From Sulfuritalea sp. (GTDB lineage: Bacteria > Pseudomonadota > Gammaproteobacteria > Burkholderiales > Rhodocyclaceae), in assembly GCF_017302275.1 (NCBI RefSeq), contig NZ_JAFLDR010000025.1, forward strand, positions 1 through 60,995: a stretch of DNA of 60,995 nucleotides. Reading direction: 5' to 3'. Below, piece after piece: positions 1-60,995 of this stretch (positions are counted from its first letter, which is position 1; the number at the start of each line of letters is the position of its first letter). The notes below the pieces were generated by a model. The model made no database searches and was not told where the DNA came from. It saw nothing but the letters and a program-made list of their open reading frames with translations. A program made the position numbers and the translations under genes.

Positions 1-1772
1 GAACCGGCGTCGTCACGCCGCGTCAATCGACCAAGTGCAGCCACTTCACGCAGATGCTGGCGCGCGGGTTTCGCCGGCGAGCCCATCATCTTGTTGAGCC
101 GCGTCTTCGTGCGCTCCGCGCTCAAGCGCTGGTGGTAGATGACGTCCTTCCCCGGCCACATCGTAGCGACGCCTTCACGAGGGTCGAAGGCGCCCACGGC
201 GTCCTTGAGCGACAGCCCCTCCATGAGGAATATCGCATCCGAGTGGTACTTGCCGGGTTCGTCGCCGAACCCTTTAGGCCGCTCAGCGATCATCGCCTTG
301 TAGGTCGCCTTCGGCAGCGCCAACACCTTGATCAGTTCGCTGTCGAGCTTGAACTTGGCGGGAAGGACCTTCTCGATGGCGCCCTTGGCATACAGCGTCG
401 GCCGTCCTTCCACGTCGTGCAGCGTCGCCATCGTCTGCCGCGCCGAATCGAAGGGGAGTTCGTCCTGGCGCGGAAAGACATGGCGCAGGGTGGTCTCGTC
501 CAGTCCGCCCTTGCGCGCCGCGACCAGCAGCGCGACTTCGGTGGGGTCGCCGGCGTGTAGCCAGCGCCGGCTTTCGAGGCTTAGCGCGGCGTCGTTGCAT
601 AGCGCAGCCGCGATCAGCACCTCGCGCAGCGCCGGTCCGGGTTCGCCGCCGCCGAGTGAACCTTCGGGATCGTAGCCATGGCCCGTAACGGTGACGCTGG
701 TGCCGGCCGCCCACAGTTCGGTGACTGTCATCGCGTTCTCGGTCAGCGTGCCGGTCTTGTCCGAGCAGATCACCGTGGTACTGCCCAGCGCTTCCACCGC
801 CGGCAGGTGGCGGATGATGGCGCGGCGTTTGGCCATGCGGCTGACGCCGATGGCGAGCGTGATGCTCATCGCCGCGGGCAGGCCTTCCGGGATCGCGCCG
901 ACGGCGAGCGCCACCGCCGCCATCAGCATTGCCGTCATCGGTTCGCCGCGCATCACGCCGATGACGAAGGTCAGCGCTGCCAGGCCGAGGATCACCCACA
1001 GCAGCAGGCCGGCGAACTCGCCCATCTTCTTCGTCAGCGGCGTGGCGATTTCGGGTGCGCTGGCGATCAGGCCCGAGATGCGCCCGGTCTCGGTGGCGTC
1101 ACCCGTGGCGACGACGAGGCCATGGCCCTGGCCGGCGACCACGGTGGTGCCGGCGTAGGCCATGTTGCGCCGGTCCGCGAGCTGGGTGTCCGGCGGCAAT
1201 CCGTCGTGGTGCTTGTCGATCGGCGCGGCTTCGCCGGTCAGCGCGGCCTCGACGGTGCGCAACTGGCGCCCGGAAATGATGCGCAGGTCGGCCGGTACCT
1301 TGTCCCCGGCGCTGAGCCAGACCACGTCGCCGGGCACGAGGTGTACGGCATCCATGCGCCGCCGGCGGCCGTCGCGCAGCACCGTGACCTCGGTCGCCAC
1401 GGCGCGGGCCAGCGCCGCCAGTGCCGCCTCGGCCTTGCCTTCCTGCAGGTAGCCGATCACTGCATTGATGGCCACGACGCCAAAGATCACCGAACTGTCC
1501 ACCCATTCGCCCAGCGCGGCGGTGACCGCGCCGGCGCCGATCAGTACCAGCACCAGCGGCTCGGTGAGCTGGCCGAGAAAACGCGAGAGAGCGCTGCGTC
1601 CGGCTTGCTGGCTGGGTCGATTGGGGCCATGGCGCGCCAGGCGTGCCGCCGCCTCGTCTTCGGTCAGGCCGTGGTCCGGGCGCACGCCGTGATCGGCCAA
1701 TGCGTCGGCGGCGGGCAGCGCGTGCCACGGCGGTGGGTCGGGTTTGGACGACGATTCGGGGGGGAGGTTCAT
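1..1772 (-). CDS. P-type cation-transporting ATPase, N-terminal part, runs off left edge as a chimera
   Basis: The protein starts at 1772 (MNLPPESSS) and stays open to base 1. Residues up to about 470 are a clear P-type ATPase of the Ca2+/PMR1-like type: a cation ATPase N-terminal domain, early membrane segments, the TGEA actuator motif, the membrane motif AIPEGLPA, and DKTGTLTEN with the phosphorylated Asp near residue 338. The nucleotide-binding part reaches the KGA motif (YAKGAIEKVLPA), near base 360. After that the sequence stops looking like an ATPase and becomes DUF1697-like. The GDGVNDAP hinge and the C-terminal membrane segments are missing from the window. The gene starts 30 bases after the sensor kinase stop, so it may end that operon. 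As read here it cannot make a working pump. Confidence 0.8.
   Translation of the reverse strand, partial: MNLPPESSSKPDPPPWHALPAADALADHGVRPDHGLTEDEAAARLARHGPNRPSQQAGRSALSRFLGQLTEPLVLVLIGAGAVTAALGEWVDSSVIFGVVAINAVIGYLQEGKAEAALAALARAVATEVTVLRDGRRRRMDAVHLVPGDVVWLSAGDKVPADLRIISGRQLRTVEAALTGEAAPIDKHHDGLPPDTQLADRRNMAYAGTTVVAGQGHGLVVATGDATETGRISGLIASAPEIATPLTKKMGEFAGLLLWVILGLAALTFVIGVMRGEPMTAMLMAAVALAVGAIPEGLPAAMSITLAIGVSRMAKRRAIIRHLPAVEALGSTTVICSDKTGTLTENAMTVTELWAAGTSVTVTGHGYDPEGSLGGGEPGPALREVLIAAALCNDAALSLESRRWLHAGDPTEVALLVAARKGGLDETTLRHVFPRQDELPFDSARQTMATLHDVEGRPTLYAKGAIEKVLPAKFKLDSELIKVLALPKATYKAMIAERPKGFGDEPGKYHSDAIFLMEGLSLKDAVGAFDPREGVATMWPGKDVIYHQRLSAERTKTRLNKMMGSPAKPARQHLREVAALGRLTRRDDAG
84..357 (-). 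pseudogene. DUF1697-like C-terminal segment fused in frame to the ATPase
   Basis: From about base 357 down to about 84 the reading frame matches the C-terminal half of DUF1697 proteins by eye. It has a FxLDSELIKVL strand, an AERPKGFGDEPGKYHSD stretch, FLMEG, then GKDVIYHQRLSAERTKTRLN and MMGSPA. After MMGSPA the usual ending is replaced by KPARQHLREVAALG, which suggests a second junction near base 84. A DUF1697 segment inside a P-type ATPase is not a known fusion to me. It may be a recombination scar or an assembly join near a contig end. The family call is from memory of the motif pattern. Confidence 0.55.
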
Positions 1773-1802
1773 GCGCCAATTATCCAGCGCCCCGCAGCGG
1801 GA

Positions 1803-2909
1803 CTAATTGATCGCCGGCAAATGTATGCGTGCGACAAGTCCGCGGCCGTCCGGCCCTTGCTCGAGCAACAGGCTGCCGCGGTGGACTTCGGCGATGCGGC
1901 GAACGATCGACAGTCCGAGGCCGCTGCCCGGAATGTTCTGTTCGCCCGCGTCACCGCCGCGGACGGCAGCCGAAAAGTCGGCGCTGGCGCCACGGCGAAA
2001 GCGCTGCTGCACGGCCTCGATTTCCGCCTCCGGAAGGCCCCTGCCGTCGTCGCTGACGCTCAGCACGGCGCGCTTGCCCTGCCGTTCGATGTGCACCTCG
2101 ACGCGGGAAGGCGCGGCGTGGCGCAGCGCGTTGTGCACCAGGTTGCGCAGCATGGCCTGCAGCAGCGCGACGTCGCCGCGCACCCGCGCATCGCCGTCGG
2201 CCAGCACCAGTTCGCAGTTGCGCGCGATGGCCTCGCCGGCGGCGTCCGCCAGTACGTCGGCGGCGATCGGGCGCAGGGCCAGTGGCTGCAATGCCTCACC
2301 GCTGTCGGCATCGAGTCGCGCCAGGGTCAGCAACTGGGTGAGCAGATGCGTGGCCCGGTCGCAGCCGACCAGGATCTGGTCCAGCGCGTGGCGGCGCTGG
2401 GTTTCGTCGGTGGCGGCCAGCGCGACCTGGGCCTGGGCCTTGAGCGCGGCCAGCGGCGTGCGCAGCTCGTGCGAGGCGTCGGCGGTGAAGCGGCGCTCGT
2501 TCTCCAGGGCCCGCTTGATCCCGACGAAGAGCTCGTTCAGTCGCTGCACCAGCGGCAGGATCTCGCGCGGCGTGCCGCTGTCCGTGATCGGCGTCAGCCG
2601 GTGCGGCGCGCGTGCCGCGACGTCGTCGGCCAGGCGGCGCAGGGGCCGCAGCGAAACGCCGACCGCGACCAGCAGCACCAGGGCCAGCCCAGGCAGGGCG
2701 AAAAGCATGGGCTTCAGCAGGTGCTCGGCGATTTCGGCGGCGAGTTCGGCGCGCTCCTCCCGCATATGGCTGGCCGTGGCGGGGGGATGGTTGAGCAGTT
2801 CCTCGATCTCGTGCAGCGCCGAGCGCCAGGTGAAGGCGGCGGTAACCAGCCACACCACTGCCACCGCGGCGGTGGTCAGCAGCACCAGGCGCAGGCGCAG
2901 GGACATCAT
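1803..2909 (-). CDS. Sensor histidine kinase, QseC/PmrB-like
   Basis: Inner-membrane sensor kinase of 368 residues. It has a first membrane segment at residues 5-28, a short periplasmic loop, a second segment near residues 68-88, then HAMP. The dimerisation box ASHELRTPLA places the phosphorylated His at residue 147. The ATPase domain has the N box (LRNLVHNALRHA), the G1 box (VSDDGRGLP) and the G2 box (GSGLGLSIV). Between the F box and G2 there is an extra ~15-residue stretch (RRGASADFSAA...) encoded by a copy of the 24-bp interspersed repeat. The start overlaps the stop of the response regulator gene, so the two are translationally coupled. It probably senses an envelope signal and phosphorylates that regulator. 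The signal is unknown. Confidence 0.9.
   Translation of the reverse strand: MMSLRLRLVLLTTAAVAVVWLVTAAFTWRSALHEIEELLNHPPATASHMREERAELAAEIAEHLLKPMLFALPGLALVLLVAVGVSLRPLRRLADDVAARAPHRLTPITDSGTPREILPLVQRLNELFVGIKRALENERRFTADASHELRTPLAALKAQAQVALAATDETQRRHALDQILVGCDRATHLLTQLLTLARLDADSGEALQPLALRPIAADVLADAAGEAIARNCELVLADGDARVRGDVALLQAMLRNLVHNALRHAAPSRVEVHIERQGKRAVLSVSDDGRGLPEAEIEAVQQRFRRGASADFSAAVRGGDAGEQNIPGSGLGLSIVRRIAEVHRGSLLLEQGPDGRGLVARIHLPAIN
1973..1997. repeat. 24-bp interspersed repeat, copy a (inside sensor kinase)
   Basis: Matches the consensus AGTCGGCGCTGGCGACACGG with one change (GCGCC for GCGAC). It lies antisense to the kinase gene and encodes RRGASADF there, in the loop before the G2 box. 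Confidence 0.7.
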
Positions 2910-3574
2910 GCGGCGGCGTCCCTGGGGATCACGTAGCCGATGCCGCGCAGGGTGCGGATCGCTTCCGCACCGAGCTTGCGGCGCAGGTGGTGGATGTAGA
3001 CCTCGATCGTGTTGCTGCCGATTTCCTCGCCCCAGGCATAGAGATGTTGTTCGAGTTGGGCGCGCGACAGGGCGCGTCCCGTCTGCTGCATCAGGGCGTG
3101 GAGCAGCGCGTATTCCTTGGCCGAGAGTTCAACCGCCTTGCCGGCGCAACTCACCGCGTGCGTCGCCGGGTCTAGCGTGATGCCGGAAGCCGTCAGCACC
3201 GGCGCCGGCTGGCCGCCGGCGCGGCGCAACAGGGCGCGCAGCCGGGCGTTCAGTTCGCCGAGGTCGAAGGGCTTCACCAGGTAGTCGTCGGCGCCGGCGT
3301 CGAGTCCCTTGATGCGGTCATCGACGGTGTCGCGCGCGGTAAGGATCAGCACCGGCAGCGCACGCTTCTTGGCGCGCAGCCAGCGCAACACGTCGAGCCC
3401 GTCCTTGCGTGGCAGGCCCAGGTCGAGCACCACGGCGGCATAGTCCCCGGTCGCCAGCGCCGTTTCCGCACTGACGCCGTCGCGCGTCCAGTCGACGGCG
3501 TGGCCGGCCTGCTTCAGGCCGGCCTGCAGCGCGTCGCCCAGCAGGGCATCGTCTTCAACCAGCAGGATTCTCAT
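2906..3574 (-). CDS. OmpR-family response regulator, QseB/PmrA-like
   Basis: Response regulator of 222 residues. The receiver domain (1-115) has the acidic pair EDD at 7-9, the phosphorylated Asp at 51 (VVLDLGLPRKDG), the Thr of LILTARD and the Lys of LVKPFD. A winged-helix DNA-binding domain follows (residues ~125-218; SKEYALLHALM, IEVYIHHLRRKL). Its start overlaps the end of the cytochrome b561 gene by about 20 bases and its stop overlaps the kinase start, so it is part of the SHP-cytochrome operon. A PmrA-box-like site upstream of the first gene of this operon (5011-5027) is its most likely target. Confidence 0.92.
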   Translation of the reverse strand: MRILLVEDDALLGDALQAGLKQAGHAVDWTRDGVSAETALATGDYAAVVLDLGLPRKDGLDVLRWLRAKKRALPVLILTARDTVDDRIKGLDAGADDYLVKPFDLGELNARLRALLRRAGGQPAPVLTASGITLDPATHAVSCAGKAVELSAKEYALLHALMQQTGRALSRAQLEQHLYAWGEEIGSNTIEVYIHHLRRKLGAEAIRTLRGIGYVIPRDAAA

Positions 3575-4103
3575 GGCGGATGTGCTTGCGTCCCGTGATC
3601 ATCGCCTTGACCAGATTCTCTCCATGCAGCCAGCTGCTGACGACCACGCCGGCCAGGTGGATGCCGACCATCGCCATCATGCCATTGGCAGCAGCTTCGT
3701 GGACTTCCTCCATGAAATCCCCGCCGAACTCGTTGTAGGTGGCGTAGCCGCTGGCGGCGGCGGTGATGCCGAATCCGAGCAGGAGGAAGACCGCCACCGC
3801 GCCGGCCGGATTGTGGCCGACGTAGTGCTGCGGCTTTCCGCCCAGCAGGGACTTCAGGTAGTCGATGACTGTGGTCGGCGTCGGCAGGAAGTCGGCGAAG
3901 CGCGCATGGCCGCCGCCGACGAAGCCCCACAGGATGCGGAAGGCGATCAGCCCGGCCATGGCGTAGCCGGCCAGGACGTGGATGTCGCGCAGCTTCTCCG
4001 ATTCCGCGGTGGCGAAGGCGATGACGAAACTGGTCGCCAGCGACCAGTGGAAGATGCGCGTCGGCAGGTCCCAGACGCGAACCGGTGTGCTGTCTGCATT
4101 CAT
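3555..4103 (-). CDS. Cytochrome b561 domain membrane protein (SHP operon)
   Basis: Di-heme b-type membrane cytochrome of 182 residues. Four membrane segments are visible: SLATSFVIAFATA, VLAGYAMAGLIAFRILWGFVG, AVAVFLLLGFGITAAASG and NGMMAMVGIHLAGVVVSS. The expected heme-ligand histidines include FHWS, the early DIHVLAGY His and GIHLAG. I start it at ATG 4103, which has GAGGG just upstream and leaves 8 bases after the previous stop; a GTG at 4115 is possible but lacks a better site. In known SHP operons such a protein passes quinol electrons to the diheme cytochrome. The neighbours here match that arrangement exactly. Confidence 0.85.
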   Translation of the reverse strand: MNADSTPVRVWDLPTRIFHWSLATSFVIAFATAESEKLRDIHVLAGYAMAGLIAFRILWGFVGGGHARFADFLPTPTTVIDYLKSLLGGKPQHYVGHNPAGAVAVFLLLGFGITAAASGYATYNEFGGDFMEEVHEAAANGMMAMVGIHLAGVVVSSWLHGENLVKAMITGRKHIRHENPAG

Positions 4104-4111
4104 GGCTGCCC

Positions 4112-4570
4112 TCACTTGGGGATGTTGATCGAACGTTCGCTGTAGTCGCCGGCCGCCGCTTGGCGGTGGCAGGCCGTGCAGTTAACCGGGCTCTTGATCG
4201 AGGCGCGCTTCCAGGTCGCGGCGGCGATCTCGCGATGCTTCCTTTCGAAGCGCGCGGTCTCGGTGATGCGCAGCAACGGCTTGCCGGAAGCGTCGCGCGT
4301 GGTGCCGGTCTTGCGGCCGCCGGCGTGGGTGACCAGAAAGTCGGTGATGGCGGCACGGCGTTTTTCGTCGAGGCTGGCATCCGATCCGAAGTGGTGCGCG
4401 AGGTCGCCCATCATCGCGCGCCAGGAATCGGCGTGCAGCATCTGCGGCGGAAAGGCCATGTGGCAGGAAGCGCATTCTTCCTCGAAGGCCCCGTGCTTCG
4501 GCAGGCGGTAGTTGTCGGCATGGGCGCTCACGGCGAACAGCAGCAGGGCGGTGGCTATCAGTCGTTTCAT
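4112..4570 (-). CDS. Periplasmic diheme cytochrome c (DHC family)
   Basis: Exported cytochrome of 152 residues with a signal peptide (MKRLIATALLLFAVSAHA) and two heme c motifs: CASCH near residue 34 and CTACH near residue 130. Length and spacing fit the DHC family, the electron donor to the sphaeroides heme protein SHP. It lies between the SHP gene (13 bases upstream) and the cytochrome b561 gene. The three together form the conserved SHP-DHC-b561 unit known from Rhodobacter and Shewanella. I infer electron flow from quinol through b561 and DHC to SHP. Confidence 0.85.
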   Translation of the reverse strand: MKRLIATALLLFAVSAHADNYRLPKHGAFEEECASCHMAFPPQMLHADSWRAMMGDLAHHFGSDASLDEKRRAAITDFLVTHAGGRKTGTTRDASGKPLLRITETARFERKHREIAAATWKRASIKSPVNCTACHRQAAAGDYSERSINIPK

Positions 4571-4583
4571 AAGAATCTCCGGC

Positions 4584-4964
4584 CTATTTGAGGGTCAGCA
4601 GCCAGGCCATGACGTCGGCCTTTTCCTGCGCGCTGCAAAGGCGATTCACTGTGTCGTTGCAGTTGCGGCGGAACCACTTGTCCACCTTGGCGGCGTCGGT
4701 GAAGCGCTCCGCATTCGCCACCGGCGCCAGCGCCGCGATCGGCTTGTCGGTCCTGGCGTGGCGTCCGGCCTGGGTCGGCTTGTCGGTGTGGCAGGAGGCG
4801 CAACTCCACTCGCCGCCCTGCTTGCTGTTGAAGAAGCGCGCGCCGCGCTCGGCGGAGGCGGCGCTGCCGGCCTCTTTTTCGAAGCGGGTCAGGAAATCGC
4901 GCGGGGTTTCGGCCCGGGCACCGGCGGCGGCGAGCAGGGCGGCGATGATGAACAGCTTGCGCAT
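4584..4964 (-). CDS. shp: Sphaeroides heme protein-like cytochrome (SHP, DUF1924)
   Basis: Small exported class I-like cytochrome c of 126 residues. The signal peptide is MRKLFIIAALLAAAGARA and there is one heme motif, CASCH, near residue 60. In SHP the sixth heme ligand is an Asn that leaves when O2 or NO binds. The segment WFRRNCNDTV here carries an Asn in the matching place, with the Cys pair (NC...LC) that forms a disulfide in SHP. I start it at ATG 4964, which has GGAGG six bases upstream, not at the earlier ATG 4976. It is the first gene of the operon, downstream of a PmrA-box-like operator. The physiological substrate of SHP is not settled; nitric oxide or oxygen chemistry is the usual proposal. 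Confidence 0.8.
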   Translation of the reverse strand: MRKLFIIAALLAAAGARAETPRDFLTRFEKEAGSAASAERGARFFNSKQGGEWSCASCHTDKPTQAGRHARTDKPIAALAPVANAERFTDAAKVDKWFRRNCNDTVNRLCSAQEKADVMAWLLTLK

Positions 4965-5006
4965 GTGAACCTCCATGGATGATCAGTGCCGCGCATCATG
5001 GAGGGC

Positions 5007-5031
5007 ACCGCTTAAAGCGCGCTTAAGCGGT
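5007..5031 (-). promoter_or_regulatory. PmrA/QseB-box-like operator upstream of the SHP operon
   Basis: On the minus strand the site reads CTTAAG-CGCGC-TTTAAG (5011-5027), an exact fit to the PmrA box YTTAAK-N5-YTTAAK. It sits inside a 9-bp dyad (ACCGCTTAA ... TTAAGCGGT). It is about 45 bases upstream of the shp start codon, and the operon encodes a regulator of the PmrA/QseB class. The dyad could also act as a hairpin after the Kef gene, but no T-run follows. Confidence 0.65.
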
Positions 5032-5043
5032 CGGGGAGGTCGC

Positions 5044-6762
5044 TTACTTCTTCGCCGGCTGGTAGAACTCGCGCAGCGAGGCATAGCGCGCGGCGCGGAC
5101 TTCGCGCACGTGCTGGATCGCGTGCTCCATCGGGATGCCGGCCTGGACCAGGGTTTCGGCGGCGATCAGCAGGCTGCTCTCCAGCACTTCGGGAATCACC
5201 TCGGTGGCGCCGGCGGCCTTGAGCCGGGCCACATCCTTGTCGTCGGTGGTGCGCACCACGATCGGAATGTCGGGCCGGGTCGCGCGCACGATGCGCACCA
5301 CGCGTTCCGCCGAGTGCGCGTCGGGATAGGTGACCACAACGGCGCGCGCGCGGGCGATGCCGGCCGCCTGCAATACCTCGCGGCGGTCGGCATTGCCGAA
5401 GACGACATTGATGCCCTCGGCCCGTGCGTCGGCGATGCGCTGCGGGTCGACGTCCAGCGCGATGAAGGGAATGCTTTCGATGGCGAGGAATTCGGCGATG
5501 CGCCCGCCGGTGCGCCCGTAGCCACATACCACCACGTGCTCGCCGAGGTCGATGCTGTGCACCGCGATGTCGTGGATCACGGTGGCCTTGTGCGCCCAGT
5601 CGCCGCGCCCCATGTCGCCGGAAAGGCGCGCGGCGCGGGCGATCAGGAAGGGCGCGATGAACATCGACAGCAGCATCGCCGAGAGCGTGATCTGGAAGGC
5701 GCTGTCGTTGATCAGCTTGAGCTGGCGCGCCAGTTCGATCAGCACAAGGCCGAACTCGCCGGCCTGCGCCAGTTGGGCCGCCGTGCGCAGGCTGGCCACC
5801 AGCGGTGTACGCGCGATGCGCGTCACGATCAGCATGACGAGGGCCTTGCCGGCGATCAGCAGCACCACGGCCAGCAGCAGCTTGTGGGCATTGGCCAACA
5901 CATAATGGATGTCGAGCAGCATGCCCACCGTGACGAAGAACAGGCCGAGCAGGATGTCACGAAACGGCCGGATGTCGCCTTCCACCTGGTGGCGATACAC
6001 GGTTTCCGAAATCAGCATGCCCCCGACGAAGGCGCCCAGCGCGAGCGAAAGCCCGCTTTGTGCCGTGAGGAAGGAAAGCCCGACCACGATCCACAGCGTG
6101 GTCAGCACCAGCAGCTCGTTGGAGCGAACCCGGGCCGCGGCATCGAGCAGGCGCCCCATCAGCTTCTGCCCGAGCCAGATCAACAGCGCCAGGACGAGGA
6201 CCATCTGGGCCGCCGCCAAGGCCAGCGAACGCCACAGGTCTTCGCCGGAGGCCGCCAGCGCAGGCAGCAGGATCAGGCAGGGCGCCACCGCGAGGTCCTG
6301 GAACAGCAGCACGCCCATGGTCTGGCGCCCGGACCTCGAATGCAGTTCGAAGCGGTCGGAGAGCATCTTGGCCACGATCGCGGTCGATGACATGGCCACC
6401 GCCAGGCCGACGGCGATGCCCCCGCGCCAGCCCTGTCCGTAGGCCAGCGCCGTCACCAGTCCGGTACCGAGCGCGGTCAGCGCCATTTGCGCGGAACCGA
6501 AACCGAACACCAGGTTGCGCATCGCCTGCAGGCGCTTCAGGCTGAATTCGAGTCCGATGGTGAACATCAGGAACACCACGCCGAACTCGGCGAAGCCCTG
6601 TACTTCCTCGCTTTCCGCCAGCAAGGCCAGTCCGTGCGGCCCCAGGGCGATGCCGATGGCGAGGTAGGCCAGCATCGAGGGCAGCTTGAGGCGGCGCGCG
6701 ATCAAGACCGCGCCGACGGCGGCGGTGAGCAGCAGCAGGATCGACAGCAGGTTGGAATGCAT
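5044..6762 (-). CDS. CPA2-family cation/proton antiporter with RCK domain (KefB/KefC-like)
   Basis: Membrane antiporter of 572 residues. The N-terminal ~380 residues hold about 12 hydrophobic segments of the Na/H exchanger fold with typical Kef motifs (FLMFTIGLEFSLKRL, VGLAVAMSSTAIVAKML, LLFQDLAV). A cytoplasmic TrkA-N/RCK domain follows from residue ~415 (VVVCGYGRTGGRIAEFL, a Rossmann GxGxxG, then NADRREVL). In Kef proteins this domain gates K+ efflux in response to glutathione adducts or nucleotides. No KefF/KefG partner is adjacent. It is on the same strand as the SHP operon but is separated from it by 79 bases holding the operator. Confidence 0.88.
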   Translation of the reverse strand: MHSNLLSILLLLTAAVGAVLIARRLKLPSMLAYLAIGIALGPHGLALLAESEEVQGFAEFGVVFLMFTIGLEFSLKRLQAMRNLVFGFGSAQMALTALGTGLVTALAYGQGWRGGIAVGLAVAMSSTAIVAKMLSDRFELHSRSGRQTMGVLLFQDLAVAPCLILLPALAASGEDLWRSLALAAAQMVLVLALLIWLGQKLMGRLLDAAARVRSNELLVLTTLWIVVGLSFLTAQSGLSLALGAFVGGMLISETVYRHQVEGDIRPFRDILLGLFFVTVGMLLDIHYVLANAHKLLLAVVLLIAGKALVMLIVTRIARTPLVASLRTAAQLAQAGEFGLVLIELARQLKLINDSAFQITLSAMLLSMFIAPFLIARAARLSGDMGRGDWAHKATVIHDIAVHSIDLGEHVVVCGYGRTGGRIAEFLAIESIPFIALDVDPQRIADARAEGINVVFGNADRREVLQAAGIARARAVVVTYPDAHSAERVVRIVRATRPDIPIVVRTTDDKDVARLKAAGATEVIPEVLESSLLIAAETLVQAGIPMEHAIQHVREVRAARYASLREFYQPAKK

Positions 6763-6796
6763 GAGGTAATCATAGCCTGCGGCCGCATTCGCAATC

Positions 6797-6826
6797 TTGA
6801 CCTGGGTAAAATGGGCCTTCGATATC
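6797..6826 (+). promoter_or_regulatory. Putative sigma-70 promoter for the DUF1538/PII operon
   Basis: TTGACC (6797-6802) is followed after 18 bases by GATATC (6821-6826). The start codon of the DUF1538 gene is 22 bases further on. The site lies in the short divergent region shared with the Kef gene. The -10 match is weak. Confidence 0.35.
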
Positions 6827-6848
6827 CGGCCACCCTTTCCTCGCCCCG

Positions 6849-8561
6849 ATGACCGACCCAGTACTGCAGCCGCGCTTGCGTTACGGCGAGTTCCTCAGCG
6901 CCGTGCGCGTCAAACAGCGGCGCGTCAGCTACAGGGATGTGCATGCCGATGCCGGTAAATGGTCACGCGCGCGCAGCCTGCGACTGGTGGACGTGCATCG
7001 GCTGCTGACGCCCTATGTCAGCGTGCGCTTCCTCGAGCAATTGCGCGCCGTGGTGCCGCTGGCGCTGTTCCTCGCCCTGTTCCAGATCGCTGCATTGCGC
7101 GCCGATGTGCGGGAGGGCGAGCTGATCGCGTTCGGCATGCTGGCCGTGATGCTGGGGCTCATGCTTTTCATGGACGGCGTCAAGTACGGCCTGATGCCCT
7201 TCGCCGAAAGCATCGGCTTCAACCTGCCCAATCGGGCGGCGCCCGCGGTGGTGCTCGGCTTTGCCTTCCTGCTGGGCGGCATCGCGACCTTTGCCGAGCC
7301 GGCGATCGGCGCCCTGCGGGCGGCCGGCGGGGGTGTCGATCCCCTGCGGGCGCCCTGGCTGCATCTGCTGCTGACGCGCTATCCCGACCGCCTGGTGCTG
7401 GCCGTCGGGATCGGCGTCGGCCTTGCCGTGGTGGTGGGCATGCTGCGCTTCTTCTTCGCCTGGCGCATGAAGACCCTTGTCATCGCGACCTTGCTGCCAT
7501 GCCTGGCCCTGACCACCTATGCCGGTCTCGACCCGCGCCTGGCGCCGATCATCGGACTGGCCTGGGATTGCGGCGCCATCACCACCGGGCCGGTGACCGT
7601 GCCCCTGGTGCTGGCGCTGGGCATAGGCGTGGCCGCCGCGGCGGGACAGGAAGACAATCCGCTCGCCGGCTTCGGCATCGTCACCCTGGCCTCGCTGTTT
7701 CCTGCGTTTGCGGTGATCCTGGTCGGTATCGGCCTGGTCGGCGAAATGCCCGATCCGGCCGCCCTGCCATCAATAGTCGGCGCTGGTGGCACGGCAGCCT
7801 GGTGGGATGAAACGCCGGCGGCCGAACTGGTCGCCGCATTGCGCGCCATCGTGCCGCTGATCCTGCTGCTCTGGCTGGTACAGCGCTTCCTGGTGGGTGC
7901 GGCGGTGAAGCAGCGCAACATCATTGCCTATGGCGTGGTGGTCGCGGTGCTGGGCATGGCCCTGTTCAACCTGGGCCTCAGCGTCGGGCTGGTTCCGCTC
8001 GGCAACCAGGCAGGGGCCACGGTACCGGCGGCGTTCAGCGCGGTCGGGGGCGGCGACGCGCTCTACCCGTACCCGCTCGGCATCGGCCTGACCCTGGTCT
8101 TCGCCGCCACCCTGGGCTACGGCGCCACAGTGGCCGAACCGGCGCTCAACGCCATGGGCACCACGGTGGAAAACCTGACCGACGGCGCCTTCCCCAAACG
8201 ACTGCTGATCCAGGCGGTTGCCGTTGGCGTCGCACTGGGCATCGCGCTGGGAGTCGCCAAGATCGTTTTCGCCTGGTCGATACTGCCCCTGCTGCTGGGC
8301 GGCTACACGCTGGCCCTGGTCGCGACGGCCTGGTCCAGTGAAGAGTATGTCGCGCTGGCCTGGGACAGTGCCGGGGTGACCACCGGCCCGGTCACGGTGC
8401 CGCTGGTGCTGGCGCTCGGCCTCGGCTTGGGTCAGGCCGTGGGTGTCGCGGAAGGCTTCGGCATCCTGGCGATGGCGTCGCTGGGTCCGATCGTTTCGGT
8501 TCTATTGGTGGGCTTCTGGATCCGCCGCAGGGCGGAAGTCGCTGCGCGAGGGGAAAGCTAG
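6849..8561 (+). CDS. DUF1538 family membrane protein
   Basis: Polytopic membrane protein of 570 residues with an internal duplication. Each half contains GLMLFMDGVKYGLMPFAE or its counterpart MALFNLGLSVGLVPLG. Each also contains the near-identical segment LAWD-x(2,3)-TTGPVTVPLVLALG (near residues 238 and 505). This fits DUF1538, whose biochemical role is not known; a transport or channel function is usual speculation. Two PII-like genes follow directly, at 2 bases and then with overlap, so their products probably regulate this protein much as GlnK does AmtB. A copy of the 24-bp repeat lies in the middle of the gene (encoding SIVGAGGTAA). Confidence 0.8.
   Translation: MTDPVLQPRLRYGEFLSAVRVKQRRVSYRDVHADAGKWSRARSLRLVDVHRLLTPYVSVRFLEQLRAVVPLALFLALFQIAALRADVREGELIAFGMLAVMLGLMLFMDGVKYGLMPFAESIGFNLPNRAAPAVVLGFAFLLGGIATFAEPAIGALRAAGGGVDPLRAPWLHLLLTRYPDRLVLAVGIGVGLAVVVGMLRFFFAWRMKTLVIATLLPCLALTTYAGLDPRLAPIIGLAWDCGAITTGPVTVPLVLALGIGVAAAAGQEDNPLAGFGIVTLASLFPAFAVILVGIGLVGEMPDPAALPSIVGAGGTAAWWDETPAAELVAALRAIVPLILLLWLVQRFLVGAAVKQRNIIAYGVVVAVLGMALFNLGLSVGLVPLGNQAGATVPAAFSAVGGGDALYPYPLGIGLTLVFAATLGYGATVAEPALNAMGTTVENLTDGAFPKRLLIQAVAVGVALGIALGVAKIVFAWSILPLLLGGYTLALVATAWSSEEYVALAWDSAGVTTGPVTVPLVLALGLGLGQAVGVAEGFGILAMASLGPIVSVLLVGFWIRRRAEVAARGES
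7772..7797. repeat. 24-bp interspersed repeat, copy b (inside DUF1538 gene)
   Basis: Reads AGTCGGCGCTGGTGGCACGG, two changes from consensus, in the sense orientation. It encodes SIVGAGGTAA in the loop between the two DUF1538 halves. Confidence 0.55.
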
Positions 8562-8563
8562 GC

Positions 8564-8935
8564 ATGAAACAACGCGACGAAATCGTGGTCCTGACGGATG
8601 CGGTCCTGATCACCTGCATCGTCCAGCGCGGGGTCGCCGACACCGTGGTCGACGCGGCGACGGACGCCGGCGCCCAGGGCGCGACCATCTTCTACGCGCG
8701 TGGCATGGGCGTGCGACAAAAGCACCTCGGCGTACTGGGCATTACCGTGAATGCCGAGAAGGAAGTGATCTACATCGTGGTTCCGGCCGACCACGCCGAC
8801 CACATCTTCGAGCGCGTCTATGTCGCCGCCAAACTGGATACGCCGGGCATGGGCATGATCTACATGTCGCCGCTGGACAAGATGGCGACCTACGTGCCGC
8901 CGGAAATCGCCGCGCGCTTCGGCCACCATGGCTGA
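8564..8935 (+). CDS. PII-like (GlnB superfamily) protein, first copy
   Basis: A protein of 123 residues with the ferredoxin-like PII layout: VVLTDAVLITCIVQRG, then GAQGATIFYARGMG, then VIYIVVPADHADHIFERVYVAAKL. It lacks the GlnB/GlnK T-loop uridylylation signature, so it is a PII-like sensor and not a nitrogen PII. It starts 2 bases after the DUF1538 stop and overlaps the second PII-like gene. I infer control of the DUF1538 membrane protein by a small ligand, which the sequence does not identify. Confidence 0.8.
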   Translation: MKQRDEIVVLTDAVLITCIVQRGVADTVVDAATDAGAQGATIFYARGMGVRQKHLGVLGITVNAEKEVIYIVVPADHADHIFERVYVAAKLDTPGMGMIYMSPLDKMATYVPPEIAARFGHHG

Positions 8936-9284
8936 GGAGCTCAGGCCGCCGCCACCACGCGGCGAGTATCGCGTCATCACCTGCATCATGCCCGCCGGGC
9001 GCGGCGCCGAGGTGATGGAGGCGCTGCGCCGCGAACTCGGCGTGGTCAGCACCAGCTTCCACCATGCGCGCGGCATCGGCACGCACAGCCTGCGCCACAG
9101 GGTGTATTCAGACGAAAAGCAGGTTTTTACCGCGGTGGTCGCCGCGGACAAGGCGGACGCCGTGTTCGAGCTGATCTACTTCAGTGCCGGGCTCAATCTG
9201 CCCCATGCCGGCATGGTGATGATGGGCAAGGCTTTTCGCGCGGCGGGACTGGAATCGCCGGTCGCCGCCGAGGACGTGCAGTAG
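8928..9284 (+). CDS. PII-like (GlnB superfamily) protein, second copy
   Basis: A protein of 118 residues, diverged from the preceding PII-like protein but with the same order of elements: YRVITCIMPAGRGAEVMEAL, GVVSTSFHHARGIG, then VFTAVVAADKADAVFELIYF. The two genes overlap by 8 bases, so they are coupled. Two different PII-like subunits could form a mixed trimer or act on the two halves of the duplicated DUF1538 protein; this is inference. Confidence 0.78.
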   Translation: MAEELRPPPPRGEYRVITCIMPAGRGAEVMEALRRELGVVSTSFHHARGIGTHSLRHRVYSDEKQVFTAVVAADKADAVFELIYFSAGLNLPHAGMVMMGKAFRAAGLESPVAAEDVQ

Positions 9285-9317
9285 ATCGAAACTGACGAGA
9301 AGCGGCGGGCGGCATGC

Positions 9318-9740
9318 TTACTTGACCACCGTCACCGGGCAAGGCGAGAGGTAGATCACGTCCCTGGCGACCGTTCCCATGAGGGCGGCGGCCAGCTTGC
9401 CGGTACCTTGGCGGCCAAGCACGATGACGTCGCATTCGCGCTCGGCGGCGATGCGGGCAATGCTTTCTGCGACGGGGCCCAGCACCACCATGGCTTCATG
9501 GGAGACACCCGCGGCGTCGAGCAACGCCCGTGTCGAAACGAGGGCGTCGCCGGCACGGGTTTCCTGCATGGCTTCGATCTCGCGCAGCGGCATGTGGCCG
9601 CGAAGTTCCGGCGCGTCGATCGGCGGCTGGACGTTGAGCAGCACGACGTCGCAGGCAATGCTGTTCTTTGCCAACTGGATGACATGCCGGGCGACGCGCT
9701 CGGAATGCTCGGAACCATCGACCGGAAGCAGAATTCTCAT
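9318..9740 (-). CDS. Universal stress protein, UspA family
   Basis: A protein of 140 residues with a single Usp domain. It starts MRILLPVDGSEHSERV and carries the ATP-binding signature VLGRQGTGKLAAALMGTVARDVI, close to G-2x-G-9x-G-S/T, near its C-terminus. Domain order and length are typical. It converges with the PII-like gene (33-base gap) and is divergent from the permease gene at 9881. Confidence 0.88.
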   Translation of the reverse strand: MRILLPVDGSEHSERVARHVIQLAKNSIACDVVLLNVQPPIDAPELRGHMPLREIEAMQETRAGDALVSTRALLDAAGVSHEAMVVLGPVAESIARIAAERECDVIVLGRQGTGKLAAALMGTVARDVIYLSPCPVTVVK

Positions 9741-9880
9741 GGCTGGACTTTCACTCTCTGTAAGGCTCGAAGTTTAGCGTATTCCGCGAGAATCCCGACC
9801 ACGAACCCGCTCCGGTGCAGGTTTCGCCGGCCGGCAGGCTGCTACAATCGGCCGACAAAAACGAGGAGGAGTGGTTGGAG

Positions 9881-11296
9881 ATGATGGCTTTGCATCGCTT
9901 GTACAAATCCCTGCCACTGGCGGGCCGCTGGCTGGCCGCTTTCGCCATGCTGCTCGCGGCGTCCGCGGCGCAGGCGGCCGATGCGGCGGTGACCTCGCCT
10001 GCCTTGTTCGGCATCCCGGTGGATTTCATCCTTTTTGCGGCGACGCTGCTCGGTGTCGCGCTGTTCCACCACTACGTGCTGCAGGTGGCGCTGGCGGGGC
10101 TGGCCACCATCGCCACCTACAAGATCCTGTTCACCGGTTTCAAGACCGGCGCCGGCCTTGCCGGCTTCGGCGTGCATATGGCGCACGAATGGGTGCTGCT
10201 GGCCAACCTGCTCGGCCTGCTGGTCGGGTTTGCGTTGCTGGCGCGGCATTTCGAGGACAGCGGGGTGCCGGAGGTATTGCCCAAGCTGCTGCCCGAGGGC
10301 TGGCTCGGCCCCTTCATGCTGCTGGTGATCATCTTCGTCCTCTCCGGCTTCCTCGACAACATCGCCGCCGCGCTGATCGGCGCCACGGTGGCGGCCAGCG
10401 TGTTCAAGCGCAAGGTGCATATCGGCTACCTCGCCGCCATCGTTGCGGCCTCGAACGGCGGCGGCGCCGGTTCGGTGGTCGGCGACACGACGACGACCAT
10501 GATGTGGCTGGACGGCGTCAGCCCGCTCGACGTGGTCGAGGCCTACATCGCCGCCGCCGTGGCACTGGTGGTGTTCGGCATTCCGGCGGCGCTGCTGCAG
10601 CACAAGCACATGGCCATCAGCCGCGACTTCCAGGCGGCGCACCATATCGACTGGGCGCGGGTCGGCATCGTGGTCTTCATCCTGGTCGCCGCCATCGTTA
10701 CCAATGTCACCGTGAACCTGAAGTTTGCCGCCATGGCCGAGCACTTCCCCTTCCTCGGCGCCGCCGTCTGCATCGCCCTGCTGGTGGCGGTGCCCTTGCG
10801 CAAGCCGGAGTGGAGCCTGATACCCGGCGCCTTCAAGGGTTCGGTGTTCCTGCTGGCGCTGGTGACCTGCGCCTCGATGATGCCGGTGGAACAGCTGCCG
10901 CCGGCATCCTGGTCGACTGCGCTGGCGCTGGGCTTCATCTCGGCGGTGTTCGACAACATTCCGCTGACCGCACTGGCGCTGAAGCAGGGCGGCTACGATT
11001 GGGGCTTCCTCGCCTACGCTGTCGGTTTCGGCGGCTCGATGCTGTGGTTCGGCTCCTCGGCCGGCGTCGCCGTGGCCAACCTGTTTCCCGAGGCGAAGTC
11101 GGTCGGCCAGTGGCTGCGCCACGGCTGGTTCATTCCCATCGGTTACGTGGTCGGGTTCTTCGCCCTGCTGGCGATCCTCGGCTGGCATCCCCACGAAAAG
11201 CACAAGGAAGGTCCGGCGGCTGCCGTTCAGGTGCAGAAGGTGGTGCCTGCGGACTCACCGACACCGGCTCCGGTCGGCGCGCCGGGCTACCAGTAA
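9881..11296 (+). CDS. NhaD/ArsB/SLC13-type ion permease
   Basis: Membrane permease of 471 residues with a leading hydrophobic signal-like segment (LAAFAMLLAASAAQA). Around 11 membrane segments follow, including GFLDNIAAALIGATVAASVF and SNGGGAGSVVGDTTTTMMW, typical of the ion transporter superfamily that includes NhaD. I start it at ATG 9881, behind the purine-rich GAGGAGGAG; the reading frame is open further upstream but without a better start. The convergent downstream gene is an NhaR-like regulator, which supports Na+/H+ antiport. The exact substrate cannot be read from sequence. Confidence 0.75.
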   Translation: MMALHRLYKSLPLAGRWLAAFAMLLAASAAQAADAAVTSPALFGIPVDFILFAATLLGVALFHHYVLQVALAGLATIATYKILFTGFKTGAGLAGFGVHMAHEWVLLANLLGLLVGFALLARHFEDSGVPEVLPKLLPEGWLGPFMLLVIIFVLSGFLDNIAAALIGATVAASVFKRKVHIGYLAAIVAASNGGGAGSVVGDTTTTMMWLDGVSPLDVVEAYIAAAVALVVFGIPAALLQHKHMAISRDFQAAHHIDWARVGIVVFILVAAIVTNVTVNLKFAAMAEHFPFLGAAVCIALLVAVPLRKPEWSLIPGAFKGSVFLLALVTCASMMPVEQLPPASWSTALALGFISAVFDNIPLTALALKQGGYDWGFLAYAVGFGGSMLWFGSSAGVAVANLFPEAKSVGQWLRHGWFIPIGYVVGFFALLAILGWHPHEKHKEGPAAAVQVQKVVPADSPTPAPVGAPGYQ

Positions 11297-11300
11297 GGAG

Positions 11301-12215
11301 TCAGGCGGCGGCTGCCGGGCTCCAGCTCACCGGCGCCTTGCGGATCGCCTCGACCGCCGGATGGCGGATGCGCCGCTCGTTGGAAATCGCGTAGTACTGC
11401 TCGCGCACCTCGTCCAGTACGCCGACCGCTTCGGCGCCGAACTGCGCCGCGATGTCGGCGCCCAGCACCGAAGGCGCCGGAAAGAGGCCGATGCCGGCGC
11501 GGCCGAAGGTCGTCAGCAGCGCGCTGTCCTCGAATTCACCGACGATCAGCGGCGCCACGTCATGGGTTTCCAGCCAACGCTCGATCTGGCCGCGCAGTGC
11601 GTTGCCGCGCGTCGGCAGCAGCATCGGCGCAGCGCCGAGGCTGTGCGGGAAATCCTTGCGGTAGCGCCAAGCCAGAGTAGGCGCGCCGAACAGCGTGATC
11701 TCGAACTCGCCCAGCGCGTGGCTGAACACCTTGAGGTTGCCACCGTGGGGCGCCGGCCGGTCGGTCAGCACCACGTCGAGCCGATGCAGCGCGAGTTCGG
11801 CGAGCAGGGTGTCGAACTCGCCTTCGCGGCAGACCAGGCGCACCTGCTGCGGCAGGTGGAACACGGCTTCCATCAGGCGATAGGCGATCAGCTTGGGCAG
11901 CGCATCGGAGATGCCGACCGCCAGGCGCAAGGTGTTCGCCGCATCGGTCTCGCGCAACGCGGCATCCATGCGTTCGCCGAGCTGGAAAATCTGGTCGGCG
12001 TAGGCCACCGCCAGCCGCCCGGCCTCGGTCGGCACCAGGCGCCGGCCCTGCGGTACCAGCAGCGATCTGCCGAGCGATTGTTCGAGCCGGGCGATCTGCA
12101 CGCTGATGGTTTGTACCGCGACGCCGAGCCGCCGCGCCGCACGCGTGACGCTGCCTTCGCGGGCGACGACCCAGAAGTAGCGCAGGTGGTGGAAGTTCAG
12201 CGCAGCGGATTTCAT
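11301..12215 (-). CDS. nhaR: LysR-family regulator, NhaR-like
   Basis: A protein of 304 residues. The N-terminal winged helix-turn-helix (FHHLRYFWVVAREGSVTRAA) has the YFWVVAREGSV pattern of NhaR, the activator of the Na+/H+ antiporter gene nhaA. An effector-binding domain follows. It ends 4 bases from the end of the NhaD-like permease gene in convergent orientation and shares a divergent promoter region with htpX. It probably senses Na+ and controls the neighbouring antiporters; that part is inference. Confidence 0.8.
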   Translation of the reverse strand: MKSAALNFHHLRYFWVVAREGSVTRAARRLGVAVQTISVQIARLEQSLGRSLLVPQGRRLVPTEAGRLAVAYADQIFQLGERMDAALRETDAANTLRLAVGISDALPKLIAYRLMEAVFHLPQQVRLVCREGEFDTLLAELALHRLDVVLTDRPAPHGGNLKVFSHALGEFEITLFGAPTLAWRYRKDFPHSLGAAPMLLPTRGNALRGQIERWLETHDVAPLIVGEFEDSALLTTFGRAGIGLFPAPSVLGADIAAQFGAEAVGVLDEVREQYYAISNERRIRHPAVEAIRKAPVSWSPAAAA

Positions 12216-12264
12216 TTTCGTATTTTACGAAGTTAACGTCATTTGTTGTTCGGTTTGTAGGAAG

Positions 12265-12292
12265 CTTGAATTTTCGTAGAATCGCTGCATCT
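12265..12292 (+). promoter_or_regulatory. Putative sigma-32-type heat-shock promoter of htpX
   Basis: CTTGAA (12265-12270), N14, then CTGCATCT (12285-12292) resembles the sigma-32 pattern CTTGAA-N13/14-CCCCATNT with a perfect -35. It is about 90 bases upstream of htpX, a known heat-shock gene. The -10 matches at about 5 of 7 fixed positions. Confidence 0.45.
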
Positions 12293-12378
12293 AAGCCTTC
12301 ACAATGAAGGCCTCAGGTGCCGTCGGCCGATCCCGGCCGGCGTGCGGCTCCGGCCAGGGTCTTTTTCGGGAGATTGCA

Positions 12379-13257
12379 ATGAAACGCATCGTGCTGTTCT
12401 TGGTCACCAACATCGCCGTGATGCTGGTGTTGTCGATCGCCGCCAGCGTGCTGGGGGTGAATCGCTTCCTCCATGCCAACGGACTCAACCTCGGCATGCT
12501 GCTGGTGTTCGCCGGTCTCATGGGCTTCGGCGGCTCCTTCATTTCGCTCTTGATGTCGAAGATGATGGCCAAGTGGTCGACCGGCGCACGCATCATCGAC
12601 AGCCCGTCGACCTCGACCGAATTCTGGCTGGTCGAAACGGTGCGCAAGCAGGCGCAAAAGGCCGGCATCGCGATGCCGGAAGTGGCCATCTACGAGGGTG
12701 CGCCGAATGCCTTCGCCACCGGTCCGAGCAAGAACAACTCGCTGGTGGCGGTGTCCACCGGCCTGTTGCAGAGCATGAGCAAGGAGGAGGTCGAGGCCGT
12801 GCTGGCGCACGAGGTCAGCCACGTCGCCAACGGCGACATGGTGACGCTGACGCTGATCCAGGGCGTGGTCAATACCTTCGTCATCTTCGTCTCGCGCATC
12901 GTCGGCTACCTGGTCGACAGCTTCCTGCGCCGCGGCAGCGACTCCTCCGGTCCCGGCATCGGCTACACGATCACGGTGATCGTCTGCGACATCCTGTTCG
13001 GGATACTGGCCAGCATCATCGTCGCCTGGTTCTCGCGCCAGCGCGAGTTCCGCGCCGATGCCGGCGCCGCCGGCCTGATGGGTTCGCCGCGGCCGATGAT
13101 CTCGGCGCTGCAGCGCCTCGGCGGCCTGTCGGTGGAGCCCCTGCCGAAGAGCCTGGCGAGTTCCGGTATCGCCGGCGGGAAGGGCCTGATGGCACTGTTC
13201 GCCAGCCACCCGAGCATGGAAGAGCGGATCGCCGCGCTCTCCGCGCAAGGCCGGTGA
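12379..13257 (+). CDS. htpX: Membrane zinc metalloprotease HtpX
   Basis: Inner-membrane protease of 292 residues that degrades damaged membrane proteins. Two N-terminal membrane segments ([20 protein letters not shown] and [19 protein letters not shown]), the zinc motif VLAHEVSHV (HExxH), a pair of further hydrophobic segments and the downstream Glu region ([14 protein letters not shown]) are all present. I start it at ATG 12379, behind GGGAG; upstream in-frame codons lack a ribosome site. A strong terminator follows at 13284. The stop overlaps a GTG that could start the next gene. Confidence 0.93.
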
Positions 13258-14627
13258 TTCCCATCCGGCGGGTTCGCCGGTCGAGGCCTCCGCCCAGAGC
13301 GGGGGCCTTTTTGCTTTGCTTAGCCGCCGCGCCGGCCTGGGCCGCGGGTTCCGACGTGGTCGGCATCAACCTGCTGTGGCTGGCGCTGATCCTGATGAGC
13401 GCGCGCCTCTTCGCGCCGCTGGCGCAGCGCGTCGGCTTTCCTGCCGTGCTCGGCGAACTGCTGCTTGGCGTGGTGCTGGGGAATCTTGCGCTGGTGGGCT
13501 TCACGGGTTTCGAGGCCATCCCGAAGGATCCGGTCATCGCCTTCATCGCCGAACTCGGGGTCATCGTGCTGCTGCTGCAGATCGGCCTGGAGACGCGGCT
13601 TGCTGACCTGATCAAGGTCGGTCCGCGCGCGCTCGCGGTCGGCTTGGTGGGCATTGTCGTGCCCTTCGTACTGGGCACCTGGGTGGTCGGGCCGTGGCTG
13701 CTGCCAGGACTGTCGCACAACGCCTATCTTTTCCTCGGCGCCACGCTTTCGGCCACGTCGGTCGGCATCACCGGGCGGGTGTTTCGCGACCTGGGCAAGC
13801 TCGACACGCCTGCGGCGCGCATCGTGCTCGGGGCGGCGGTGATCGACGACGTGCTGGGCCTGGTGATACTGGCCGTGGTCTCCAGCCTGGTGCAGGCGGG
13901 TTCGGTCAGCGTCGGTCAGGTCGGCGGCATCATCGCCCAGGCAGTGATTTTCCTCGCCGGTTCGATCTGGATCGGGCGCATGATTGCGCCGCACTCCAGC
14001 CGCTGGCTGGCCCAACTCGATGCGGGGCCATCGATGCTGTTCGCCCAGGTGCTGGCCACCGGCCTGTTCCTCGCCTGGCTGGCGCATGCCATTGGCCTGG
14101 CGCCGATCATCGGCGCCTTCGCCGCCGGCCTGCTGTTCGAACCGATGTTCCTGCGCGACTTCGACCGCCCGGCCATCGTGCGCGAAATCGAGCCGCTGCT
14201 GCCGAAGGGCGAACCCGCCCTGGCCGAGCGCCTGCTGCCGATATTGAAGAAGCACGGCGGCCACCAGCACGAGCACATGATCGAGCCGATCGGCTACTTC
14301 TTCGTGCCGGTGTTCTTCGTCCTGACCGGCATGCAGGTGGACCTCAAGACGCTGGCCGACCCGACCGTGCTGGGAGTCGGCGCCGGCGTCACGGTGGCGG
14401 CGATCGCCGGCAAGCTCGCCGCGGGCCTTGCCGCTGGGTCGTCGGGACGCTGGCTGGTGGGCTGGGGCATGGTGCCGCGCGGCGAGGTCGGCCTGATATT
14501 CGCCATGGTCGGCAAACAGTTGGGTGTCATGAACGAGGCGATGTTCTCGGTCATCGTCATGATGGTGATCCTCACCACGCTGGTCACGCCACCGGTATTG
14601 ACGGCCCTGCTCAAGCGCCGGCAGTAG
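13254..14627 (+). CDS. CPA2-family Na+(K+)/H+ antiporter
   Basis: Membrane antiporter of about 457 residues with no RCK domain. It carries Na/H exchanger motifs such as [55 protein letters not shown] and [17 protein letters not shown]. The start is uncertain. GTG 13254 overlaps the htpX stop, has AAGG just upstream and yields a plausible signal peptide (basic segment, then [12 protein letters not shown]). However, the htpX terminator hairpin then lies inside the first 20 codons. A TTG at 13311, after the terminator, is the alternative. Confidence 0.8.
13284..13312 (+). terminator. Rho-independent terminator after htpX
   Basis: A 10-bp stem, AGGCCTCCGC ... GCGGGGGCCT with one G-T wobble, has a 5-base loop and is followed by TTTTT. 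It lies inside the predicted N-terminal codons of the downstream antiporter gene if that gene starts at 13254. Confidence 0.8.
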
Positions 14628-14648
14628 TGGCGGCCGTGCCCGCGCCGC

Positions 14649-14654
14649 TATAAT
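14649..14654 (+). promoter_or_regulatory. Perfect -10 box for psd
   Basis: TATAAT lies 31 bases upstream of the psd start. There is no good -35 at the expected distance. Confidence 0.5.
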
Positions 14655-14684
14655 CCGCGCCTCCTTTCCCGCGCCGCCGCCGAC

Positions 14685-15533
14685 GTGTCCGATCGCCTCG
14701 CCGTCCTGTCCCAGTACCTGCTGCCGAAACAGGCCCTCACCGCGCTTGCCGGCAAGCTTGCCTCGGCGCAAGCCGGTGGGCTGACGACGTCGGTGATCCG
14801 CTGGTTCGTCGCTCGCTATGGCGTGAACATGGCCGAGGCCGCGGATCCGGACATTGCCGCGTATGCCAGCTTCAACGAATTTTTCACCCGGCCGCTGAAG
14901 GAGGGCGCGAGGCCGCTGGCCAATGCCGATTTCGTCTGCCCGGTCGACGGCGCGATCAGCCAGTTCGGCGCCATCGAGCGCGACCGGATATTCCAGGCCA
15001 AGGGCCACGGCTACTCGACCACCGCGCTGGTGGGCGGCGATGCGGCGCTGGCTTCCAAATTCGAGAACGGCGTGTTCGCTACGCTCTACCTGAGCCCGAA
15101 GGACTACCACCGCATCCACATGCCCTGCGCGGGAAAACTCACGCGCATGATCCACGTGCCGGGCGACCTGTTTTCGGTGAATCCGGTGACGGCGCGCGGC
15201 GTGCCGGGCCTGTTCGCGCGCAACGAGCGCGTGGTCTGCGTGTTCGAGGGCGAGCGCGGGCCATTCGTCATGGTGCTGGTCGGCGCCACCATCGTCGGCA
15301 GCATGGCCACGGTCTGGCACGGCGTGGTGAATCCGCCGCGCCCCGGCCATCTGCGCGATTGGCGCTACGAGGATCAGGACTTGCGCTACCGCCAGGGTGA
15401 CGAAATGGGCCGTTTCCTGCTCGGTTCGACCGTGGTGATGCTGTTCCCTCGCGCCGCGCTGGGCTTCAATCCCGATTGGGCGCCGCAAGGGGCGATTCGG
15501 ATGGGCGAGGCGATGGGCCGACGCCTGGCCTGA
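14685..15533 (+). CDS. psd: Phosphatidylserine decarboxylase proenzyme
   Basis: Converts phosphatidylserine to phosphatidylethanolamine at the inner membrane. The protein has 282 residues and starts at GTG 14685. The self-cleavage site is in FLLGSTVVMLF (LGST, where Ser becomes the pyruvoyl group of the alpha chain). Other family signatures are FNEFFTRPLKEGARP, CPVDGAISQFG and YLSPKDYHRIHMP. A single-gene unit with its own -10 and a long hairpin directly after its stop codon. Confidence 0.95.
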   Translation: MSDRLAVLSQYLLPKQALTALAGKLASAQAGGLTTSVIRWFVARYGVNMAEAADPDIAAYASFNEFFTRPLKEGARPLANADFVCPVDGAISQFGAIERDRIFQAKGHGYSTTALVGGDAALASKFENGVFATLYLSPKDYHRIHMPCAGKLTRMIHVPGDLFSVNPVTARGVPGLFARNERVVCVFEGERGPFVMVLVGATIVGSMATVWHGVVNPPRPGHLRDWRYEDQDLRYRQGDEMGRFLLGSTVVMLFPRAALGFNPDWAPQGAIRMGEAMGRRLA

Positions 15534-15582
15534 GCCAACTTTCATGATGCGGGACACACCACCCCGCATCATTGAAGTTGGC
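15534..15582. repeat. Long perfect-type hairpin after psd
   Basis: Arms of 20 bases (15534-15553 and 15563-15582) pair with one mismatch around a 9-base loop, beginning at the first base after the psd stop. There is no real T-run (only TTTT four bases later). It may be a terminator or mRNA-stabilising structure, or the remains of a mobile element end. Confidence 0.7.
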
Positions 15583-15596
15583 ATTTTCCAAACACC

Positions 15597-15660
15597 CGCC
15601 CCCCTTCGCCCCCCTCGCGGGGGGTTCCTGATTTGCTCGCTGCGCTCGATGTCGCCTTGC
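15597..15660. repeat. REP-like hairpin remnant (copy R1)
   Basis: C-rich then G-rich hairpin (CCCCCC-tcgc-GGGGGG at 15609-15624), like the short form of the repeat seen in the dcw cluster, followed by a stretch rich in GCTCGCTGCGCTCG. It is weaker than the other copies. Confidence 0.4.
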
Positions 15661-15810
15661 GCGCTTTCTGCTGCCTTTCGTTAAGTCGGCCGCGCCGTAG
15701 CGAGGCCTTTCAATGCCATCCCCGGCATCCCGAAACAAGGGCGTGGGTCGCGCCAGTCGTAGCGGACGGCGAATTCCCCATCGAGCATCGCTTCTTCTCA
15801 TAAATCACAT

Positions 15811-15840
15811 TCAGTATGCCTTGTATCCATACTGATTTTA
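15811..15840 (+). terminator. Possible terminator before the dcw promoter
   Basis: TCAGTATG (15811-15818) pairs with CATACTGA (15828-15835) around a 9-base loop and is followed by TTTTA. It would insulate the dcw cluster from upstream transcription. Confidence 0.45.
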
Positions 15841-15919
15841 TTGAGAAAAAATTTCACAAAATTTCTTGGGTTCCGCGTCTAAGCCTTTGTTGCGCTTGGA
15901 AAAATAGCCCTTTTCGATC

Positions 15920-15948
15920 TTGACCCCGGTCAAAATGTGTCTTAAAGT
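15920..15948 (+). promoter_or_regulatory. Sigma-70 promoter of the dcw cluster (Pmra)
   Basis: TTGACC (15920-15925), a 17-base spacer, then TAAAGT (15943-15948). Start of mraZ is 68 bases downstream. The -10 overlaps the first MraZ box. Confidence 0.6.
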
Positions 15949-15971
15949 GGGTCTTAGTGGGGTTTGGTGGG
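15947..15971 (+). promoter_or_regulatory. MraZ operator: three GTGGG boxes at 10-bp spacing
   Basis: GTGGG occurs at 15947, 15957 and 15967, exactly one helical turn apart. It lies just downstream of the -10, as expected for the direct repeats bound by the MraZ ring in other bacteria. This predicts autorepression of the whole dcw cluster. Confidence 0.8.
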
Positions 15972-16015
15972 AAATTTGATCGATTGATGGTCTGAATCCT
16001 GCCGGGGGAGACGGA

Positions 16016-16462
16016 ATGTTCCAAGGTGCGACGTCGCTGAATCTAGATGCCAAGGGCCGCATGGCGGTGCCCAGTCGGCACCGCGACGCGCTGGCGGTGA
16101 TCGGTCAGGGCCGTCTGGTGGTGACTGCCCATCCGCACCGCTGCCTGCTGCTCTATCCCGGACCGGCCTGGGAGCCTATCCGCGACCAGATTCTGGCCGC
16201 ATCCAGCCTGCAGCCCGAAGCCGCCATGGTCCGCCGCCTGCTGGTGGGCTTCGCCGAGGATGTGGAACTCGACGGCGCCGGACGCCTGCTGCTCTCGCCC
16301 TCGCTGCGCCGCTACGCCGGGTTGGAAAAGGAAATCTGGCTGATCGGCCAGGGCCGCCACTTCGAGATCTGGTCGGATGCCGGCTGGAAGGCGCAGCAGG
16401 ATGCGATCTTCGCCGTCGGCGACAAGCTTCTGCCTCCGGGCCTGGAAAACCTTGCGTTGTGA
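16016..16462 (+). CDS. mraZ: Transcriptional regulator MraZ
   Basis: First gene of the division and cell wall cluster. A DNA-binding protein of 148 residues with two AbrB-like SpoVT domains: the first has [19 protein letters not shown] and the second [21 protein letters not shown]. It starts at ATG 16016 behind GGGGGAGAC. Its operator (three GTGGG boxes) is directly upstream. The stop overlaps the rsmH start (GTGA). Confidence 0.95.
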
Positions 16463-17418
16463 GTGTCGACTCCCACGTCAGCGTGCTGCTCGCCGAGTCG
16501 GTGGCAGCGCTGGCGATTCAGCCCCAGGGAACTTACGTCGATGCCACCTTCGGTCGCGGCGGCCACAGCCGGGCGATCCTCGCCGCGCTCGGGCCAGAGG
16601 GCCGGCTGATCGCGCTGGATCGCGATCCGGCGGCGATCGCGGCCGGCGCATCGATTGCGGATCCGCGCTTCACCCTGGTCCATGCGGCGTTCAGCGATTT
16701 CGACACGGTGCTGGACCGGCTCGGCGTCGGGCAGGTGGCTGGCGTGCTGCTGGACATCGGCGTTTCGTCGCCGCAACTGAACACGCCCGAACGGGGCATG
16801 AGTTTTCGTTTCGATGCGCCGCTGGACATGCGCATGGATACGACGCAGGGGGAGACCGCCGCCGAGTTCCTGGCGCGGGCATCGCAACCAGAAATAGAAA
16901 AGGTGATCAGAGACTATGGCGAAGAACGGTTTGCTCATGCGATTGCAAAGGCGCTTGTTGCTGCTCGGGGCGAGCACGGTATTTCAGGGACAGGACAGCT
17001 TGCCGCGCTCGTGGCGCAAACAGTCCGCACGCGGGAACCGGGCCAGCACCCGGCGACGCGGACTTTTCAGGCTTTACGGATTCACGTCAATCGGGAGCTT
17101 GAGGAACTGTCGCTAGTCCTGCCGCGGGCCCTCGATCGACTGGCACCGGGTGGACGCATGGCCGTGATCAGCTTTCATTCCCTCGAAGATCGCATCGTCA
17201 AACGCTTCCTGCGCGACGCGGCGCATCCCCCGCAGCCGCCGAAGGGCGTGCCGCTGCGCGCGGTCGAATTGCCGCAGCCGGTCGCCAGGCTGGTGGGCAA
17301 GGCGATGTTCCCATCAGACGCCGAGGTCGCGGCCAATCCGCGCTGTCGCAGCGCAGTGCTGCGCGTCGCGCAGAAGCTTGGCCCCGATAGCGGGTCACCG
17401 CGGAGCGGGAGCAACTAA
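16459..17418 (+). CDS. rsmH: 16S rRNA (cytosine-1402-N4)-methyltransferase
   Basis: A protein of 319 residues using SAM to methylate C1402 of 16S rRNA in the P site. It starts at GTG 16459, which overlaps the mraZ stop. Motifs seen are HVSVLLAES, the SAM loop [33 protein letters not shown] and [13 protein letters not shown]. Its stop abuts the ftsL start with no gap. Confidence 0.96.
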
Positions 17419-17697
17419 TTGGCACGGCTCAACCTCTTCCTGATCCTGATCCTGGTCGTGCTCGCCTGCGCCCTGTCGCTGGTGAGTTCCAACCATCGCG
17501 CGCGCAAGCTGTTCTCTGAGCTGGAAGCCGGGCAGAAGCGCATGCGCGACCTGGATGTCGAATTTGGCCAGTTGCAGCTGGAACAAAGTACTGTGGCGGC
17601 GCATGTGCGGGTGGAAAAGCTGGCGCGCGAGAAGCTGGGCATGAAACAGCCGGCGCCCGGGCAGATCATTTCGGTCGACGTCGGCACGGCGCGGTGA
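17419..17697 (+). CDS. ftsL: Cell division protein FtsL
   Basis: Small bitopic division protein of 92 residues. It has a cytoplasmic stub, one membrane segment (LNLFLILILVVLACALSLVSS) and a periplasmic leucine-zipper coiled coil (residues ~30-75). It forms the FtsQLB complex and starts at TTG 17419, immediately after the rsmH stop. The weak start codon probably keeps its level low. Identification rests on topology and position. Confidence 0.9.
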   Translation: MARLNLFLILILVVLACALSLVSSNHRARKLFSELEAGQKRMRDLDVEFGQLQLEQSTVAAHVRVEKLAREKLGMKQPAPGQIISVDVGTAR

Positions 17698-17704
17698 TGC
17701 GGAC

Positions 17705-19438
17705 ATGAAGCCGATCAGGTTCGCCACGAGCCCGCTGCTCTCCGAGCGCCTGCCGCCGTGGCGGCAGCGCCTGGTGCTGGTCGTGCTGCTGGGCGCCTTT
17801 GCGCTGCTGGTCGGGCGTTCCCTCTACCTGCAGGGCTTCAACAACGAATTCCTCGGCGACAAGGGACGCGCGCGCTTCGAGCGCCAGATCGACATTTCAG
17901 CGACCCGCGGGCGCATCACCGACCGGCATGGTGACGTGCTGGCGGTGTCTACCCCGGTGCGCTCGATCTGGGCGATACCGGAGGATGCGCAACTGGTGCC
18001 GGCGCAGGCGCGCAACCTGGCGGCCGTGCTCGGCATGGACGTGCACGAAATCAACCGCAAGCTGGCTGCCGAGCGCGACTTCGTCTATGTCAAGCGGCAG
18101 TTGCCGCCGGAAACGGCGGAAAAGGTCAAGGCGCTTGCGCTGCCCGGCATCCACCAGAAGAACGAGTATCGGCGCTACTACCCGGCGGGCGAGGTGATGG
18201 CTCACGTGCTGGGTTTCACCGGCGCCGAGGATGTCGGCCAGGAGGGCATCGAGCTGGCCTTCAACGGCGAACTTGCCGGCAAGCCGGGCAGCCGCCGCGT
18301 GATCAAGGACCGGCGCGGCAACGTTGTCGAGGATGTCGAAAGCATCCGGCCGCCGCTGGACGGCAAGGAGATTGCGCTGGCCATCGACTCCAAGGTGCAG
18401 TACCTGGCCTATACCCACCTCAAGCAGGCGCTGGCCGAGCATCGCGCCAAGGCCGGTGGCGTGGTGGTGCTCGATGCCGACAGCGGCGAGATCCTGGCCC
18501 TGGTCAACCTGCCTACCTACAACCCGAACAACCGCAGCAAGCTGGCCGGCGCGCAACTGCGCAACCGGGCGCTGACCGACACCTTCGAGCCGGGTTCGAC
18601 CCTCAAGCCCTTCACTGCCGCGCTGGCGCTGGAACAGGGCAAGGTGCGCTTCGACACGCCGATCCAGACTGCGCCGGGCAAGATGACCATCGGCTCGGCG
18701 ACGATTTCGGATGCCCATGCCCATGGCGTCCTCACCGTGGCGCAGGTGATCCAGAAGTCCTCCAACATCGGTTCGGCGAAACTCGCGCTGTCGATGAAGC
18801 CGGAGGAAATGTGGGCGATGTTCGACAGCCTCGGCTTCGGCGCGCCGCTCAAGCTGGGTTTCCCGGGCGAAGCGGGCGGGCGCCTGCGTCCGGCGAAGAC
18901 CTGGAAGCCGATCGAGCAGGCCACCATGGCCTATGGTCACGGCATCTCGGTGACCCTGATCCAGTTGGCGCGCGCCTACCAGGCTTTCGCCCGCGACGGC
19001 GACCTGCTGCCACTGTCGCTGTCGCGCGTGGTTGTGCCGCCGACCGCCGGCAAGCAGGTGTTCTCGGCGCAGACCGCGCGCGAAGTGCGTGCCATGCTGG
19101 AAATGGCCGTGCGTCCCGGTGGTACCGCGCCCAAGGCGCAGATTCCCGGTTATCGCGTCGCGGGCAAGACCGGCACCGCGCACAAGCTCGAAAGCGGGGC
19201 CTACGCCAACCGCTATGTCGCCTCCTTCGTCGGCTTTGCGCCGGTGTCCGACCCTCGCCTGATCGTCGCGGTGATGGTCGACGAGCCGTCCAACGGAAAA
19301 TACTACGGCGGCGAGGTTGCCGCGCCGGTGTTCGCCCAGGTCATGGCCGGCAGCCTGCGCACGCTGGGCATTGCGCCCGACGCGCCGCTGGCGCCGCTGC
19401 TGATGACGGCCGCCGAGCCGACACGGGAAGAGATGTGA
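17705..19438 (+). CDS. ftsI: Septal peptidoglycan transpeptidase FtsI (PBP3)
   Basis: Class B penicillin-binding protein of 577 residues that cross-links septal peptidoglycan. It has an N-terminal membrane anchor (LVLVVLLGAFALLVGRSLYL) and a PBP dimer domain (RGRITDRHGDVLAVS). The transpeptidase domain has active Ser298 in EPGSTLKPF, SSN in KSSNIGSAK and KTGT in VAGKTGTAHK. It starts at ATG 17705, 7 bases after the ftsL stop. Full length, nothing unusual. Confidence 0.96.
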   Translation: MKPIRFATSPLLSERLPPWRQRLVLVVLLGAFALLVGRSLYLQGFNNEFLGDKGRARFERQIDISATRGRITDRHGDVLAVSTPVRSIWAIPEDAQLVPAQARNLAAVLGMDVHEINRKLAAERDFVYVKRQLPPETAEKVKALALPGIHQKNEYRRYYPAGEVMAHVLGFTGAEDVGQEGIELAFNGELAGKPGSRRVIKDRRGNVVEDVESIRPPLDGKEIALAIDSKVQYLAYTHLKQALAEHRAKAGGVVVLDADSGEILALVNLPTYNPNNRSKLAGAQLRNRALTDTFEPGSTLKPFTAALALEQGKVRFDTPIQTAPGKMTIGSATISDAHAHGVLTVAQVIQKSSNIGSAKLALSMKPEEMWAMFDSLGFGAPLKLGFPGEAGGRLRPAKTWKPIEQATMAYGHGISVTLIQLARAYQAFARDGDLLPLSLSRVVVPPTAGKQVFSAQTAREVRAMLEMAVRPGGTAPKAQIPGYRVAGKTGTAHKLESGAYANRYVASFVGFAPVSDPRLIVAVMVDEPSNGKYYGGEVAAPVFAQVMAGSLRTLGIAPDAPLAPLLMTAAEPTREEM

Positions 19439-19446
19439 GCGCCGCC

Positions 19447-21078
19447 ATGACGACCCTTGAACAACTCAGGGCAAAGGGCGTGACGCCGACCCGCCTCACC
19501 GCCGATTCGCGCCGCGTGCAGCCCGGCGACATATTCGTTGCACTCCCCGGCGCGCATGTCGATGGCCGCGATTTCATCGCGCAGGCCGTGGCGCGGGGCG
19601 CGGCGGCGGTGCTTGTCGAAGCGGGTGGCGGCGTTGCCGCAAAAGTCGGCGCTGGCGACACGGCGATGGTGGCAGTCGAGGGTCTGGCGGCGCTTTCCGG
19701 CGAGATCGCGCACATTGTGTATGGGCGTCCCTCCGAAAAGCTCTGGGTCGCCGGAATTACCGGCACCAACGGCAAGACCTCCATCTCGCAATGGATCGCC
19801 CAGGCGATGGATGCGCTGCCGTCTCTGCCGCCGGGCCGCCCCAAGGCAGAGACCGCCTTGAGGATGGAGTCGCCTGGCGACGAACCACCGTCATCCCTTT
19901 CCATGGGGCGCAGGCGGGGTTTCGCGGAGCACGGCTCCGCGCCGCCGCAGCCGGCCGGCTGTGCAAAGCCGGCCGTGGGGCAGGGGCTGGGGGAAAGGCT
20001 CCACAGGTGCGCCGTGGTCGGCACCCTGGGCAACGGTTTCGTCGATGCGCTGGCCGAGTCGCCCAACACCACGCCCGATGCCATCACCCTGCATGCGGCG
20101 CTGGCGGGATTCGTCGAACGCGGCGCGCAGGCCTGCGCCATGGAGGTGTCCTCGATCGGGCTCGACCAGGGGCGGGTGAATGGCGTTGCATTCGACGTCG
20201 CGGTGTTCACCAACCTGACGCGCGACCACCTCGAATACCACGGCAGCTTGGAGGCCTACGCCGCGGCCAAGGCGCGGTTGTTCGCCATGCCCGGCCTCGG
20301 CGCCGCGGTGTTCAATCTCGACGATGCCTTCGGCATCGAGTTGGCGCGCCGCCTCAGGGGCCGCGTACCGACCCTGGGCTACACGCTGGGCGACGCGGCG
20401 ACGGAATGCGACGAAGTCCTGCGTGCCCGAAACCTGCGCATGGGTGCCGCCGGCATCGAATTCGATCTGCGCGGCGCGACCATCGCTGCGCCGGTTGTGG
20501 GCCGTTTCAACGCCTCCAACCTGCTGGCCGTCGCCGGCGCGCTGTTGAGCCGCGGTGAAGGCCTCGACACGATCGCGAGGGCGCTGCGCGGCATCCGTCC
20601 GCCGCCGGGACGCATGCAGGCGTTGGGCGGGCACGGCCATCCGCTGGTGGTGGTCGATTACGCGCATACGCCCGATGCCCTGGAAAAGGCGCTCGGCGTG
20701 CTGCGCGAAACCGCGGACGCGCGCGGCGGGCAACTGGTCTGCGTGTTCGGCTGTGGCGGCGAGCGCGATCCGGGCAAGCGGCCACAGATGGGGGCGATCG
20801 CCGAGCGCCTGGCGGATCGCGTGCTGGTCACCAGCGACAACCCGCGCGGCGAGGATCCGGATGCCATCATAGGTGCGATCCTCTCTGGAATGAAACACGA
20901 AGCACCGGTGCAGGCCGACCGTGCTCGGGCAGTCGCCGACGCGTTGGTCGCCGCCGACGCGCGCGACGTGATCCTGCTGGCCGGCAAGGGACACGAGCCC
21001 TACCAGGAGATCGCCGGCACGCGCCATCCCTACTCCGACCTCGATGCCGCAAAGTCGGCGCTGGCGGCACGGCGATGA
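19447..21078 (+). CDS. murE: UDP-MurNAc-tripeptide synthetase MurE, with a repeat-derived insertion
   Basis: Adds meso-diaminopimelate to UDP-MurNAc-dipeptide. It has 543 residues, about 50 more than usual. Motifs are TADSRRVQPGDIF, the ATP loop [10 protein letters not shown] (104-112), NLTRDHLEYHG, and DNPR (in TSDNPRGEDP), which marks specificity for meso-DAP. Between the ATP-loop helix (WIAQAMDAL, to ~124) and RCAVVGTLGNGF (from ~187) lie about 60 residues rich in Pro, Gly and Arg, encoded by a REP-like repeat (19831-19999). Normal MurE has almost nothing there. A copy of the 24-bp repeat encodes [10 protein letters not shown] (~residues 64-73), and another overlaps the gene end. The frame is kept throughout, so the gene is probably active. 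Confidence 0.93.
   Translation: MTTLEQLRAKGVTPTRLTADSRRVQPGDIFVALPGAHVDGRDFIAQAVARGAAAVLVEAGGGVAAKVGAGDTAMVAVEGLAALSGEIAHIVYGRPSEKLWVAGITGTNGKTSISQWIAQAMDALPSLPPGRPKAETALRMESPGDEPPSSLSMGRRRGFAEHGSAPPQPAGCAKPAVGQGLGERLHRCAVVGTLGNGFVDALAESPNTTPDAITLHAALAGFVERGAQACAMEVSSIGLDQGRVNGVAFDVAVFTNLTRDHLEYHGSLEAYAAAKARLFAMPGLGAAVFNLDDAFGIELARRLRGRVPTLGYTLGDAATECDEVLRARNLRMGAAGIEFDLRGATIAAPVVGRFNASNLLAVAGALLSRGEGLDTIARALRGIRPPPGRMQALGGHGHPLVVVDYAHTPDALEKALGVLRETADARGGQLVCVFGCGGERDPGKRPQMGAIAERLADRVLVTSDNPRGEDPDAIIGAILSGMKHEAPVQADRARAVADALVAADARDVILLAGKGHEPYQEIAGTRHPYSDLDAAKSALAARR
19641..19667. repeat. 24-bp interspersed repeat, copy c (inside murE)
   Basis: Exact match to AGTCGGCGCTGGCGACACGG plus flanking AAA and CGAT. 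It encodes AKVGAGDTA in MurE, between the N-terminal domain and the ATP loop, where other MurE proteins do not have this sequence to my knowledge. Confidence 0.75.
19831..19999 (+). repeat. REP-like element, long form, in frame inside murE (copy R2)
   Basis: Modules in order: GGGCCGCCCCAAGG; a hairpin GTCGC-ctg-GCGAC followed by GAACC; a C-rich/G-rich hairpin (CCGTCATCCC ... GGGGCG); GGGTTTC; the hairpin GCGGAGC-acg-GCTCCGC; CGCCGCAGCC; a hairpin GCCGGCT ... AGCCGGC; and a G-rich tail. The same modules occur at murF and, reversed, in mtnA. It adds about 60 codons without a stop. Confidence 0.85.
21051..21077. repeat. 24-bp interspersed repeat, copy d (end of murE)
   Basis: AAAGTCGGCGCTGGCGGCAC plus GGCGATG, one change from consensus. 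It covers the last codons of murE (AAKSALAARR) and the ATGA at its end. Confidence 0.6.
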
Positions 21079-21090
21079 GCGCCATTCGCA

Positions 21091-21256
21091 GGGCCGCCCC
21101 AAGGATGGCGCAGCCAGCAATATGGAGCGACGCAGTCGCGAACCCGAGTCACCCCTGCCCTTGGGGCGGGGGGTGGAGGCGGGGTTTCGCGAAGCACTGC
21201 TTCGCGCCGCCGCAGCCGGCTGGCCATGCAGGGCCGGCGGTGGAACGCGGGGTGGG
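21091..21256 (+). repeat. REP-like element, long form, between murE and murF (copy R3)
   Basis: Same module order as the copy in murE, with compensating stem changes: GCGAC-gca-GTCGC and GCGAAGC-act-GCTTCGC. It separates an ATGAGCGCC at the murE stop, which looks like the original overlapping murF start, from the real murF start at 21260. Confidence 0.85.
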
Positions 21257-21259
21257 TCA

Positions 21260-22738
21260 ATGATGCGACTTTCAGAAGCCGGCGCTTCGTTCGGCGTGAT
21301 GCACGAGGGCCCCGACGCGGAATTCCACGCCGTCGGCACCGATTCGCGCGCCGTGATCCCCGGCATGCTGTTCGTCGCGTTGAAGGGCGAGCGCTTCGAC
21401 GGCCACGACTACGTGCGCGAGGTGCTGGCCAGGGGGGCCGCCGGGGCCATGGTCGAAGGCGCCTGGGCCGAGGCCAACCCGGGCCTGCCGCTGATCCCGG
21501 TGAATGACACGCACCTCGCGCTGGGCCAGCTCGCCGCCGCCTGGCGCGGCCGTTTCACGATTCCGCTCTTGGGCATCACCGGCAGCAACGGCAAGACCAC
21601 GGTCAAGGAAATGTGCGCGGCGATCCTGCGCGCACATTTCGGCGGCGCGGCCGAGAGTGTGCTGGCGACCGAGGGCAACTTGAACAACGACATCGGACTG
21701 CCGCTGACCCTGCTCAAGCTGCGTGCGAAGCATCATGCCGCAGTGATCGAGATGGGCATGAACCACGCAGGCGAGATCGACTACCTGACGCGCCTAGCGG
21801 CGCCCACCGTGGCGCTGGTGAACAACGCGCAGCGCGCGCACCTCGAAGGACTCGGCACGGTGCAGGACGTGGCGTTGGCCAAGGGCGAGATCTACGTTGG
21901 CCTGGCACCCGACGGCGTCGCCGTGTTCAATGCCGACGACGCGCAGGCGGACGTCTGGCGCGAGCTTTCGCGCGACCGCCGACAACTGCGCTTCGGTCTC
22001 GACCGCGAGGCGGAGGTGCGCGGCAACTTCGTTCCGCACGGCCTCGGCGGCGAGCTGCACCTGGCCACGCCGGCCGGACCGCTGCCCGTAACGCTCGCGG
22101 TGCCGGGCCGCCACAACGCGCGCAATGCCTGCGCGGCCGCCGCCGCGGCGCTGGCCGCGGGTGCGACCCTGGATGCGGTGAAGCAGGGCCTGGAGGCGTT
22201 TGCCGGCGTCAAGGGACGCCTGCAGCGCCGCGTCGGTCGAGAGGGTGCGCTGGTGGTGGATGACAGCTACAACGCCAATCCGGATTCGATGCGCGCCGCG
22301 ATCGACGTGCTGGCCACGGTACCCGGCAAGCGCATCTTTGTCATGGGCGACATGGGCGAAGCGGGCTCCGCGGCGGCGCAGTTCCACGACGAGATCGGCT
22401 GCTACGCCAAGAGCCACGGCATCGATCGCCTGTTCTGCCTCGGCCAGTTGGCGGCGGCGGCGGCCTACAATTTCGGCGCCGGCGGCGAGCATTTCGAACG
22501 CATCGAGGACCTGCTGAAACGCCTGGCCGGCGAACTCGATGGCGCCACCACGATACTGGTCAAAGGTTCGCGTTTCATGAAGATGGAACGCGTGGTCGAG
22601 GCCATCGTGGATCCCGTTCCCGCCGCCGGTCTGTCCCACGGCGGGAACCACCATCAACCGGAGCGGGCGTCGCCCGCGAACATCCGTCATCCCCTTCCGC
22701 GTGAAGGGGGAGGGGGGAAGGTCCGTAATGCTTCTTGA
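21260..22738 (+). CDS. murF: UDP-MurNAc-tripeptide:D-Ala-D-Ala ligase MurF
   Basis: Adds D-Ala-D-Ala to the muropeptide precursor. 492 residues from ATG 21260 (MMRLSEAG). The frame is open back to 21044, but the upstream part only translates the repeat. Motifs are [14 protein letters not shown], the ATP loop [36 protein letters not shown] and [16 protein letters not shown]. Its native C-terminus should lie near [11 protein letters not shown]. The last ~35 residues ([11 protein letters not shown]...) read through a hairpin and a short REP copy before the stop, which overlaps mraY by 11 bases. Ribosome site is only the G-rich GGGGTGGG at the repeat end. Confidence 0.94.
22616..22722. repeat. 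Hairpin plus REP-like short form between murF and mraY (copy R4)
   Basis: A perfect 10-bp stem (GTTCCCGCCG at 22616, CGGCGGGAAC at 22639) is followed by the short REP form GTCATCCCCTTCC...GGGGGAGGGG (22687-22722). The tail GGGGGGAAGG forms the ribosome site of mraY. Confidence 0.75.
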
Positions 22739-23897
22739 ACTCGCACAATGGCTGGCGAAGGACTTCCGCGGCTTCAACGTATTCGGCTACATCACCCTGC
22801 GCGCGGTGCTCGCGACCATGACGGCGCTGGCGATTTCCTTCGTCTTCGGCCCCGCCGTGATTCGCTGGCTGACCGCCAAGAAGATCGGCCAGTCGGTGCG
22901 TGACGACGGACCGCAGACCCACCTGATCAAGGCGGGCACGCCGACCATGGGCGGGGCGCTGATCCTGATTTCGCTCGGCGTGTCTACCCTGCTCTGGGCC
23001 GACCTGTCCAACCGTTTCGTCTGGATCGTGCTGATCGTCACCCTGGGCTTCGGCGCGGTGGGCTGGGTCGACGACTGGCGCAAGGTGGTGTACCGCAACC
23101 CGGACGGCTTGTCGGCTCGTTCCAAGTTCTTCTGGCAGTCGGTGATCGGCGTGGTTGCGGCGATCTACATCGCGTTTTCAATCTCGGCGCCGAACAACGA
23201 AAAGGTGGTCGAGCTGTTCTTCCAGTGGGTCGGCAGCGGCTTCACGCTCGAGCTGCCGAGCCAGACCGCCCTGATCGTGCCCTTCTTCAAGACCGTGTCA
23301 TACCCGCTGGGAATCTTCGGCTTCATGGTGCTGTCCTACCTGGTGATCGTCGGCAGCAGCAATGCCGTCAACCTGACTGACGGCCTCGACGGCCTCGCCA
23401 TCATGCCCACGGTGCTGGTGGGCGCCGCGCTGGGCATATTCACCTACGTCGCCGGCCATGCCGGCTTCTCCAAGTACCTGCTGCTGCCCTACATCCCGGG
23501 CGCGGGCGAACTCGCGGTATTCTGCGGCGCGCTGGCCGGGGCCGGGCTCGGCTTCCTCTGGTTCAACGCCTATCCGGCCGAGGTGTTCATGGGCGACGTC
23601 GGCGCCCTGGCGCTGGGCGCGGCGCTCGGCGCCGTGGCGATCGTCGCCCGGCAGGAGATCGTGCTGTTCATCATGGGCGGGGTCTTCGTCGCCGAAACCC
23701 TGTCGGTGATGCTGCAGGTCGGCTGGTTCAAATACACCAAGAAGAAATACGGCGAGGGTCGGCGCATCCTGCGCATGGCGCCGCTGCACCACCATTTCGA
23801 ACAGACCGGCTGGAAGGAGACGCAGGTCGTGGTCCGCTTCTGGATCATCACCATCCTGCTGGTGCTGTTCGGCCTGTCGACCCTGAAGATCCGCTGA
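22728..23897 (+). CDS. mraY: Phospho-N-acetylmuramoyl-pentapeptide transferase MraY
   Basis: Makes lipid I by moving phospho-MurNAc-pentapeptide to undecaprenyl phosphate. Polytopic protein of 389 residues from ATG 22728 ([13 protein letters not shown]). Motifs are [18 protein letters not shown], the catalytic pair in [23 protein letters not shown], and the HHH loop [19 protein letters not shown]. The ribosome site GGGGGGAAGG comes from the end of a REP-like repeat. The stop and the murD start overlap (TGATG). Confidence 0.96.
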
Positions 23898-25345
23898 TGA
23901 AACTGCAAGGCAGACACGTCCTCATCCTCGGCCTCGGCGAATCCGGCCTGGCCTGCGCGCGCTGGTGCGCGCGGCAGGGCGCGCGGGTGCGCGTGGCGGA
24001 CACGCGCGCGGCGCCGCCCTACCTTGACGAGTTGCGGCGCCGTGTCACCAGCGCCGACTTTCGTCCCGGCGAGTTCGACAAGGGCCTGCTCGACGGCATC
24101 GACCTGCTGGTGCTATCGCCGGGGCTTTCCGGCGGCCTGATGGTGGTGATCCATGCGCGCGCCGCCGGCATCCCGGTGCTCGGCGAAATCGAGCTGTTCG
24201 CCCAGGCCATGCGCGACATCAATGGCGGCCGGCCGCATCTGCCGCCGGTGCTGGCAATCACCGGCACCAACGGCAAGACCACCACCACGGCGCTCACCGG
24301 CCACCTGCTGCGCGCCACCGGCAGGACGGTCGGCGTCGCCGGCAACATTTCGCCGGCGGCGCTGACCGCGCTGATGGATGCGCAGGATGCCGGCGCCCTG
24401 CCCGAGGCGTGGGTGCTGGAACTGTCCAGTTTCCAGCTCGAAACCACCGAGACGCTGAACCCGGTCGCGGCCACGGTGCTCAATGTTTCCGACGACCATC
24501 TCGATCGCTACATCGATCTCGATGAATACGCGTCGGTCAAGGCCAGGGTATTCCAGAGCGGTGCCGGGACGCCGTGCATCCAGGTGCTCAACCGCAACGA
24601 TCCGCGCGTTTGCCGCATGGTGCTGCCCGATCGCCAGATCGTCAGCTTCGGCCTCGACGCGCCGGCCGCCGCCGAGGACTTCGGCCTGCGCGTGCAGCGC
24701 GGCGAAACCTGGCTGGCGCAGGGCGCGAACTTCCTGGTCCCGCTTGCGGAACTGCCGCTGGCCGGCCTGCACAACGCGGCCAACGCCATGGCCGCGCTGG
24801 CCCTGTGCGGCAGCCTCGGCATCGACGCGGCAACCCTGCTGCCGGCGCTGCGCTCCTTTCGCGGCCTGCCGCACCGCGTGGAAAGAATCGCCGAGCGCCA
24901 GGGCGTCACCTGGTACGACGACTCCAAGGGCACCAACGTCGGCGCCACGGTGGCCGCCCTGGACGGTATCGGCGGCCAACTGGCGAACGCCGGCAATCAG
25001 AATGATCACAAGATCATTCTGATTGCCGGCGGCGACGGCAAGGGCCAGGATTTCTCCCCCATGCGCCTCGCGGTCGCCAGCCATGCCCGTGCCGTGATCC
25101 TGATCGGTCGCGACGGACCGCTGATCGGCAAGGCGATCGCCGGTGCCGGCGTCGCGGTCGAGGCCGCCGCCGACATGGACGATGCCGTGTGCCGCGCCGC
25201 CGCCCTGGCGCAGCCGGGCGATGCCGTGCTGCTGTCGCCGGCCTGCGCCAGTTTCGACATGTACCGCAACTACGAACACCGGGCGCAGGCGTTCGCCGCC
25301 GCCGTAACGGCCCTGGCGGCCAGCGGAACCGGGGCGAGCCGCTGA
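23897..25345 (+). CDS. murD: UDP-N-acetylmuramoylalanine-D-glutamate ligase MurD
   Basis: Adds D-Glu to UDP-MurNAc-L-Ala. It has 482 residues: an N-terminal Rossmann part ([16 protein letters not shown]), the ATP loop [35 protein letters not shown] and [13 protein letters not shown] reversed copy of the 24-bp repeat encodes RRRVTSADF in the N-terminal domain, extending a loop before the region with LVLSPGLS. Overlaps mraY and ftsW by a few bases at each end. Confidence 0.95.
24038..24061. repeat. 24-bp interspersed repeat, copy e (inside murD, reversed)
   Basis: Reverse complement of AGTCGGCGCTGGTGACACGG, one change from consensus. Encodes RRVTSADF. The kinase copy a encodes RRGASADF in the same relative orientation. 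Confidence 0.7.
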
Positions 25346-26508
25346 TGAACCACGCTTATGCCGCGCCGAGCCACCGCGCCCCGGCCGAACTCGACGGCCT
25401 GCTGCTGTGGCCGGCCCTCGGCCTGTTGCTGCTGGGTCTGGTGATGGTGTATTCGTCCTCGATCGCGATAGCTGAAGGCAGCCGCTTCACCGGCAACCAG
25501 TCGGCCTATTTCCTGTTTCGCCACGCGATCTTCCTCTGCATCGGCCTGGTGGCCGGCGTGATGGCCTTCCAGGTTCCGCTGCGCCTTTGGCAGCAGGCCG
25601 CGCCCTGGCTATTCGTGGCTGGCGTCGCGCTGCTGCTGCTGGTTCTGGTGCCACAGGTCGGCCGCTCGGTGAACGGCGCGCAGCGCTGGATCGGACTCGG
25701 CCCGATCAACCTGCAACCTTCGGAGCTGATGAAGCTGTTCGCTGTGCTGTATGCCGCCGACTACACCGCGCGCAAGCTCGACGACATGGGTAGCTTCGTG
25801 CGCGGCTTCTTTCCGATGGCGCTGGTGATGGTGCTGGTCGGCGTCCTGCTGCTGCGGGAGCCGGACTTCGGCGCGCTGGTGGTAATCCTTGCCATCGCCA
25901 CCGGCATCCTCTTCCTCGGCGGCATCAATGCCCGCGTGTTCGCCATCCTGGTCGCGGTGCTGGCAGTCAGCTTCGTGGTCATGATCTGGGCTTCCGATTA
26001 TCGGCGGCAGCGCATCTTCGGCTTCATGGATCCGTGGCAGGACGCCTACGGCAAGGGATACCAGTTGTCCCACGCGCTGATCGCCTTCGGCCGCGGCGAG
26101 TGGTTCGGCGTCGGACTCGGCGCCAGCGTCGAAAAGCTGTTCTACCTGCCGGAGGCGCACACCGACTTCCTGCTGGCGGTGATCGCCGAGGAACTCGGCT
26201 TCGTCGGCGTCTGCGTCGTGGTCGGACTCTTCGCCCTGCTGGTACAGCGCTGCTTCGCCATCGGCCGCCAGGCCATGGTGCTGGGCCGGGTCTACTCCGG
26301 CCTGGTGGCGCAGGGCGTCGGCATCTGGCTCGGCGTCCAGGGTTTCATCAACATGGGCGTGAACATGGGCCTCCTGCCGACCAAGGGCCTGACCCTGCCG
26401 CTGATGAGCTTCGGCGGTTCCGGCATTGTCGCCAATTGCCTTGCCTTGGGAATCTTGCTGCGTGTCGACTGGGAGAACAGACAGATGATGCGGGGGCAGC
26501 AGGTATGA
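25345..26508 (+). CDS. ftsW: Septal peptidoglycan polymerase FtsW
   Basis: SEDS-family glycosyltransferase that works with FtsI. 387 residues with about ten membrane segments from ATG 25345, which overlaps the murD stop. Family motifs are [60 protein letters not shown] and the C-terminal [16 protein letters not shown]. Ends at an ATGA where a REP-like element begins, in place of the usual tight junction with murG. Confidence 0.96.
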
Positions 26509-26520
26509 GCGCCGCCGGCC

Positions 26521-26613
26521 GGGCCGCCCCAAGGGCGGCGCAGCCAACATGCGGAGCTGCGCAGCAGCGAACCGCCGTCACCCCCTGCCTTGGGCAGGGG
26601 GCTGGGGGGAGGG
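26521..26613 (+). repeat. REP-like element between ftsW and murG (copy R5)
   Basis: Modules: GGGCCGCCCCAAGG, hairpin GCTGC-gca-GCAGC plus GAACC, then the short hairpin CACCCCCTGCC...GGCAGGGGG with tail GGGGGGAGGG. As at murE/murF, it directly follows an ATGAGCGCC that overlaps the upstream stop. The tail acts as the murG ribosome site. Confidence 0.85.
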
Positions 26614-26620
26614 CAGTTCA

Positions 26621-27694
26621 ATGAGCCATACCCTGCTCGTCATGGCCGGCGGCACCGGCGGCCACATCATGCCTGGGCTGGCGGTGGCGGAGCATTTGCG
26701 CGCGCGGGGCTGGAAGATCGCCTGGATGGGTAATCCGGATGGCATGGAGGCGAAGCTGACCGCCGGGCGCGGCTACGAGATGGCCTGGGTGAATTTCACC
26801 GCGCTGCGCGGCAAGGGTTTGCTGCGCAAACTGCTGCTGCCGGTGAACCTGTTGCGTGGCTTCAGCCAGGCCTGGTCGCAGCTCAAGCGCATCCGGCCCG
26901 ACGTGGTTTTGGGCATGGGCGGCTACGTCAGCTTCCCGGGCGGCATGATGGCCTCGCTGCGCGGCATTCCGCTGGTATTGCACGAACAGAATTCGGTCGC
27001 CGGGCTGGCCAACCGGGTTCTCGCCGGAGTGGCCGACCGCATCCTCGCCGGCTTTCCTGGCGCGCTGGCGAGGGCCGGCTGGGTGGGCAATCCGGTGCGT
27101 CCCGAAATCGCCGTGTTGCCGGCGCCGACTCTTCGCTACGCGCAGCATCAGGGGCCGTTGCGGATCCTGGTGGTGGGCGGCAGCCTCGGCGCGCAGGCGC
27201 TGAACGAAACCGTGCCCAGGGCGATGGCACTGATCGCCGAGGACGAACGTCCGCAGGTGGTGCACCAGGCCGGGGAAAAGCACCTGCCGATGCTGGAAAG
27301 CCTTTACATCTCGGCCGGCGTCAAGGCGGATTGCGTGGCCTTCATCGAGGACATGGCCGGCGCCTACGACTGGGCCGACCTGGTGATCTGCCGCGCCGGC
27401 GCGCTGACGGTGGCCGAACTGGCCGCGGCCGGTGTCGCCAGCCTGCTGGTGCCCTTTCCGCATGCGGTTGATGACCACCAGACCGGCAACGCGCGCTTCC
27501 TGAGTTCCGCCGGTGCCGCGATCCTGTTGCCGCAAGACCAGTTGACGCCGCAGCGGTTGGCCGAGATCCGGACCCTGTCGCGCGGGCAGTTGGCGCAGAT
27601 GGCGGAAAAAGCACGGGAACTGGCGCGGCCCGAGGCCACGGCGGCCGTGGCGCAGGCCTGCGCCGACCTGGCGCGGAAAGGAAAACCGGAATGA
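26621..27694 (+). CDS. murG: Lipid II synthase MurG (GlcNAc transferase)
   Basis: Peripheral inner-membrane GT28 glycosyltransferase turning lipid I into lipid II. 357 residues from ATG 26621 ([15 protein letters not shown]), with GGGAGGG 7 bases upstream. Motifs are the Gly-rich loop [41 protein letters not shown] and the donor-site [16 protein letters not shown]. The frame is open upstream, but only through the repeat element. Overlaps murC by 4 bases. Confidence 0.96.
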
Positions 27695-29079
27695 AGCACA
27701 AGGTCAAACGCATCCACTTCGTCGGCATCGGAGGCTCAGGCATGTCGGGCATCGCCGAAGTGCTGGCGAACCAGGGTTTCGAGGTCAGCGGTTCCGACCT
27801 CGGCGACAGCGCGACGACGCGCCGCCTGGCGACGCAGGGCATCCGCATCACCATCGGCCACAGCGCGCAAAACGCCGCGGAGGCAGATGCGGTGGTGGTA
27901 TCCACCGCCGTCAAGGAAGACAACCCCGAGGTGCGGATGGCGCGCCAGCGCCACGTGCCGGTGGTGCCGCGCGCGCAGATGCTGGCCGAGCTGATGCGCC
28001 TCAAGCAGGGCGTCGCGATCGCCGGCACCCACGGCAAGACCACCACCACCAGCCTGGTCGCATCCTGCCTCGCCGAGGGCGGCTTCGATCCGACCTTCGT
28101 CATCGGCGGCCGGCTGAATTCGGCCGGCGCCAATGCCAGGCTGGGCAGCGGCGAATTCCTTGTCGCCGAGGCCGACGAGTCGGATGCGTCCTTCCTCTTC
28201 CTCTCGCCCGTGGTCTCGGTGGTCACCAACATCGACGCCGACCACATGGAGACCTATGGCCACGATTTCGGCCGCCTCAAGCAGGCCTTCGTCGATTTCC
28301 TGCACCGCCTGCCGTTCTACGGCGTCGCCGTGGTTTGTGGCGACGATCCCAACGTGCGCGACATCATCCCGCGCGTGGCCAAGCAGATCGTCACCTACGG
28401 CATAGAGCGCGAGGCGAGCTTCCGCGCCGAGGACGTGGTGGCCGATGGCGGCACCATGCGCTTCACCTGCGTGCGCACCAACGGCAGCGTGACTCGCCTG
28501 CCCATCGTGCTCAACCTGCCGGGGCACCACAACGTGCTCAACGCGCTGGCGGCGATCGCGGTGGCCACGGAAGTCGGCGTCGGCGACACGGCGATCGTCA
28601 AGGCGCTGGCGGATTTTCGCGGCGTCGGCCGCCGCTTCCAGCGCTGCGGCGAGATCGCCTGCCCGAGCGGCGGACAATTCACGCTGGTCGACGACTACGG
28701 CCACCATCCGGTGGAAATGGCGGCGACGCTGGCGGCGGCGCGCGGCGCCTTTCCCGGCCGCCGCCTGCTGCTGGCCTTCCAGCCGCATCGCTACACCCGC
28801 ACGCGCGATTGCTTCGAGGATTTCGTCAAGGTGCTCGGTGGCGTCGACGGCCTGCTGCTGGGCGAGGTCTATGCCGCCGGCGAGGCGCCGATCATCGCTG
28901 CCGACAGCCGTGCGTTGATCCGCGCCCTGCGCGTCGCAGGCAAGGTCGAACCGGTCTTCGTCGAGGACATCGCCGCCATGCCGGCCGCGATCCTGTCCGC
29001 CGCGCGCGATGGCGACGTGGTGATCTCCATGGGCGCCGGTTCCATCGGCGGCGTTCCCGGAAAGCTGATTGATGGTTGA
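27691..29079 (+). CDS. murC: UDP-N-acetylmuramate-L-alanine ligase MurC
   Basis: Joins L-Ala to UDP-MurNAc, the first amino-acid step. 462 residues. N-terminal [20 protein letters not shown] loop [43 protein letters not shown] and [15 protein letters not shown] are all present. Full length. Overlaps murG by 4 bases and the murB start by 8. Confidence 0.96.
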
Positions 29080-30055
29080 ACCGACAACACCCGTCGAACG
29101 CAGTGAGCAAGAAGTCACCCCTCCCGCGCGGGAGGGGCCGGGGGAGGGCGGGCCATTTAGGGGAGAGTTGCGCAGCAACGAACCTATGGCCGGACATGTG
29201 TCCTGGCGCGCCGGCGGTCCGGCGGCGCGTGCCTTTTTTCCGGTCGATCTGGATGACCTTGCCACCTTCCTCGGCGGCTTGCGTCACGACGAGCCCCTGT
29301 TGCTCGTCGGCCTGGGCAGCAACCTGCTGGTGCGCGACGGCGGTTTCGACGGCACCGCGATTTTCACCCATGGCGCCCTGAACACTTTGCGCCGTGAGCC
29401 GGACGGCAGCTTTTATGCCGAGGCTGGCGTCGCATCGCCCAAGCTGGCGCGCTTCGTCGGCCGCCGGGGCTGCGCGGAAGCCGAGTTTCTCGCCGGCATT
29501 CCGGGCACCGTGGGCGGTGCGCTGGCGATGAATGCCGGCTGCCATGGCGGCGAAACCTGGCGCTACGTGGAAAAGGTCCTGATGCTGAATCGCCAGGGCG
29601 AAAAGCGGCTGCGCGGGCCCGAGGACTTCGCCGTCGGCTATCGGCATGCCGGATTGAAAAGCGCCACGGACGAGGTATTCGCCGCGGCATGGTTCCGCTT
29701 CCCGCCGGGCGATGCCGGTGCGGCGCAGGCGCGCATGAAGGAACTGCTGGAGCGGCGGGTTGCGACTCAGCCGCTGACCCTGCCCAATGCCGGGTCGGTG
29801 TTCCGCAACCCGCCGGGCGACCATGCCGCGCGGCTGATCGAGGCGGCCGGCCTCAAGGGCACACAGATCGATGGTGCGCAGGTGTCCGAAAAGCATTCGA
29901 ATTTCATCGTTAATCCCGACGGCGCGGCCAGTGCGAGTGCGATAGAAATGCTAATCGGCCGGATTCAGGCAGAAATACGGGAAAAGTTCGGGGTTTCGCT
30001 GGCGCGCGAAGTGCGCATCGTCGGCGTGGCGGGGCGGGGCGGGGAAAGGTCTTGA
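29072..30055 (+). CDS. murB: UDP-N-acetylenolpyruvoylglucosamine reductase MurB
   Basis: FAD enzyme reducing UDP-GlcNAc-enolpyruvate to UDP-MurNAc. 327 residues from ATG 29072, behind GGAAAG and overlapping the murC stop; a TTG at 29069 is the other option. Conserved sequence starts only near residue 29 ([21 protein letters not shown]). The first ~27 residues translate a short REP-like hairpin. Motifs are [50 protein letters not shown] and [10 protein letters not shown], a type I MurB. Confidence 0.94.
29114..29151 (+). repeat. REP-like short form at the murB start (copy R6)
   Basis: GTCACCCCTCCCG-CGCGGGAGGGG plus the tail CCGGGGGAGGGC. It is read through in frame as part of MurB ([13 protein letters not shown]). 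Just after it, GTTGC-gca-GCAAC-GAACC resembles the small hairpin module of copies R2, R3 and R5, but also encodes conserved MurB residues. Confidence 0.75.
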
Positions 30056-30963
30056 TGGAATTCGGCAAGGTGGCGGTGATGATGGGCGGCAAGTCGGCCG
30101 AGCGAGAGGTGTCGCTGAAAAGCGGTGCAGCCGTGCTGGCGGCCCTGCGTTCGTCCGGCGTCGACGCCCATGCTTTCGATCCGCGCGACAAGGCGCTGGA
30201 AGCGCTGCACGGCGAGGGCTTCCGGCGCGTGTTCATTGCGCTGCACGGACGCGGCGGCGAGGATGGCAGCCTGCAGGGCGCGCTGGACCTGCTGGCGATT
30301 CCCTATACCGGCAGCGGCGTGCTGGCCTCCGCGCTGGCGATGGACAAGTGGCGCTCGAAACTGGTCTGGCAGGCCGTCGGCCTGCCGGTGCCGGAGTTCG
30401 CGGTGCTCGATGCCGCCAGCGATTTCGCCGCCGTCGAGCGATGCCTCGGCTTGCCATTGTTCGTCAAGCCGGCCAACGAGGGCTCCAGCATCGGCATCAC
30501 CAAGGTCAAGCAGGCCGGCGACCTGAAAGCAGCCTATGAGACCGCGGTCCGCTACGACGACTGCGTGCTGGCCGAAGCCTTTCTCGGCGGCGGCGAATAT
30601 ACGGTGGGCATCCTGGCCGGCGAGGCCCTGCCGGTGATCCGCATCGTGCCCGCCACCGAGTTCTACGACTACGAGGCCAAGTACCTGCGCGACGACACCG
30701 AATATCGGATCCCGAGCGGTCTGGGCGAGGCGCGCGAAGCCGAAATGCGCGACATGGCGCTGCGCGCTTTCGCCGTACTAGGCGGTCGCGGCTGGGGGCG
30801 CATGGACCTGATGCTGGACGCTGCCGGGCGCATGTATTGCCTTGAAGCGAACACGTCGCCGGGCATGACCGACCACTCGCTGGTGCCGATGGCGGGGCGG
30901 GCGGCCGGAATGCCCTTTCCACAACTGGTCCTGAAGCTGCTTGCGGAGGCCCGTCATGGCTAG
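30055..30963 (+). CDS. ddlB: D-alanine-D-alanine ligase
   Basis: ATP-grasp enzyme of 302 residues making D-Ala-D-Ala for MurF. It starts at ATG 30055 behind GGGGAAAGG, overlapping the murB stop. Motifs are [46 protein letters not shown], the metal-binding GWGRMDLML and [15 protein letters not shown]. Full length. Confidence 0.96.
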
Positions 30964-31762
30964 CCTGCGTGGGAAGGGAACGGGCAAGAACCGCAACGAG
31001 CGCGGCAATGGCGACGGCTTCTGGGACCGGCCGATGCTGATCAACCTGTTGGCCGACGTCCTGCTGCTGGCGGGTGGTGTGCTCCTGGGCTGGGCCGGCA
31101 TCATGGCGCTGCAGCGCCTGCCGATCCTGCCACTGCGCGAACTGGTGGTTGCCACTCCGGTGGACCGCGTGTCGCGGGCCCAGATCGAGCATGCGGCGCG
31201 CAGTGCCCTGGTCGGGAATTTCTTCACCGTGAACCTCGATAGCGCCCGCACCACCTTCGAGCGCATGCCATGGGTGCGGTCGGCAAGCCTGCGCCGGATC
31301 TGGCCGGACGGCGTCGAACTGCGACTCGAGGAACATCGCGCCGTCGCGCGCTGGACTCCGCAGGAAGGCGAGGCGCGCCTGGTCAGCACGCGTGGCGAGG
31401 TGTTCGCGGCCACGTCCGACGAAGCGCTGCCCCAGTTTGTCGGTCCCGAAGGCTCCGCCGTTCTTGTTCTCGAACGCTTCCGCGCCTTCGGCGAGGTTCT
31501 TGCGGGTGCCGGCTACACGCTGGTCGGCATCCATCTGTCTGCCCGCGAGGCATGGCAGCTCAGGCTCGCCGACGGCGTGGTGCTGGAGTTGGGGCGCGAA
31601 CAAGCCAAACATCCGCTGGCCGATCGCCTCGACCGATTTGCGCGCCACTACGCGGAGGCGGGCAGAGTGACCCGTGACCGCCTGCGTGGCATCGGCGTGG
31701 TGGATATGCGTTACCCCAACGGATTTGCATTGCGGCCGCGTGCAGCCGCCCCACAATCATGA
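30956..31762 (+). CDS. ftsQ: Cell division protein FtsQ
   Basis: Bitopic division protein of 268 residues, scaffold of the FtsQLB complex. Basic cytoplasmic tail, one membrane segment ([19 protein letters not shown]), a POTRA domain ([21 protein letters not shown] ...) and the FtsQ beta domain ([23 protein letters not shown]). Start at ATG 30956 behind GGAGG, overlapping the ddl stop; an in-frame ATG 15 bases upstream has no ribosome site. Confidence 0.94.
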
Positions 31763-32991
31763 GCAAAGAAGCCAAACGCGACCTGATCGTCGGCCTCGAC
31801 ATCGGCACGTCCAAGATCGTCGCCATCGTCGGTGAACTGGATGCCGAGGGACGGCTGGGGGTGCTCGGACTCGGTACCCAGGAATCCACCGGCCTCAAGC
31901 GCGGCATGGTGATCAACATCGAAGCCACCGTCAATTCCATCTCGCGCGCCATCGCCGAGGTCGAGATGATGGCCGGCTGCAAGGTGCGGGAGGTCTATAC
32001 CGGCATCGCCGGCAGCCACATCAAGAGCAAGGATTCCACCGGCATGGCGGTGGTGCGAGACAAGGAAGTGACGCAGTTCGACGTGGAGCGCGCGATCGAG
32101 GCCGCCAATGCCACGTCGATCTCCGCCGACGACCAGATCCTGCACACGCTGGTGCAGGAGTTCACGGTCGACGGCCAGGACGGCGTCAAGGAACCGATCG
32201 GCATGGACGCGCGGCGGCTCGACGTCAAGGTGCATCTGGTCACGGGCGCCGTGACCGCGGTGCAGAATATCGTCAAGTGCGTGCATCGCTGTGGCCTCGA
32301 GGTGGTCGACCTGGTGCTGCAGCCGCTGGCCTCGGGCTATGCGGTGCTGACGGAGGACGAAAAGGACGTCGGCGTCTGCCTGGTGGACATCGGCGGCGGT
32401 ACCACTGATGTCGCCGTGTTCGTGCATGGCGCGATTCGCCACACTGCAGTGATCCCGATCGCCGGCGACCAGCTGACCAACGACATCGCGATCGCGCTGC
32501 GTACGTCGACCCAGGACGCCGAGGACATCAAGATCCGCTACGGCGTGGCCCTGCAGCAACTGGCCGATCCGGAAGAGATGATTGAGGTGCCGGGCGTCGG
32601 CGACCGTCCGTCGACCCAGCTTTCGCGCCAGACCCTGGCCGGCTTCATCCAGCCGCGGGTCGAGGAGATCTTCCAGAAGGTGCAGGAGGAGCTGCAGCGC
32701 AGCGGCAAGGAACGCCTGTTGCGCGCCGGCATCGTGCTCACCGGCGGCGCCGCTCAGATGCCGGGCATGGCCGAGCTTGGCGAGGAGATTTTTCACAACA
32801 CCGTGAAGCTGGCAATGCCGCATTACGACGGCAATTTGCGCGATTACGTGCGCAATCCGCGCTACTCCACGGCGATGGGTTTGTTGCTGGAAGGGGTGGC
32901 GCAACGCCACCGTGGCATGAAGACGCAGAGCCCGAGAAGCTTCGGGCAGGTTCTGTCGCGGATGAAGGCGTGGTTCACCCGAAATTTTTGA
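31759..32991 (+). CDS. ftsA: Cell division protein FtsA
   Basis: Actin-like protein that tethers FtsZ to the membrane. 410 residues. ATPase motifs are VGLDIGTSKIVAIVGE, the 1C domain, DIGGGTTDVAVF and GIVLTGGAAQMPG. The C-terminal amphipathic helix (SRMKAWFTRNF) is the membrane anchor. Overlaps the ftsQ stop (ATGA). Confidence 0.97.
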   Translation: MSKEAKRDLIVGLDIGTSKIVAIVGELDAEGRLGVLGLGTQESTGLKRGMVINIEATVNSISRAIAEVEMMAGCKVREVYTGIAGSHIKSKDSTGMAVVRDKEVTQFDVERAIEAANATSISADDQILHTLVQEFTVDGQDGVKEPIGMDARRLDVKVHLVTGAVTAVQNIVKCVHRCGLEVVDLVLQPLASGYAVLTEDEKDVGVCLVDIGGGTTDVAVFVHGAIRHTAVIPIAGDQLTNDIAIALRTSTQDAEDIKIRYGVALQQLADPEEMIEVPGVGDRPSTQLSRQTLAGFIQPRVEEIFQKVQEELQRSGKERLLRAGIVLTGGAAQMPGMAELGEEIFHNTVKLAMPHYDGNLRDYVRNPRYSTAMGLLLEGVAQRHRGMKTQSPRSFGQVLSRMKAWFTRNF

Positions 32992-33019
32992 AGCGGTTGG
33001 TCTTTTCAGGAGGCGAAAA

Positions 33020-34210
33020 ATGTTTGAACTCGAGGAAGTAGGGGCACCGGAGGGAGATTCAAGTTCGACGGTCATCAAGGTCGTCGGCGTGGGCGGCGCA
33101 GGCGGCAACGCGGTCGAGCACATGATTCGCGAAGGTGTCGGCGGCGTCGAATTCATCTGCTGCAATACCGACGCGCAGGCGCTCAAGAAGAGCAGCGCCG
33201 ACGTCAAGCTGCAACTCGGGCCGGGCCTCGGCGCCGGCGGCAAACCCGACAAGGCCAGGGAACTCGCCGTACAGGATCGCGGCCGCATCGCCGAGGCGCT
33301 GCAGGGTGCGCACATGGTGTTCATCACCGCCGGCATGGGTGGCGGTACCGGTACCGGCGCCGGTCCGATCGTCGCCGAAGTGGCGCGCGAACTGGGCATC
33401 CTTACGGTGGCGGTGGTGACCAAGCCCTTCGAGTACGAGGGCAAGCGCAAGCGCCTGGCCGAAGAAGGCGTGGCCGAACTGGCGCGCCACGTCGATTCGC
33501 TGATCATCATCCTCAACGAGAAGCTCGAGGAAGTGCTAGGCGAGGAAGTCAGCATGTTGGAAGCCTTCCAGGCCGCGGACAACGTGCTGCGCAACGCGGT
33601 CGGTGGCATCGCCGAGATCATCAACGTGCCCGGACTGGTCAACGTCGATTTCGAGGACGTGCGCACCGTGATGGGCGAGATGGGCAAGGCGATGATGGGC
33701 TCCGCCGTTTCGGCCGGCGTCGATCGCGCTCGCGTCGCCGCCGAGGAAGCGGTGGCGAGTCCGCTGCTGGAAGGCATCGAGCTGTCCGGCGCGCGCGGCG
33801 TACTGGTCAACATCACCGCCAGCACCACGCTGGGCCTCAGGGAATACAAGGAGGTGATGAGGACCATCCGCCAATACACCGCGCCGGAAGCCACGGTGAT
33901 CTGCGGGGCGGTGTTCGACGAAGGGATGGAAGACCGGTTGCGCGTCACGGTGGTCGCCACCGGCCTCGGCGTGGTTGCGACGCGCGAGACGGCCAAGCCG
34001 AAGATGAGCGTGGTAGAAACCGTTGGCTTGCGCACCGGAACCGACAACCTGCAGGTCTACGACGTTGCGATGGCGCAAGTCGCGGTCGACCTTTCCAGTG
34101 TTACCAGCAGCGCCCGTGGCGGTCCGCGCAATGCGCAGGCAGACGCCATGGCGGCGTCGGGCGTCGACAAGTACGACATTCCCGCCTTCCTGCGGCGTCA
34201 GTCGGACTAG
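33020..34210 (+). CDS. ftsZ: Cell division GTPase FtsZ
   Basis: Tubulin-like GTPase forming the Z ring. 396 residues. GTP motif [13 protein letters not shown]-terminal [13 protein letters not shown]7 loop and [20 protein letters not shown] are present. The C-terminal tail [10 protein letters not shown] binds FtsA and ZipA. A clear ribosome site (AGGAGG) lies 7 bases before ATG 33020. A hairpin follows at 34226. Confidence 0.98.
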
Positions 34211-34225
34211 CAAGGCGTTCCGATC

Positions 34226-34261
34226 CCCGGTCCGGCGGGCGCCTCCTCCCGCCGGGCCGGG
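34226..34261 (+). terminator. Hairpin after ftsZ
   Basis: CCCGGTCCGGCGGG pairs with CCCGCCGGGCCGGG over 14 bp with one G-T wobble, loop 8 bases. There is no T-run, so it may be a weak terminator or an mRNA 3' stabiliser at the end of the dcw cluster. Confidence 0.55.
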
Positions 34262-34267
34262 TGCTCG

Positions 34268-34276
34268 TGATAAAAT
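34268..34276 (+). promoter_or_regulatory. Extended -10 promoter of lpxC
   Basis: TGATAAAAT, an extended -10 (TG-n-TAAAAT), 38 bases upstream of the lpxC start and just after the ftsZ hairpin. No good -35 is seen, as is common for extended -10 promoters. Confidence 0.5.
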
Positions 34277-34313
34277 TGCGGCCCTGCACCATTTACTTGC
34301 GAATCGAAATTCG

Positions 34314-35228
34314 ATGCTTCGTCAGCGCACCCTGAAATCTGTCGTCAAGGCCACCGGCGTGGGTCTCCACTCCGGAGTCAAGGTTTCGCTCGTGCTGCGT
34401 CCGGCCCAACCCGACACCGGGGTGGTGTTTCGCCGCGTCGACCTGACGCCGCCGGTTGACCTGAAGGCCGACGCGCTAGGCGTCGGCGACACGCGGCTGG
34501 CGTCCTGCCTGGAGCGGGACGGCGTGAAAGTCGCGACCGTCGAGCACTTGATGTCCGCCCTGGCCGGCCTTGGCATCGACAATATCTATGTGGATGTCGA
34601 CGCCGCGGAACTGCCGATCATGGACGGTTCGGCCGCGCCCTTCGTTTTCCTCCTCCAGTCGGCGGGCATCGAGGAGCAGAAGGCGGCGAAGAAGTTCCTG
34701 CGGGTGAAAAAGACCGTGGAAGTCAGGGACGGCGACAAATGGGCGAAGCTTTCCCCCTACGATGGATTCAGCATCGACTTTTCCATTGTCTTCAACCATC
34801 CGGCGATGGATCGCGCCGCCTCGCGCGCGCATGTCGATTTCGCCGACCAGTCCTACTTGCGGGAAGTGGCGCGGGCGCGCACCTTCGGTTTCATGCAGGA
34901 CGTCGAATCCCTGCGCGACCAGGGGTTGGCGCTGGGCGGTAGCCTGGAAAACGCCATCGTGATGGACGAGTATCGTGTCCTCAACAGCGACGGATTGCGC
35001 TATGCCGACGAATTCGTCAAGCACAAGATACTCGACGCGATCGGTGATCTCTATCTGGCGGGTCATCCGCTGCTTGGTGCGTTTTCCGCGCACAAATCCG
35101 GCCACGCGCTGAACAACCAGTTGTTGCGCGCCTTGTTGGCCGACGCCTCGGCCTGGGAGGCGGTCACCTTCCAGAACGTTGCGGAAGCGCCGGTCGGCAT
35201 CGCCCGCTTGTATCCCCAACTGGCCTGA
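34314..35228 (+). CDS. lpxC: UDP-3-O-acyl-N-acetylglucosamine deacetylase LpxC
   Basis: Committed step of lipid A synthesis; zinc deacetylase of 304 residues from ATG 34314. Motifs are [33 protein letters not shown] (first Zn His), [13 protein letters not shown], the catalytic [14 protein letters not shown] (Zn His and Asp) and [11 protein letters not shown]. The upstream open frame is just ftsZ in another frame. The position after ftsZ is the conserved one. Confidence 0.97.
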
Positions 35229-35242
35229 AGGCCACCGCGCCC

Positions 35243-35425
35243 ATGTTCCTGCTCAGGATCATCGGCATTCTCACCCTGATCACGATAGGCAGCGGCATCG
35301 TCGCCTGGCTGGTAACCCGCGATCGGCGCTACCTTGTGCTGTCGGGCCGCGTCGCCAAATGGGCGCTGGTCTTTACGCTGGTGGTGCTGGTCTTGATGAT
35401 GGCGGAGCGCCTGATCATTCTTTGA
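35243..35425 (+). CDS. Small two-segment membrane protein
   Basis: A protein of 60 residues with two hydrophobic segments (FLLRIIGILTLITIGSGIVAWL and ALVFTLVVLVLMM) separated by a short basic loop (TRDRRYLVLSGRVAKW). I do not recognise a named family. Position between lpxC and the DUF721 gene, 14 bases after lpxC, suggests co-transcription with lpxC. The end overlaps the convergent DUF721 gene by 11 bases. Confidence 0.65.
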   Translation: MFLLRIIGILTLITIGSGIVAWLVTRDRRYLVLSGRVAKWALVFTLVVLVLMMAERLIIL

Positions 35426-35852
35426 CGGCGAGCAGAAGGCGCTCCAGCGCCCGCTTGAGGGGTGACTCGCCGGGAAGTTCCCGAGCCAAATTAGTGAGTC
35501 CTTGCTTCTGTTTATTTCCAGGCAGGTCAGGGCGCTTGTGCATCTTGCGAGGTGGAACTGGGTTGCGGGCTTGCACTCGAACCTCGATTTGGGTAACCTT
35601 CGCGTCCTTGTTCGATAATTCGCTGGCGAGACTCGGTCCGAGTTGACGGACTTTCGTAGCGACCGCGCCGTTGGCGGTGTGGATAAGTAATTTCCCCAGG
35701 CGGAAGTTGGCTACCCGGGCATGAGGTCTCAGAGCCTCCGGCAGAGCAGCTTCCAGAAGTCGCTGGAATTGGAGCAGGCGTTGGGCGTGGGCAGCAAGCC
35801 GCGCCAAGCTGTCACCGGAGTCGAGATGTTCCTGGAGACTGCGCGCTGTCAT
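35415..35852 (-). CDS. DUF721/DciA-like protein
   Basis: A protein of 145 residues. The N-terminal half (SLARLAAHAQRLLQFQRLLEAALPEAL, then VANFRLGKLLIHTANGAVATKVRQLGPSL) fits the KH-like DUF721 fold. DciA, the DnaB helicase operator of many bacteria, belongs to this family. The C-terminal tail is basic, Pro-rich and probably disordered. It sits on the opposite strand between lpxC and the M23/secA pair, the usual place in betaproteobacteria. Confidence 0.75.
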   Translation of the reverse strand: MTARSLQEHLDSGDSLARLAAHAQRLLQFQRLLEAALPEALRPHARVANFRLGKLLIHTANGAVATKVRQLGPSLASELSNKDAKVTQIEVRVQARNPVPPRKMHKRPDLPGNKQKQGLTNLARELPGESPLKRALERLLLAVKE

Positions 35853-35946
35853 CTAAATTGAAGTTTCAGTTTTTTGGCCGGCACCGGCATGTTTTCGTGC
35901 TCTCTACGAGTGGCCAGAACTGATACGTACCTGGAGGGAGAGAAGA

Positions 35947-36894
35947 GTGCATATTATTCTCGTCTCTGACCGGCTGGCAACCGCGAGAAGCATCACCTTG
36001 ACCTGGCGCCATGTCCTGATGTTCATGGGCGCCATGTTTGCTTCGGTTCTGTTCCTGTCGTCGCTGTTTTCCTATGTCACCGTTCGCCACGCGGCCGAGA
36101 TCCGCTTGCCCTTCCTGCAGGACCTGCTGCGCTCGGTCAATGCCGAAGAGTCGCAGCGGTCCAAGGATTTCGTTCGCGAGAACCTGAACGCGATGGCGAT
36201 CAAGCTCGGCGAGATGCAGGCGCAGTTGCTGCGGCTGGACACGATAGGCGAACGCCTTGCGGGCATCGCCGGGGTCAGGCCACAGGAACTCAAGGCCTTC
36301 GAGGCAAAGGCCGACGGACGCGGCGGTCCGCTGTTGCAGCCGACCGCGCTGACCTCGACCGAGCTGCAACGGGCGGTGGATGCCCTGGCGACCCAGCTCG
36401 AAGCAAAGTCCGACGCGATTTCGATGATCGAATCGCAGATGCTCGAAGACCGCATCCGCAAGAGCCTGCTGCCCACCAGCCTGCCGGTTGACACGCAATG
36501 GAACGCATCGACCTACGGCTGGCGCGTCGATCCGTTTACCGGGGAACGGGCGATGCACGAGGGGGCCGATTTCGTCGCGCTGCCGGGTACCGCAATCAAG
36601 GCCGCCGCGGCGGGCGTCGTCGTCAGCGCCGAGCGCCATCCGCAATACGGAAATCTCGTGGAGATCGACCACGGCAAGGACCTGACCACACGCTATGCCC
36701 ACGCCTCCAAGATTCTGGTCAACGCCGGTCAGTTGGTGAAGCGCGGCCAGAAGATCGCAGAAGTCGGGTCCACCGGGCGTTCTACGGGACCCCACCTGCA
36801 TTTCGAAGTGAGAATTCGAGGTCTGGCGCAGAATCCGGAACGCTTCCTGCGCATGGCGCAGTCGAATCAGCGTCCCGCCACAAGCCGGCACTGA
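35947..36894 (+). CDS. M23-family murein endopeptidase (LytM domain)
   Basis: Membrane-anchored peptidase of 315 residues from GTG 35947 behind GGAGGG. One membrane segment near residues 24-45 (VLMFMGAMFASVLFLSSLFSY), a coiled-coil stretch (residues ~70-165), then the LytM/M23 domain. Zinc ligands are visible in MHEGADF (HxxxD) and GPHLHFEV (HxH). It likely cuts peptide cross-links during growth or division. Upstream of secA, separated by the tandem repeat region. Confidence 0.88.
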   Translation: MHIILVSDRLATARSITLTWRHVLMFMGAMFASVLFLSSLFSYVTVRHAAEIRLPFLQDLLRSVNAEESQRSKDFVRENLNAMAIKLGEMQAQLLRLDTIGERLAGIAGVRPQELKAFEAKADGRGGPLLQPTALTSTELQRAVDALATQLEAKSDAISMIESQMLEDRIRKSLLPTSLPVDTQWNASTYGWRVDPFTGERAMHEGADFVALPGTAIKAAAAGVVVSAERHPQYGNLVEIDHGKDLTTRYAHASKILVNAGQLVKRGQKIAEVGSTGRSTGPHLHFEVRIRGLAQNPERFLRMAQSNQRPATSRH

Positions 36895-37045
36895 AGCCAG
36901 GGGAGGGTGTCCTCCCTCGCATGCTAAAATCGCCGCTTGTTTTTTCCGCCCGTTTTACGGTCGCGGCCCCCTTGAATTCGCAGCCCAACGCCCGCCTGCG
37001 CCGGCATCGGCTTTCCATGATGCCGACCTCTGACTGACCTGAAAA

Positions 37046-37105
37046 ATGATAACCGGCATTCCTTCCAGCGCAACGTCCCAATTCGCGGGCCTTGGCTTTC
37101 TCTGA
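37046..37105 (+). CDS. Possible leader peptide 1 upstream of secA
   Basis: A 19-codon open frame, MITGIPSS ... AGLGFL, made by the tandem repeat. It ends 16 bases before leader 2. The final FAGLGFL resembles FVGIGFL of leader 2. There is no visible ribosome site. Translation is unproven; it may be only a by-product of the duplication. Confidence 0.25.
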   Translation: MITGIPSSATSQFAGLGFL

Positions 37106-37121
37106 AGCCGGTCCAACCGAT

Positions 37122-37187
37122 ATGAAAACGATAACCGGCTTTAGATTCAGCATAACGCCCACGTTCGTGGGCATTGGCTTCCTCTGA
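37122..37187 (+). CDS. Possible leader peptide 2 upstream of secA
   Basis: A 21-codon open frame starting MKTITGFRF and ending FVGIGFL, 16 bases before the secA ATG. Its first codons copy those of secA (MKMITGF). SecA in enterobacteria is controlled through the secM leader at the same genomic place (lpxC-secM-secA), so a coupled leader here would make sense. No SecM arrest motif (FxxxxWIxxxxGIRAGP) is present. Confidence 0.3.
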
Positions 37188-37203
37188 AGCCGGTCCAACC
37201 GAC

Positions 37204-39933
<2,730 letters not shown>

Positions 39934-39945
39934 GAGGGTCTTGAA

Positions 39946-41100
39946 TTGAAGTCCGGCGTGAGCGGCGACGCGCCCACCCTGCGCGAGGATGGGGATTGCG
40001 TCGTCGTCCTCGATCAGACGCTGCTGCCGGCGCGCACTAGCTTTGTTGCCTTGCGCAGCCTCGATGACGCCGCCCACGCCATACGCGTCATGCAGGTGCG
40101 CGGCGCACCGCTGATCGGAGCCACCGCCGCCTATGGAGTGGCGCTGGGCCTGGCGGAGGATGCCGGAGACGCGCGACTTGATCTGGTGATTGAAGCCCTC
40201 GCGGCGACACGGCCGACGGCGGTCAATCTCCACTGGGCACTGGCTCGAATGCAGCGCGTGTTGCAGAAGTCGGCGCCGGTGGCACGGCGCGAGTTGGCCT
40301 GGCGTGAAGCACGGGCGATCGCCGAAGAAGACCAGGCGGCGAATGCCGCTATCGGGCAGCATGGGTTGCCGCTGATAGCGGCAATCCATGCTGCCTTCGG
40401 CAACGAGAAGGACAATCCCTCCAACCCCCGTCCCACGGCCGGCTTTGCAGAGCCGGCCGGCTGCGGCGGCGCGGAGCAGTGCTCCGCTAAACCCCGTGTC
40501 CGCCCCGCGGAAGGGAGTGACTATTTCAGGCAGGCTGCGTCCGCAATCGTTAACATCATGACGCATTGCAACGCTGGTCGCCTGGCCACCGTCGGCCACG
40601 GCACGGCGCTGGCGCCGGTCTATGCCGCCCATGCCGCAGGCATTGCGCTGCATGTCTGGGTGTCCGAGACGCGGCCGCGCAACCAGGGCCTGCTCACCGC
40701 CTGGGAACTGCGTGAAGCCGGCGTGCCGCATACGCTGATCGCCGACAACGCCGCCGGGCTGCTCATGATGCAGGGCAAGGTTGATCTGGTGATCGTCGGC
40801 GCTGACCGCATTGCCGCCAACGGCGATGCGGCCAACAAGGTCGGTACCTATCTGAAGGCGCTGGCGGCACGTGCCAACGGCGTGCCCTTCTACGTTGCGG
40901 CGCCGCTGTCCACAATCGATTTCGCCTGTGCCAAGGGGGCGGACATCCCGATCGAGGAGCGCGCCGCGGCGGAACTCGGCGCCGGCACCACGCCGGTTGC
41001 CAACCCGGCCTTCGACGTGACGCCCGCGGCCCTGATTGACGGGATCGTTTCCGAGCGCGGTGTGGCGCCATCCGGCGATCTGACGCGGTGGCGACCATGA
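39946..41100 (+). CDS. mtnA: Methylthioribose-1-phosphate isomerase MtnA, with a repeat-derived insertion
   Basis: Isomerises 5-methylthioribose-1-phosphate to methylthioribulose-1-phosphate in methionine salvage. 384 residues from TTG 39946 behind AGAGGG. Motifs are LPARTSFVALRSLDDAAHAIRVMQVRGAP, HCNAGRLATVGHGTALAP and IVGADRIAANGDAANKVGTYLKA. Between HGLPLIAAIH (~155) and NIMTHCNAG (~200) lies an extra stretch of about 45 residues rich in Pro, Ala, Gly and Cys, encoded by a REP-like element in reverse orientation. MtnA proteins normally have only a few residues there. The insertion falls just before the conserved Cys-containing HCNAG motif. Frame is intact. Confidence 0.92.
   Translation: MKSGVSGDAPTLREDGDCVVVLDQTLLPARTSFVALRSLDDAAHAIRVMQVRGAPLIGATAAYGVALGLAEDAGDARLDLVIEALAATRPTAVNLHWALARMQRVLQKSAPVARRELAWREARAIAEEDQAANAAIGQHGLPLIAAIHAAFGNEKDNPSNPRPTAGFAEPAGCGGAEQCSAKPRVRPAEGSDYFRQAASAIVNIMTHCNAGRLATVGHGTALAPVYAAHAAGIALHVWVSETRPRNQGLLTAWELREAGVPHTLIADNAAGLLMMQGKVDLVIVGADRIAANGDAANKVGTYLKALAARANGVPFYVAAPLSTIDFACAKGADIPIEERAAAELGAGTTPVANPAFDVTPAALIDGIVSERGVAPSGDLTRWRP
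40265..40290. repeat. 24-bp interspersed repeat, copy f (inside mtnA)
   Basis: AGTCGGCGCCGGTGGCACGG, three changes from consensus. Encodes QKSAPVARRE, in a different frame from the murE and ftsK copies. The weakest of the eight copies. Confidence 0.45.
40412..40523 (-). repeat. REP-like element, long form, in frame inside mtnA (copy R7)
   Basis: The reverse complement matches the second half of the murE copy with about five differences over some 70 bases: GGGTTTAGCGGAGC-act-GCTCCGC, CGCCGCAGCC, GCCGGCT ... AGCCGGC, then a G-rich tail. It is in the opposite orientation to the gene, yet leaves an open frame. Confidence 0.85.
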
Positions 41101-41765
41101 GCGGCCGCAATGCCCAGCTCGCGGCCTCGGTCCTTGCCACGGCGCGTGCGATGAATGCCTCGGGCATCAACCGCGGCAGCGCGGGCAACGTCAGCACGCG
41201 CTGCAAGGATGGTTTCATCATCACGCCGACCGGCATGGCCTACGATGCCTGCAGTTCCGGGGACATGGTGAAAGTTATGCGAAGCGGTATCCAGGCGGAC
41301 GGCGCCGACGGCACGGCGAGCGGAACGCGCAAGCCGTCGTCCGAGTGGCGTTTCCACCGCGACATCTACGCCGCGCGCCCGGAGGCCGGCGCCGTGGTGC
41401 ACACCCACTCGCCGTTCGCCACGGCGCTGGCCTGCCAGACCCAGGACATCCCGGCCTTTCACTACATGGTGGCGCGTTTCGGCGGCAGCGACGTGCGCTG
41501 CGCCGCCTATGCCACTTTCGGCAGCCAGGAATTGTCCGATGCCATCATTTCCGCGCTGAACGGGCGCAGCGCCTGCCTGATGGCGCACCACGGCATGGTC
41601 GTGTTCGGCCGCGACTGCGATCATGCGCTGGCGCTGGCGGTGGAACTGGAAACCCTGTGCGAGCAGTACTGGCGTGTGCTGCAGCTCGGCGCGCCGCGGC
41701 TGCTGCCGGACGCCGAGATGAAGCGCGTTCTGGCGAAGTTTGCCGGCTACGGCCAACAGGGCTGA
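41097..41765 (+). CDS. Class II aldolase (methylthioribulose-1-phosphate aldolase-like)
   Basis: Zinc aldolase of 222 residues starting at ATG 41097, which overlaps the mtnA stop (ATGA). Class II aldolase/adducin motifs are NRGSAGNVSTRCKDGFIITPTG, SSEWRFHRDIY (catalytic Glu), the zinc ligands VHTHSPFATAL and MAHHGMVVFG. Coupled to mtnA, it could be MtnB dehydratase or, more likely, the aldolase of the DHAP shunt. That enzyme cleaves methylthioribulose-1-phosphate or 5-deoxyribulose-1-phosphate to dihydroxyacetone phosphate and an aldehyde. No other mtn genes are near, which favours the shunt. Confidence 0.82.
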   Translation: MSGRNAQLAASVLATARAMNASGINRGSAGNVSTRCKDGFIITPTGMAYDACSSGDMVKVMRSGIQADGADGTASGTRKPSSEWRFHRDIYAARPEAGAVVHTHSPFATALACQTQDIPAFHYMVARFGGSDVRCAAYATFGSQELSDAIISALNGRSACLMAHHGMVVFGRDCDHALALAVELETLCEQYWRVLQLGAPRLLPDAEMKRVLAKFAGYGQQG

Positions 41766-41781
41766 GTGAGCCCGATGCCGC

Positions 41782-42780
41782 CTAGGCGGCGTGGTAGGAC
41801 GTCACCCGTCCCACTTCGTTTTTCGAGCCGAGGATCACCGGCACGCGCTGATGCAGCCTCTCGGGCTGGATGTCGAGGATGCGCCGCCGACCGTCGGTGG
41901 CCGCGCCGCCTGCTTGTTCGACGATGAAGGCCATCGGGTTGGCTTCGTACATCAGACGCAGCTTGCCGCCCTGGGCGCGCGTCTTGCTGTCGATCGGGTA
42001 TATGAAGATGCCGCCGCGACTCAGGATGCGATGCACGTCGGCCACCATCGAGGCGACCCAGCGCATGTTGAAGTCCTGTCCGCGCGGGCCATCCTTGCCG
42101 GCCAGGAGTTCGTCGACGTAGCGCTTGACCGGTGCTTCCCAGTAGCGCGCGTTGGAGGAATTGATGGCGAACTCGCGGGTCTCCTCGGGGATCTTGACGT
42201 CGGCCTGGGTCAGCACGAAGCGGCCGAATTCGCGATCAAGCGTAAAGACGTTGACGCCGTCGCCGAGGGTCAGCACCAGCAGCGTAGTAGGGCCGTACAC
42301 GGCATAGCCGGCGCAGACCTGGCGCGTGCCGGGCTGAAGGAAGGCCTGCTCGGTGGGGTCCATGCCCTCGGGACACTGCAGCACGGAGAAGATGGTGCCG
42401 ACCGAGACATTGACGTCGATGTTCGATGAGCCGTCGAGCGGATCGAACAGCAGCAGGTATTCTCCCTTGGGGTAGCGGTTGGGAATGGCGTGCGGCATTT
42501 CCATTTCCTCCGATGCCATGCCGGCGAGGTGGCCACCCCATTCATTGGCTTCGAGCAGTATCTCGTTCGAAATCACGTCGAGCTTCTTCTGCACCTCGCC
42601 CTGTACATTGTCGCTGCCGGCGCTGCCGAGAACCCCGGCCAGGCTGCCCTTGCCGATGGCGATGGAAATGGCCTTGCAGGCGCGGGATACGACCTCGACC
42701 AGCAGGCGCAAATCGGACGAGATCACGTTCTTGTCGCGTTGTTCCTCGATCAGGAAGCGGGAGAGGGTCATGTGGCGCAT
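41782..42780 (-). CDS. fbp: Fructose-1,6-bisphosphatase, class I
   Basis: Hydrolyses fructose-1,6-bisphosphate in gluconeogenesis or the Calvin cycle. 332 residues. Metal and substrate motifs are [29 protein letters not shown], the [15 protein letters not shown] region, GGIFIYP and [20 protein letters not shown]. Start at 42780 or at the Met three codons later; neither has a clear ribosome site. Convergent with the aldolase gene. Confidence 0.95.
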
Positions 42781-43042
42781 GCTGGACGGGTACCGATGGG
42801 GGAGTTGGATGCCAAATTATACCGGCAGGCCCGGCTGCGGATTTCCGGCCCGGCGTTGGCATCGCGGGACGATGGCGGGGGCCGGCCCGGACGGTTCGGA
42901 TGGCGCGCGGGGCCGTGGTCGACAGGGGCGCAGGAATGGGTAAGATGCCCGTCAGCGGCCGCCTCAGCAAGCGCCCGGTTCGCCGCCGATCGCGGGGCGA
43001 CGGCGAAGAGTCTGCCAACCAGCGCATTACCAAGGAAAGTTC

Positions 43043-44938
43043 ATGACCCGACCGGACTGGCTGTCCACGGAGCGGTTTCGCAAAACCTGGCAGTTCCTCG
43101 CCGTGACGGTGCTTGCCCTGGTCGTCTCCCTGGGCAGCGAGCGGCTTGGCTGGCTGCAGGATTACGAGAACATCTACTACGATTACTGGCACCAGTTGGC
43201 GGGAAAGCGGCGGGACGCCCGGCATGCGGCGGTGATCGCGGTCGATGACGACACGCTGCTGCAGTACCGGGACGATCCGTTGGCATTCTGGCAGCCGATC
43301 TTCGCCGTTGCGATGCAGAACCTTACGGACGCCGGCGTCAAGTCCATCGGCCTCGATTTCATCTATGCGGTCAGTGCCGAAGCCTGGCTGCGCAAGCTGA
43401 ACCTGCCGGACAGCGAGGTTTCGCGCAACTACGATTCGCCGTTTCGCGGCCAGTTGGCGCAAGGTGGCAAGATACTCATCGCGCAACTGGTGGAGACCTC
43501 GCAGGGCGACATGGAGGTAATCGGGCCGCCGCAGGAGCACCTGCTGATGCTGCCCAATGGCGCCCATGACACGGGAATCGCCAACCTGTACCCGGACAGC
43601 GACAAGCTGGTGCGCACCTTTTATCCGGTGGTGATACCCGATCCCCAGTTTCCCGGAGTCGGCTTCGCCATGCAGCTGGTGCTGCGAGCGACCGGCGGCG
43701 ACAGCCTGGCCGGGGGCTGGACCTTCGCCGGCGAGACCTATGCGCGAAACCGCGAGCGACGGCGCATCGGCTTCGTCGGTCCGCCCGGCAGCATGCTTAC
43801 GGTTTCGATGAGCAAGCTGCTGCAGCCCGACGCGCTGGCCGATCCCGAGGTGCGCAAGCTCAAGGGGCGCTCCGTGATCATTGCGCCGAACAACATAGGA
43901 ACCTCCGATCGTCATTTTTCGCCCTATTCGAGGGTGTTGCCCGGGTTCTCGGCGGAGCCGATGATCGGCGGCGAGATCCATGCGAACGCGATCGAGACGA
44001 TCCTTTCCGGAATCTATCCGCGCAATCTTTCATTGTGGCTGGCCTGGCCGGCGCTGGTGTTGGTGCTGGTTGTCGCGGTGACCCTATACCTGCGCCTGCA
44101 CCCGGCGGGAGGCCTTGGCGTCGGGCTTGGATTGTCGCTGCTGATAATGATTCCGGCCTACGCCCTGTTCCAGAAGGACCTGCTGCTGGCTGTTGCACCG
44201 TTCCATGTCGCGCTGGCGACGGCCTACCTGGGGACGCTGGCGCTGCGCCTGACCGGCGAGGAAAGGCAGCGCGCCCACCTGAAGTCGATGTTCGGACAAT
44301 ACGTGTCCGACGTGGTGGTCGACAAACTGATCGCCGAGGGACAGCGTCCCAATCTGAGCGGCGAAAAGCTCGAGGTGACGGTGCTGTTCTCGGATATCCG
44401 CAATTTCACGACTATTTCGGAAAAGCTCGATGCCGAGGAAGTCGTGGAAATGCTGAACGCCTACTTCGGACTGACCTGCGAACCGATCCTGGAGCAGGGG
44501 GGCATGGTGAACAAGTTCATCGGCGATGCGGTCATGGCTGTGTTCGGTTCGCCGGTGCATTACCCCGATCACGCTCGGCGCGCGTTGCTGGCCGCACAGG
44601 GCATGGCGCGCGAGGCGCAAGGCTTCAAGGACTGGATGAAGCAGCGCTTTCCCGACCGGGGCCTGCCCGAATTCGGCATCGGCATCGGCGTGCACACGGG
44701 GCCAGCGGTAATGGGTGACATCGGCTCGATCAAGCGCCGCGAGTTCACCGCGATCGGCGACACCGTGAATGCCGCATCGCGCCTGGAGGGGGCGACCAAG
44801 GATCTCGGTTGCGTGGTTGCGGCCAGCGCCGCCGCGATCAAGGCTGGCGGCGAAGGCATACGAACCGGACGGCGCCAGGTCATCCAGGTCAAGGGCAAGG
44901 CCGAACCGATCGAAGTATTCGAAGTGCTGGTGGATTGA
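43043..44938 (+). CDS. CHASE2-domain adenylate/guanylate cyclase
   Basis: Membrane receptor cyclase of 631 residues. One N-terminal membrane segment (FLAVTVLALVVSLGS), a periplasmic CHASE2 sensor domain (~residues 30-330), then a cluster of membrane segments (LSLWLAWPALVLVLVVAVTLYL and following). A cytoplasmic class III cyclase domain follows from ~430. The latter has VTVLFSDIRNFTTISE (metal Asp), KFIGDAVMAVFG (second metal Asp) and FTAIGDTVNAASRLEG, so it looks catalytically complete. Substrate ATP is likelier than GTP but not certain. It heads the block of exported caspase-like and two-partner-secretion genes and may set its expression through cAMP. Confidence 0.9.
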   Translation: MTRPDWLSTERFRKTWQFLAVTVLALVVSLGSERLGWLQDYENIYYDYWHQLAGKRRDARHAAVIAVDDDTLLQYRDDPLAFWQPIFAVAMQNLTDAGVKSIGLDFIYAVSAEAWLRKLNLPDSEVSRNYDSPFRGQLAQGGKILIAQLVETSQGDMEVIGPPQEHLLMLPNGAHDTGIANLYPDSDKLVRTFYPVVIPDPQFPGVGFAMQLVLRATGGDSLAGGWTFAGETYARNRERRRIGFVGPPGSMLTVSMSKLLQPDALADPEVRKLKGRSVIIAPNNIGTSDRHFSPYSRVLPGFSAEPMIGGEIHANAIETILSGIYPRNLSLWLAWPALVLVLVVAVTLYLRLHPAGGLGVGLGLSLLIMIPAYALFQKDLLLAVAPFHVALATAYLGTLALRLTGEERQRAHLKSMFGQYVSDVVVDKLIAEGQRPNLSGEKLEVTVLFSDIRNFTTISEKLDAEEVVEMLNAYFGLTCEPILEQGGMVNKFIGDAVMAVFGSPVHYPDHARRALLAAQGMAREAQGFKDWMKQRFPDRGLPEFGIGIGVHTGPAVMGDIGSIKRREFTAIGDTVNAASRLEGATKDLGCVVAASAAAIKAGGEGIRTGRRQVIQVKGKAEPIEVFEVLVD

Positions 44939-45020
44939 CGCATCGGGGAACCGGTAGCCGCGGCGGACAGTCGACGGGAGGCAAAAGTCGTTGAGGTCTT
45001 GAATTTCGTGATTTGGGTGG

Positions 45021-45026
45021 GATAAT
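45021..45026 (+). promoter_or_regulatory. Possible -10 box before the caspase/FGE gene
   Basis: GATAAT, 47 bases upstream of the chosen start. The -35 is not clear. It suggests the block downstream of the cyclase has its own promoter. Confidence 0.35.
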
Positions 45027-45072
45027 CAAAGGCCGGATTCGCTGGCTGGACAGTATTCTCGTAAAACTACCA

Positions 45073-47094
45073 ATGGCGATCAGCAACATCATTCATCCAA
45101 TGTGGCTTCGGCCGGTTGCCGCGATCCGACGCGCCATCGGCGTCGGCCTCGCGTTGGTGACCTTGCTGGGAACCGTCGGCGCTCCCGCACAGGACCGCAA
45201 TTCCGGCGGGCCGTCTTCGCCGCAGGAAGCGCGCGTGGCGCTGATCATCGGCAACTCCGACTACAAGTCGGCACCGCTTGAAAATCCCGCCAACGACGCC
45301 GCCGACCTGGCGAATGCCCTGGAAAAGCAGGGCTTCAAGGTTCTGGTGCGCGAGAACGTCGGCGAACGCGGACTCAAGGAGGCGGTGGATGTCTTTGCCA
45401 GACACCTGAAGCAGGGCGGAATCGGACTGTTCTTTTTCGCCGGCCACGGCATTCAACTGAAGGACCAGAATTTCCTGCTCCCGGTGGATATCGGTTTCGA
45501 CAGCGAGGCCGACATCACCTTCAAGTCCGTCAGTGCGGAATACGTCCTGTCGCGCATGGCCGAGGCGGGAAATCGCATCAATGTCGTGATACTCGATGCC
45601 TGTCGCAACAATCCTTTCCAGCAGGCGCGCAAAAACGTAAGCAAGGGCCTGGGCGTAATGAACGTCGGCCGTGCCGAGAAGGGAACCTTCATTGCCTATG
45701 CAACCTCGCCGGGTGCCACCGCGGCGGACGGCACCGGGCGCAACGGGCTTTACACCAAACACCTGCTGCGTTCGCTGGAAACACGGGATTCCGATATCGA
45801 CAAAGTGTTCGGCCGGGTCCGCACCGGCGTGGTGCAGGATACGGGCGGCGACCAGGTGCCATGGACCTCGAGTTCCGTGATCGGAAGCTTTCACTTCGAC
45901 CTTGTCGAGGATATGGCCGCCCTGCGCGGAGCAACGCAGCCGGCTGCCGCCAGGCACGAGGCGGCAGCCGAGGCGGCCACGGCACCCTATGATCCGGTAC
46001 AGGAGAGGGCGTACTGGGAGCGCATCAAGGATAGCCGCGTCGCCGCGGACTTCGTCGGCTACCTCGAGAAGTTCTCCGGTGCGCCGCGGGCGGCCTATGC
46101 CCGCTGGATGGCAACCAAGTATGGCGGGGTGGTACCCGCGATCGCCGCGCGCCCCGCTCCGGTCACGTCGCCGGAGCCGGAACGCCTGGCACTGGCAACG
46201 CCGTCCCCGCCACCGCAGCTACCGGCAGGCAGCGCCCTCTCCGGGGCGATTCCCTCTCCCGGTACCGTGATCCATGATTGTGCCGAGTGTCCCGAACTTG
46301 TCGCGGTTGCGCCCGGGGAGTACACGATGGGCAGCGGGCCGAAGGAAAGGTTGCGCGAGCCCGACGAAGAGCCGGCGCATCGGGTACGTGTTGCGACCTC
46401 CATCGCCGTTGGGAAGTACGAGGTGACCCGGGGCCAGTATTCAGCGTTCGTCAAGGAGACCGGGCGCGAGCAAAAGCCCGGTTGCCATTCCACGCGCGGG
46501 GGGGTTTTCCACAAGAATCCCAAGGCGACCTGGCAGAATCCAGGATTCGAGCAGAAGGACGATGACCCGGTGGTCTGCGTCAGTTGGGACGATGCACAGG
46601 CATACCTCGCGTGGCTGGGCAAGAAAACCGCCAAGCAATACCGGCTGCTCAACGAGTCCGAGTGGGAGTACGTGGCCCGCGCCGGGACCACCGGCAGCCG
46701 TCACTGGGCTGACGCGGATCAGGCGGCGACCTGCCGCTACGCCAGCGTGGCGGATACGACGTTCAAGAGCGTCTCGCCCGGGGCGCCGCTGTTTCCGTGC
46801 AGCGACGGGTTTGCGTTTACCGCGCCTGTCGGGCGCTTCCCGGCCAATCCGTTCGGGATTCATGACTTGCTCGGCAATGCGTGGGAATGGACCGAGGATT
46901 GCTGGAACGAGGGATATGCCGGCGCGCCCGCGCTCGCCGCGCCGCGCCTTACCGGATCCTGCGCGGAGCGCGTGTTCCGCGGCGGGGCCTGGAACAGCGC
47001 GCCGTCAACGGTTCGGGCCGCCTATCGGGACCGCGGATCGAAAGACGAGCGCCACGATAACCTCGGATTCAGGGCTGCGCGATCCCTGCCGTGA
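45073..47094 (+). CDS. Exported caspase-like peptidase fused to an FGE-sulfatase (SUMF1) domain
   Basis: 673 residues. A signal-anchor or signal peptide (AIGVGLALVTLLGTVGAPAQ) is followed by a caspase p20-like domain: RVALIIGNSDYKSAPLENPANDA, the catalytic His125 in FFFAGHGIQ and Cys177 in ILDACRNNPF. A linker of about 100 residues (Ala/Pro-rich at its end) leads to a formylglycine-generating-enzyme-type domain from ~residue 395 (VAVAPGEYTMGSG, YEVTRGQYSAFVKETG, RLLNESEWEYVARAGT, NAWEWTEDCWNEGY, RVFRGGAWNS, LGFRAARSLP). Both caspase residues are intact. Start at ATG 45073 is likely but has no good ribosome site. Overlaps the next caspase gene (GTGA). Function unknown. Confidence 0.85.
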   Translation: MAISNIIHPMWLRPVAAIRRAIGVGLALVTLLGTVGAPAQDRNSGGPSSPQEARVALIIGNSDYKSAPLENPANDAADLANALEKQGFKVLVRENVGERGLKEAVDVFARHLKQGGIGLFFFAGHGIQLKDQNFLLPVDIGFDSEADITFKSVSAEYVLSRMAEAGNRINVVILDACRNNPFQQARKNVSKGLGVMNVGRAEKGTFIAYATSPGATAADGTGRNGLYTKHLLRSLETRDSDIDKVFGRVRTGVVQDTGGDQVPWTSSSVIGSFHFDLVEDMAALRGATQPAAARHEAAAEAATAPYDPVQERAYWERIKDSRVAADFVGYLEKFSGAPRAAYARWMATKYGGVVPAIAARPAPVTSPEPERLALATPSPPPQLPAGSALSGAIPSPGTVIHDCAECPELVAVAPGEYTMGSGPKERLREPDEEPAHRVRVATSIAVGKYEVTRGQYSAFVKETGREQKPGCHSTRGGVFHKNPKATWQNPGFEQKDDDPVVCVSWDDAQAYLAWLGKKTAKQYRLLNESEWEYVARAGTTGSRHWADADQAATCRYASVADTTFKSVSPGAPLFPCSDGFAFTAPVGRFPANPFGIHDLLGNAWEWTEDCWNEGYAGAPALAAPRLTGSCAERVFRGGAWNSAPSTVRAAYRDRGSKDERHDNLGFRAARSLP

Positions 47095-48536
47095 CCAGCC
47101 GCCGAGATGACCCGTCGCGCCGCGGCGATCCGCGCAGCAGGTTGCGACGCAGCCTGTTGCTGGGTGGAGGCGCCGGACTGGCGCTGGGTTCCATGTCGAT
47201 TTCGCCGAATCTGCTGGCGCAGGCGGGTGGCGATCCGGTACAGGACATCTATGCGCCGCGGGCAAAATATGCCCTGCTGATCGGTAACCGCGACTATCCG
47301 AATCGCAAGGATATCGCCCCGGCCCACAAGAACGTCACCGACCTCAAGGACGTCCTCGAGTACTACGAATTCAAGGTCAGGGATTATCGCGACCTCGATG
47401 CATTGGGAATGCTGCGGGTCATGACCGAATTCGGCGCGGAACTCCGTAGTGTCGGCGAAGGCAACCTGCCGGGTTCCGTCGCCGTGGTGTTCTATTTTTG
47501 CGGCCATGGATTTCAGTCGGCCGGCCGCAATTTTCTGGTGCCGGCCGGGATCGATCCTTCGTCGGAAAAGGCGCTCAGCGCGTCGCTGCGCCTGAACGAA
47601 GACATCCTGGTGGCATTGCCGCAACGCTATCCGGGCATCAGCATCGCGCTGATCGATGCCTGTCGCACCGATCCCTTCATTCGGCGCGGAGTGGATGACT
47701 TCAACCAGATCGTTGCCCCCGAGGGGATGCTGGTGTTTTTCGCCACCCGTGCCGGGCGTCCGGCCCTGGCGCCGATCAGCGCGGATCGCAATACCTTCTT
47801 CGCCGGCGCCCTGGTGGACGTGCTGCGCGATGCCAATGGCGTGACGCCGGTCGATGATCTGTTCCGGATCGCCGCCGTCGAGTGCCAGGCGCGGGTGAAG
47901 GCGGAGTTCGACAAGGTCAAGCTGGCCATTCCGCCCCAGTTTCCGGAAAGTACCGGCAATTTGCGCGGCCGCTTCGTGATCCGCAACCGCCAGCTCGAAC
48001 TGCTCCGGACACGCAAGGGGCCGACGCTGATCGGCGTCGATTCCGCCCTGATGGAGCGGCGCTGGCAGGCCGTCCAGGAGACGCTGCGGCCGGCGCGATT
48101 GATCCGCCTCTGCCAGGACTTCGAGCGGGATTTTCCCGGCAGCGAGTTCAGCCAGCAGATCCGGGTCGCGATCAGCGGCGCACAGCAGGCGCTGGACAGC
48201 CAGCGCTCGGCGCGTCTCTCCGGCGACCTCTTCGTCGAGGGGGCCGGCGACAAGGGATACCGCGACGACTTGCTCAAGGCCTTGCGCGGCGACAAGGATG
48301 CGGCGCACCGGATCGCGATCGCCTATCGCGATGGGACCTCCGGTGTCGCCGCCAATCCCCGGCGCACGGAACAATGGCTGCGCTTCGCCGCCGAACTCGG
48401 CAACGGAATCGCCAGTTGGGAGCTGTCCGAAATCTACAACCAGAGCGACCAGGTCGCCGACGCCGCGAGGTTCGAGAAAAAGGCGCTCGATCTTGGTTAC
48501 CGCCCGCCACCCAGGCTGGCGACGCGTGGATACTGA
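47091..48536 (+). CDS. Exported caspase-like peptidase with C-terminal Sel1-like region
   Basis: 481 residues from GTG 47091, overlapping the previous stop. The N-terminus has a twin-arginine-like signal (RLRRSLLLGGGAGLALG). The caspase domain starts at YALLIGNRDYPN, with His139 in YFCGHGFQ and Cys191 in LIDACRTDPF, both present. After a helical linker the C-terminal ~140 residues resemble Sel1/TPR repeats (GDKDAAHRIAIAYRDG, WLRFAAELGNGIASWELSEIY, ARFEKKALDLGY). The same region is duplicated as the next gene. It is probably periplasmic. Substrate unknown; the co-encoded TpsA or OmpA-like protein are possible targets. Confidence 0.85.
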   Translation: MTSRRDDPSRRGDPRSRLRRSLLLGGGAGLALGSMSISPNLLAQAGGDPVQDIYAPRAKYALLIGNRDYPNRKDIAPAHKNVTDLKDVLEYYEFKVRDYRDLDALGMLRVMTEFGAELRSVGEGNLPGSVAVVFYFCGHGFQSAGRNFLVPAGIDPSSEKALSASLRLNEDILVALPQRYPGISIALIDACRTDPFIRRGVDDFNQIVAPEGMLVFFATRAGRPALAPISADRNTFFAGALVDVLRDANGVTPVDDLFRIAAVECQARVKAEFDKVKLAIPPQFPESTGNLRGRFVIRNRQLELLRTRKGPTLIGVDSALMERRWQAVQETLRPARLIRLCQDFERDFPGSEFSQQIRVAISGAQQALDSQRSARLSGDLFVEGAGDKGYRDDLLKALRGDKDAAHRIAIAYRDGTSGVAANPRRTEQWLRFAAELGNGIASWELSEIYNQSDQVADAARFEKKALDLGYRPPPRLATRGY

Positions 48537-49365
48537 AGGAAAGGACGGAAATCCGGCTCGCGGCTGCCGCACGGCGGACCGTGTTGCCGTGTCGTCGGCG
48601 CCGACTTTTGTCCTCCCGCGCTTTCTTCCCCGGTTCGGCGCCGCGACGTTGGCATGGTGCGCATTGGCCGCCGGAGTTGGCGCCGCAGCGGTAGCCGACC
48701 CGACTCGCAAGTCGACGGGCGCCGCCGACGCCCGCGAAGCGCGACCGGCCGCTCCCGCCCGTCGGCCGGCGCCCGTTGTGTCCAATCCGGCGCTACGGAT
48801 GAAACCGGCGGGTTCGGTCGATTCCCGGTCGACAGATCAACCGCAGTTGCCGGTGTCGCCCAGCTTCATGGCGTCCGGGATGGACGAATGCTGGGAGAGA
48901 CTCAAGGCGGCACGACGGCCGTCCAAGTTGGTGCGCATGAGCGAGGCATGCGAAAGAGATCATCCGGACGGCGCGTTCGCGGAGGAGATGCGGAATATTG
49001 CGGCGGGCGCCGGCAAGGTGCTGGAAATCCAGCACGCCATCGGTCTTTCCGGAGACTTTTTCGAGGATGCCGTCGGCGATGCAACGTATCGGTCCAACCT
49101 GGACAGGGCATCACGCGGCGACAAGGATGCGGCATATCTCATGGCGATGGCCTATCGGGTCGGGATGTTCGGCGTCGAGGTGAATTTGCGACGGATGGAA
49201 CAATGGCTGCAAATTTCAGCCGGATTGGGCAGCGGACTGGCAAGCTGGGAACTCGCGGAATACTACAACTATGGCGGGCGGGTCGCCGACGCTGCCCGCT
49301 TTGAAAAACGGGCGTTGGATCTGGGCTATAAACCCGCTTTTCGGCTGCCTACCCGCGGCTACTGA
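48526..49365 (+). CDS. Exported Sel1-like protein, paralogue of the preceding C-terminus
   Basis: About 279 residues from GTG 48526, overlapping the caspase stop; GTG 48589 is the alternative start. Hydrophobic segment AATLAWCALAAGVGAAAVA, an Ala/Pro-rich linker, then ~150 residues that align with the C-terminus of the upstream caspase protein. Shared features are GDKDAAYLMAMAYR, ASWELAEYYN, VADAARFEKRALDLGY and the identical end TRGY. It lacks the caspase domain. It reads as a duplication that kept only the protein-interaction part, perhaps as a partner or decoy for the caspase. Confidence 0.75.
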   Translation: MDTEGKDGNPARGCRTADRVAVSSAPTFVLPRFLPRFGAATLAWCALAAGVGAAAVADPTRKSTGAADAREARPAAPARRPAPVVSNPALRMKPAGSVDSRSTDQPQLPVSPSFMASGMDECWERLKAARRPSKLVRMSEACERDHPDGAFAEEMRNIAAGAGKVLEIQHAIGLSGDFFEDAVGDATYRSNLDRASRGDKDAAYLMAMAYRVGMFGVEVNLRRMEQWLQISAGLGSGLASWELAEYYNYGGRVADAARFEKRALDLGYKPAFRLPTRGY

Positions 49366-49557
49366 GCCGGCATGGGCGCGCCGGGACTGGCGGTTTGACT
49401 GTATGCATGAGCTAGAATCAAGCGTTGTACACCGCAGCTCCACGGTCGGCTGGTTGTATCGCTTGGGCGTATATCCTTCCGGATCCCATCCAGACTCGGC
49501 AAGGCTTGTCTCGTTTGCGTTCCGTGGCGGGCGGGTTGGCTGGAGACAACAAGACCA

Positions 49558-51300
49558 ATGAGTTCGAACCAGCGACGAGGGGGAGTTTGCGCGCAGGCGG
49601 GACTGCGCCGATTGCTGTCGTGCGGAATGCTGCTGTTGCTGCCTTGCGGGGCGGCCTTCGGTCAGGCGGCTCCCGAGGCGGGATCCTTGCTGCAAACGTT
49701 GCCGCCGCCGGCATCGCGGCCGGGAACAGTTCCCGACATTGACGACCGGTTCTCCAAGCCGCGGGCCATCGCCGACGTGGAAGGGATGCGCCTGGAGGTC
49801 AAGGGTTTTCGCCTCGTCGGCCTGACGGTTGCCGCCGAGGCCGACATGGGCGACGCACTCGCCCCGTTCGTCGGTGCCGACAAACGCTTTCAGGATCTGC
49901 TCGATGCCGCCGCCGCGGTGCGGCGCGAGCTTGCCGCGCGCGGCTATTTTTTGGCCGACGTCATGGTTCCGGAGCAGAAGCTGAAAGAGGGCGTGGTCGA
50001 GTTGCGCGTGCTCGAAGGACGCCTGGGCAAGGTTCGCCTCGAGGTGGACCCAGCGGTGTCGATCAGCCGGGCTTTGCTCGCGTCCTATATCGCCTCGCTT
50101 GAAGAAGGCGAATTGATCCGCACCGGGGATGTCGAGCGCGCCCTGTTCCAGATCCATGACCTGCGCGGAATCGTCGCCACCAGCAGTTTCGGTCCCGGGG
50201 CCGCGGCCGGAACGGCGGACCTGACCATCCGGGTCAGCCCCGGCAAGAAGCTCGACGCCAACCTGGATTTCGATGCCAACGGCTCGGTGTACACCGGCAT
50301 CCATCGCATCGGCGGCGGCGTGGATGGCAACAGCCTGCTGGGTTATGGCGAGCTCATCAATGTGCGCGCCAGCAACGCCATCGACGGCAACCTGCGTTTC
50401 GCGCGGGCCTCCGCGCTGGTGCCGGTCGGCCCCTGGGGCACCAAGGTCGGGGCCGCCTATTCGGAACTCAAGTATCGGCTTGGCACCCCTGCTTTCAATG
50501 CGCTCAAGGTCAACGGCGCCGCGGCGGTGGTTTCGCTGATCGCCATCCATCCCGTGATTCGTTCGCGCAACACCAATTTGCTGGTGATCGGGCAACACGA
50601 CAAGCGCAAGTTCCATGACATCCAGCTGGCGACCGGCGCCGAGACGTTGAAAAAGACCGACGTCAGTTCCCTCGGCTTTTCCGGTGACTTCCGCGACCGC
50701 CTGGGCGGCGGCGGCATCAACGTGTTCAATCTCGCCTATACGCTGGGCGAACTCAAGTTCGGCACCGTCGGCCTTGAAGCGACCGACTTTGCCGGACGCA
50801 GGACGCGGGGGCAGTTCGGCAAGACCAATGTGTCCCTGTCTCGCCTGCAGGCGGTGTCGGAACGCCTCGCGCTGTACGCCTCGTACAGCCAGCAATTCAC
50901 CAACAAGAACCTCGATCCCAGCGAGAAGTTCAGCCTCGGCGGGCCGAATGCCGTGCGCGCCTATCCCCAGGGCGAAGGCGCCGGTGACCGAGGCTATTTC
51001 GCCAGCCTGGAAATGCGCTATCGGCTGCCTTTTGATGAAGACCTTCCGGGCAGCCTGGTGCTGACCGGGTTCTACGATTTCGGGCGCTCCATCCTGATCC
51101 AGCAACCGACGGCGGCCGACCTCGCGGCCAATGCCGAGCGGCTGCGACGTATCGCCGGCCCGGGCATCGGCGTCAATTGGGAAGTGCCGAACGACTGGTA
51201 CCTGCGCACCACGCTGGCCTTCCGAGATACCACCAAAGCCACCGCCGACCACCTGTTGCGCTATCCCCGCTTTTACTTCCAGGTCAGCAAGTTTTTCTGA
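49558..51300 (+). CDS. Two-partner secretion outer-membrane transporter (TpsB, ShlB/FhaC family)
   Basis: 580 residues. Signal peptide (LLSCGMLLLLPCGAAFGQ) and a short linker. Two POTRA domains follow (first FRLVGLTVAAEADMGDAL ... GYFLADVMVPEQKLKEGVVELRVLEGRLGKV, second ELIRTGDVERALFQIHDLRG), then a 16-strand beta barrel. The barrel has the conserved GYGELINVRASNA, a QFTNKNLDPSEKFSLGGPNAVRAYPQGEGAGD segment (loop L6 region; VRAYP motif) and a C-terminal Phe. It exports the adjacent TpsA protein. It starts 192 bases after the Sel1-like gene, perhaps with its own promoter. Confidence 0.92.
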   Translation: MSSNQRRGGVCAQAGLRRLLSCGMLLLLPCGAAFGQAAPEAGSLLQTLPPPASRPGTVPDIDDRFSKPRAIADVEGMRLEVKGFRLVGLTVAAEADMGDALAPFVGADKRFQDLLDAAAAVRRELAARGYFLADVMVPEQKLKEGVVELRVLEGRLGKVRLEVDPAVSISRALLASYIASLEEGELIRTGDVERALFQIHDLRGIVATSSFGPGAAAGTADLTIRVSPGKKLDANLDFDANGSVYTGIHRIGGGVDGNSLLGYGELINVRASNAIDGNLRFARASALVPVGPWGTKVGAAYSELKYRLGTPAFNALKVNGAAAVVSLIAIHPVIRSRNTNLLVIGQHDKRKFHDIQLATGAETLKKTDVSSLGFSGDFRDRLGGGGINVFNLAYTLGELKFGTVGLEATDFAGRRTRGQFGKTNVSLSRLQAVSERLALYASYSQQFTNKNLDPSEKFSLGGPNAVRAYPQGEGAGDRGYFASLEMRYRLPFDEDLPGSLVLTGFYDFGRSILIQQPTAADLAANAERLRRIAGPGIGVNWEVPNDWYLRTTLAFRDTTKATADHLLRYPRFYFQVSKFF

Positions 51301-51396
51301 TTCGCGGGCGACAGCGTTGCCCACCGATTGAGTTTGCCGATTCGACGCACCGCCTTTCGCCAGAGCGATGCGGGTAATTCGCCAAAGGACATTGCC

Positions 51397-54300
51397 ATGT
51401 TCAAGCACGCCACGCTGAATCGATCTTACCGTTTGATCTGGTGCGAATTGCACGCGACCTGGGTCGCCGTGGCCGAATTCGCCGGCAGGCGCGGCAAGCG
51501 CAGCTGCGGCGCCCTGGTCACGGGAGCGGTGCTTGCGCTGATCCCCGCGGCGGCGGCGGCGGGAGACCCCGCGCCGAACGCTTTGCCCTCGGGTGGCCAG
51601 GCTGTCGCCGGGCAGGTGGCTATCGGTGCCAGTGGAGCGCGTATGGATGTGACCCAGTCGTCCGGGAGCGCGATCGTCAATTGGGACAGCTTCAACATCG
51701 GCAGCCACGCCCACGTTAACTTCGTCCAGCCCGGCTCCTCGTCCGTCATACTCAACCGGGTGCTGGGCGGCGAGGGTTCGGCGATCTTCGGCCGCATGAC
51801 CGCCAATGGCAACGTGTTCATCAGCAATCCCGGAGGCATTCTGTTCGCCCCCGGCGCCCAGGTCGATGTAGGCGGCCTGGTGGCCTCGTCGCTGGGCATC
51901 TCGGATGCCAACTTCCTCGCAGGAAAGTACCACTTCGAAAGAGTCGGTGCCGGCGGCACGGTGGCAAATCAGGGCACCATCAATGCAGCGAACGGCGGCT
52001 TCGTTGCCCTGATCGCGCCGCGAGTCGCCAATGGCGGCAGCATCACGGCGAGCGGCGGCAGCGTCGGCATGGCTGCCGGCGATTCGGTGAACCTCGATTT
52101 CGACCACGACGGTCTCCTAAGCTTTCAGGTCAACGTCGCTACCGCTGCCGCGCGAGCAGACAACAGTGGCGTCATCGTCGCCGACGGCGGACGGGTGGTG
52201 ATGGACGTGCGGGCCAAGGAAGCCTTGCTGTCCACCGTTCTCAACAGTGACGGCATCATCCGCGCCCGCAGCCTCGAATCGCGCAACGGTGAGGTTTGGC
52301 TCGACGGCGGCGGTTCCGGCGTGGTCAGCGTAACCGGCACGCTGGATGCCTCGGGCACGGGCGCGGGCATGCACGGCGGCATGGTCAAGGTACTGGGCGA
52401 CAAGGTCGGCCTGTTCGGTCAGGCGACGATCGACGTTTCCGGAGTCGGCGCCGGCGGTACGGCACTGGTCGGCGGCAATTGGCAGGGCAAGGGGGCGGAG
52501 CGCAATGCCAGCGCCACCTACGTCGGCCGCGAGGTGAAGATAGCGGCCAATGCCATTGGCAGGGGTGATGGCGGCAAGGTGGTGGCCTGGGCCGACGGCG
52601 ACACACGCTTCTACGGTTCCGTGAGTGCGCGGGGCGGCGCCCTGGGTGGCGAGGGCGGACAGGTGGAGGTTTCAGGCAAGCACCGGCTCGCCTTTGCCGG
52701 GAAAGTGGACACGCGCGCTCCCGCCGGCAGGACCGGTATGCTGCTGCTCGATCCGGATGACATCGATATCAACACCGGCGGGGCGGATATCGCGACGGTG
52801 GGTGACGGCAATGCGATCGTAACGTTCGCCGAGTCCGTCGATCCAGGCGTAAGCATCACGCCCGCATCTCTGGTCCTGCTCGATACGGACGTTTCGCTTT
52901 CGGCAAACAACGACATCACGTTCAGTTCGGCGCTCAGCTTGAACGCCACCCGCAGCCTTACCGCCGTGGCGGGACGCAACATCACGGTCAACGCCGCCAT
53001 CGACGCACCGGGCGGCGTCGACCTTACGGCGGGCAACAGCGTCGCCGGCACGCTCACCGTTGCCGCCGGCATATCCTCGCTGGGAACCATCGCGCTGAAG
53101 GCTGGTGCGAATCCCGTGATCTTCGACCTGACGACCGCACCCGTACTGACGGCGACCATTACTGGCGGCGCGGGCAGCGACACCGTCACGGGTAGCGGGC
53201 AGACCTACACCCTGGACAACGCCACGGCCAATGCCGGCAACAACGGCACGGTGAGCTGGACCTCGATCGAGAACCTGACCGACAGCGGCGCCGGGATCTT
53301 CCAGATGGGCACCGCCGGCAGCGTCGCCGGCACGCTGACGGCGGTCAATGGCACGGTCAGCTACGCCACGCGCACGGCGGCGGCCAGCTTCGCCCTGGGC
53401 GGCGGCGCCAGCAGCGGCATGGGCGGCTGGAGCGGCATCACCACGGTAGCCGGCAGCGGCAACAGCGACACCGTCACGGGCGCCGGCGGCACCTACAATC
53501 TTACGGGTGTCAATTCCGGAAGTGACGGTGCGGTGGCCTGGACTTCGATCGAAAACCTCACCGCGACCGGCGTATCCACCCTTGTCTTTTCCGGTGGCAG
53601 CAATCTCGGCGGTAACCTCAGTGTCGGCGCCGCGACGATCGGGGGCACCGTACGCACGGGTGGCAACCAGACCTATGCCGGACCCGTGACGCTGAATTCC
53701 GCAACCACGCTGACGTCATCGGGTGGCGGGTCAATATTGTTCGCCGGTACTGTCGATGGTGCTCAGGACTTGACTGTCAATACTGCCGGCACTACGACCT
53801 TTGTCGGGGCTGTCGGCGGTGTGGTGGCGCTGACCTCACTCGCTACGGACGCGGCCGGCAGCACCGCGATCGGTGGCGGCTTGGTGCAAACCAGCGGGGC
53901 GCAGACCTACAACGACCCGGTGTCGGGCAGCGCGATCTTTACGGTGACCGGCGCAGGCGACATTTCTGCGGCGAATCCCGGCAACAGCCTTGGTGCGCTA
54001 TCCCTGAACGGCGTGAACGCGGTGGTTCACAATGCGGGAGGCATTACTTTGGGGACGTCGAGCCTTACCGGATACCTTGACCTTGTTGCGGGTGGCGACA
54101 TAGGACAATCCGGCACGCTTACAGCCGCCAATCTCTGGGCCAGTTCTTCGGGAAGCATACTTTTGAAGAACGCCAATGTTCTTGGGGGCACGGTTTCCCT
54201 GATCGCCGGAGCCGGCGGTGAGGTCTGGTTGAATTCAGACCGGATTGCGGTGGGGACGGTCCGGCCTTCCGACGGCTCGACCACGAATGTCGGCATATCG

Positions 54301-54843
54301 GGCGAACGGATTACCCTCCAGGCTCCGAATGCGGCAGCGTTCATCACCACCGGGGTCGAGGGCGAAGTAACCGCTTCCGCCCCGCTCAGCTCGATTCCGG
54401 CGCTTACGATCATGGCCAACGGCGTCATAGGCAACGCAGGCGCGCCGACCACCCAGGGGCTACGGGTGCGGACCAGCGGTTTGGTTCGTGTCGTCGGTGA
54501 CGGCATCGGCGATGGAGCGATCTTTTTGATCGGCGACGACTCCATCCAACCGAAGTACGAATTCTCCGGCGATCCCTTGCACCGGACCGTCAAGTACAAC
54601 GGCGCCGACGCTGCCAATGCCCAGTTGACCGGTGCCCTGGATGCCGCCTACCTGGACATTCGCAACCAGACCACCGAGATCCGGGAATCCGGTTTCGCCA
54701 AGGAGAATGCCAGCAAGGTGTTGCGGCGGGGCGTGGTGACCTCGGCCGGTCCCGGGCAGCCCGCGGTGGATGACAGTACCGGGATGGCCGGACTGGAGTC
54801 ATGCGAAGGCAACTTTGGAGGAAGCACGCTTTCCTGCGAGTAA
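51397..54843 (+). CDS. Two-partner secretion exoprotein (TpsA, filamentous haemagglutinin-like)
   Basis: 1148 residues from ATG 51397 behind AAGGA. The extended signal peptide (ESPR: NRSYRLIWCELHATWVAVAE) is typical of TpsA proteins. The TPS secretion domain follows (about residues 60-330), with NWDSFNIG, the haemagglutinin activity region SNPGGILFAPGAQVDVGGLVASSLGIS and parallel beta-helix repeats. Residues ~600-750 contain two related ~80-residue repeats (SDTVTG-x-G-x-TY ... WTSIENLT). The C-terminus keeps the common ending GFAKENASKVLRRGVV and a Cys pair. Short for an FHA, so probably a small beta-helical adhesin or surface protein. Made by the same block as the exported caspases. Confidence 0.92.
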   Translation: MFKHATLNRSYRLIWCELHATWVAVAEFAGRRGKRSCGALVTGAVLALIPAAAAAGDPAPNALPSGGQAVAGQVAIGASGARMDVTQSSGSAIVNWDSFNIGSHAHVNFVQPGSSSVILNRVLGGEGSAIFGRMTANGNVFISNPGGILFAPGAQVDVGGLVASSLGISDANFLAGKYHFERVGAGGTVANQGTINAANGGFVALIAPRVANGGSITASGGSVGMAAGDSVNLDFDHDGLLSFQVNVATAAARADNSGVIVADGGRVVMDVRAKEALLSTVLNSDGIIRARSLESRNGEVWLDGGGSGVVSVTGTLDASGTGAGMHGGMVKVLGDKVGLFGQATIDVSGVGAGGTALVGGNWQGKGAERNASATYVGREVKIAANAIGRGDGGKVVAWADGDTRFYGSVSARGGALGGEGGQVEVSGKHRLAFAGKVDTRAPAGRTGMLLLDPDDIDINTGGADIATVGDGNAIVTFAESVDPGVSITPASLVLLDTDVSLSANNDITFSSALSLNATRSLTAVAGRNITVNAAIDAPGGVDLTAGNSVAGTLTVAAGISSLGTIALKAGANPVIFDLTTAPVLTATITGGAGSDTVTGSGQTYTLDNATANAGNNGTVSWTSIENLTDSGAGIFQMGTAGSVAGTLTAVNGTVSYATRTAAASFALGGGASSGMGGWSGITTVAGSGNSDTVTGAGGTYNLTGVNSGSDGAVAWTSIENLTATGVSTLVFSGGSNLGGNLSVGAATIGGTVRTGGNQTYAGPVTLNSATTLTSSGGGSILFAGTVDGAQDLTVNTAGTTTFVGAVGGVVALTSLATDAAGSTAIGGGLVQTSGAQTYNDPVSGSAIFTVTGAGDISAANPGNSLGALSLNGVNAVVHNAGGITLGTSSLTGYLDLVAGGDIGQSGTLTAANLWASSSGSILLKNANVLGGTVSLIAGAGGEVWLNSDRIAVGTVRPSDGSTTNVGISGERITLQAPNAAAFITTGVEGEVTASAPLSSIPALTIMANGVIGNAGAPTTQGLRVRTSGLVRVVGDGIGDGAIFLIGDDSIQPKYEFSGDPLHRTVKYNGADAANAQLTGALDAAYLDIRNQTTEIRESGFAKENASKVLRRGVVTSAGPGQPAVDDSTGMAGLESCEGNFGGSTLSCE

Positions 54844-54987
54844 TCCCGATTGACAATTCTCGGCTCGATGCTTCGATTCCGGCCGGAATTGCCCGGAATC
54901 GTGACTTTTGTCGTTGACTGGGGGTAGACCGGCGGGTATGTTTTGAGCCCAAGTAGTTCGCTGTTGCCGCTTTCCCCGGAGGTAATC

Positions 54988-55545
54988 ATGTTCAAAAGCC
55001 TTGTTGTCGCCGCGTTGTCGATATTTTCTTTGTGCGGAGTCGCATTTGCCGCGGATGACGACACAAGGCAGACGGCGTCGATAAACACGCCCAATCCGAA
55101 GGTTGATGAGGTCGAAGGCGCCTTGTTTCCCAAGGAGATCGTCGCCCTGAAGGATGAATGCGCGCAGATGGAGAAGATCGGACTGCGTTGCCAGGGCGTG
55201 ATTCCCAAGTCGTCCCTGGATACGATACAGGTCACTTTCGCGCGTGGCTCGGCCATCCTGACCGACGAGGGCAAGGGTTTTCTGCGGTCCGTGGGCGCGG
55301 CCTTGCAACGCAAGTCGGGCGTCTGGAAGTCGCTCCTCATCGAAGGGCATACCGACGCAACCGGCAGCGAGGCCACGAATCGTCGCCTGTCCAAATCCCG
55401 TGCCGATTCGGTCAAGACTTTCCTGCAGGCAGAGTTTGGTTTAGGCAACATCGAGACGGCCGGGCGGTCCAGCGACAAGCTGCGGGATGCCGATAATCCG
55501 TCCGGCGCCTTGAATCGTCGTGTTGAATTCGTTCCCAACTGGTGA
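54988..55545 (+). CDS. OmpA-family peptidoglycan-binding protein
   Basis: 185 residues from ATG 54988 behind GGAGG. Signal peptide (MFKSLVVAALSIFSLCGVAFA), a short linker, then an OmpA C-terminal domain from ~residue 75 (IQVTFARGSAILTDEGKGFL, LLIEGHTDATGSEATNRRLSKSRADSVKTFL). This domain binds meso-DAP in peptidoglycan. There is no beta barrel, so it is a periplasmic anchor. It overlaps nothing but is followed 5 bases later by the FecR-like gene. Confidence 0.85.
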   Translation: MFKSLVVAALSIFSLCGVAFAADDDTRQTASINTPNPKVDEVEGALFPKEIVALKDECAQMEKIGLRCQGVIPKSSLDTIQVTFARGSAILTDEGKGFLRSVGAALQRKSGVWKSLLIEGHTDATGSEATNRRLSKSRADSVKTFLQAEFGLGNIETAGRSSDKLRDADNPSGALNRRVEFVPNW

Positions 55546-55550
55546 GAATC

Positions 55551-56201
55551 ATGAAAATACTTGCAACGAGCATGGTGGTTGTCTCATTCCTTGCCTCGCT
55601 GGCCGGTGGCGTTTCTGCTGCGGATGCCGGTGGCGACGTAGGGCTGGTGAATGCCCTGCAGGGCGACGTCAGTTACCAGGGCAAGGATGGCCCCGCGCGC
55701 AAAGCTCAGGCCTACATGAGACTGCGCCATGGCGACAAGATCGTGCTCGCCTCGGGCGCCAGCATTCGCATCAGCTATACGACGGCAAGCCGCCAGGAGT
55801 CCTGGACGGGGCCGGGCAGTTTCGTCGCGACTTCTGCCGGAGGCGAACTGTTGAAGGGCAACAAACCCGAGGTGTCGCAGTTGCCTGCGGCCGTGCCGCA
55901 GAAACTGGCCCGCGTTTCCGAGTTGATGAATACGTCGCGAGTCGGCGGCCTGGTGGTGCGGTCGGCCAAAGCGCAGACGTCGGCCAGCAAGGAGGAAGTG
56001 GCTGCGGCGGTGGCCACCTATGAGTCGATGCGGGCTGCCGCGGCACCGACCGATGTGACGCCGGAACTGTTCCTGTACTCGGTGTTTCAGGAGCACGGGA
56101 TGATCGACGACCTGAAGATCGTCGCCCGCGAGATGATGTTGCGTCAGCCGGATAACGCGGAAATCCAACAACTGGCCAAGGCGGCACTCGCCGCCCGCTG
56201 A
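55551..56201 (+). CDS. Exported FecR-like domain protein
   Basis: 216 residues from ATG 55551. Signal peptide (ATSMVVVSFLASLAGGVSA), then a FecR-like beta domain (VGLVNALQGDVSYQ ... YMRLRHGDKIVLASGASIRISY ... GPGSFVATSAGGELL). The C-terminal ~80 residues are helical and TPR-like (ATYESMRAAAAPTDVTPELFLYSVFQEHG). FecR-like domains outside iron uptake are often found beside CHASE2 cyclases and surface proteins. Here it closes the block, just before a strong terminator. Specific role unknown. Confidence 0.75.
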   Translation: MKILATSMVVVSFLASLAGGVSAADAGGDVGLVNALQGDVSYQGKDGPARKAQAYMRLRHGDKIVLASGASIRISYTTASRQESWTGPGSFVATSAGGELLKGNKPEVSQLPAAVPQKLARVSELMNTSRVGGLVVRSAKAQTSASKEEVAAAVATYESMRAAAAPTDVTPELFLYSVFQEHGMIDDLKIVAREMMLRQPDNAEIQQLAKAALAAR

Positions 56202-56219
56202 GAGTCCGCAGTATGGATG

Positions 56220-56254
56220 GGCCGTGGCCGGCGCAAGCCGGCCACGGCCTTTTT
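56220..56254 (+). terminator. Strong rho-independent terminator closing the caspase/Tps block
   Basis: A perfect 12-bp stem GCCGTGGCCGGC-gcaa-GCCGGCCACGGC is followed by CTTTTT. It separates the accessory block from ftsK. Confidence 0.9.
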
Positions 56255-56383
56255 GCTTGCCAGAAGGGCAAAACAACGAGCAAGCAGGGCGGCTTTTTGT
56301 GGCTTGCGAGCGTCGGTGCTCGGCCATAATTTCCGAATGTCCGTCATTCCGGTTCGCCCTTGTTCGCGATTCGGCACCCGTCC

Positions 56384-58702
56384 ATGAGTGCAGTGAGCGC
56401 ATCTGATCCACCCAGCCATCCGCTACCGGAGAAAATCGCCCTCCTGGTCGATGAGGCACGCTGGTTGCTGGTCGGCTTGTCCGGTCTCTACCTGACCATC
56501 ATCCTGGGCGGATTCGACCGTGGCGATCCGGGCTGGTCGCATGCCGCGATCGTCGAGCGGATCGCCAACCCGGGTGGACGCTTCGGTGCCTGGCTAAGCG
56601 ACTTGCTGCTTTACCTGTTCGGTCTTTCGGCCTGGTGGTGGGTCGCCTTGCCATTATTCCTGGTGGCGTGGGGTTACCATCGCCTGAGCCACCTTTTTGG
56701 TGGCGATCGCCGTTCCATCCTGATTGCCCTGGCTGGATTCGTCCTGCTGCTGGTAGCAAGCAGCGGACTCGAAGCGATGCGTTTCTGGAGCCTGCAAGTC
56801 GCCCTGCCCCTGGCACCCGGCGGCATGCTCGGACATGAGGTCGGGCGCCTCGTCACCCAGTTCCTTGGCTATACCGGTGGCACCCTGGTTCTTTTGGTGC
56901 TCGCCATGATCGGTTTCAGCCTGTTCGCCGGCGTGTCGTGGATCACCGTGGCCGAGAAGGTCGGATTGGTGGTGGAGGGCGCCGTCGTCGGTGTGCGCAG
57001 CCTGTGGGACGGCTGGCAGGATCGCCGCTACGGACGCGCGGTGGCCGAACAACGCGAAGAAGTGGTGGCCTCCGAGCGGCGCAAGGTGGAAGAAAGCCCC
57101 TTGCCGCCGGTGCGTATCGAACCGGTGGATATCATCGTGCCGGTCGCGCCCAAGGCGGTGGCTCGGGCGGAAAAGGAGCGCCAGGCGCCGCTGTTCTTCG
57201 ATGCGCCCGGCGGCGCCCTGCCGCCGTTGCACCTGCTGGCCGAAGCGGTGCATAGCGCCGACGACCTGCCTGCGGCGCAGACGCTGGAGTTCACTTCGCG
57301 CCTGATCGAACGCAAGCTGGCGGACTTCAATGTCGAAGCCAAGGTGCTGACGGCGCATCCCGGGCCGGTGGTGACGCGTTACGAAATCGAGCCGGCGGTC
57401 GGCGTCAAGGGCAGCCAGATCGTCGGCCTGGCGAAGGATCTGGCGCGCGCGCTGTCGCTGGTGTCGATCCGTGTGGTGGAAACCGTTCCCGGCAAGTCCT
57501 GCATGGCGCTGGAACTGCCCAACCCGCGGCGGCAGATCGTGCGCCTGTCCGAGATCATCGGCTCGCAGGCCTACCATGGCATGCATTCGCCGCTGTCGAT
57601 GGCGATGGGCAAGGACATCGGCGGCCAGCCGGTGGTGGTGGATCTGGCCAAGATGCCGCACCTGCTGGTGGCCGGCACCACCGGTTCGGGCAAATCGGTC
57701 GGCGTCAATGCCATGATCCTGTCGCTGATCTACAAGTCCGAACCGAAGGACGTGCGCCTGATCATGGTCGACCCCAAGATGCTCGAGTTGTCGATCTACG
57801 AAGGCATCCCGCACCTGCTGGCGCCGGTGGTGACCGACATGGGCAAGGCCGCCAACGCGCTCAACTGGTGCGTTGGCGAAATGGAGCGGCGCTACAAGCT
57901 GATGTCGGCGCTCGGCGTGCGCAACCTGTCCGGATACAACGCCAAGATCAACGAGGCGAAAAAGGCCGGCGAGTCCATTCCCAACCCCTTCTCGCTGACC
58001 GTCGATACCGAGATCGGGCCGGAACCGCTGGAGCCCTTGCCCTACATCGTCGTCGTCATCGATGAGCTGGCCGACCTGATGATGGTGGTCGGCAAGAAGA
58101 TCGAGGAACTCATCGCGCGACTGGCGCAGAAGGCCCGGGCCTCGGGCATCCACCTGATCCTCGCCACGCAGCGGCCGAGCGTTGATGTGATCACCGGGTT
58201 GATCAAGGCCAACATCCCGACACGCATCGCCTTCCAGGTGTCATCGAAGATCGATTCGCGCACCATCCTCGACCAGATGGGCGCCGAGGCGCTGCTCGGC
58301 CAGGGCGACATGCTCTACCTCGCGCCGGGCACCGGCCTGCCGGTGCGCGTGCATGGCGCCTTCGTCGCCGACGACGAAGTGCACCATGTCGTCGACCATC
58401 TGAAGAAGGTCGGCCCGCCCGACTACATCGACGGCCTGCTCGATGGCCCTGTCGGCGAAGACACAGAAGTCGGCGCTGGCGACACGGCAGCCGGCGATGC
58501 CGAAAGCGATGCGATGTACGACCAGGCGGTGGAAATCGTTCTGAAGACCCGGCGGCCATCGATCTCGCTGGTGCAGCGTCACCTTCGCATCGGCTACAAC
58601 CGCGCCGCGCGGCTGATCGAAGCCATGGAAAAAGCCGGACTGGTGACGCCCATGAACGGAGCGGGCGGCCGCGAGGTCATCGCGCCGAACCGCGCGGAAT
58701 AA
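56384..58702 (+). CDS. ftsK: DNA translocase FtsK
   Basis: 772 residues from ATG 56384. Four membrane segments in the first ~200 residues, a short linker, then the alpha-beta motor domain. The Walker A is [10 protein letters not shown] (~430), Walker B is [13 protein letters not shown], and [26 protein letters not shown] follows. The C-terminal gamma winged helix that reads KOPS is present ([34 protein letters not shown]). It pumps chromosome ends and activates XerCD at the septum. A copy of the 24-bp repeat encodes [10 protein letters not shown] in the linker between motor and gamma domain. Confidence 0.96.
58465..58490. repeat. 24-bp interspersed repeat, copy g (inside ftsK)
   Basis: Exact match to AGTCGGCGCTGGCGACACGG. 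Encodes EVGAGDTA, the same frame as in murE, in the flexible linker before the gamma domain. Confidence 0.75.
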
Positions 58703-58731
58703 GCCGGCCGGCTCGGCACGGCGCCGCAGTA

Positions 58732-59250
58732 GTGTCGACCTTGCACTCCTTCACCTACTGCCCCGGTTGCGCCACGCCGCTCGCCGCGATCACGCTGGCC
58801 GAGGATGGCGGCGACATGGAGCGCCTGCGTTGTCGCGCCTGCGGCTTCACGCACTGGAACAATCCGGTGCCGGTGCTGGCGGCGGTCATCGAGTACCAGG
58901 GCAAGATCCTGCTCGCGCGCAATGCGGCCTGGGAAGGCAAGATGTATGCACTGATCACCGGCTTCATGGAAGCGGGCGATACGCCCGAAGGCGGCATGGC
59001 GCGCGAGATACGGGAAGAGACCAGCCTCGAAACCCGTGCCCTGAACCTGATCGGCGTCTATGACTTCCAGCGCATGAACCAGGTCATCATCGCCTACCAC
59101 GCCGAGTGCCATGGCGAGGTGAAGCTGTCGCCGGAACTGGTCGACTACCGGCTGTTCGCGCCCGACGCCGTCAAATGCTGGCCGGCCGGCACCGGCTATG
59201 CGCTGGCCGATTGGCTCAAGTCGCGCGGCCACACGCCGCAGTTCCTCTAG
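58732..59250 (+). CDS. NUDIX hydrolase with zinc ribbon
   Basis: 172 residues from GTG 58732. An N-terminal zinc ribbon (CPGC ... CRAC) resembles that of NudC. The Nudix box is at GFMEAGDTPEGGMAREIREETSL and matches Gx5Ex7REUxEExGU. NudC-type enzymes remove NAD caps from RNA, but this protein is shorter than NudC, so the substrate is open. It sits between ftsK and the protease gene, 29 bases after ftsK. Confidence 0.85.
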   Translation: MSTLHSFTYCPGCATPLAAITLAEDGGDMERLRCRACGFTHWNNPVPVLAAVIEYQGKILLARNAAWEGKMYALITGFMEAGDTPEGGMAREIREETSLETRALNLIGVYDFQRMNQVIIAYHAECHGEVKLSPELVDYRLFAPDAVKCWPAGTGYALADWLKSRGHTPQFL

Positions 59251-59327
59251 CTCCCGGCTTTGCCTGCCGGTCGACGCCGGAGGCAGGGCGTGATAGCGTG
59301 ATGCCAATGAACTGAACGGGGCGCCCC

Positions 59328-59945
59328 ATGATCGCAAGGACATTCCTCCTGCTGTTTTTGCTCGGACACAGCGCCATCGCCAGCGCCGTCTGGGTCCGGC
59401 TGGTCGCCCTCGGGCCGAGCCACGCCGAACTGCAGATCAACGATGCCACGCGCAGCATGCGCCCGGGACAGGACAGCCCCGAGGGCGTCCGGCTGATCTC
59501 GATCTCGGGTGGTCATGCCGAGATCCAGGCCAACGGCAACGTCCATCGCCTGCGGCTCGGCGAGCGCATCTCGCCGATGCTGGCGCTGCGGGCCGACAGC
59601 CGCGGGCACTACGCCACCGAACTTGGCATCAACGGCCGGCGCACCGTCGCCCTGCTGGACACCGGCGCCAGCGGCATCGCCATGAGCCGCAACGAAGCCG
59701 ACCGGCTGGGTATTTCCTACCGGGACGCGCGAAAGATCGCAACGCGGACAGCCGCCGGCGAAAGCGCCGCCTACCTGGTTAACCTCGAAAGCGTGCAGGC
59801 CGGTTCCATCACCTTGCGCGATGTCGAGGCGATGATCTCGGTCCTTCCCGATTCGCCGGCCGTTGTCCTGCTCGGCATGAGCTTCCTGCGCCGGGTCGAA
59901 ATGGTCAAGGATGGCGATCGCCTGCTGCTGATCCAAAGCCGCTAG
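59328..59945 (+). CDS. Retropepsin-like aspartic protease (TIGR02281 type)
   Basis: 205 residues with a signal peptide (TFLLLFLLGHSAIASA). A beta domain precedes the clan AA aspartic protease domain, with the catalytic ALLDTGASGIAMS and the flap region (SRNEADRLGI); VVLLGMSFLRRVEM marks the C-terminal part. Likely a periplasmic dimeric protease. Substrate unknown. Co-oriented with ftsK, the NUDIX gene and lolA. Confidence 0.82.
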   Translation: MIARTFLLLFLLGHSAIASAVWVRLVALGPSHAELQINDATRSMRPGQDSPEGVRLISISGGHAEIQANGNVHRLRLGERISPMLALRADSRGHYATELGINGRRTVALLDTGASGIAMSRNEADRLGISYRDARKIATRTAAGESAAYLVNLESVQAGSITLRDVEAMISVLPDSPAVVLLGMSFLRRVEMVKDGDRLLLIQSR

Positions 59946-59994
59946 GGCGCCACACGCGAGCGGGGCGGCTCCGCGGACCTGCGATAATCCGCCG

Positions 59995-60612
59995 ATGAAT
60001 ACATTCCTGCGCTCCGCCTGGATCCTCTGTACCTGCGTTTCCTTCGCCCCGGCGCAGGCCGCCGGCCTCGACCAGCTCAAAAACTTTCTCGAAACCCACC
60101 GCAGCGCGCGCGGCGTGTTCACCCAGACCGTGATCGCCAGGTCCGGCAAGAAGCCGCAGCAATCCGCCGGCATCTTCGCCCTGCAGCGCCCGGGAAAGTT
60201 CCGCTGGTCCTACGAGGAGCCCTACAAGCAACTGCTGGTCAGCGATGGCAACAAGCTGTGGAGTTACGACCCGGACCTCAACCAGGTCGCCGTGAAGAAG
60301 CTCGGTGCGGCCTTCGGCGCCAGCCCCGCGGCACTGCTCGCGGGAAAGGACCTGGACCGGCATTTCGAGCTCAGTGAAGGGACGCCGGCCGATGGCCTGG
60401 AGTTCGTCGAGGCCAAGCCCAGGGGCGGCGACGCCAGCTTCGAGCGGGTCAGGATCGGGTTTGCCGCAAACCGGCCGGTCAGCATGGAAATCCACGACAG
60501 CTTCGGCCAGGTGACGATGCTGCAGTTCACCCGCTTCGAGGCCAATCCGCAACTACCGGACAGCCTGTTCCGCTTCGTCGTGCCGGCCGGAGCCGATGTT
60601 GTCGGCGACTGA
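59995..60612 (+). CDS. lolA: Outer-membrane lipoprotein carrier protein LolA
   Basis: Periplasmic chaperone carrying lipoproteins from LolCDE to the outer membrane. 205 residues with a signal peptide (WILCTCVSFAPAQA). The LolA fold is evident from ARGVFTQTVIARSGKKPQQSAGIFALQRPGKFRWSYEEPYKQLLVSDGNKLWSYDPDLNQV and the C-terminal strand TMLQFTRFEANPQLPDSLFRF. The neighbour order ftsK-lolA is conserved. The usual next gene rarA is not in the remaining 380 bases. Confidence 0.94.
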   Translation: MNTFLRSAWILCTCVSFAPAQAAGLDQLKNFLETHRSARGVFTQTVIARSGKKPQQSAGIFALQRPGKFRWSYEEPYKQLLVSDGNKLWSYDPDLNQVAVKKLGAAFGASPAALLAGKDLDRHFELSEGTPADGLEFVEAKPRGGDASFERVRIGFAANRPVSMEIHDSFGQVTMLQFTRFEANPQLPDSLFRFVVPAGADVVGD

Positions 60613-60686
60613 TCGCGAGAACGCGAACTGCCCGCGCGCCGGTGAGCGCATCGCGAGAGAAATGCTGGGGCTGCAGACGGACTCTT

Positions 60687-60712
60687 GAAAAGTCGGCGCT
60701 GGCGATACGGTG
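60687..60712. repeat. 24-bp interspersed repeat, copy h (at the retroelement boundary)
   Basis: AGTCGGCGCTGGCGATACGG, one change from consensus, outside any gene. It ends exactly where the candidate 5' end of the suspected group II intron (GTGTG at 60710) begins. Confidence 0.65.
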
Positions 60713-60995
60713 TGCAACGGGCACGCCCGGCTCTACCGGCACGGACTCAAACAGACCATCAGTCTGGGGCCTGGAGATGGCGAACCTCGATTCACGCACG
60801 AATGGGCGAGTGGTGTATATCGTTTGAAATCACCGGGCTGCGCGGCTTCTTGCGCAGCTCCGGTGGATTGACTAAAAAGGGGACTTCCCACATCCCGCAG
60901 GCGGCGTTGGCCGACCGGCATCGAAGTGCCAAGATTGAATTTTCGTGAGTCAATCTGAAGTGCAGAAAGGGGAAGTCCAAATGAATGCTACGACA
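60710..60995 (+). mobile_element. Possible 5' part of a group II intron or similar retroelement
   Basis: From 60710 the sequence starts GTGTG, fitting the GUGYG 5' end of group II introns. A strong hairpin follows (CACCGGGCTGCGC / GCGCAGCTCCGGTG, 60831-60864). A structured, AT-richer stretch leads to GGGGAAGTCC and an ATG at 60981 (MNATT). From memory, this lead-in and N-terminus resemble intron-encoded reverse transcriptases in betaproteobacteria. The open frame is cut by the window end after 5 codons, so no RT motif can be checked. It could instead be the end of an insertion sequence. Confidence 0.35.

Follow-up and report, generated by a model that had tools for sequence, protein, structure and literature searches.

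Among the closest described counterparts of the locus analyzed here is the periplasmic cysteine protease LapG, which acts on the C-terminal tail of the two-partner secretion (TPS) adhesin CdrA under the control of c-di-GMP (PMC5422565, PMC4694147). TPS proteins can also be anchored with a C-terminal pair of cysteines, as in HMW1/HMW1B and HxuA; in HMW1, Cys 1518/1528 are needed for tethering (PMC3983070, PMC5422565). Concerning bacterial caspases, a 2012 survey found 46 of them behind an N-terminal helix, maybe a signal peptide, and also recorded Sel1 and FGE among the domains joined to caspases, with OmpA present in 14 caspase operons; a link with hemagglutinins or TPS is not named in the sections of that survey available to us (PMC3501461). 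Finally, a CHASE2 sensor is paired with a periplasmic FecR-domain protein in the BiofilmReg set of Burkholderia (PMC5192318), and the CHASE2 cyclases of Sinorhizobium come with a FecR-domain regulon member, SMc02177 (PMC5498481). The output of BiofilmReg is a histidine kinase, unlike the cyclase described below, and neither set includes a caspase or a TPS protein in the portions of these reports at hand. A search of the open-licence PMC literature by title and abstract start gave no paper on a caspase serving a TPS system among the matches listed.

The window is a stretch of 60,995 nucleotides from Sulfuritalea sp. A Pfam scan and the open reading frame positions delimit in it a block of eight genes (43043-56201), all on the + strand, as the first-pass annotation of this DNA had stated. 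The same annotation described many of these genes as overlapping, which is wrong since most junctions are gapped. The genes of the two caspases, hereafter CaspFGE and CaspSel, share 4 nt, and those of the OmpA-domain and "FecR-like" proteins overlap by 4 nt only if GTG 55542 is the start, being 5 nt apart from ATG 55551; gaps of about 50-190 nt separate the genes at the remaining five junctions. The strong terminator announced at the end of the block corresponds to a hairpin resembling an intrinsic terminator (56219-56250, + strand; 14 pairs, then a T-run). Pfam recognizes CHASE2 and Guanylate_cyc, Peptidase_C14 and FGE, Peptidase_C14, POTRA_2 and ShlB, ESPR and TPS, and OmpA domains. Export signals had been attributed to nearly all products, and we retain them for CaspFGE, CaspSel, the Sel1-like protein, TpsB, OmpA and the FecR-like protein by inspection only, and for TpsA through its ESPR by Pfam. 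Both caspases also have the intact His/Cys pairs noted earlier.

CaspSel (47091-48536, + strand) comprises, according to Pfam, alignment and fold, a twin-arginine-type (Tat) signal, a caspase domain with His139/Cys191 and a helical Sel1-like C-terminal domain (about 310-473) whose Pfam Sel1 match is below the cut-off. Residues R19-R20 of the signal are invariant in alignment A1, and Tat-type signals were found in 59 of the 62 N-terminal stretches assessed, versus 72 of 1240 shuffles. The dyad is invariant in 9 aligned sequences and in the 39 sequences of alignment A3. The predicted fold is that of a caspase, close to the paracaspase MALT1, which is also the nearest solved relative by sequence; the list of fold matches contains caspases only and bears on the caspase domain, not on the C-terminal helical domain. 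CaspSel thus combines the caspase fold and the His/Cys dyad of Peptidase C14, like orthocaspases and MALT1, and it differs from the surveyed bacterial caspases by its Tat-type export and its fixed link to a TPS protein with a tail signature. The next gene encodes a Sel1-like protein (48589-49365, + strand) with a signal peptide by inspection and no caspase domain. It belongs to no Pfam family at E 1; positions 310-473 of the A1 profile match it at 48868-49359 (E 4.9e-55), and we consider this gene, on sequence grounds, a duplicate of the CaspSel C-terminal domain.

The other caspase, CaspFGE (45073-47094, + strand, in a frame opening at 45013), displays by Pfam and alignment A2 a Sec-type signal (inspection), a caspase domain and an FGE/PvdO-like domain. 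Its dyad, His125/Cys177 from ATG 45073 or 145/197 from 45013, is invariant in 8 aligned sequences. The nearest solved FGE-fold protein is PvdO (5hha, E 1.5e-53). In a true FGE, the active-site cysteine pair sits in a C-terminal motif, and the corresponding stretch of CaspFGE is devoid of any cysteine. An enzymatic role for the FGE module named in the first-pass annotation was thus rejected.

Downstream lies a complete two-partner (type Vb) secretion pair, with TpsB and a TPS-domain TpsA encoded about 95 nt apart. TpsB (49558-51300, + strand) is an outer-membrane transporter with POTRA domains and a ShlB barrel (PF08479, PF03865, PF01103), and 15 further genomes of the genus have an orthologue at least 70% identical to it. 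TpsA (51397-54843, + strand) has an ESPR signal (7.6e-11), a TPS domain (PF05860, 6.8e-33; TIGR01901) and DUF5649. It ends with a signature, E-N-x4-L-R-x-G-V followed by C-x10-C-E (54619-54840, + strand), defined from alignment A5, genome searches and cysteine spacing. The terminal cysteines, 7-12 residues apart in 57 of 58 tails, recall the HMW1-type pair with its spacing of about 9. Twelve complete TpsA proteins with no CaspSel gene in their vicinity lack the signature. A universal arginine cleavage site in L-R-x-G-V was considered and rejected: this residue is lost in L174, the only one of the six unlinked Limnobacter-type tails read residue by residue, and in G039, whose tagged protein has no TPS domain match, so that no single arginine site fits all tails.

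Within the genus, the eight genes form a real conserved unit, beyond chance. All 15 congener loci of the Sulfuritalea group follow the same order as far as contigs reach, except that one lacks the Sel1 gene, so the order is not peculiar to this genome. The eight-gene system put forward initially therefore holds as a genus-level unit, but not as an indivisible one, for the CaspSel-TPS pair, with OmpA in some cases, persists outside the genus, where CaspSel is mostly 33-39% identical, locus L083 (see below) has five of the genes and no TPS gene in view, and CHASE2 cyclase or FecR-like genes occur beside CHAT or other TPS genes as well. Likewise, the tie proposed between an exported caspase and TpsA stands, over fewer genes: the core is narrower than in the earlier model and consists of CaspSel and the TpsA tail, which are found in the same genomes even when unlinked. 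Outside the genus, a TPS domain or tagged TpsA lies within 20 kb for 38 of 44 CaspSel matches in 40 genomes, a count made without the short second copies and the weak, partial matches to the signature (Aquabacterium-type G062-G066, G087, G089:C32 and a second copy in G097:C1); once these are included, CaspSel and tails are not 1:1 in G062-G066, G087, G089 and G097. A Tps gene or tail is present in 62 of the 78 loci fetched by CaspSel alone, and the signature in all 40 CaspSel genomes G061-G100. In 399 genomes of the order, CaspSel occurs in three and the signature in the same three. Four genomes have two CaspSel matches and two tails. None of the six Limnobacter-type genomes searched has a TPS gene near CaspSel, and their tagged TpsA is encoded elsewhere in the genome. 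The pair is kept in three linked arrangements and an unlinked one. Furthermore, three single-chain TpsA-caspase fusions retain both His and Cys.

The signature profile was built from CaspSel-adjacent TpsA proteins; thus only loci outside the profile are independent tests, namely the Limnobacter-type ones, G039, G036, G096-G099 and further congeners and relatives. Two loci are exceptions to the CaspSel-TPS pairing. L083 has five block genes, namely CHASE2-CaspFGE-CaspSel-Sel1 plus the FecR-like gene in inverted orientation, but no TPS gene in view, and L084 carries a second CaspSel copy, again with no TPS gene in view, in a genome with two CaspSel and one signature (G021, outside the 40 genomes of the 38/44 count). 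Elsewhere, the signature was found in CaspSel genomes, apart from G027 and G030, which have the tail and in which no CaspSel was found; in both, TpsA is cut at a contig end. Where CaspSel is missing from other relatives within G002-G035, this holds among the matches listed. Conversely, G009, G014 and G015 have CaspSel without the signature, and their contigs end inside TpsA. The TpsA of L049 is split into two ORFs in different frames. In 72,556 plasmid records, no place covered 80% of CaspSel at E 1e-10 with Derxia queries, and no tail matched at E 0.001.

We propose, with a probability of about one half, that the block encodes a TPS surface protein along with a periplasmic caspase dedicated to it, which would act on the anchored TpsA tail much as LapG does on CdrA. 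TpsB would export TpsA, N-terminus first. Because its end carries two cysteines, as does the anchor of HMW1, the tail probably remains in the periplasm, perhaps as a disulfide, and tethers TpsA to TpsB. The comparison with HMW1 covers the cysteine pair of the tail, and the third partner of HMW1 is a glycosyltransferase, unlike in the CaspSel block. CaspSel would fold in the cytoplasm, exit by the Tat route, recognize the conserved tail, perhaps via its helical C-terminal domain, and cut in or near it, so that the adhesin would be released or finished. The parallel with LapG lies in a periplasmic cysteine protease proposed to act on the tail of a TPS adhesin, the enzymes being unrelated: LapG is a transglutaminase-like peptidase (PF06035) and CaspSel a caspase. 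Moreover, the genes for the protease and for its presumed substrate usually lie together here, and a CHASE2 adenylate cyclase, instead of a c-di-GMP receptor, may place the switch under cAMP control. No Peptidase_C93 was found in the block; a LapG homologue (PF06035) does lie elsewhere in the genome (G000:C88), a point against the proposal, and the Pfam matches of the eight proteins at E 0.01 include no LapD-type receptor. In the Sulfuritalea group, CaspFGE, the Sel1-like duplicate and the OmpA and retention-module-like proteins could regulate or brace this switch.

One could also wonder whether CaspSel and the tagged TpsA simply descend from one ancestral cluster without any contact, LapG or another protease handling TpsA. 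The records are nearly all of Burkholderiales/Rhodocyclales type, a few being labelled otherwise, and LapG is found in 45 of 78 genomes searched, the window's included. In addition, the Limnobacter-type tagged TpsA has a type VI FHA gene as a neighbour, so the unlinked cases could go back to a single split of the ancestral cluster. However, the pair has survived in three linked arrangements and an unlinked one, Limnobacter-type genomes keeping both members, and some CaspSel genomes, e.g. G093 (Derxia), G070 and G094, have no LapG match. We regard plain inheritance as unlikely. For its part, LapG was discarded as a missing partner of CaspSel, being present in some CaspSel genomes and absent from others.

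Clan CD enzymes can join the ends that they cut, as does the caspase-like PorU in the type IX system. CaspSel could accordingly be a sortase-like transpeptidase rather than a release protease: after cutting the TpsA tail, it would attach the newly made end to a different molecule of the envelope, an activity that the caspase fold, the conserved signature and the OmpA-type neighbours would allow. The FGE-fold domain also resembles PorK/GldK; type IX sorting of surface proteins likewise involves a clan CD enzyme, an FGE-fold protein and an OmpA protein. Yet type IX is another secretion system with a C25 peptidase, and the likeness is at the fold level: the block proteases match PF00656, the Pfam scan found no C25 (gingipain/PorU) match in the block at E 0.01, and PorK (E 2.4e-15) is a poorer match to the FGE-fold domain than PvdO. 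Besides, no acceptor or surface-glycan gene was recognized in the block, and the cysteine pair would already be an anchor, as in HMW1. We consider this activity distinctly improbable. We give still less credence to the caspases being effectors, either death proteases exported or displayed against neighbours or agents of self-killing, the adjacent TPS and type VI genes serving for their delivery. Bacterial caspases are often discussed in relation to cell death (PMC3501461), the TpsA-caspase fusions would fit, and in Derxia, L136 and the Limnobacter-type loci the neighbours of CaspSel include genes of type VI secretion. On the other hand, CaspSel has its own Tat-type signal, the Pfam scan finds no TPS domain in it, no immunity-gene candidate stood out in the locus maps, and a delivered effector would leave the tail signature of unlinked genomes unexplained.

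Coming back to the periplasmic caspase acting on TpsA, the pairing with a giant, tailed surface protein suggests a dedicated protease trimming or releasing surface adhesins. In somewhat broader terms, and with slightly less assurance, CaspSel and the tail could be matched to each other as protease and signal: a paracaspase exported by Tat would read a so far unnamed C-terminal signal for sorting or release. This would be a TPS system with an adjacent dedicated maturation protease, coupled to type VI secretion in some lineages. If true, a defined extracytoplasmic job would fall to bacterial caspases, most of whose roles are unknown, and adhesin control would be linked to a cAMP-type sensor rather than to c-di-GMP. 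The linkage of a caspase to a matching substrate tail makes this question directly testable in environmental bacteria.

The remaining genes lie at the two ends of the block. The OmpA-domain protein (54988-55545, + strand; 6.4e-15) should bind peptidoglycan by family, and OmpA profile matches of 82-115 bits are found beside CaspSel in Accumulibacter/Zoogloea/Niveibacterium-type loci. The last gene (55551-56201, + strand) encodes a small exported protein with an all-beta N-terminal domain. It has no match in the Pfam scan of the block, and the FecR identity given to it at first finds no support, Pfam showing no FecR match at E 1; the best hints are weak resemblances to adhesin anchoring or retention modules, namely the LapA retention module (NCBIfam, 24.4 bits for a cut-off of 50) and the "Cell surface anchoring domain" 5ix9 (Foldseek E 1.4e-3, TMt 0.80, for a model of mean pLDDT 63 that had no match at E 0.001). 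At the other end, the 631-residue CHASE2 protein (43043-44938, + strand) associates the sensor (1.9e-28) with a class III nucleotide cyclase domain (Guanylate_cyc, 4.9e-23). Its motifs SDIRNF at 450, NKFIGD at 490 and IGDTVN at 571, which we take to reflect adenylate cyclase base specificity, provide the residues expected of an adenylate cyclase, including catalytic ones, and such an activity is predicted. CHASE2 cyclase or FecR-like genes also adjoin CHAT or other TPS genes in L155, L156, L157, L158 and L160.

The gene block proposed by the first-pass annotation is real, as judged from open reading frames and Pfam matches. The window comes from a draft genome (4.4 Mb, contig C18), and in it Pfam-supported frames encode a CHASE2 and cyclase protein (43043-44938), a caspase with an FGE-fold domain termed CaspFGE (45073-47094), a Tat-type caspase with a C-terminal Sel1-like domain termed CaspSel (47091-48536), the two-partner secretion (TPS) proteins TpsB (49558-51300) and TpsA (51397-54843), and OmpA (54988-55545). 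Two further frames encode a Sel1-like protein (48589-49365) and a small exported-type, FecR-like protein (55551-56201), and a terminator-like hairpin lies at 56219-56250. The junctions comprise one 4-nt overlap, one overlap or abutment depending on start choice and five gaps of about 50-190 nt. Elsewhere in this genome (G000), the CaspSel Sel1-like domain occurs free-standing a second time (L168:6382-7089, contig C33), with no TPS match in the 13 kb examined there, and a further caspase gene (C10:62180-62821, L159) has a FecR-like gene nearby; in several congeners a similar caspase has a CHASE2 gene some 5 kb away.

A search of 61 genomes found TpsB orthologues in 15 further members of the genus, at 70-88% identity, and identities of at most 36% among long matches outside it. 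CaspFGE, CaspSel, TpsB and TpsA follow in this order in all 15 congener loci compared (L036-L050). The cyclase is found in 14 of them, L047 beginning at CaspFGE, and a Sel1-like gene in 14, by its own match or that of the CaspSel tail, L048 being without it. OmpA, FecR-like and FtsK genes come next in the four loci with sufficient contig (L039, L048, L049, L050). The block order is thus conserved beyond the window as far as contigs extend, and the refuting condition set by the first-pass annotation, an order kept in no other genome, does not hold.

The TpsA proteins beside CaspSel share a C-terminus of about 70 residues, in which E, N, R, G, V and two Cys are invariant over 27 aligned rows, although whole open frames range from about 1,070 to 5,300 residues. 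The gap between the cysteines in 58 non-redundant tails is 8 (32 tails), 10 (10), 9 (8), 7 (6) or 12 (1), one truncated sequence being unreadable. Twelve complete TpsA without CaspSel in view (L051-L070 set) have at most one Cys within their last 45 residues. Two cysteines, 1518 and 1528, are described as required for HMW1 tethering (PMC3983070). The tail matched no Pfam or NCBIfam model at E 0.01. In Aquabacterium, genes placed after TpsB (L171:3441-3974, L172:3059-3595) encode exported-type proteins of 177-178 residues made of two tail copies, with no TPS domain.

We compared tail and CaspSel using separate profiles on 399 genomes of the order, at least 90% complete. Each profile matched three, the same three: G000, which contributed to both profiles; G134, whose tail coordinates are identical to those of Derxia G093, a tail included in the alignment; and G039, an independent case with CaspSel and the tagged gene about 170 kb apart. 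The tagged protein of G039 gave no TPS domain match, and a kinase gene adjoins it (L166, Pfam). All 40 named CaspSel genomes possess the tail, and the 112 TPS domains listed in them amount to about 2.8 each. Tail number equals CaspSel match number there after exclusion of weak or short extras (short copies or weak partial tails, Aquabacterium-type G062-G066, G087, G089:C32, and a second copy, G097:C1); in each of four genomes that have another CaspSel far from the first, there is also a second, diverged tail. Of 44 CaspSel matches, 38 have a TPS domain or the tail no more than 20 kb away. The other six belong to Limnobacter-type genomes, with one tagged TpsA each, where the tail sits 4.3-7.4 kb from a TPS domain, away from CaspSel. 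Among the relatives G001-G036, 13 of 16 CaspSel genomes have the tail, contigs ending inside TpsA in the other three; the tail also occurs in two of 20 genomes where CaspSel was not found, both with contigs cut inside TpsA.

The nearest CaspSel genes come from MAGs, mostly named Sulfuritalea or Rhodocyclales. A contig scan with the CaspSel alignment, selecting on CaspSel alone, gave 78 loci, 62 of which contain a TpsA or TpsB match or the tail. The remaining 16 consist of eight Limnobacter-type loci, six incomplete ones, cut by a contig end or partially matched (L087, L114, L124, L140, L144, L145), and two true exceptions: L084, a second CaspSel copy, and L083, with five block genes. The latter shows CHASE2, CaspFGE, CaspSel and Sel1-like genes and then an inverted FecR-like gene (3790-10722), and the 20 kb examined there contain no TPS genes. 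Four arrangements recur. CaspSel precedes TpsB on the same strand in Sulfuritalea; it is divergent from TpsB, with OmpA on the opposite side, in Accumulibacter, Zoogloea, Niveibacterium, Uliginosibacterium and L056; straight after a very long TpsA in Aquabacterium, Rubrivivax, Piscinibacter, Roseateles/Pelomonas and Derxia; and, in Limnobacter-type genomes, unlinked to TPS, behind a ClpV-type gene within a cluster of type VI secretion genes. A Tat-type CaspSel takes this last position in L105, L110, L121, L127, L131, L141, L146, L147 and L165, the ClpV-type neighbour being Pfam-checked in L105, together with TssF, and in L165. Pfam also identifies TssM, TagF and TssK in L143, TssM in L136, VipB adjoining a tagged gene in L173, and a type VI FHA gene and a PP2C gene adjoining the Limnobacter-type tagged TpsA in L174.

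We propose that CaspSel cleaves the TpsA tail, with release as the likeliest outcome, a reading by analogy to which we give a probability of about one half. Since TpsA is secreted N to C, a tail that is anchored would lie on the periplasmic side, and a CaspSel exported by the Tat route could reach it there. A comparable protease acting on a periplasmic adhesin tail is LapG, described as cutting the TPS tail of CdrA in the periplasm (PMC5422565, PMC4694147); this precedent and the expected accessibility of the tail together favor cleavage by CaspSel. A LapG homologue is encoded elsewhere in the window's genome. The parts are known; what is new is the combination of a TPS adhesin, a caspase of its own and a tail that matches, cleavage of the tail being putative. 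The roles of CaspFGE, the Sel1-like duplicate, OmpA, the FecR-like (retention-module-like) protein and the cyclase are likewise putative.

Further support for caspase and TpsA acting together comes from G051, G052 and G032, in which a single frame joins a TPS domain to a C-terminal Peptidase_C14 domain (L149:3851-10270, L150:4114-10014, L151:4046-9910). These three fusions retain the His and Cys motifs and are without the anchor tail. FHA- and PP2C-like frames, recognized by inspection, adjoin L149 and L151, and L151 also shows an OmpA match and a kinase-like frame. In other genomes CHASE2 cyclase genes lie beside TpsB, CHAT-domain or FecR-like genes (L155, L156, L157, L158, L160), a varied company showing that the modules recombine.
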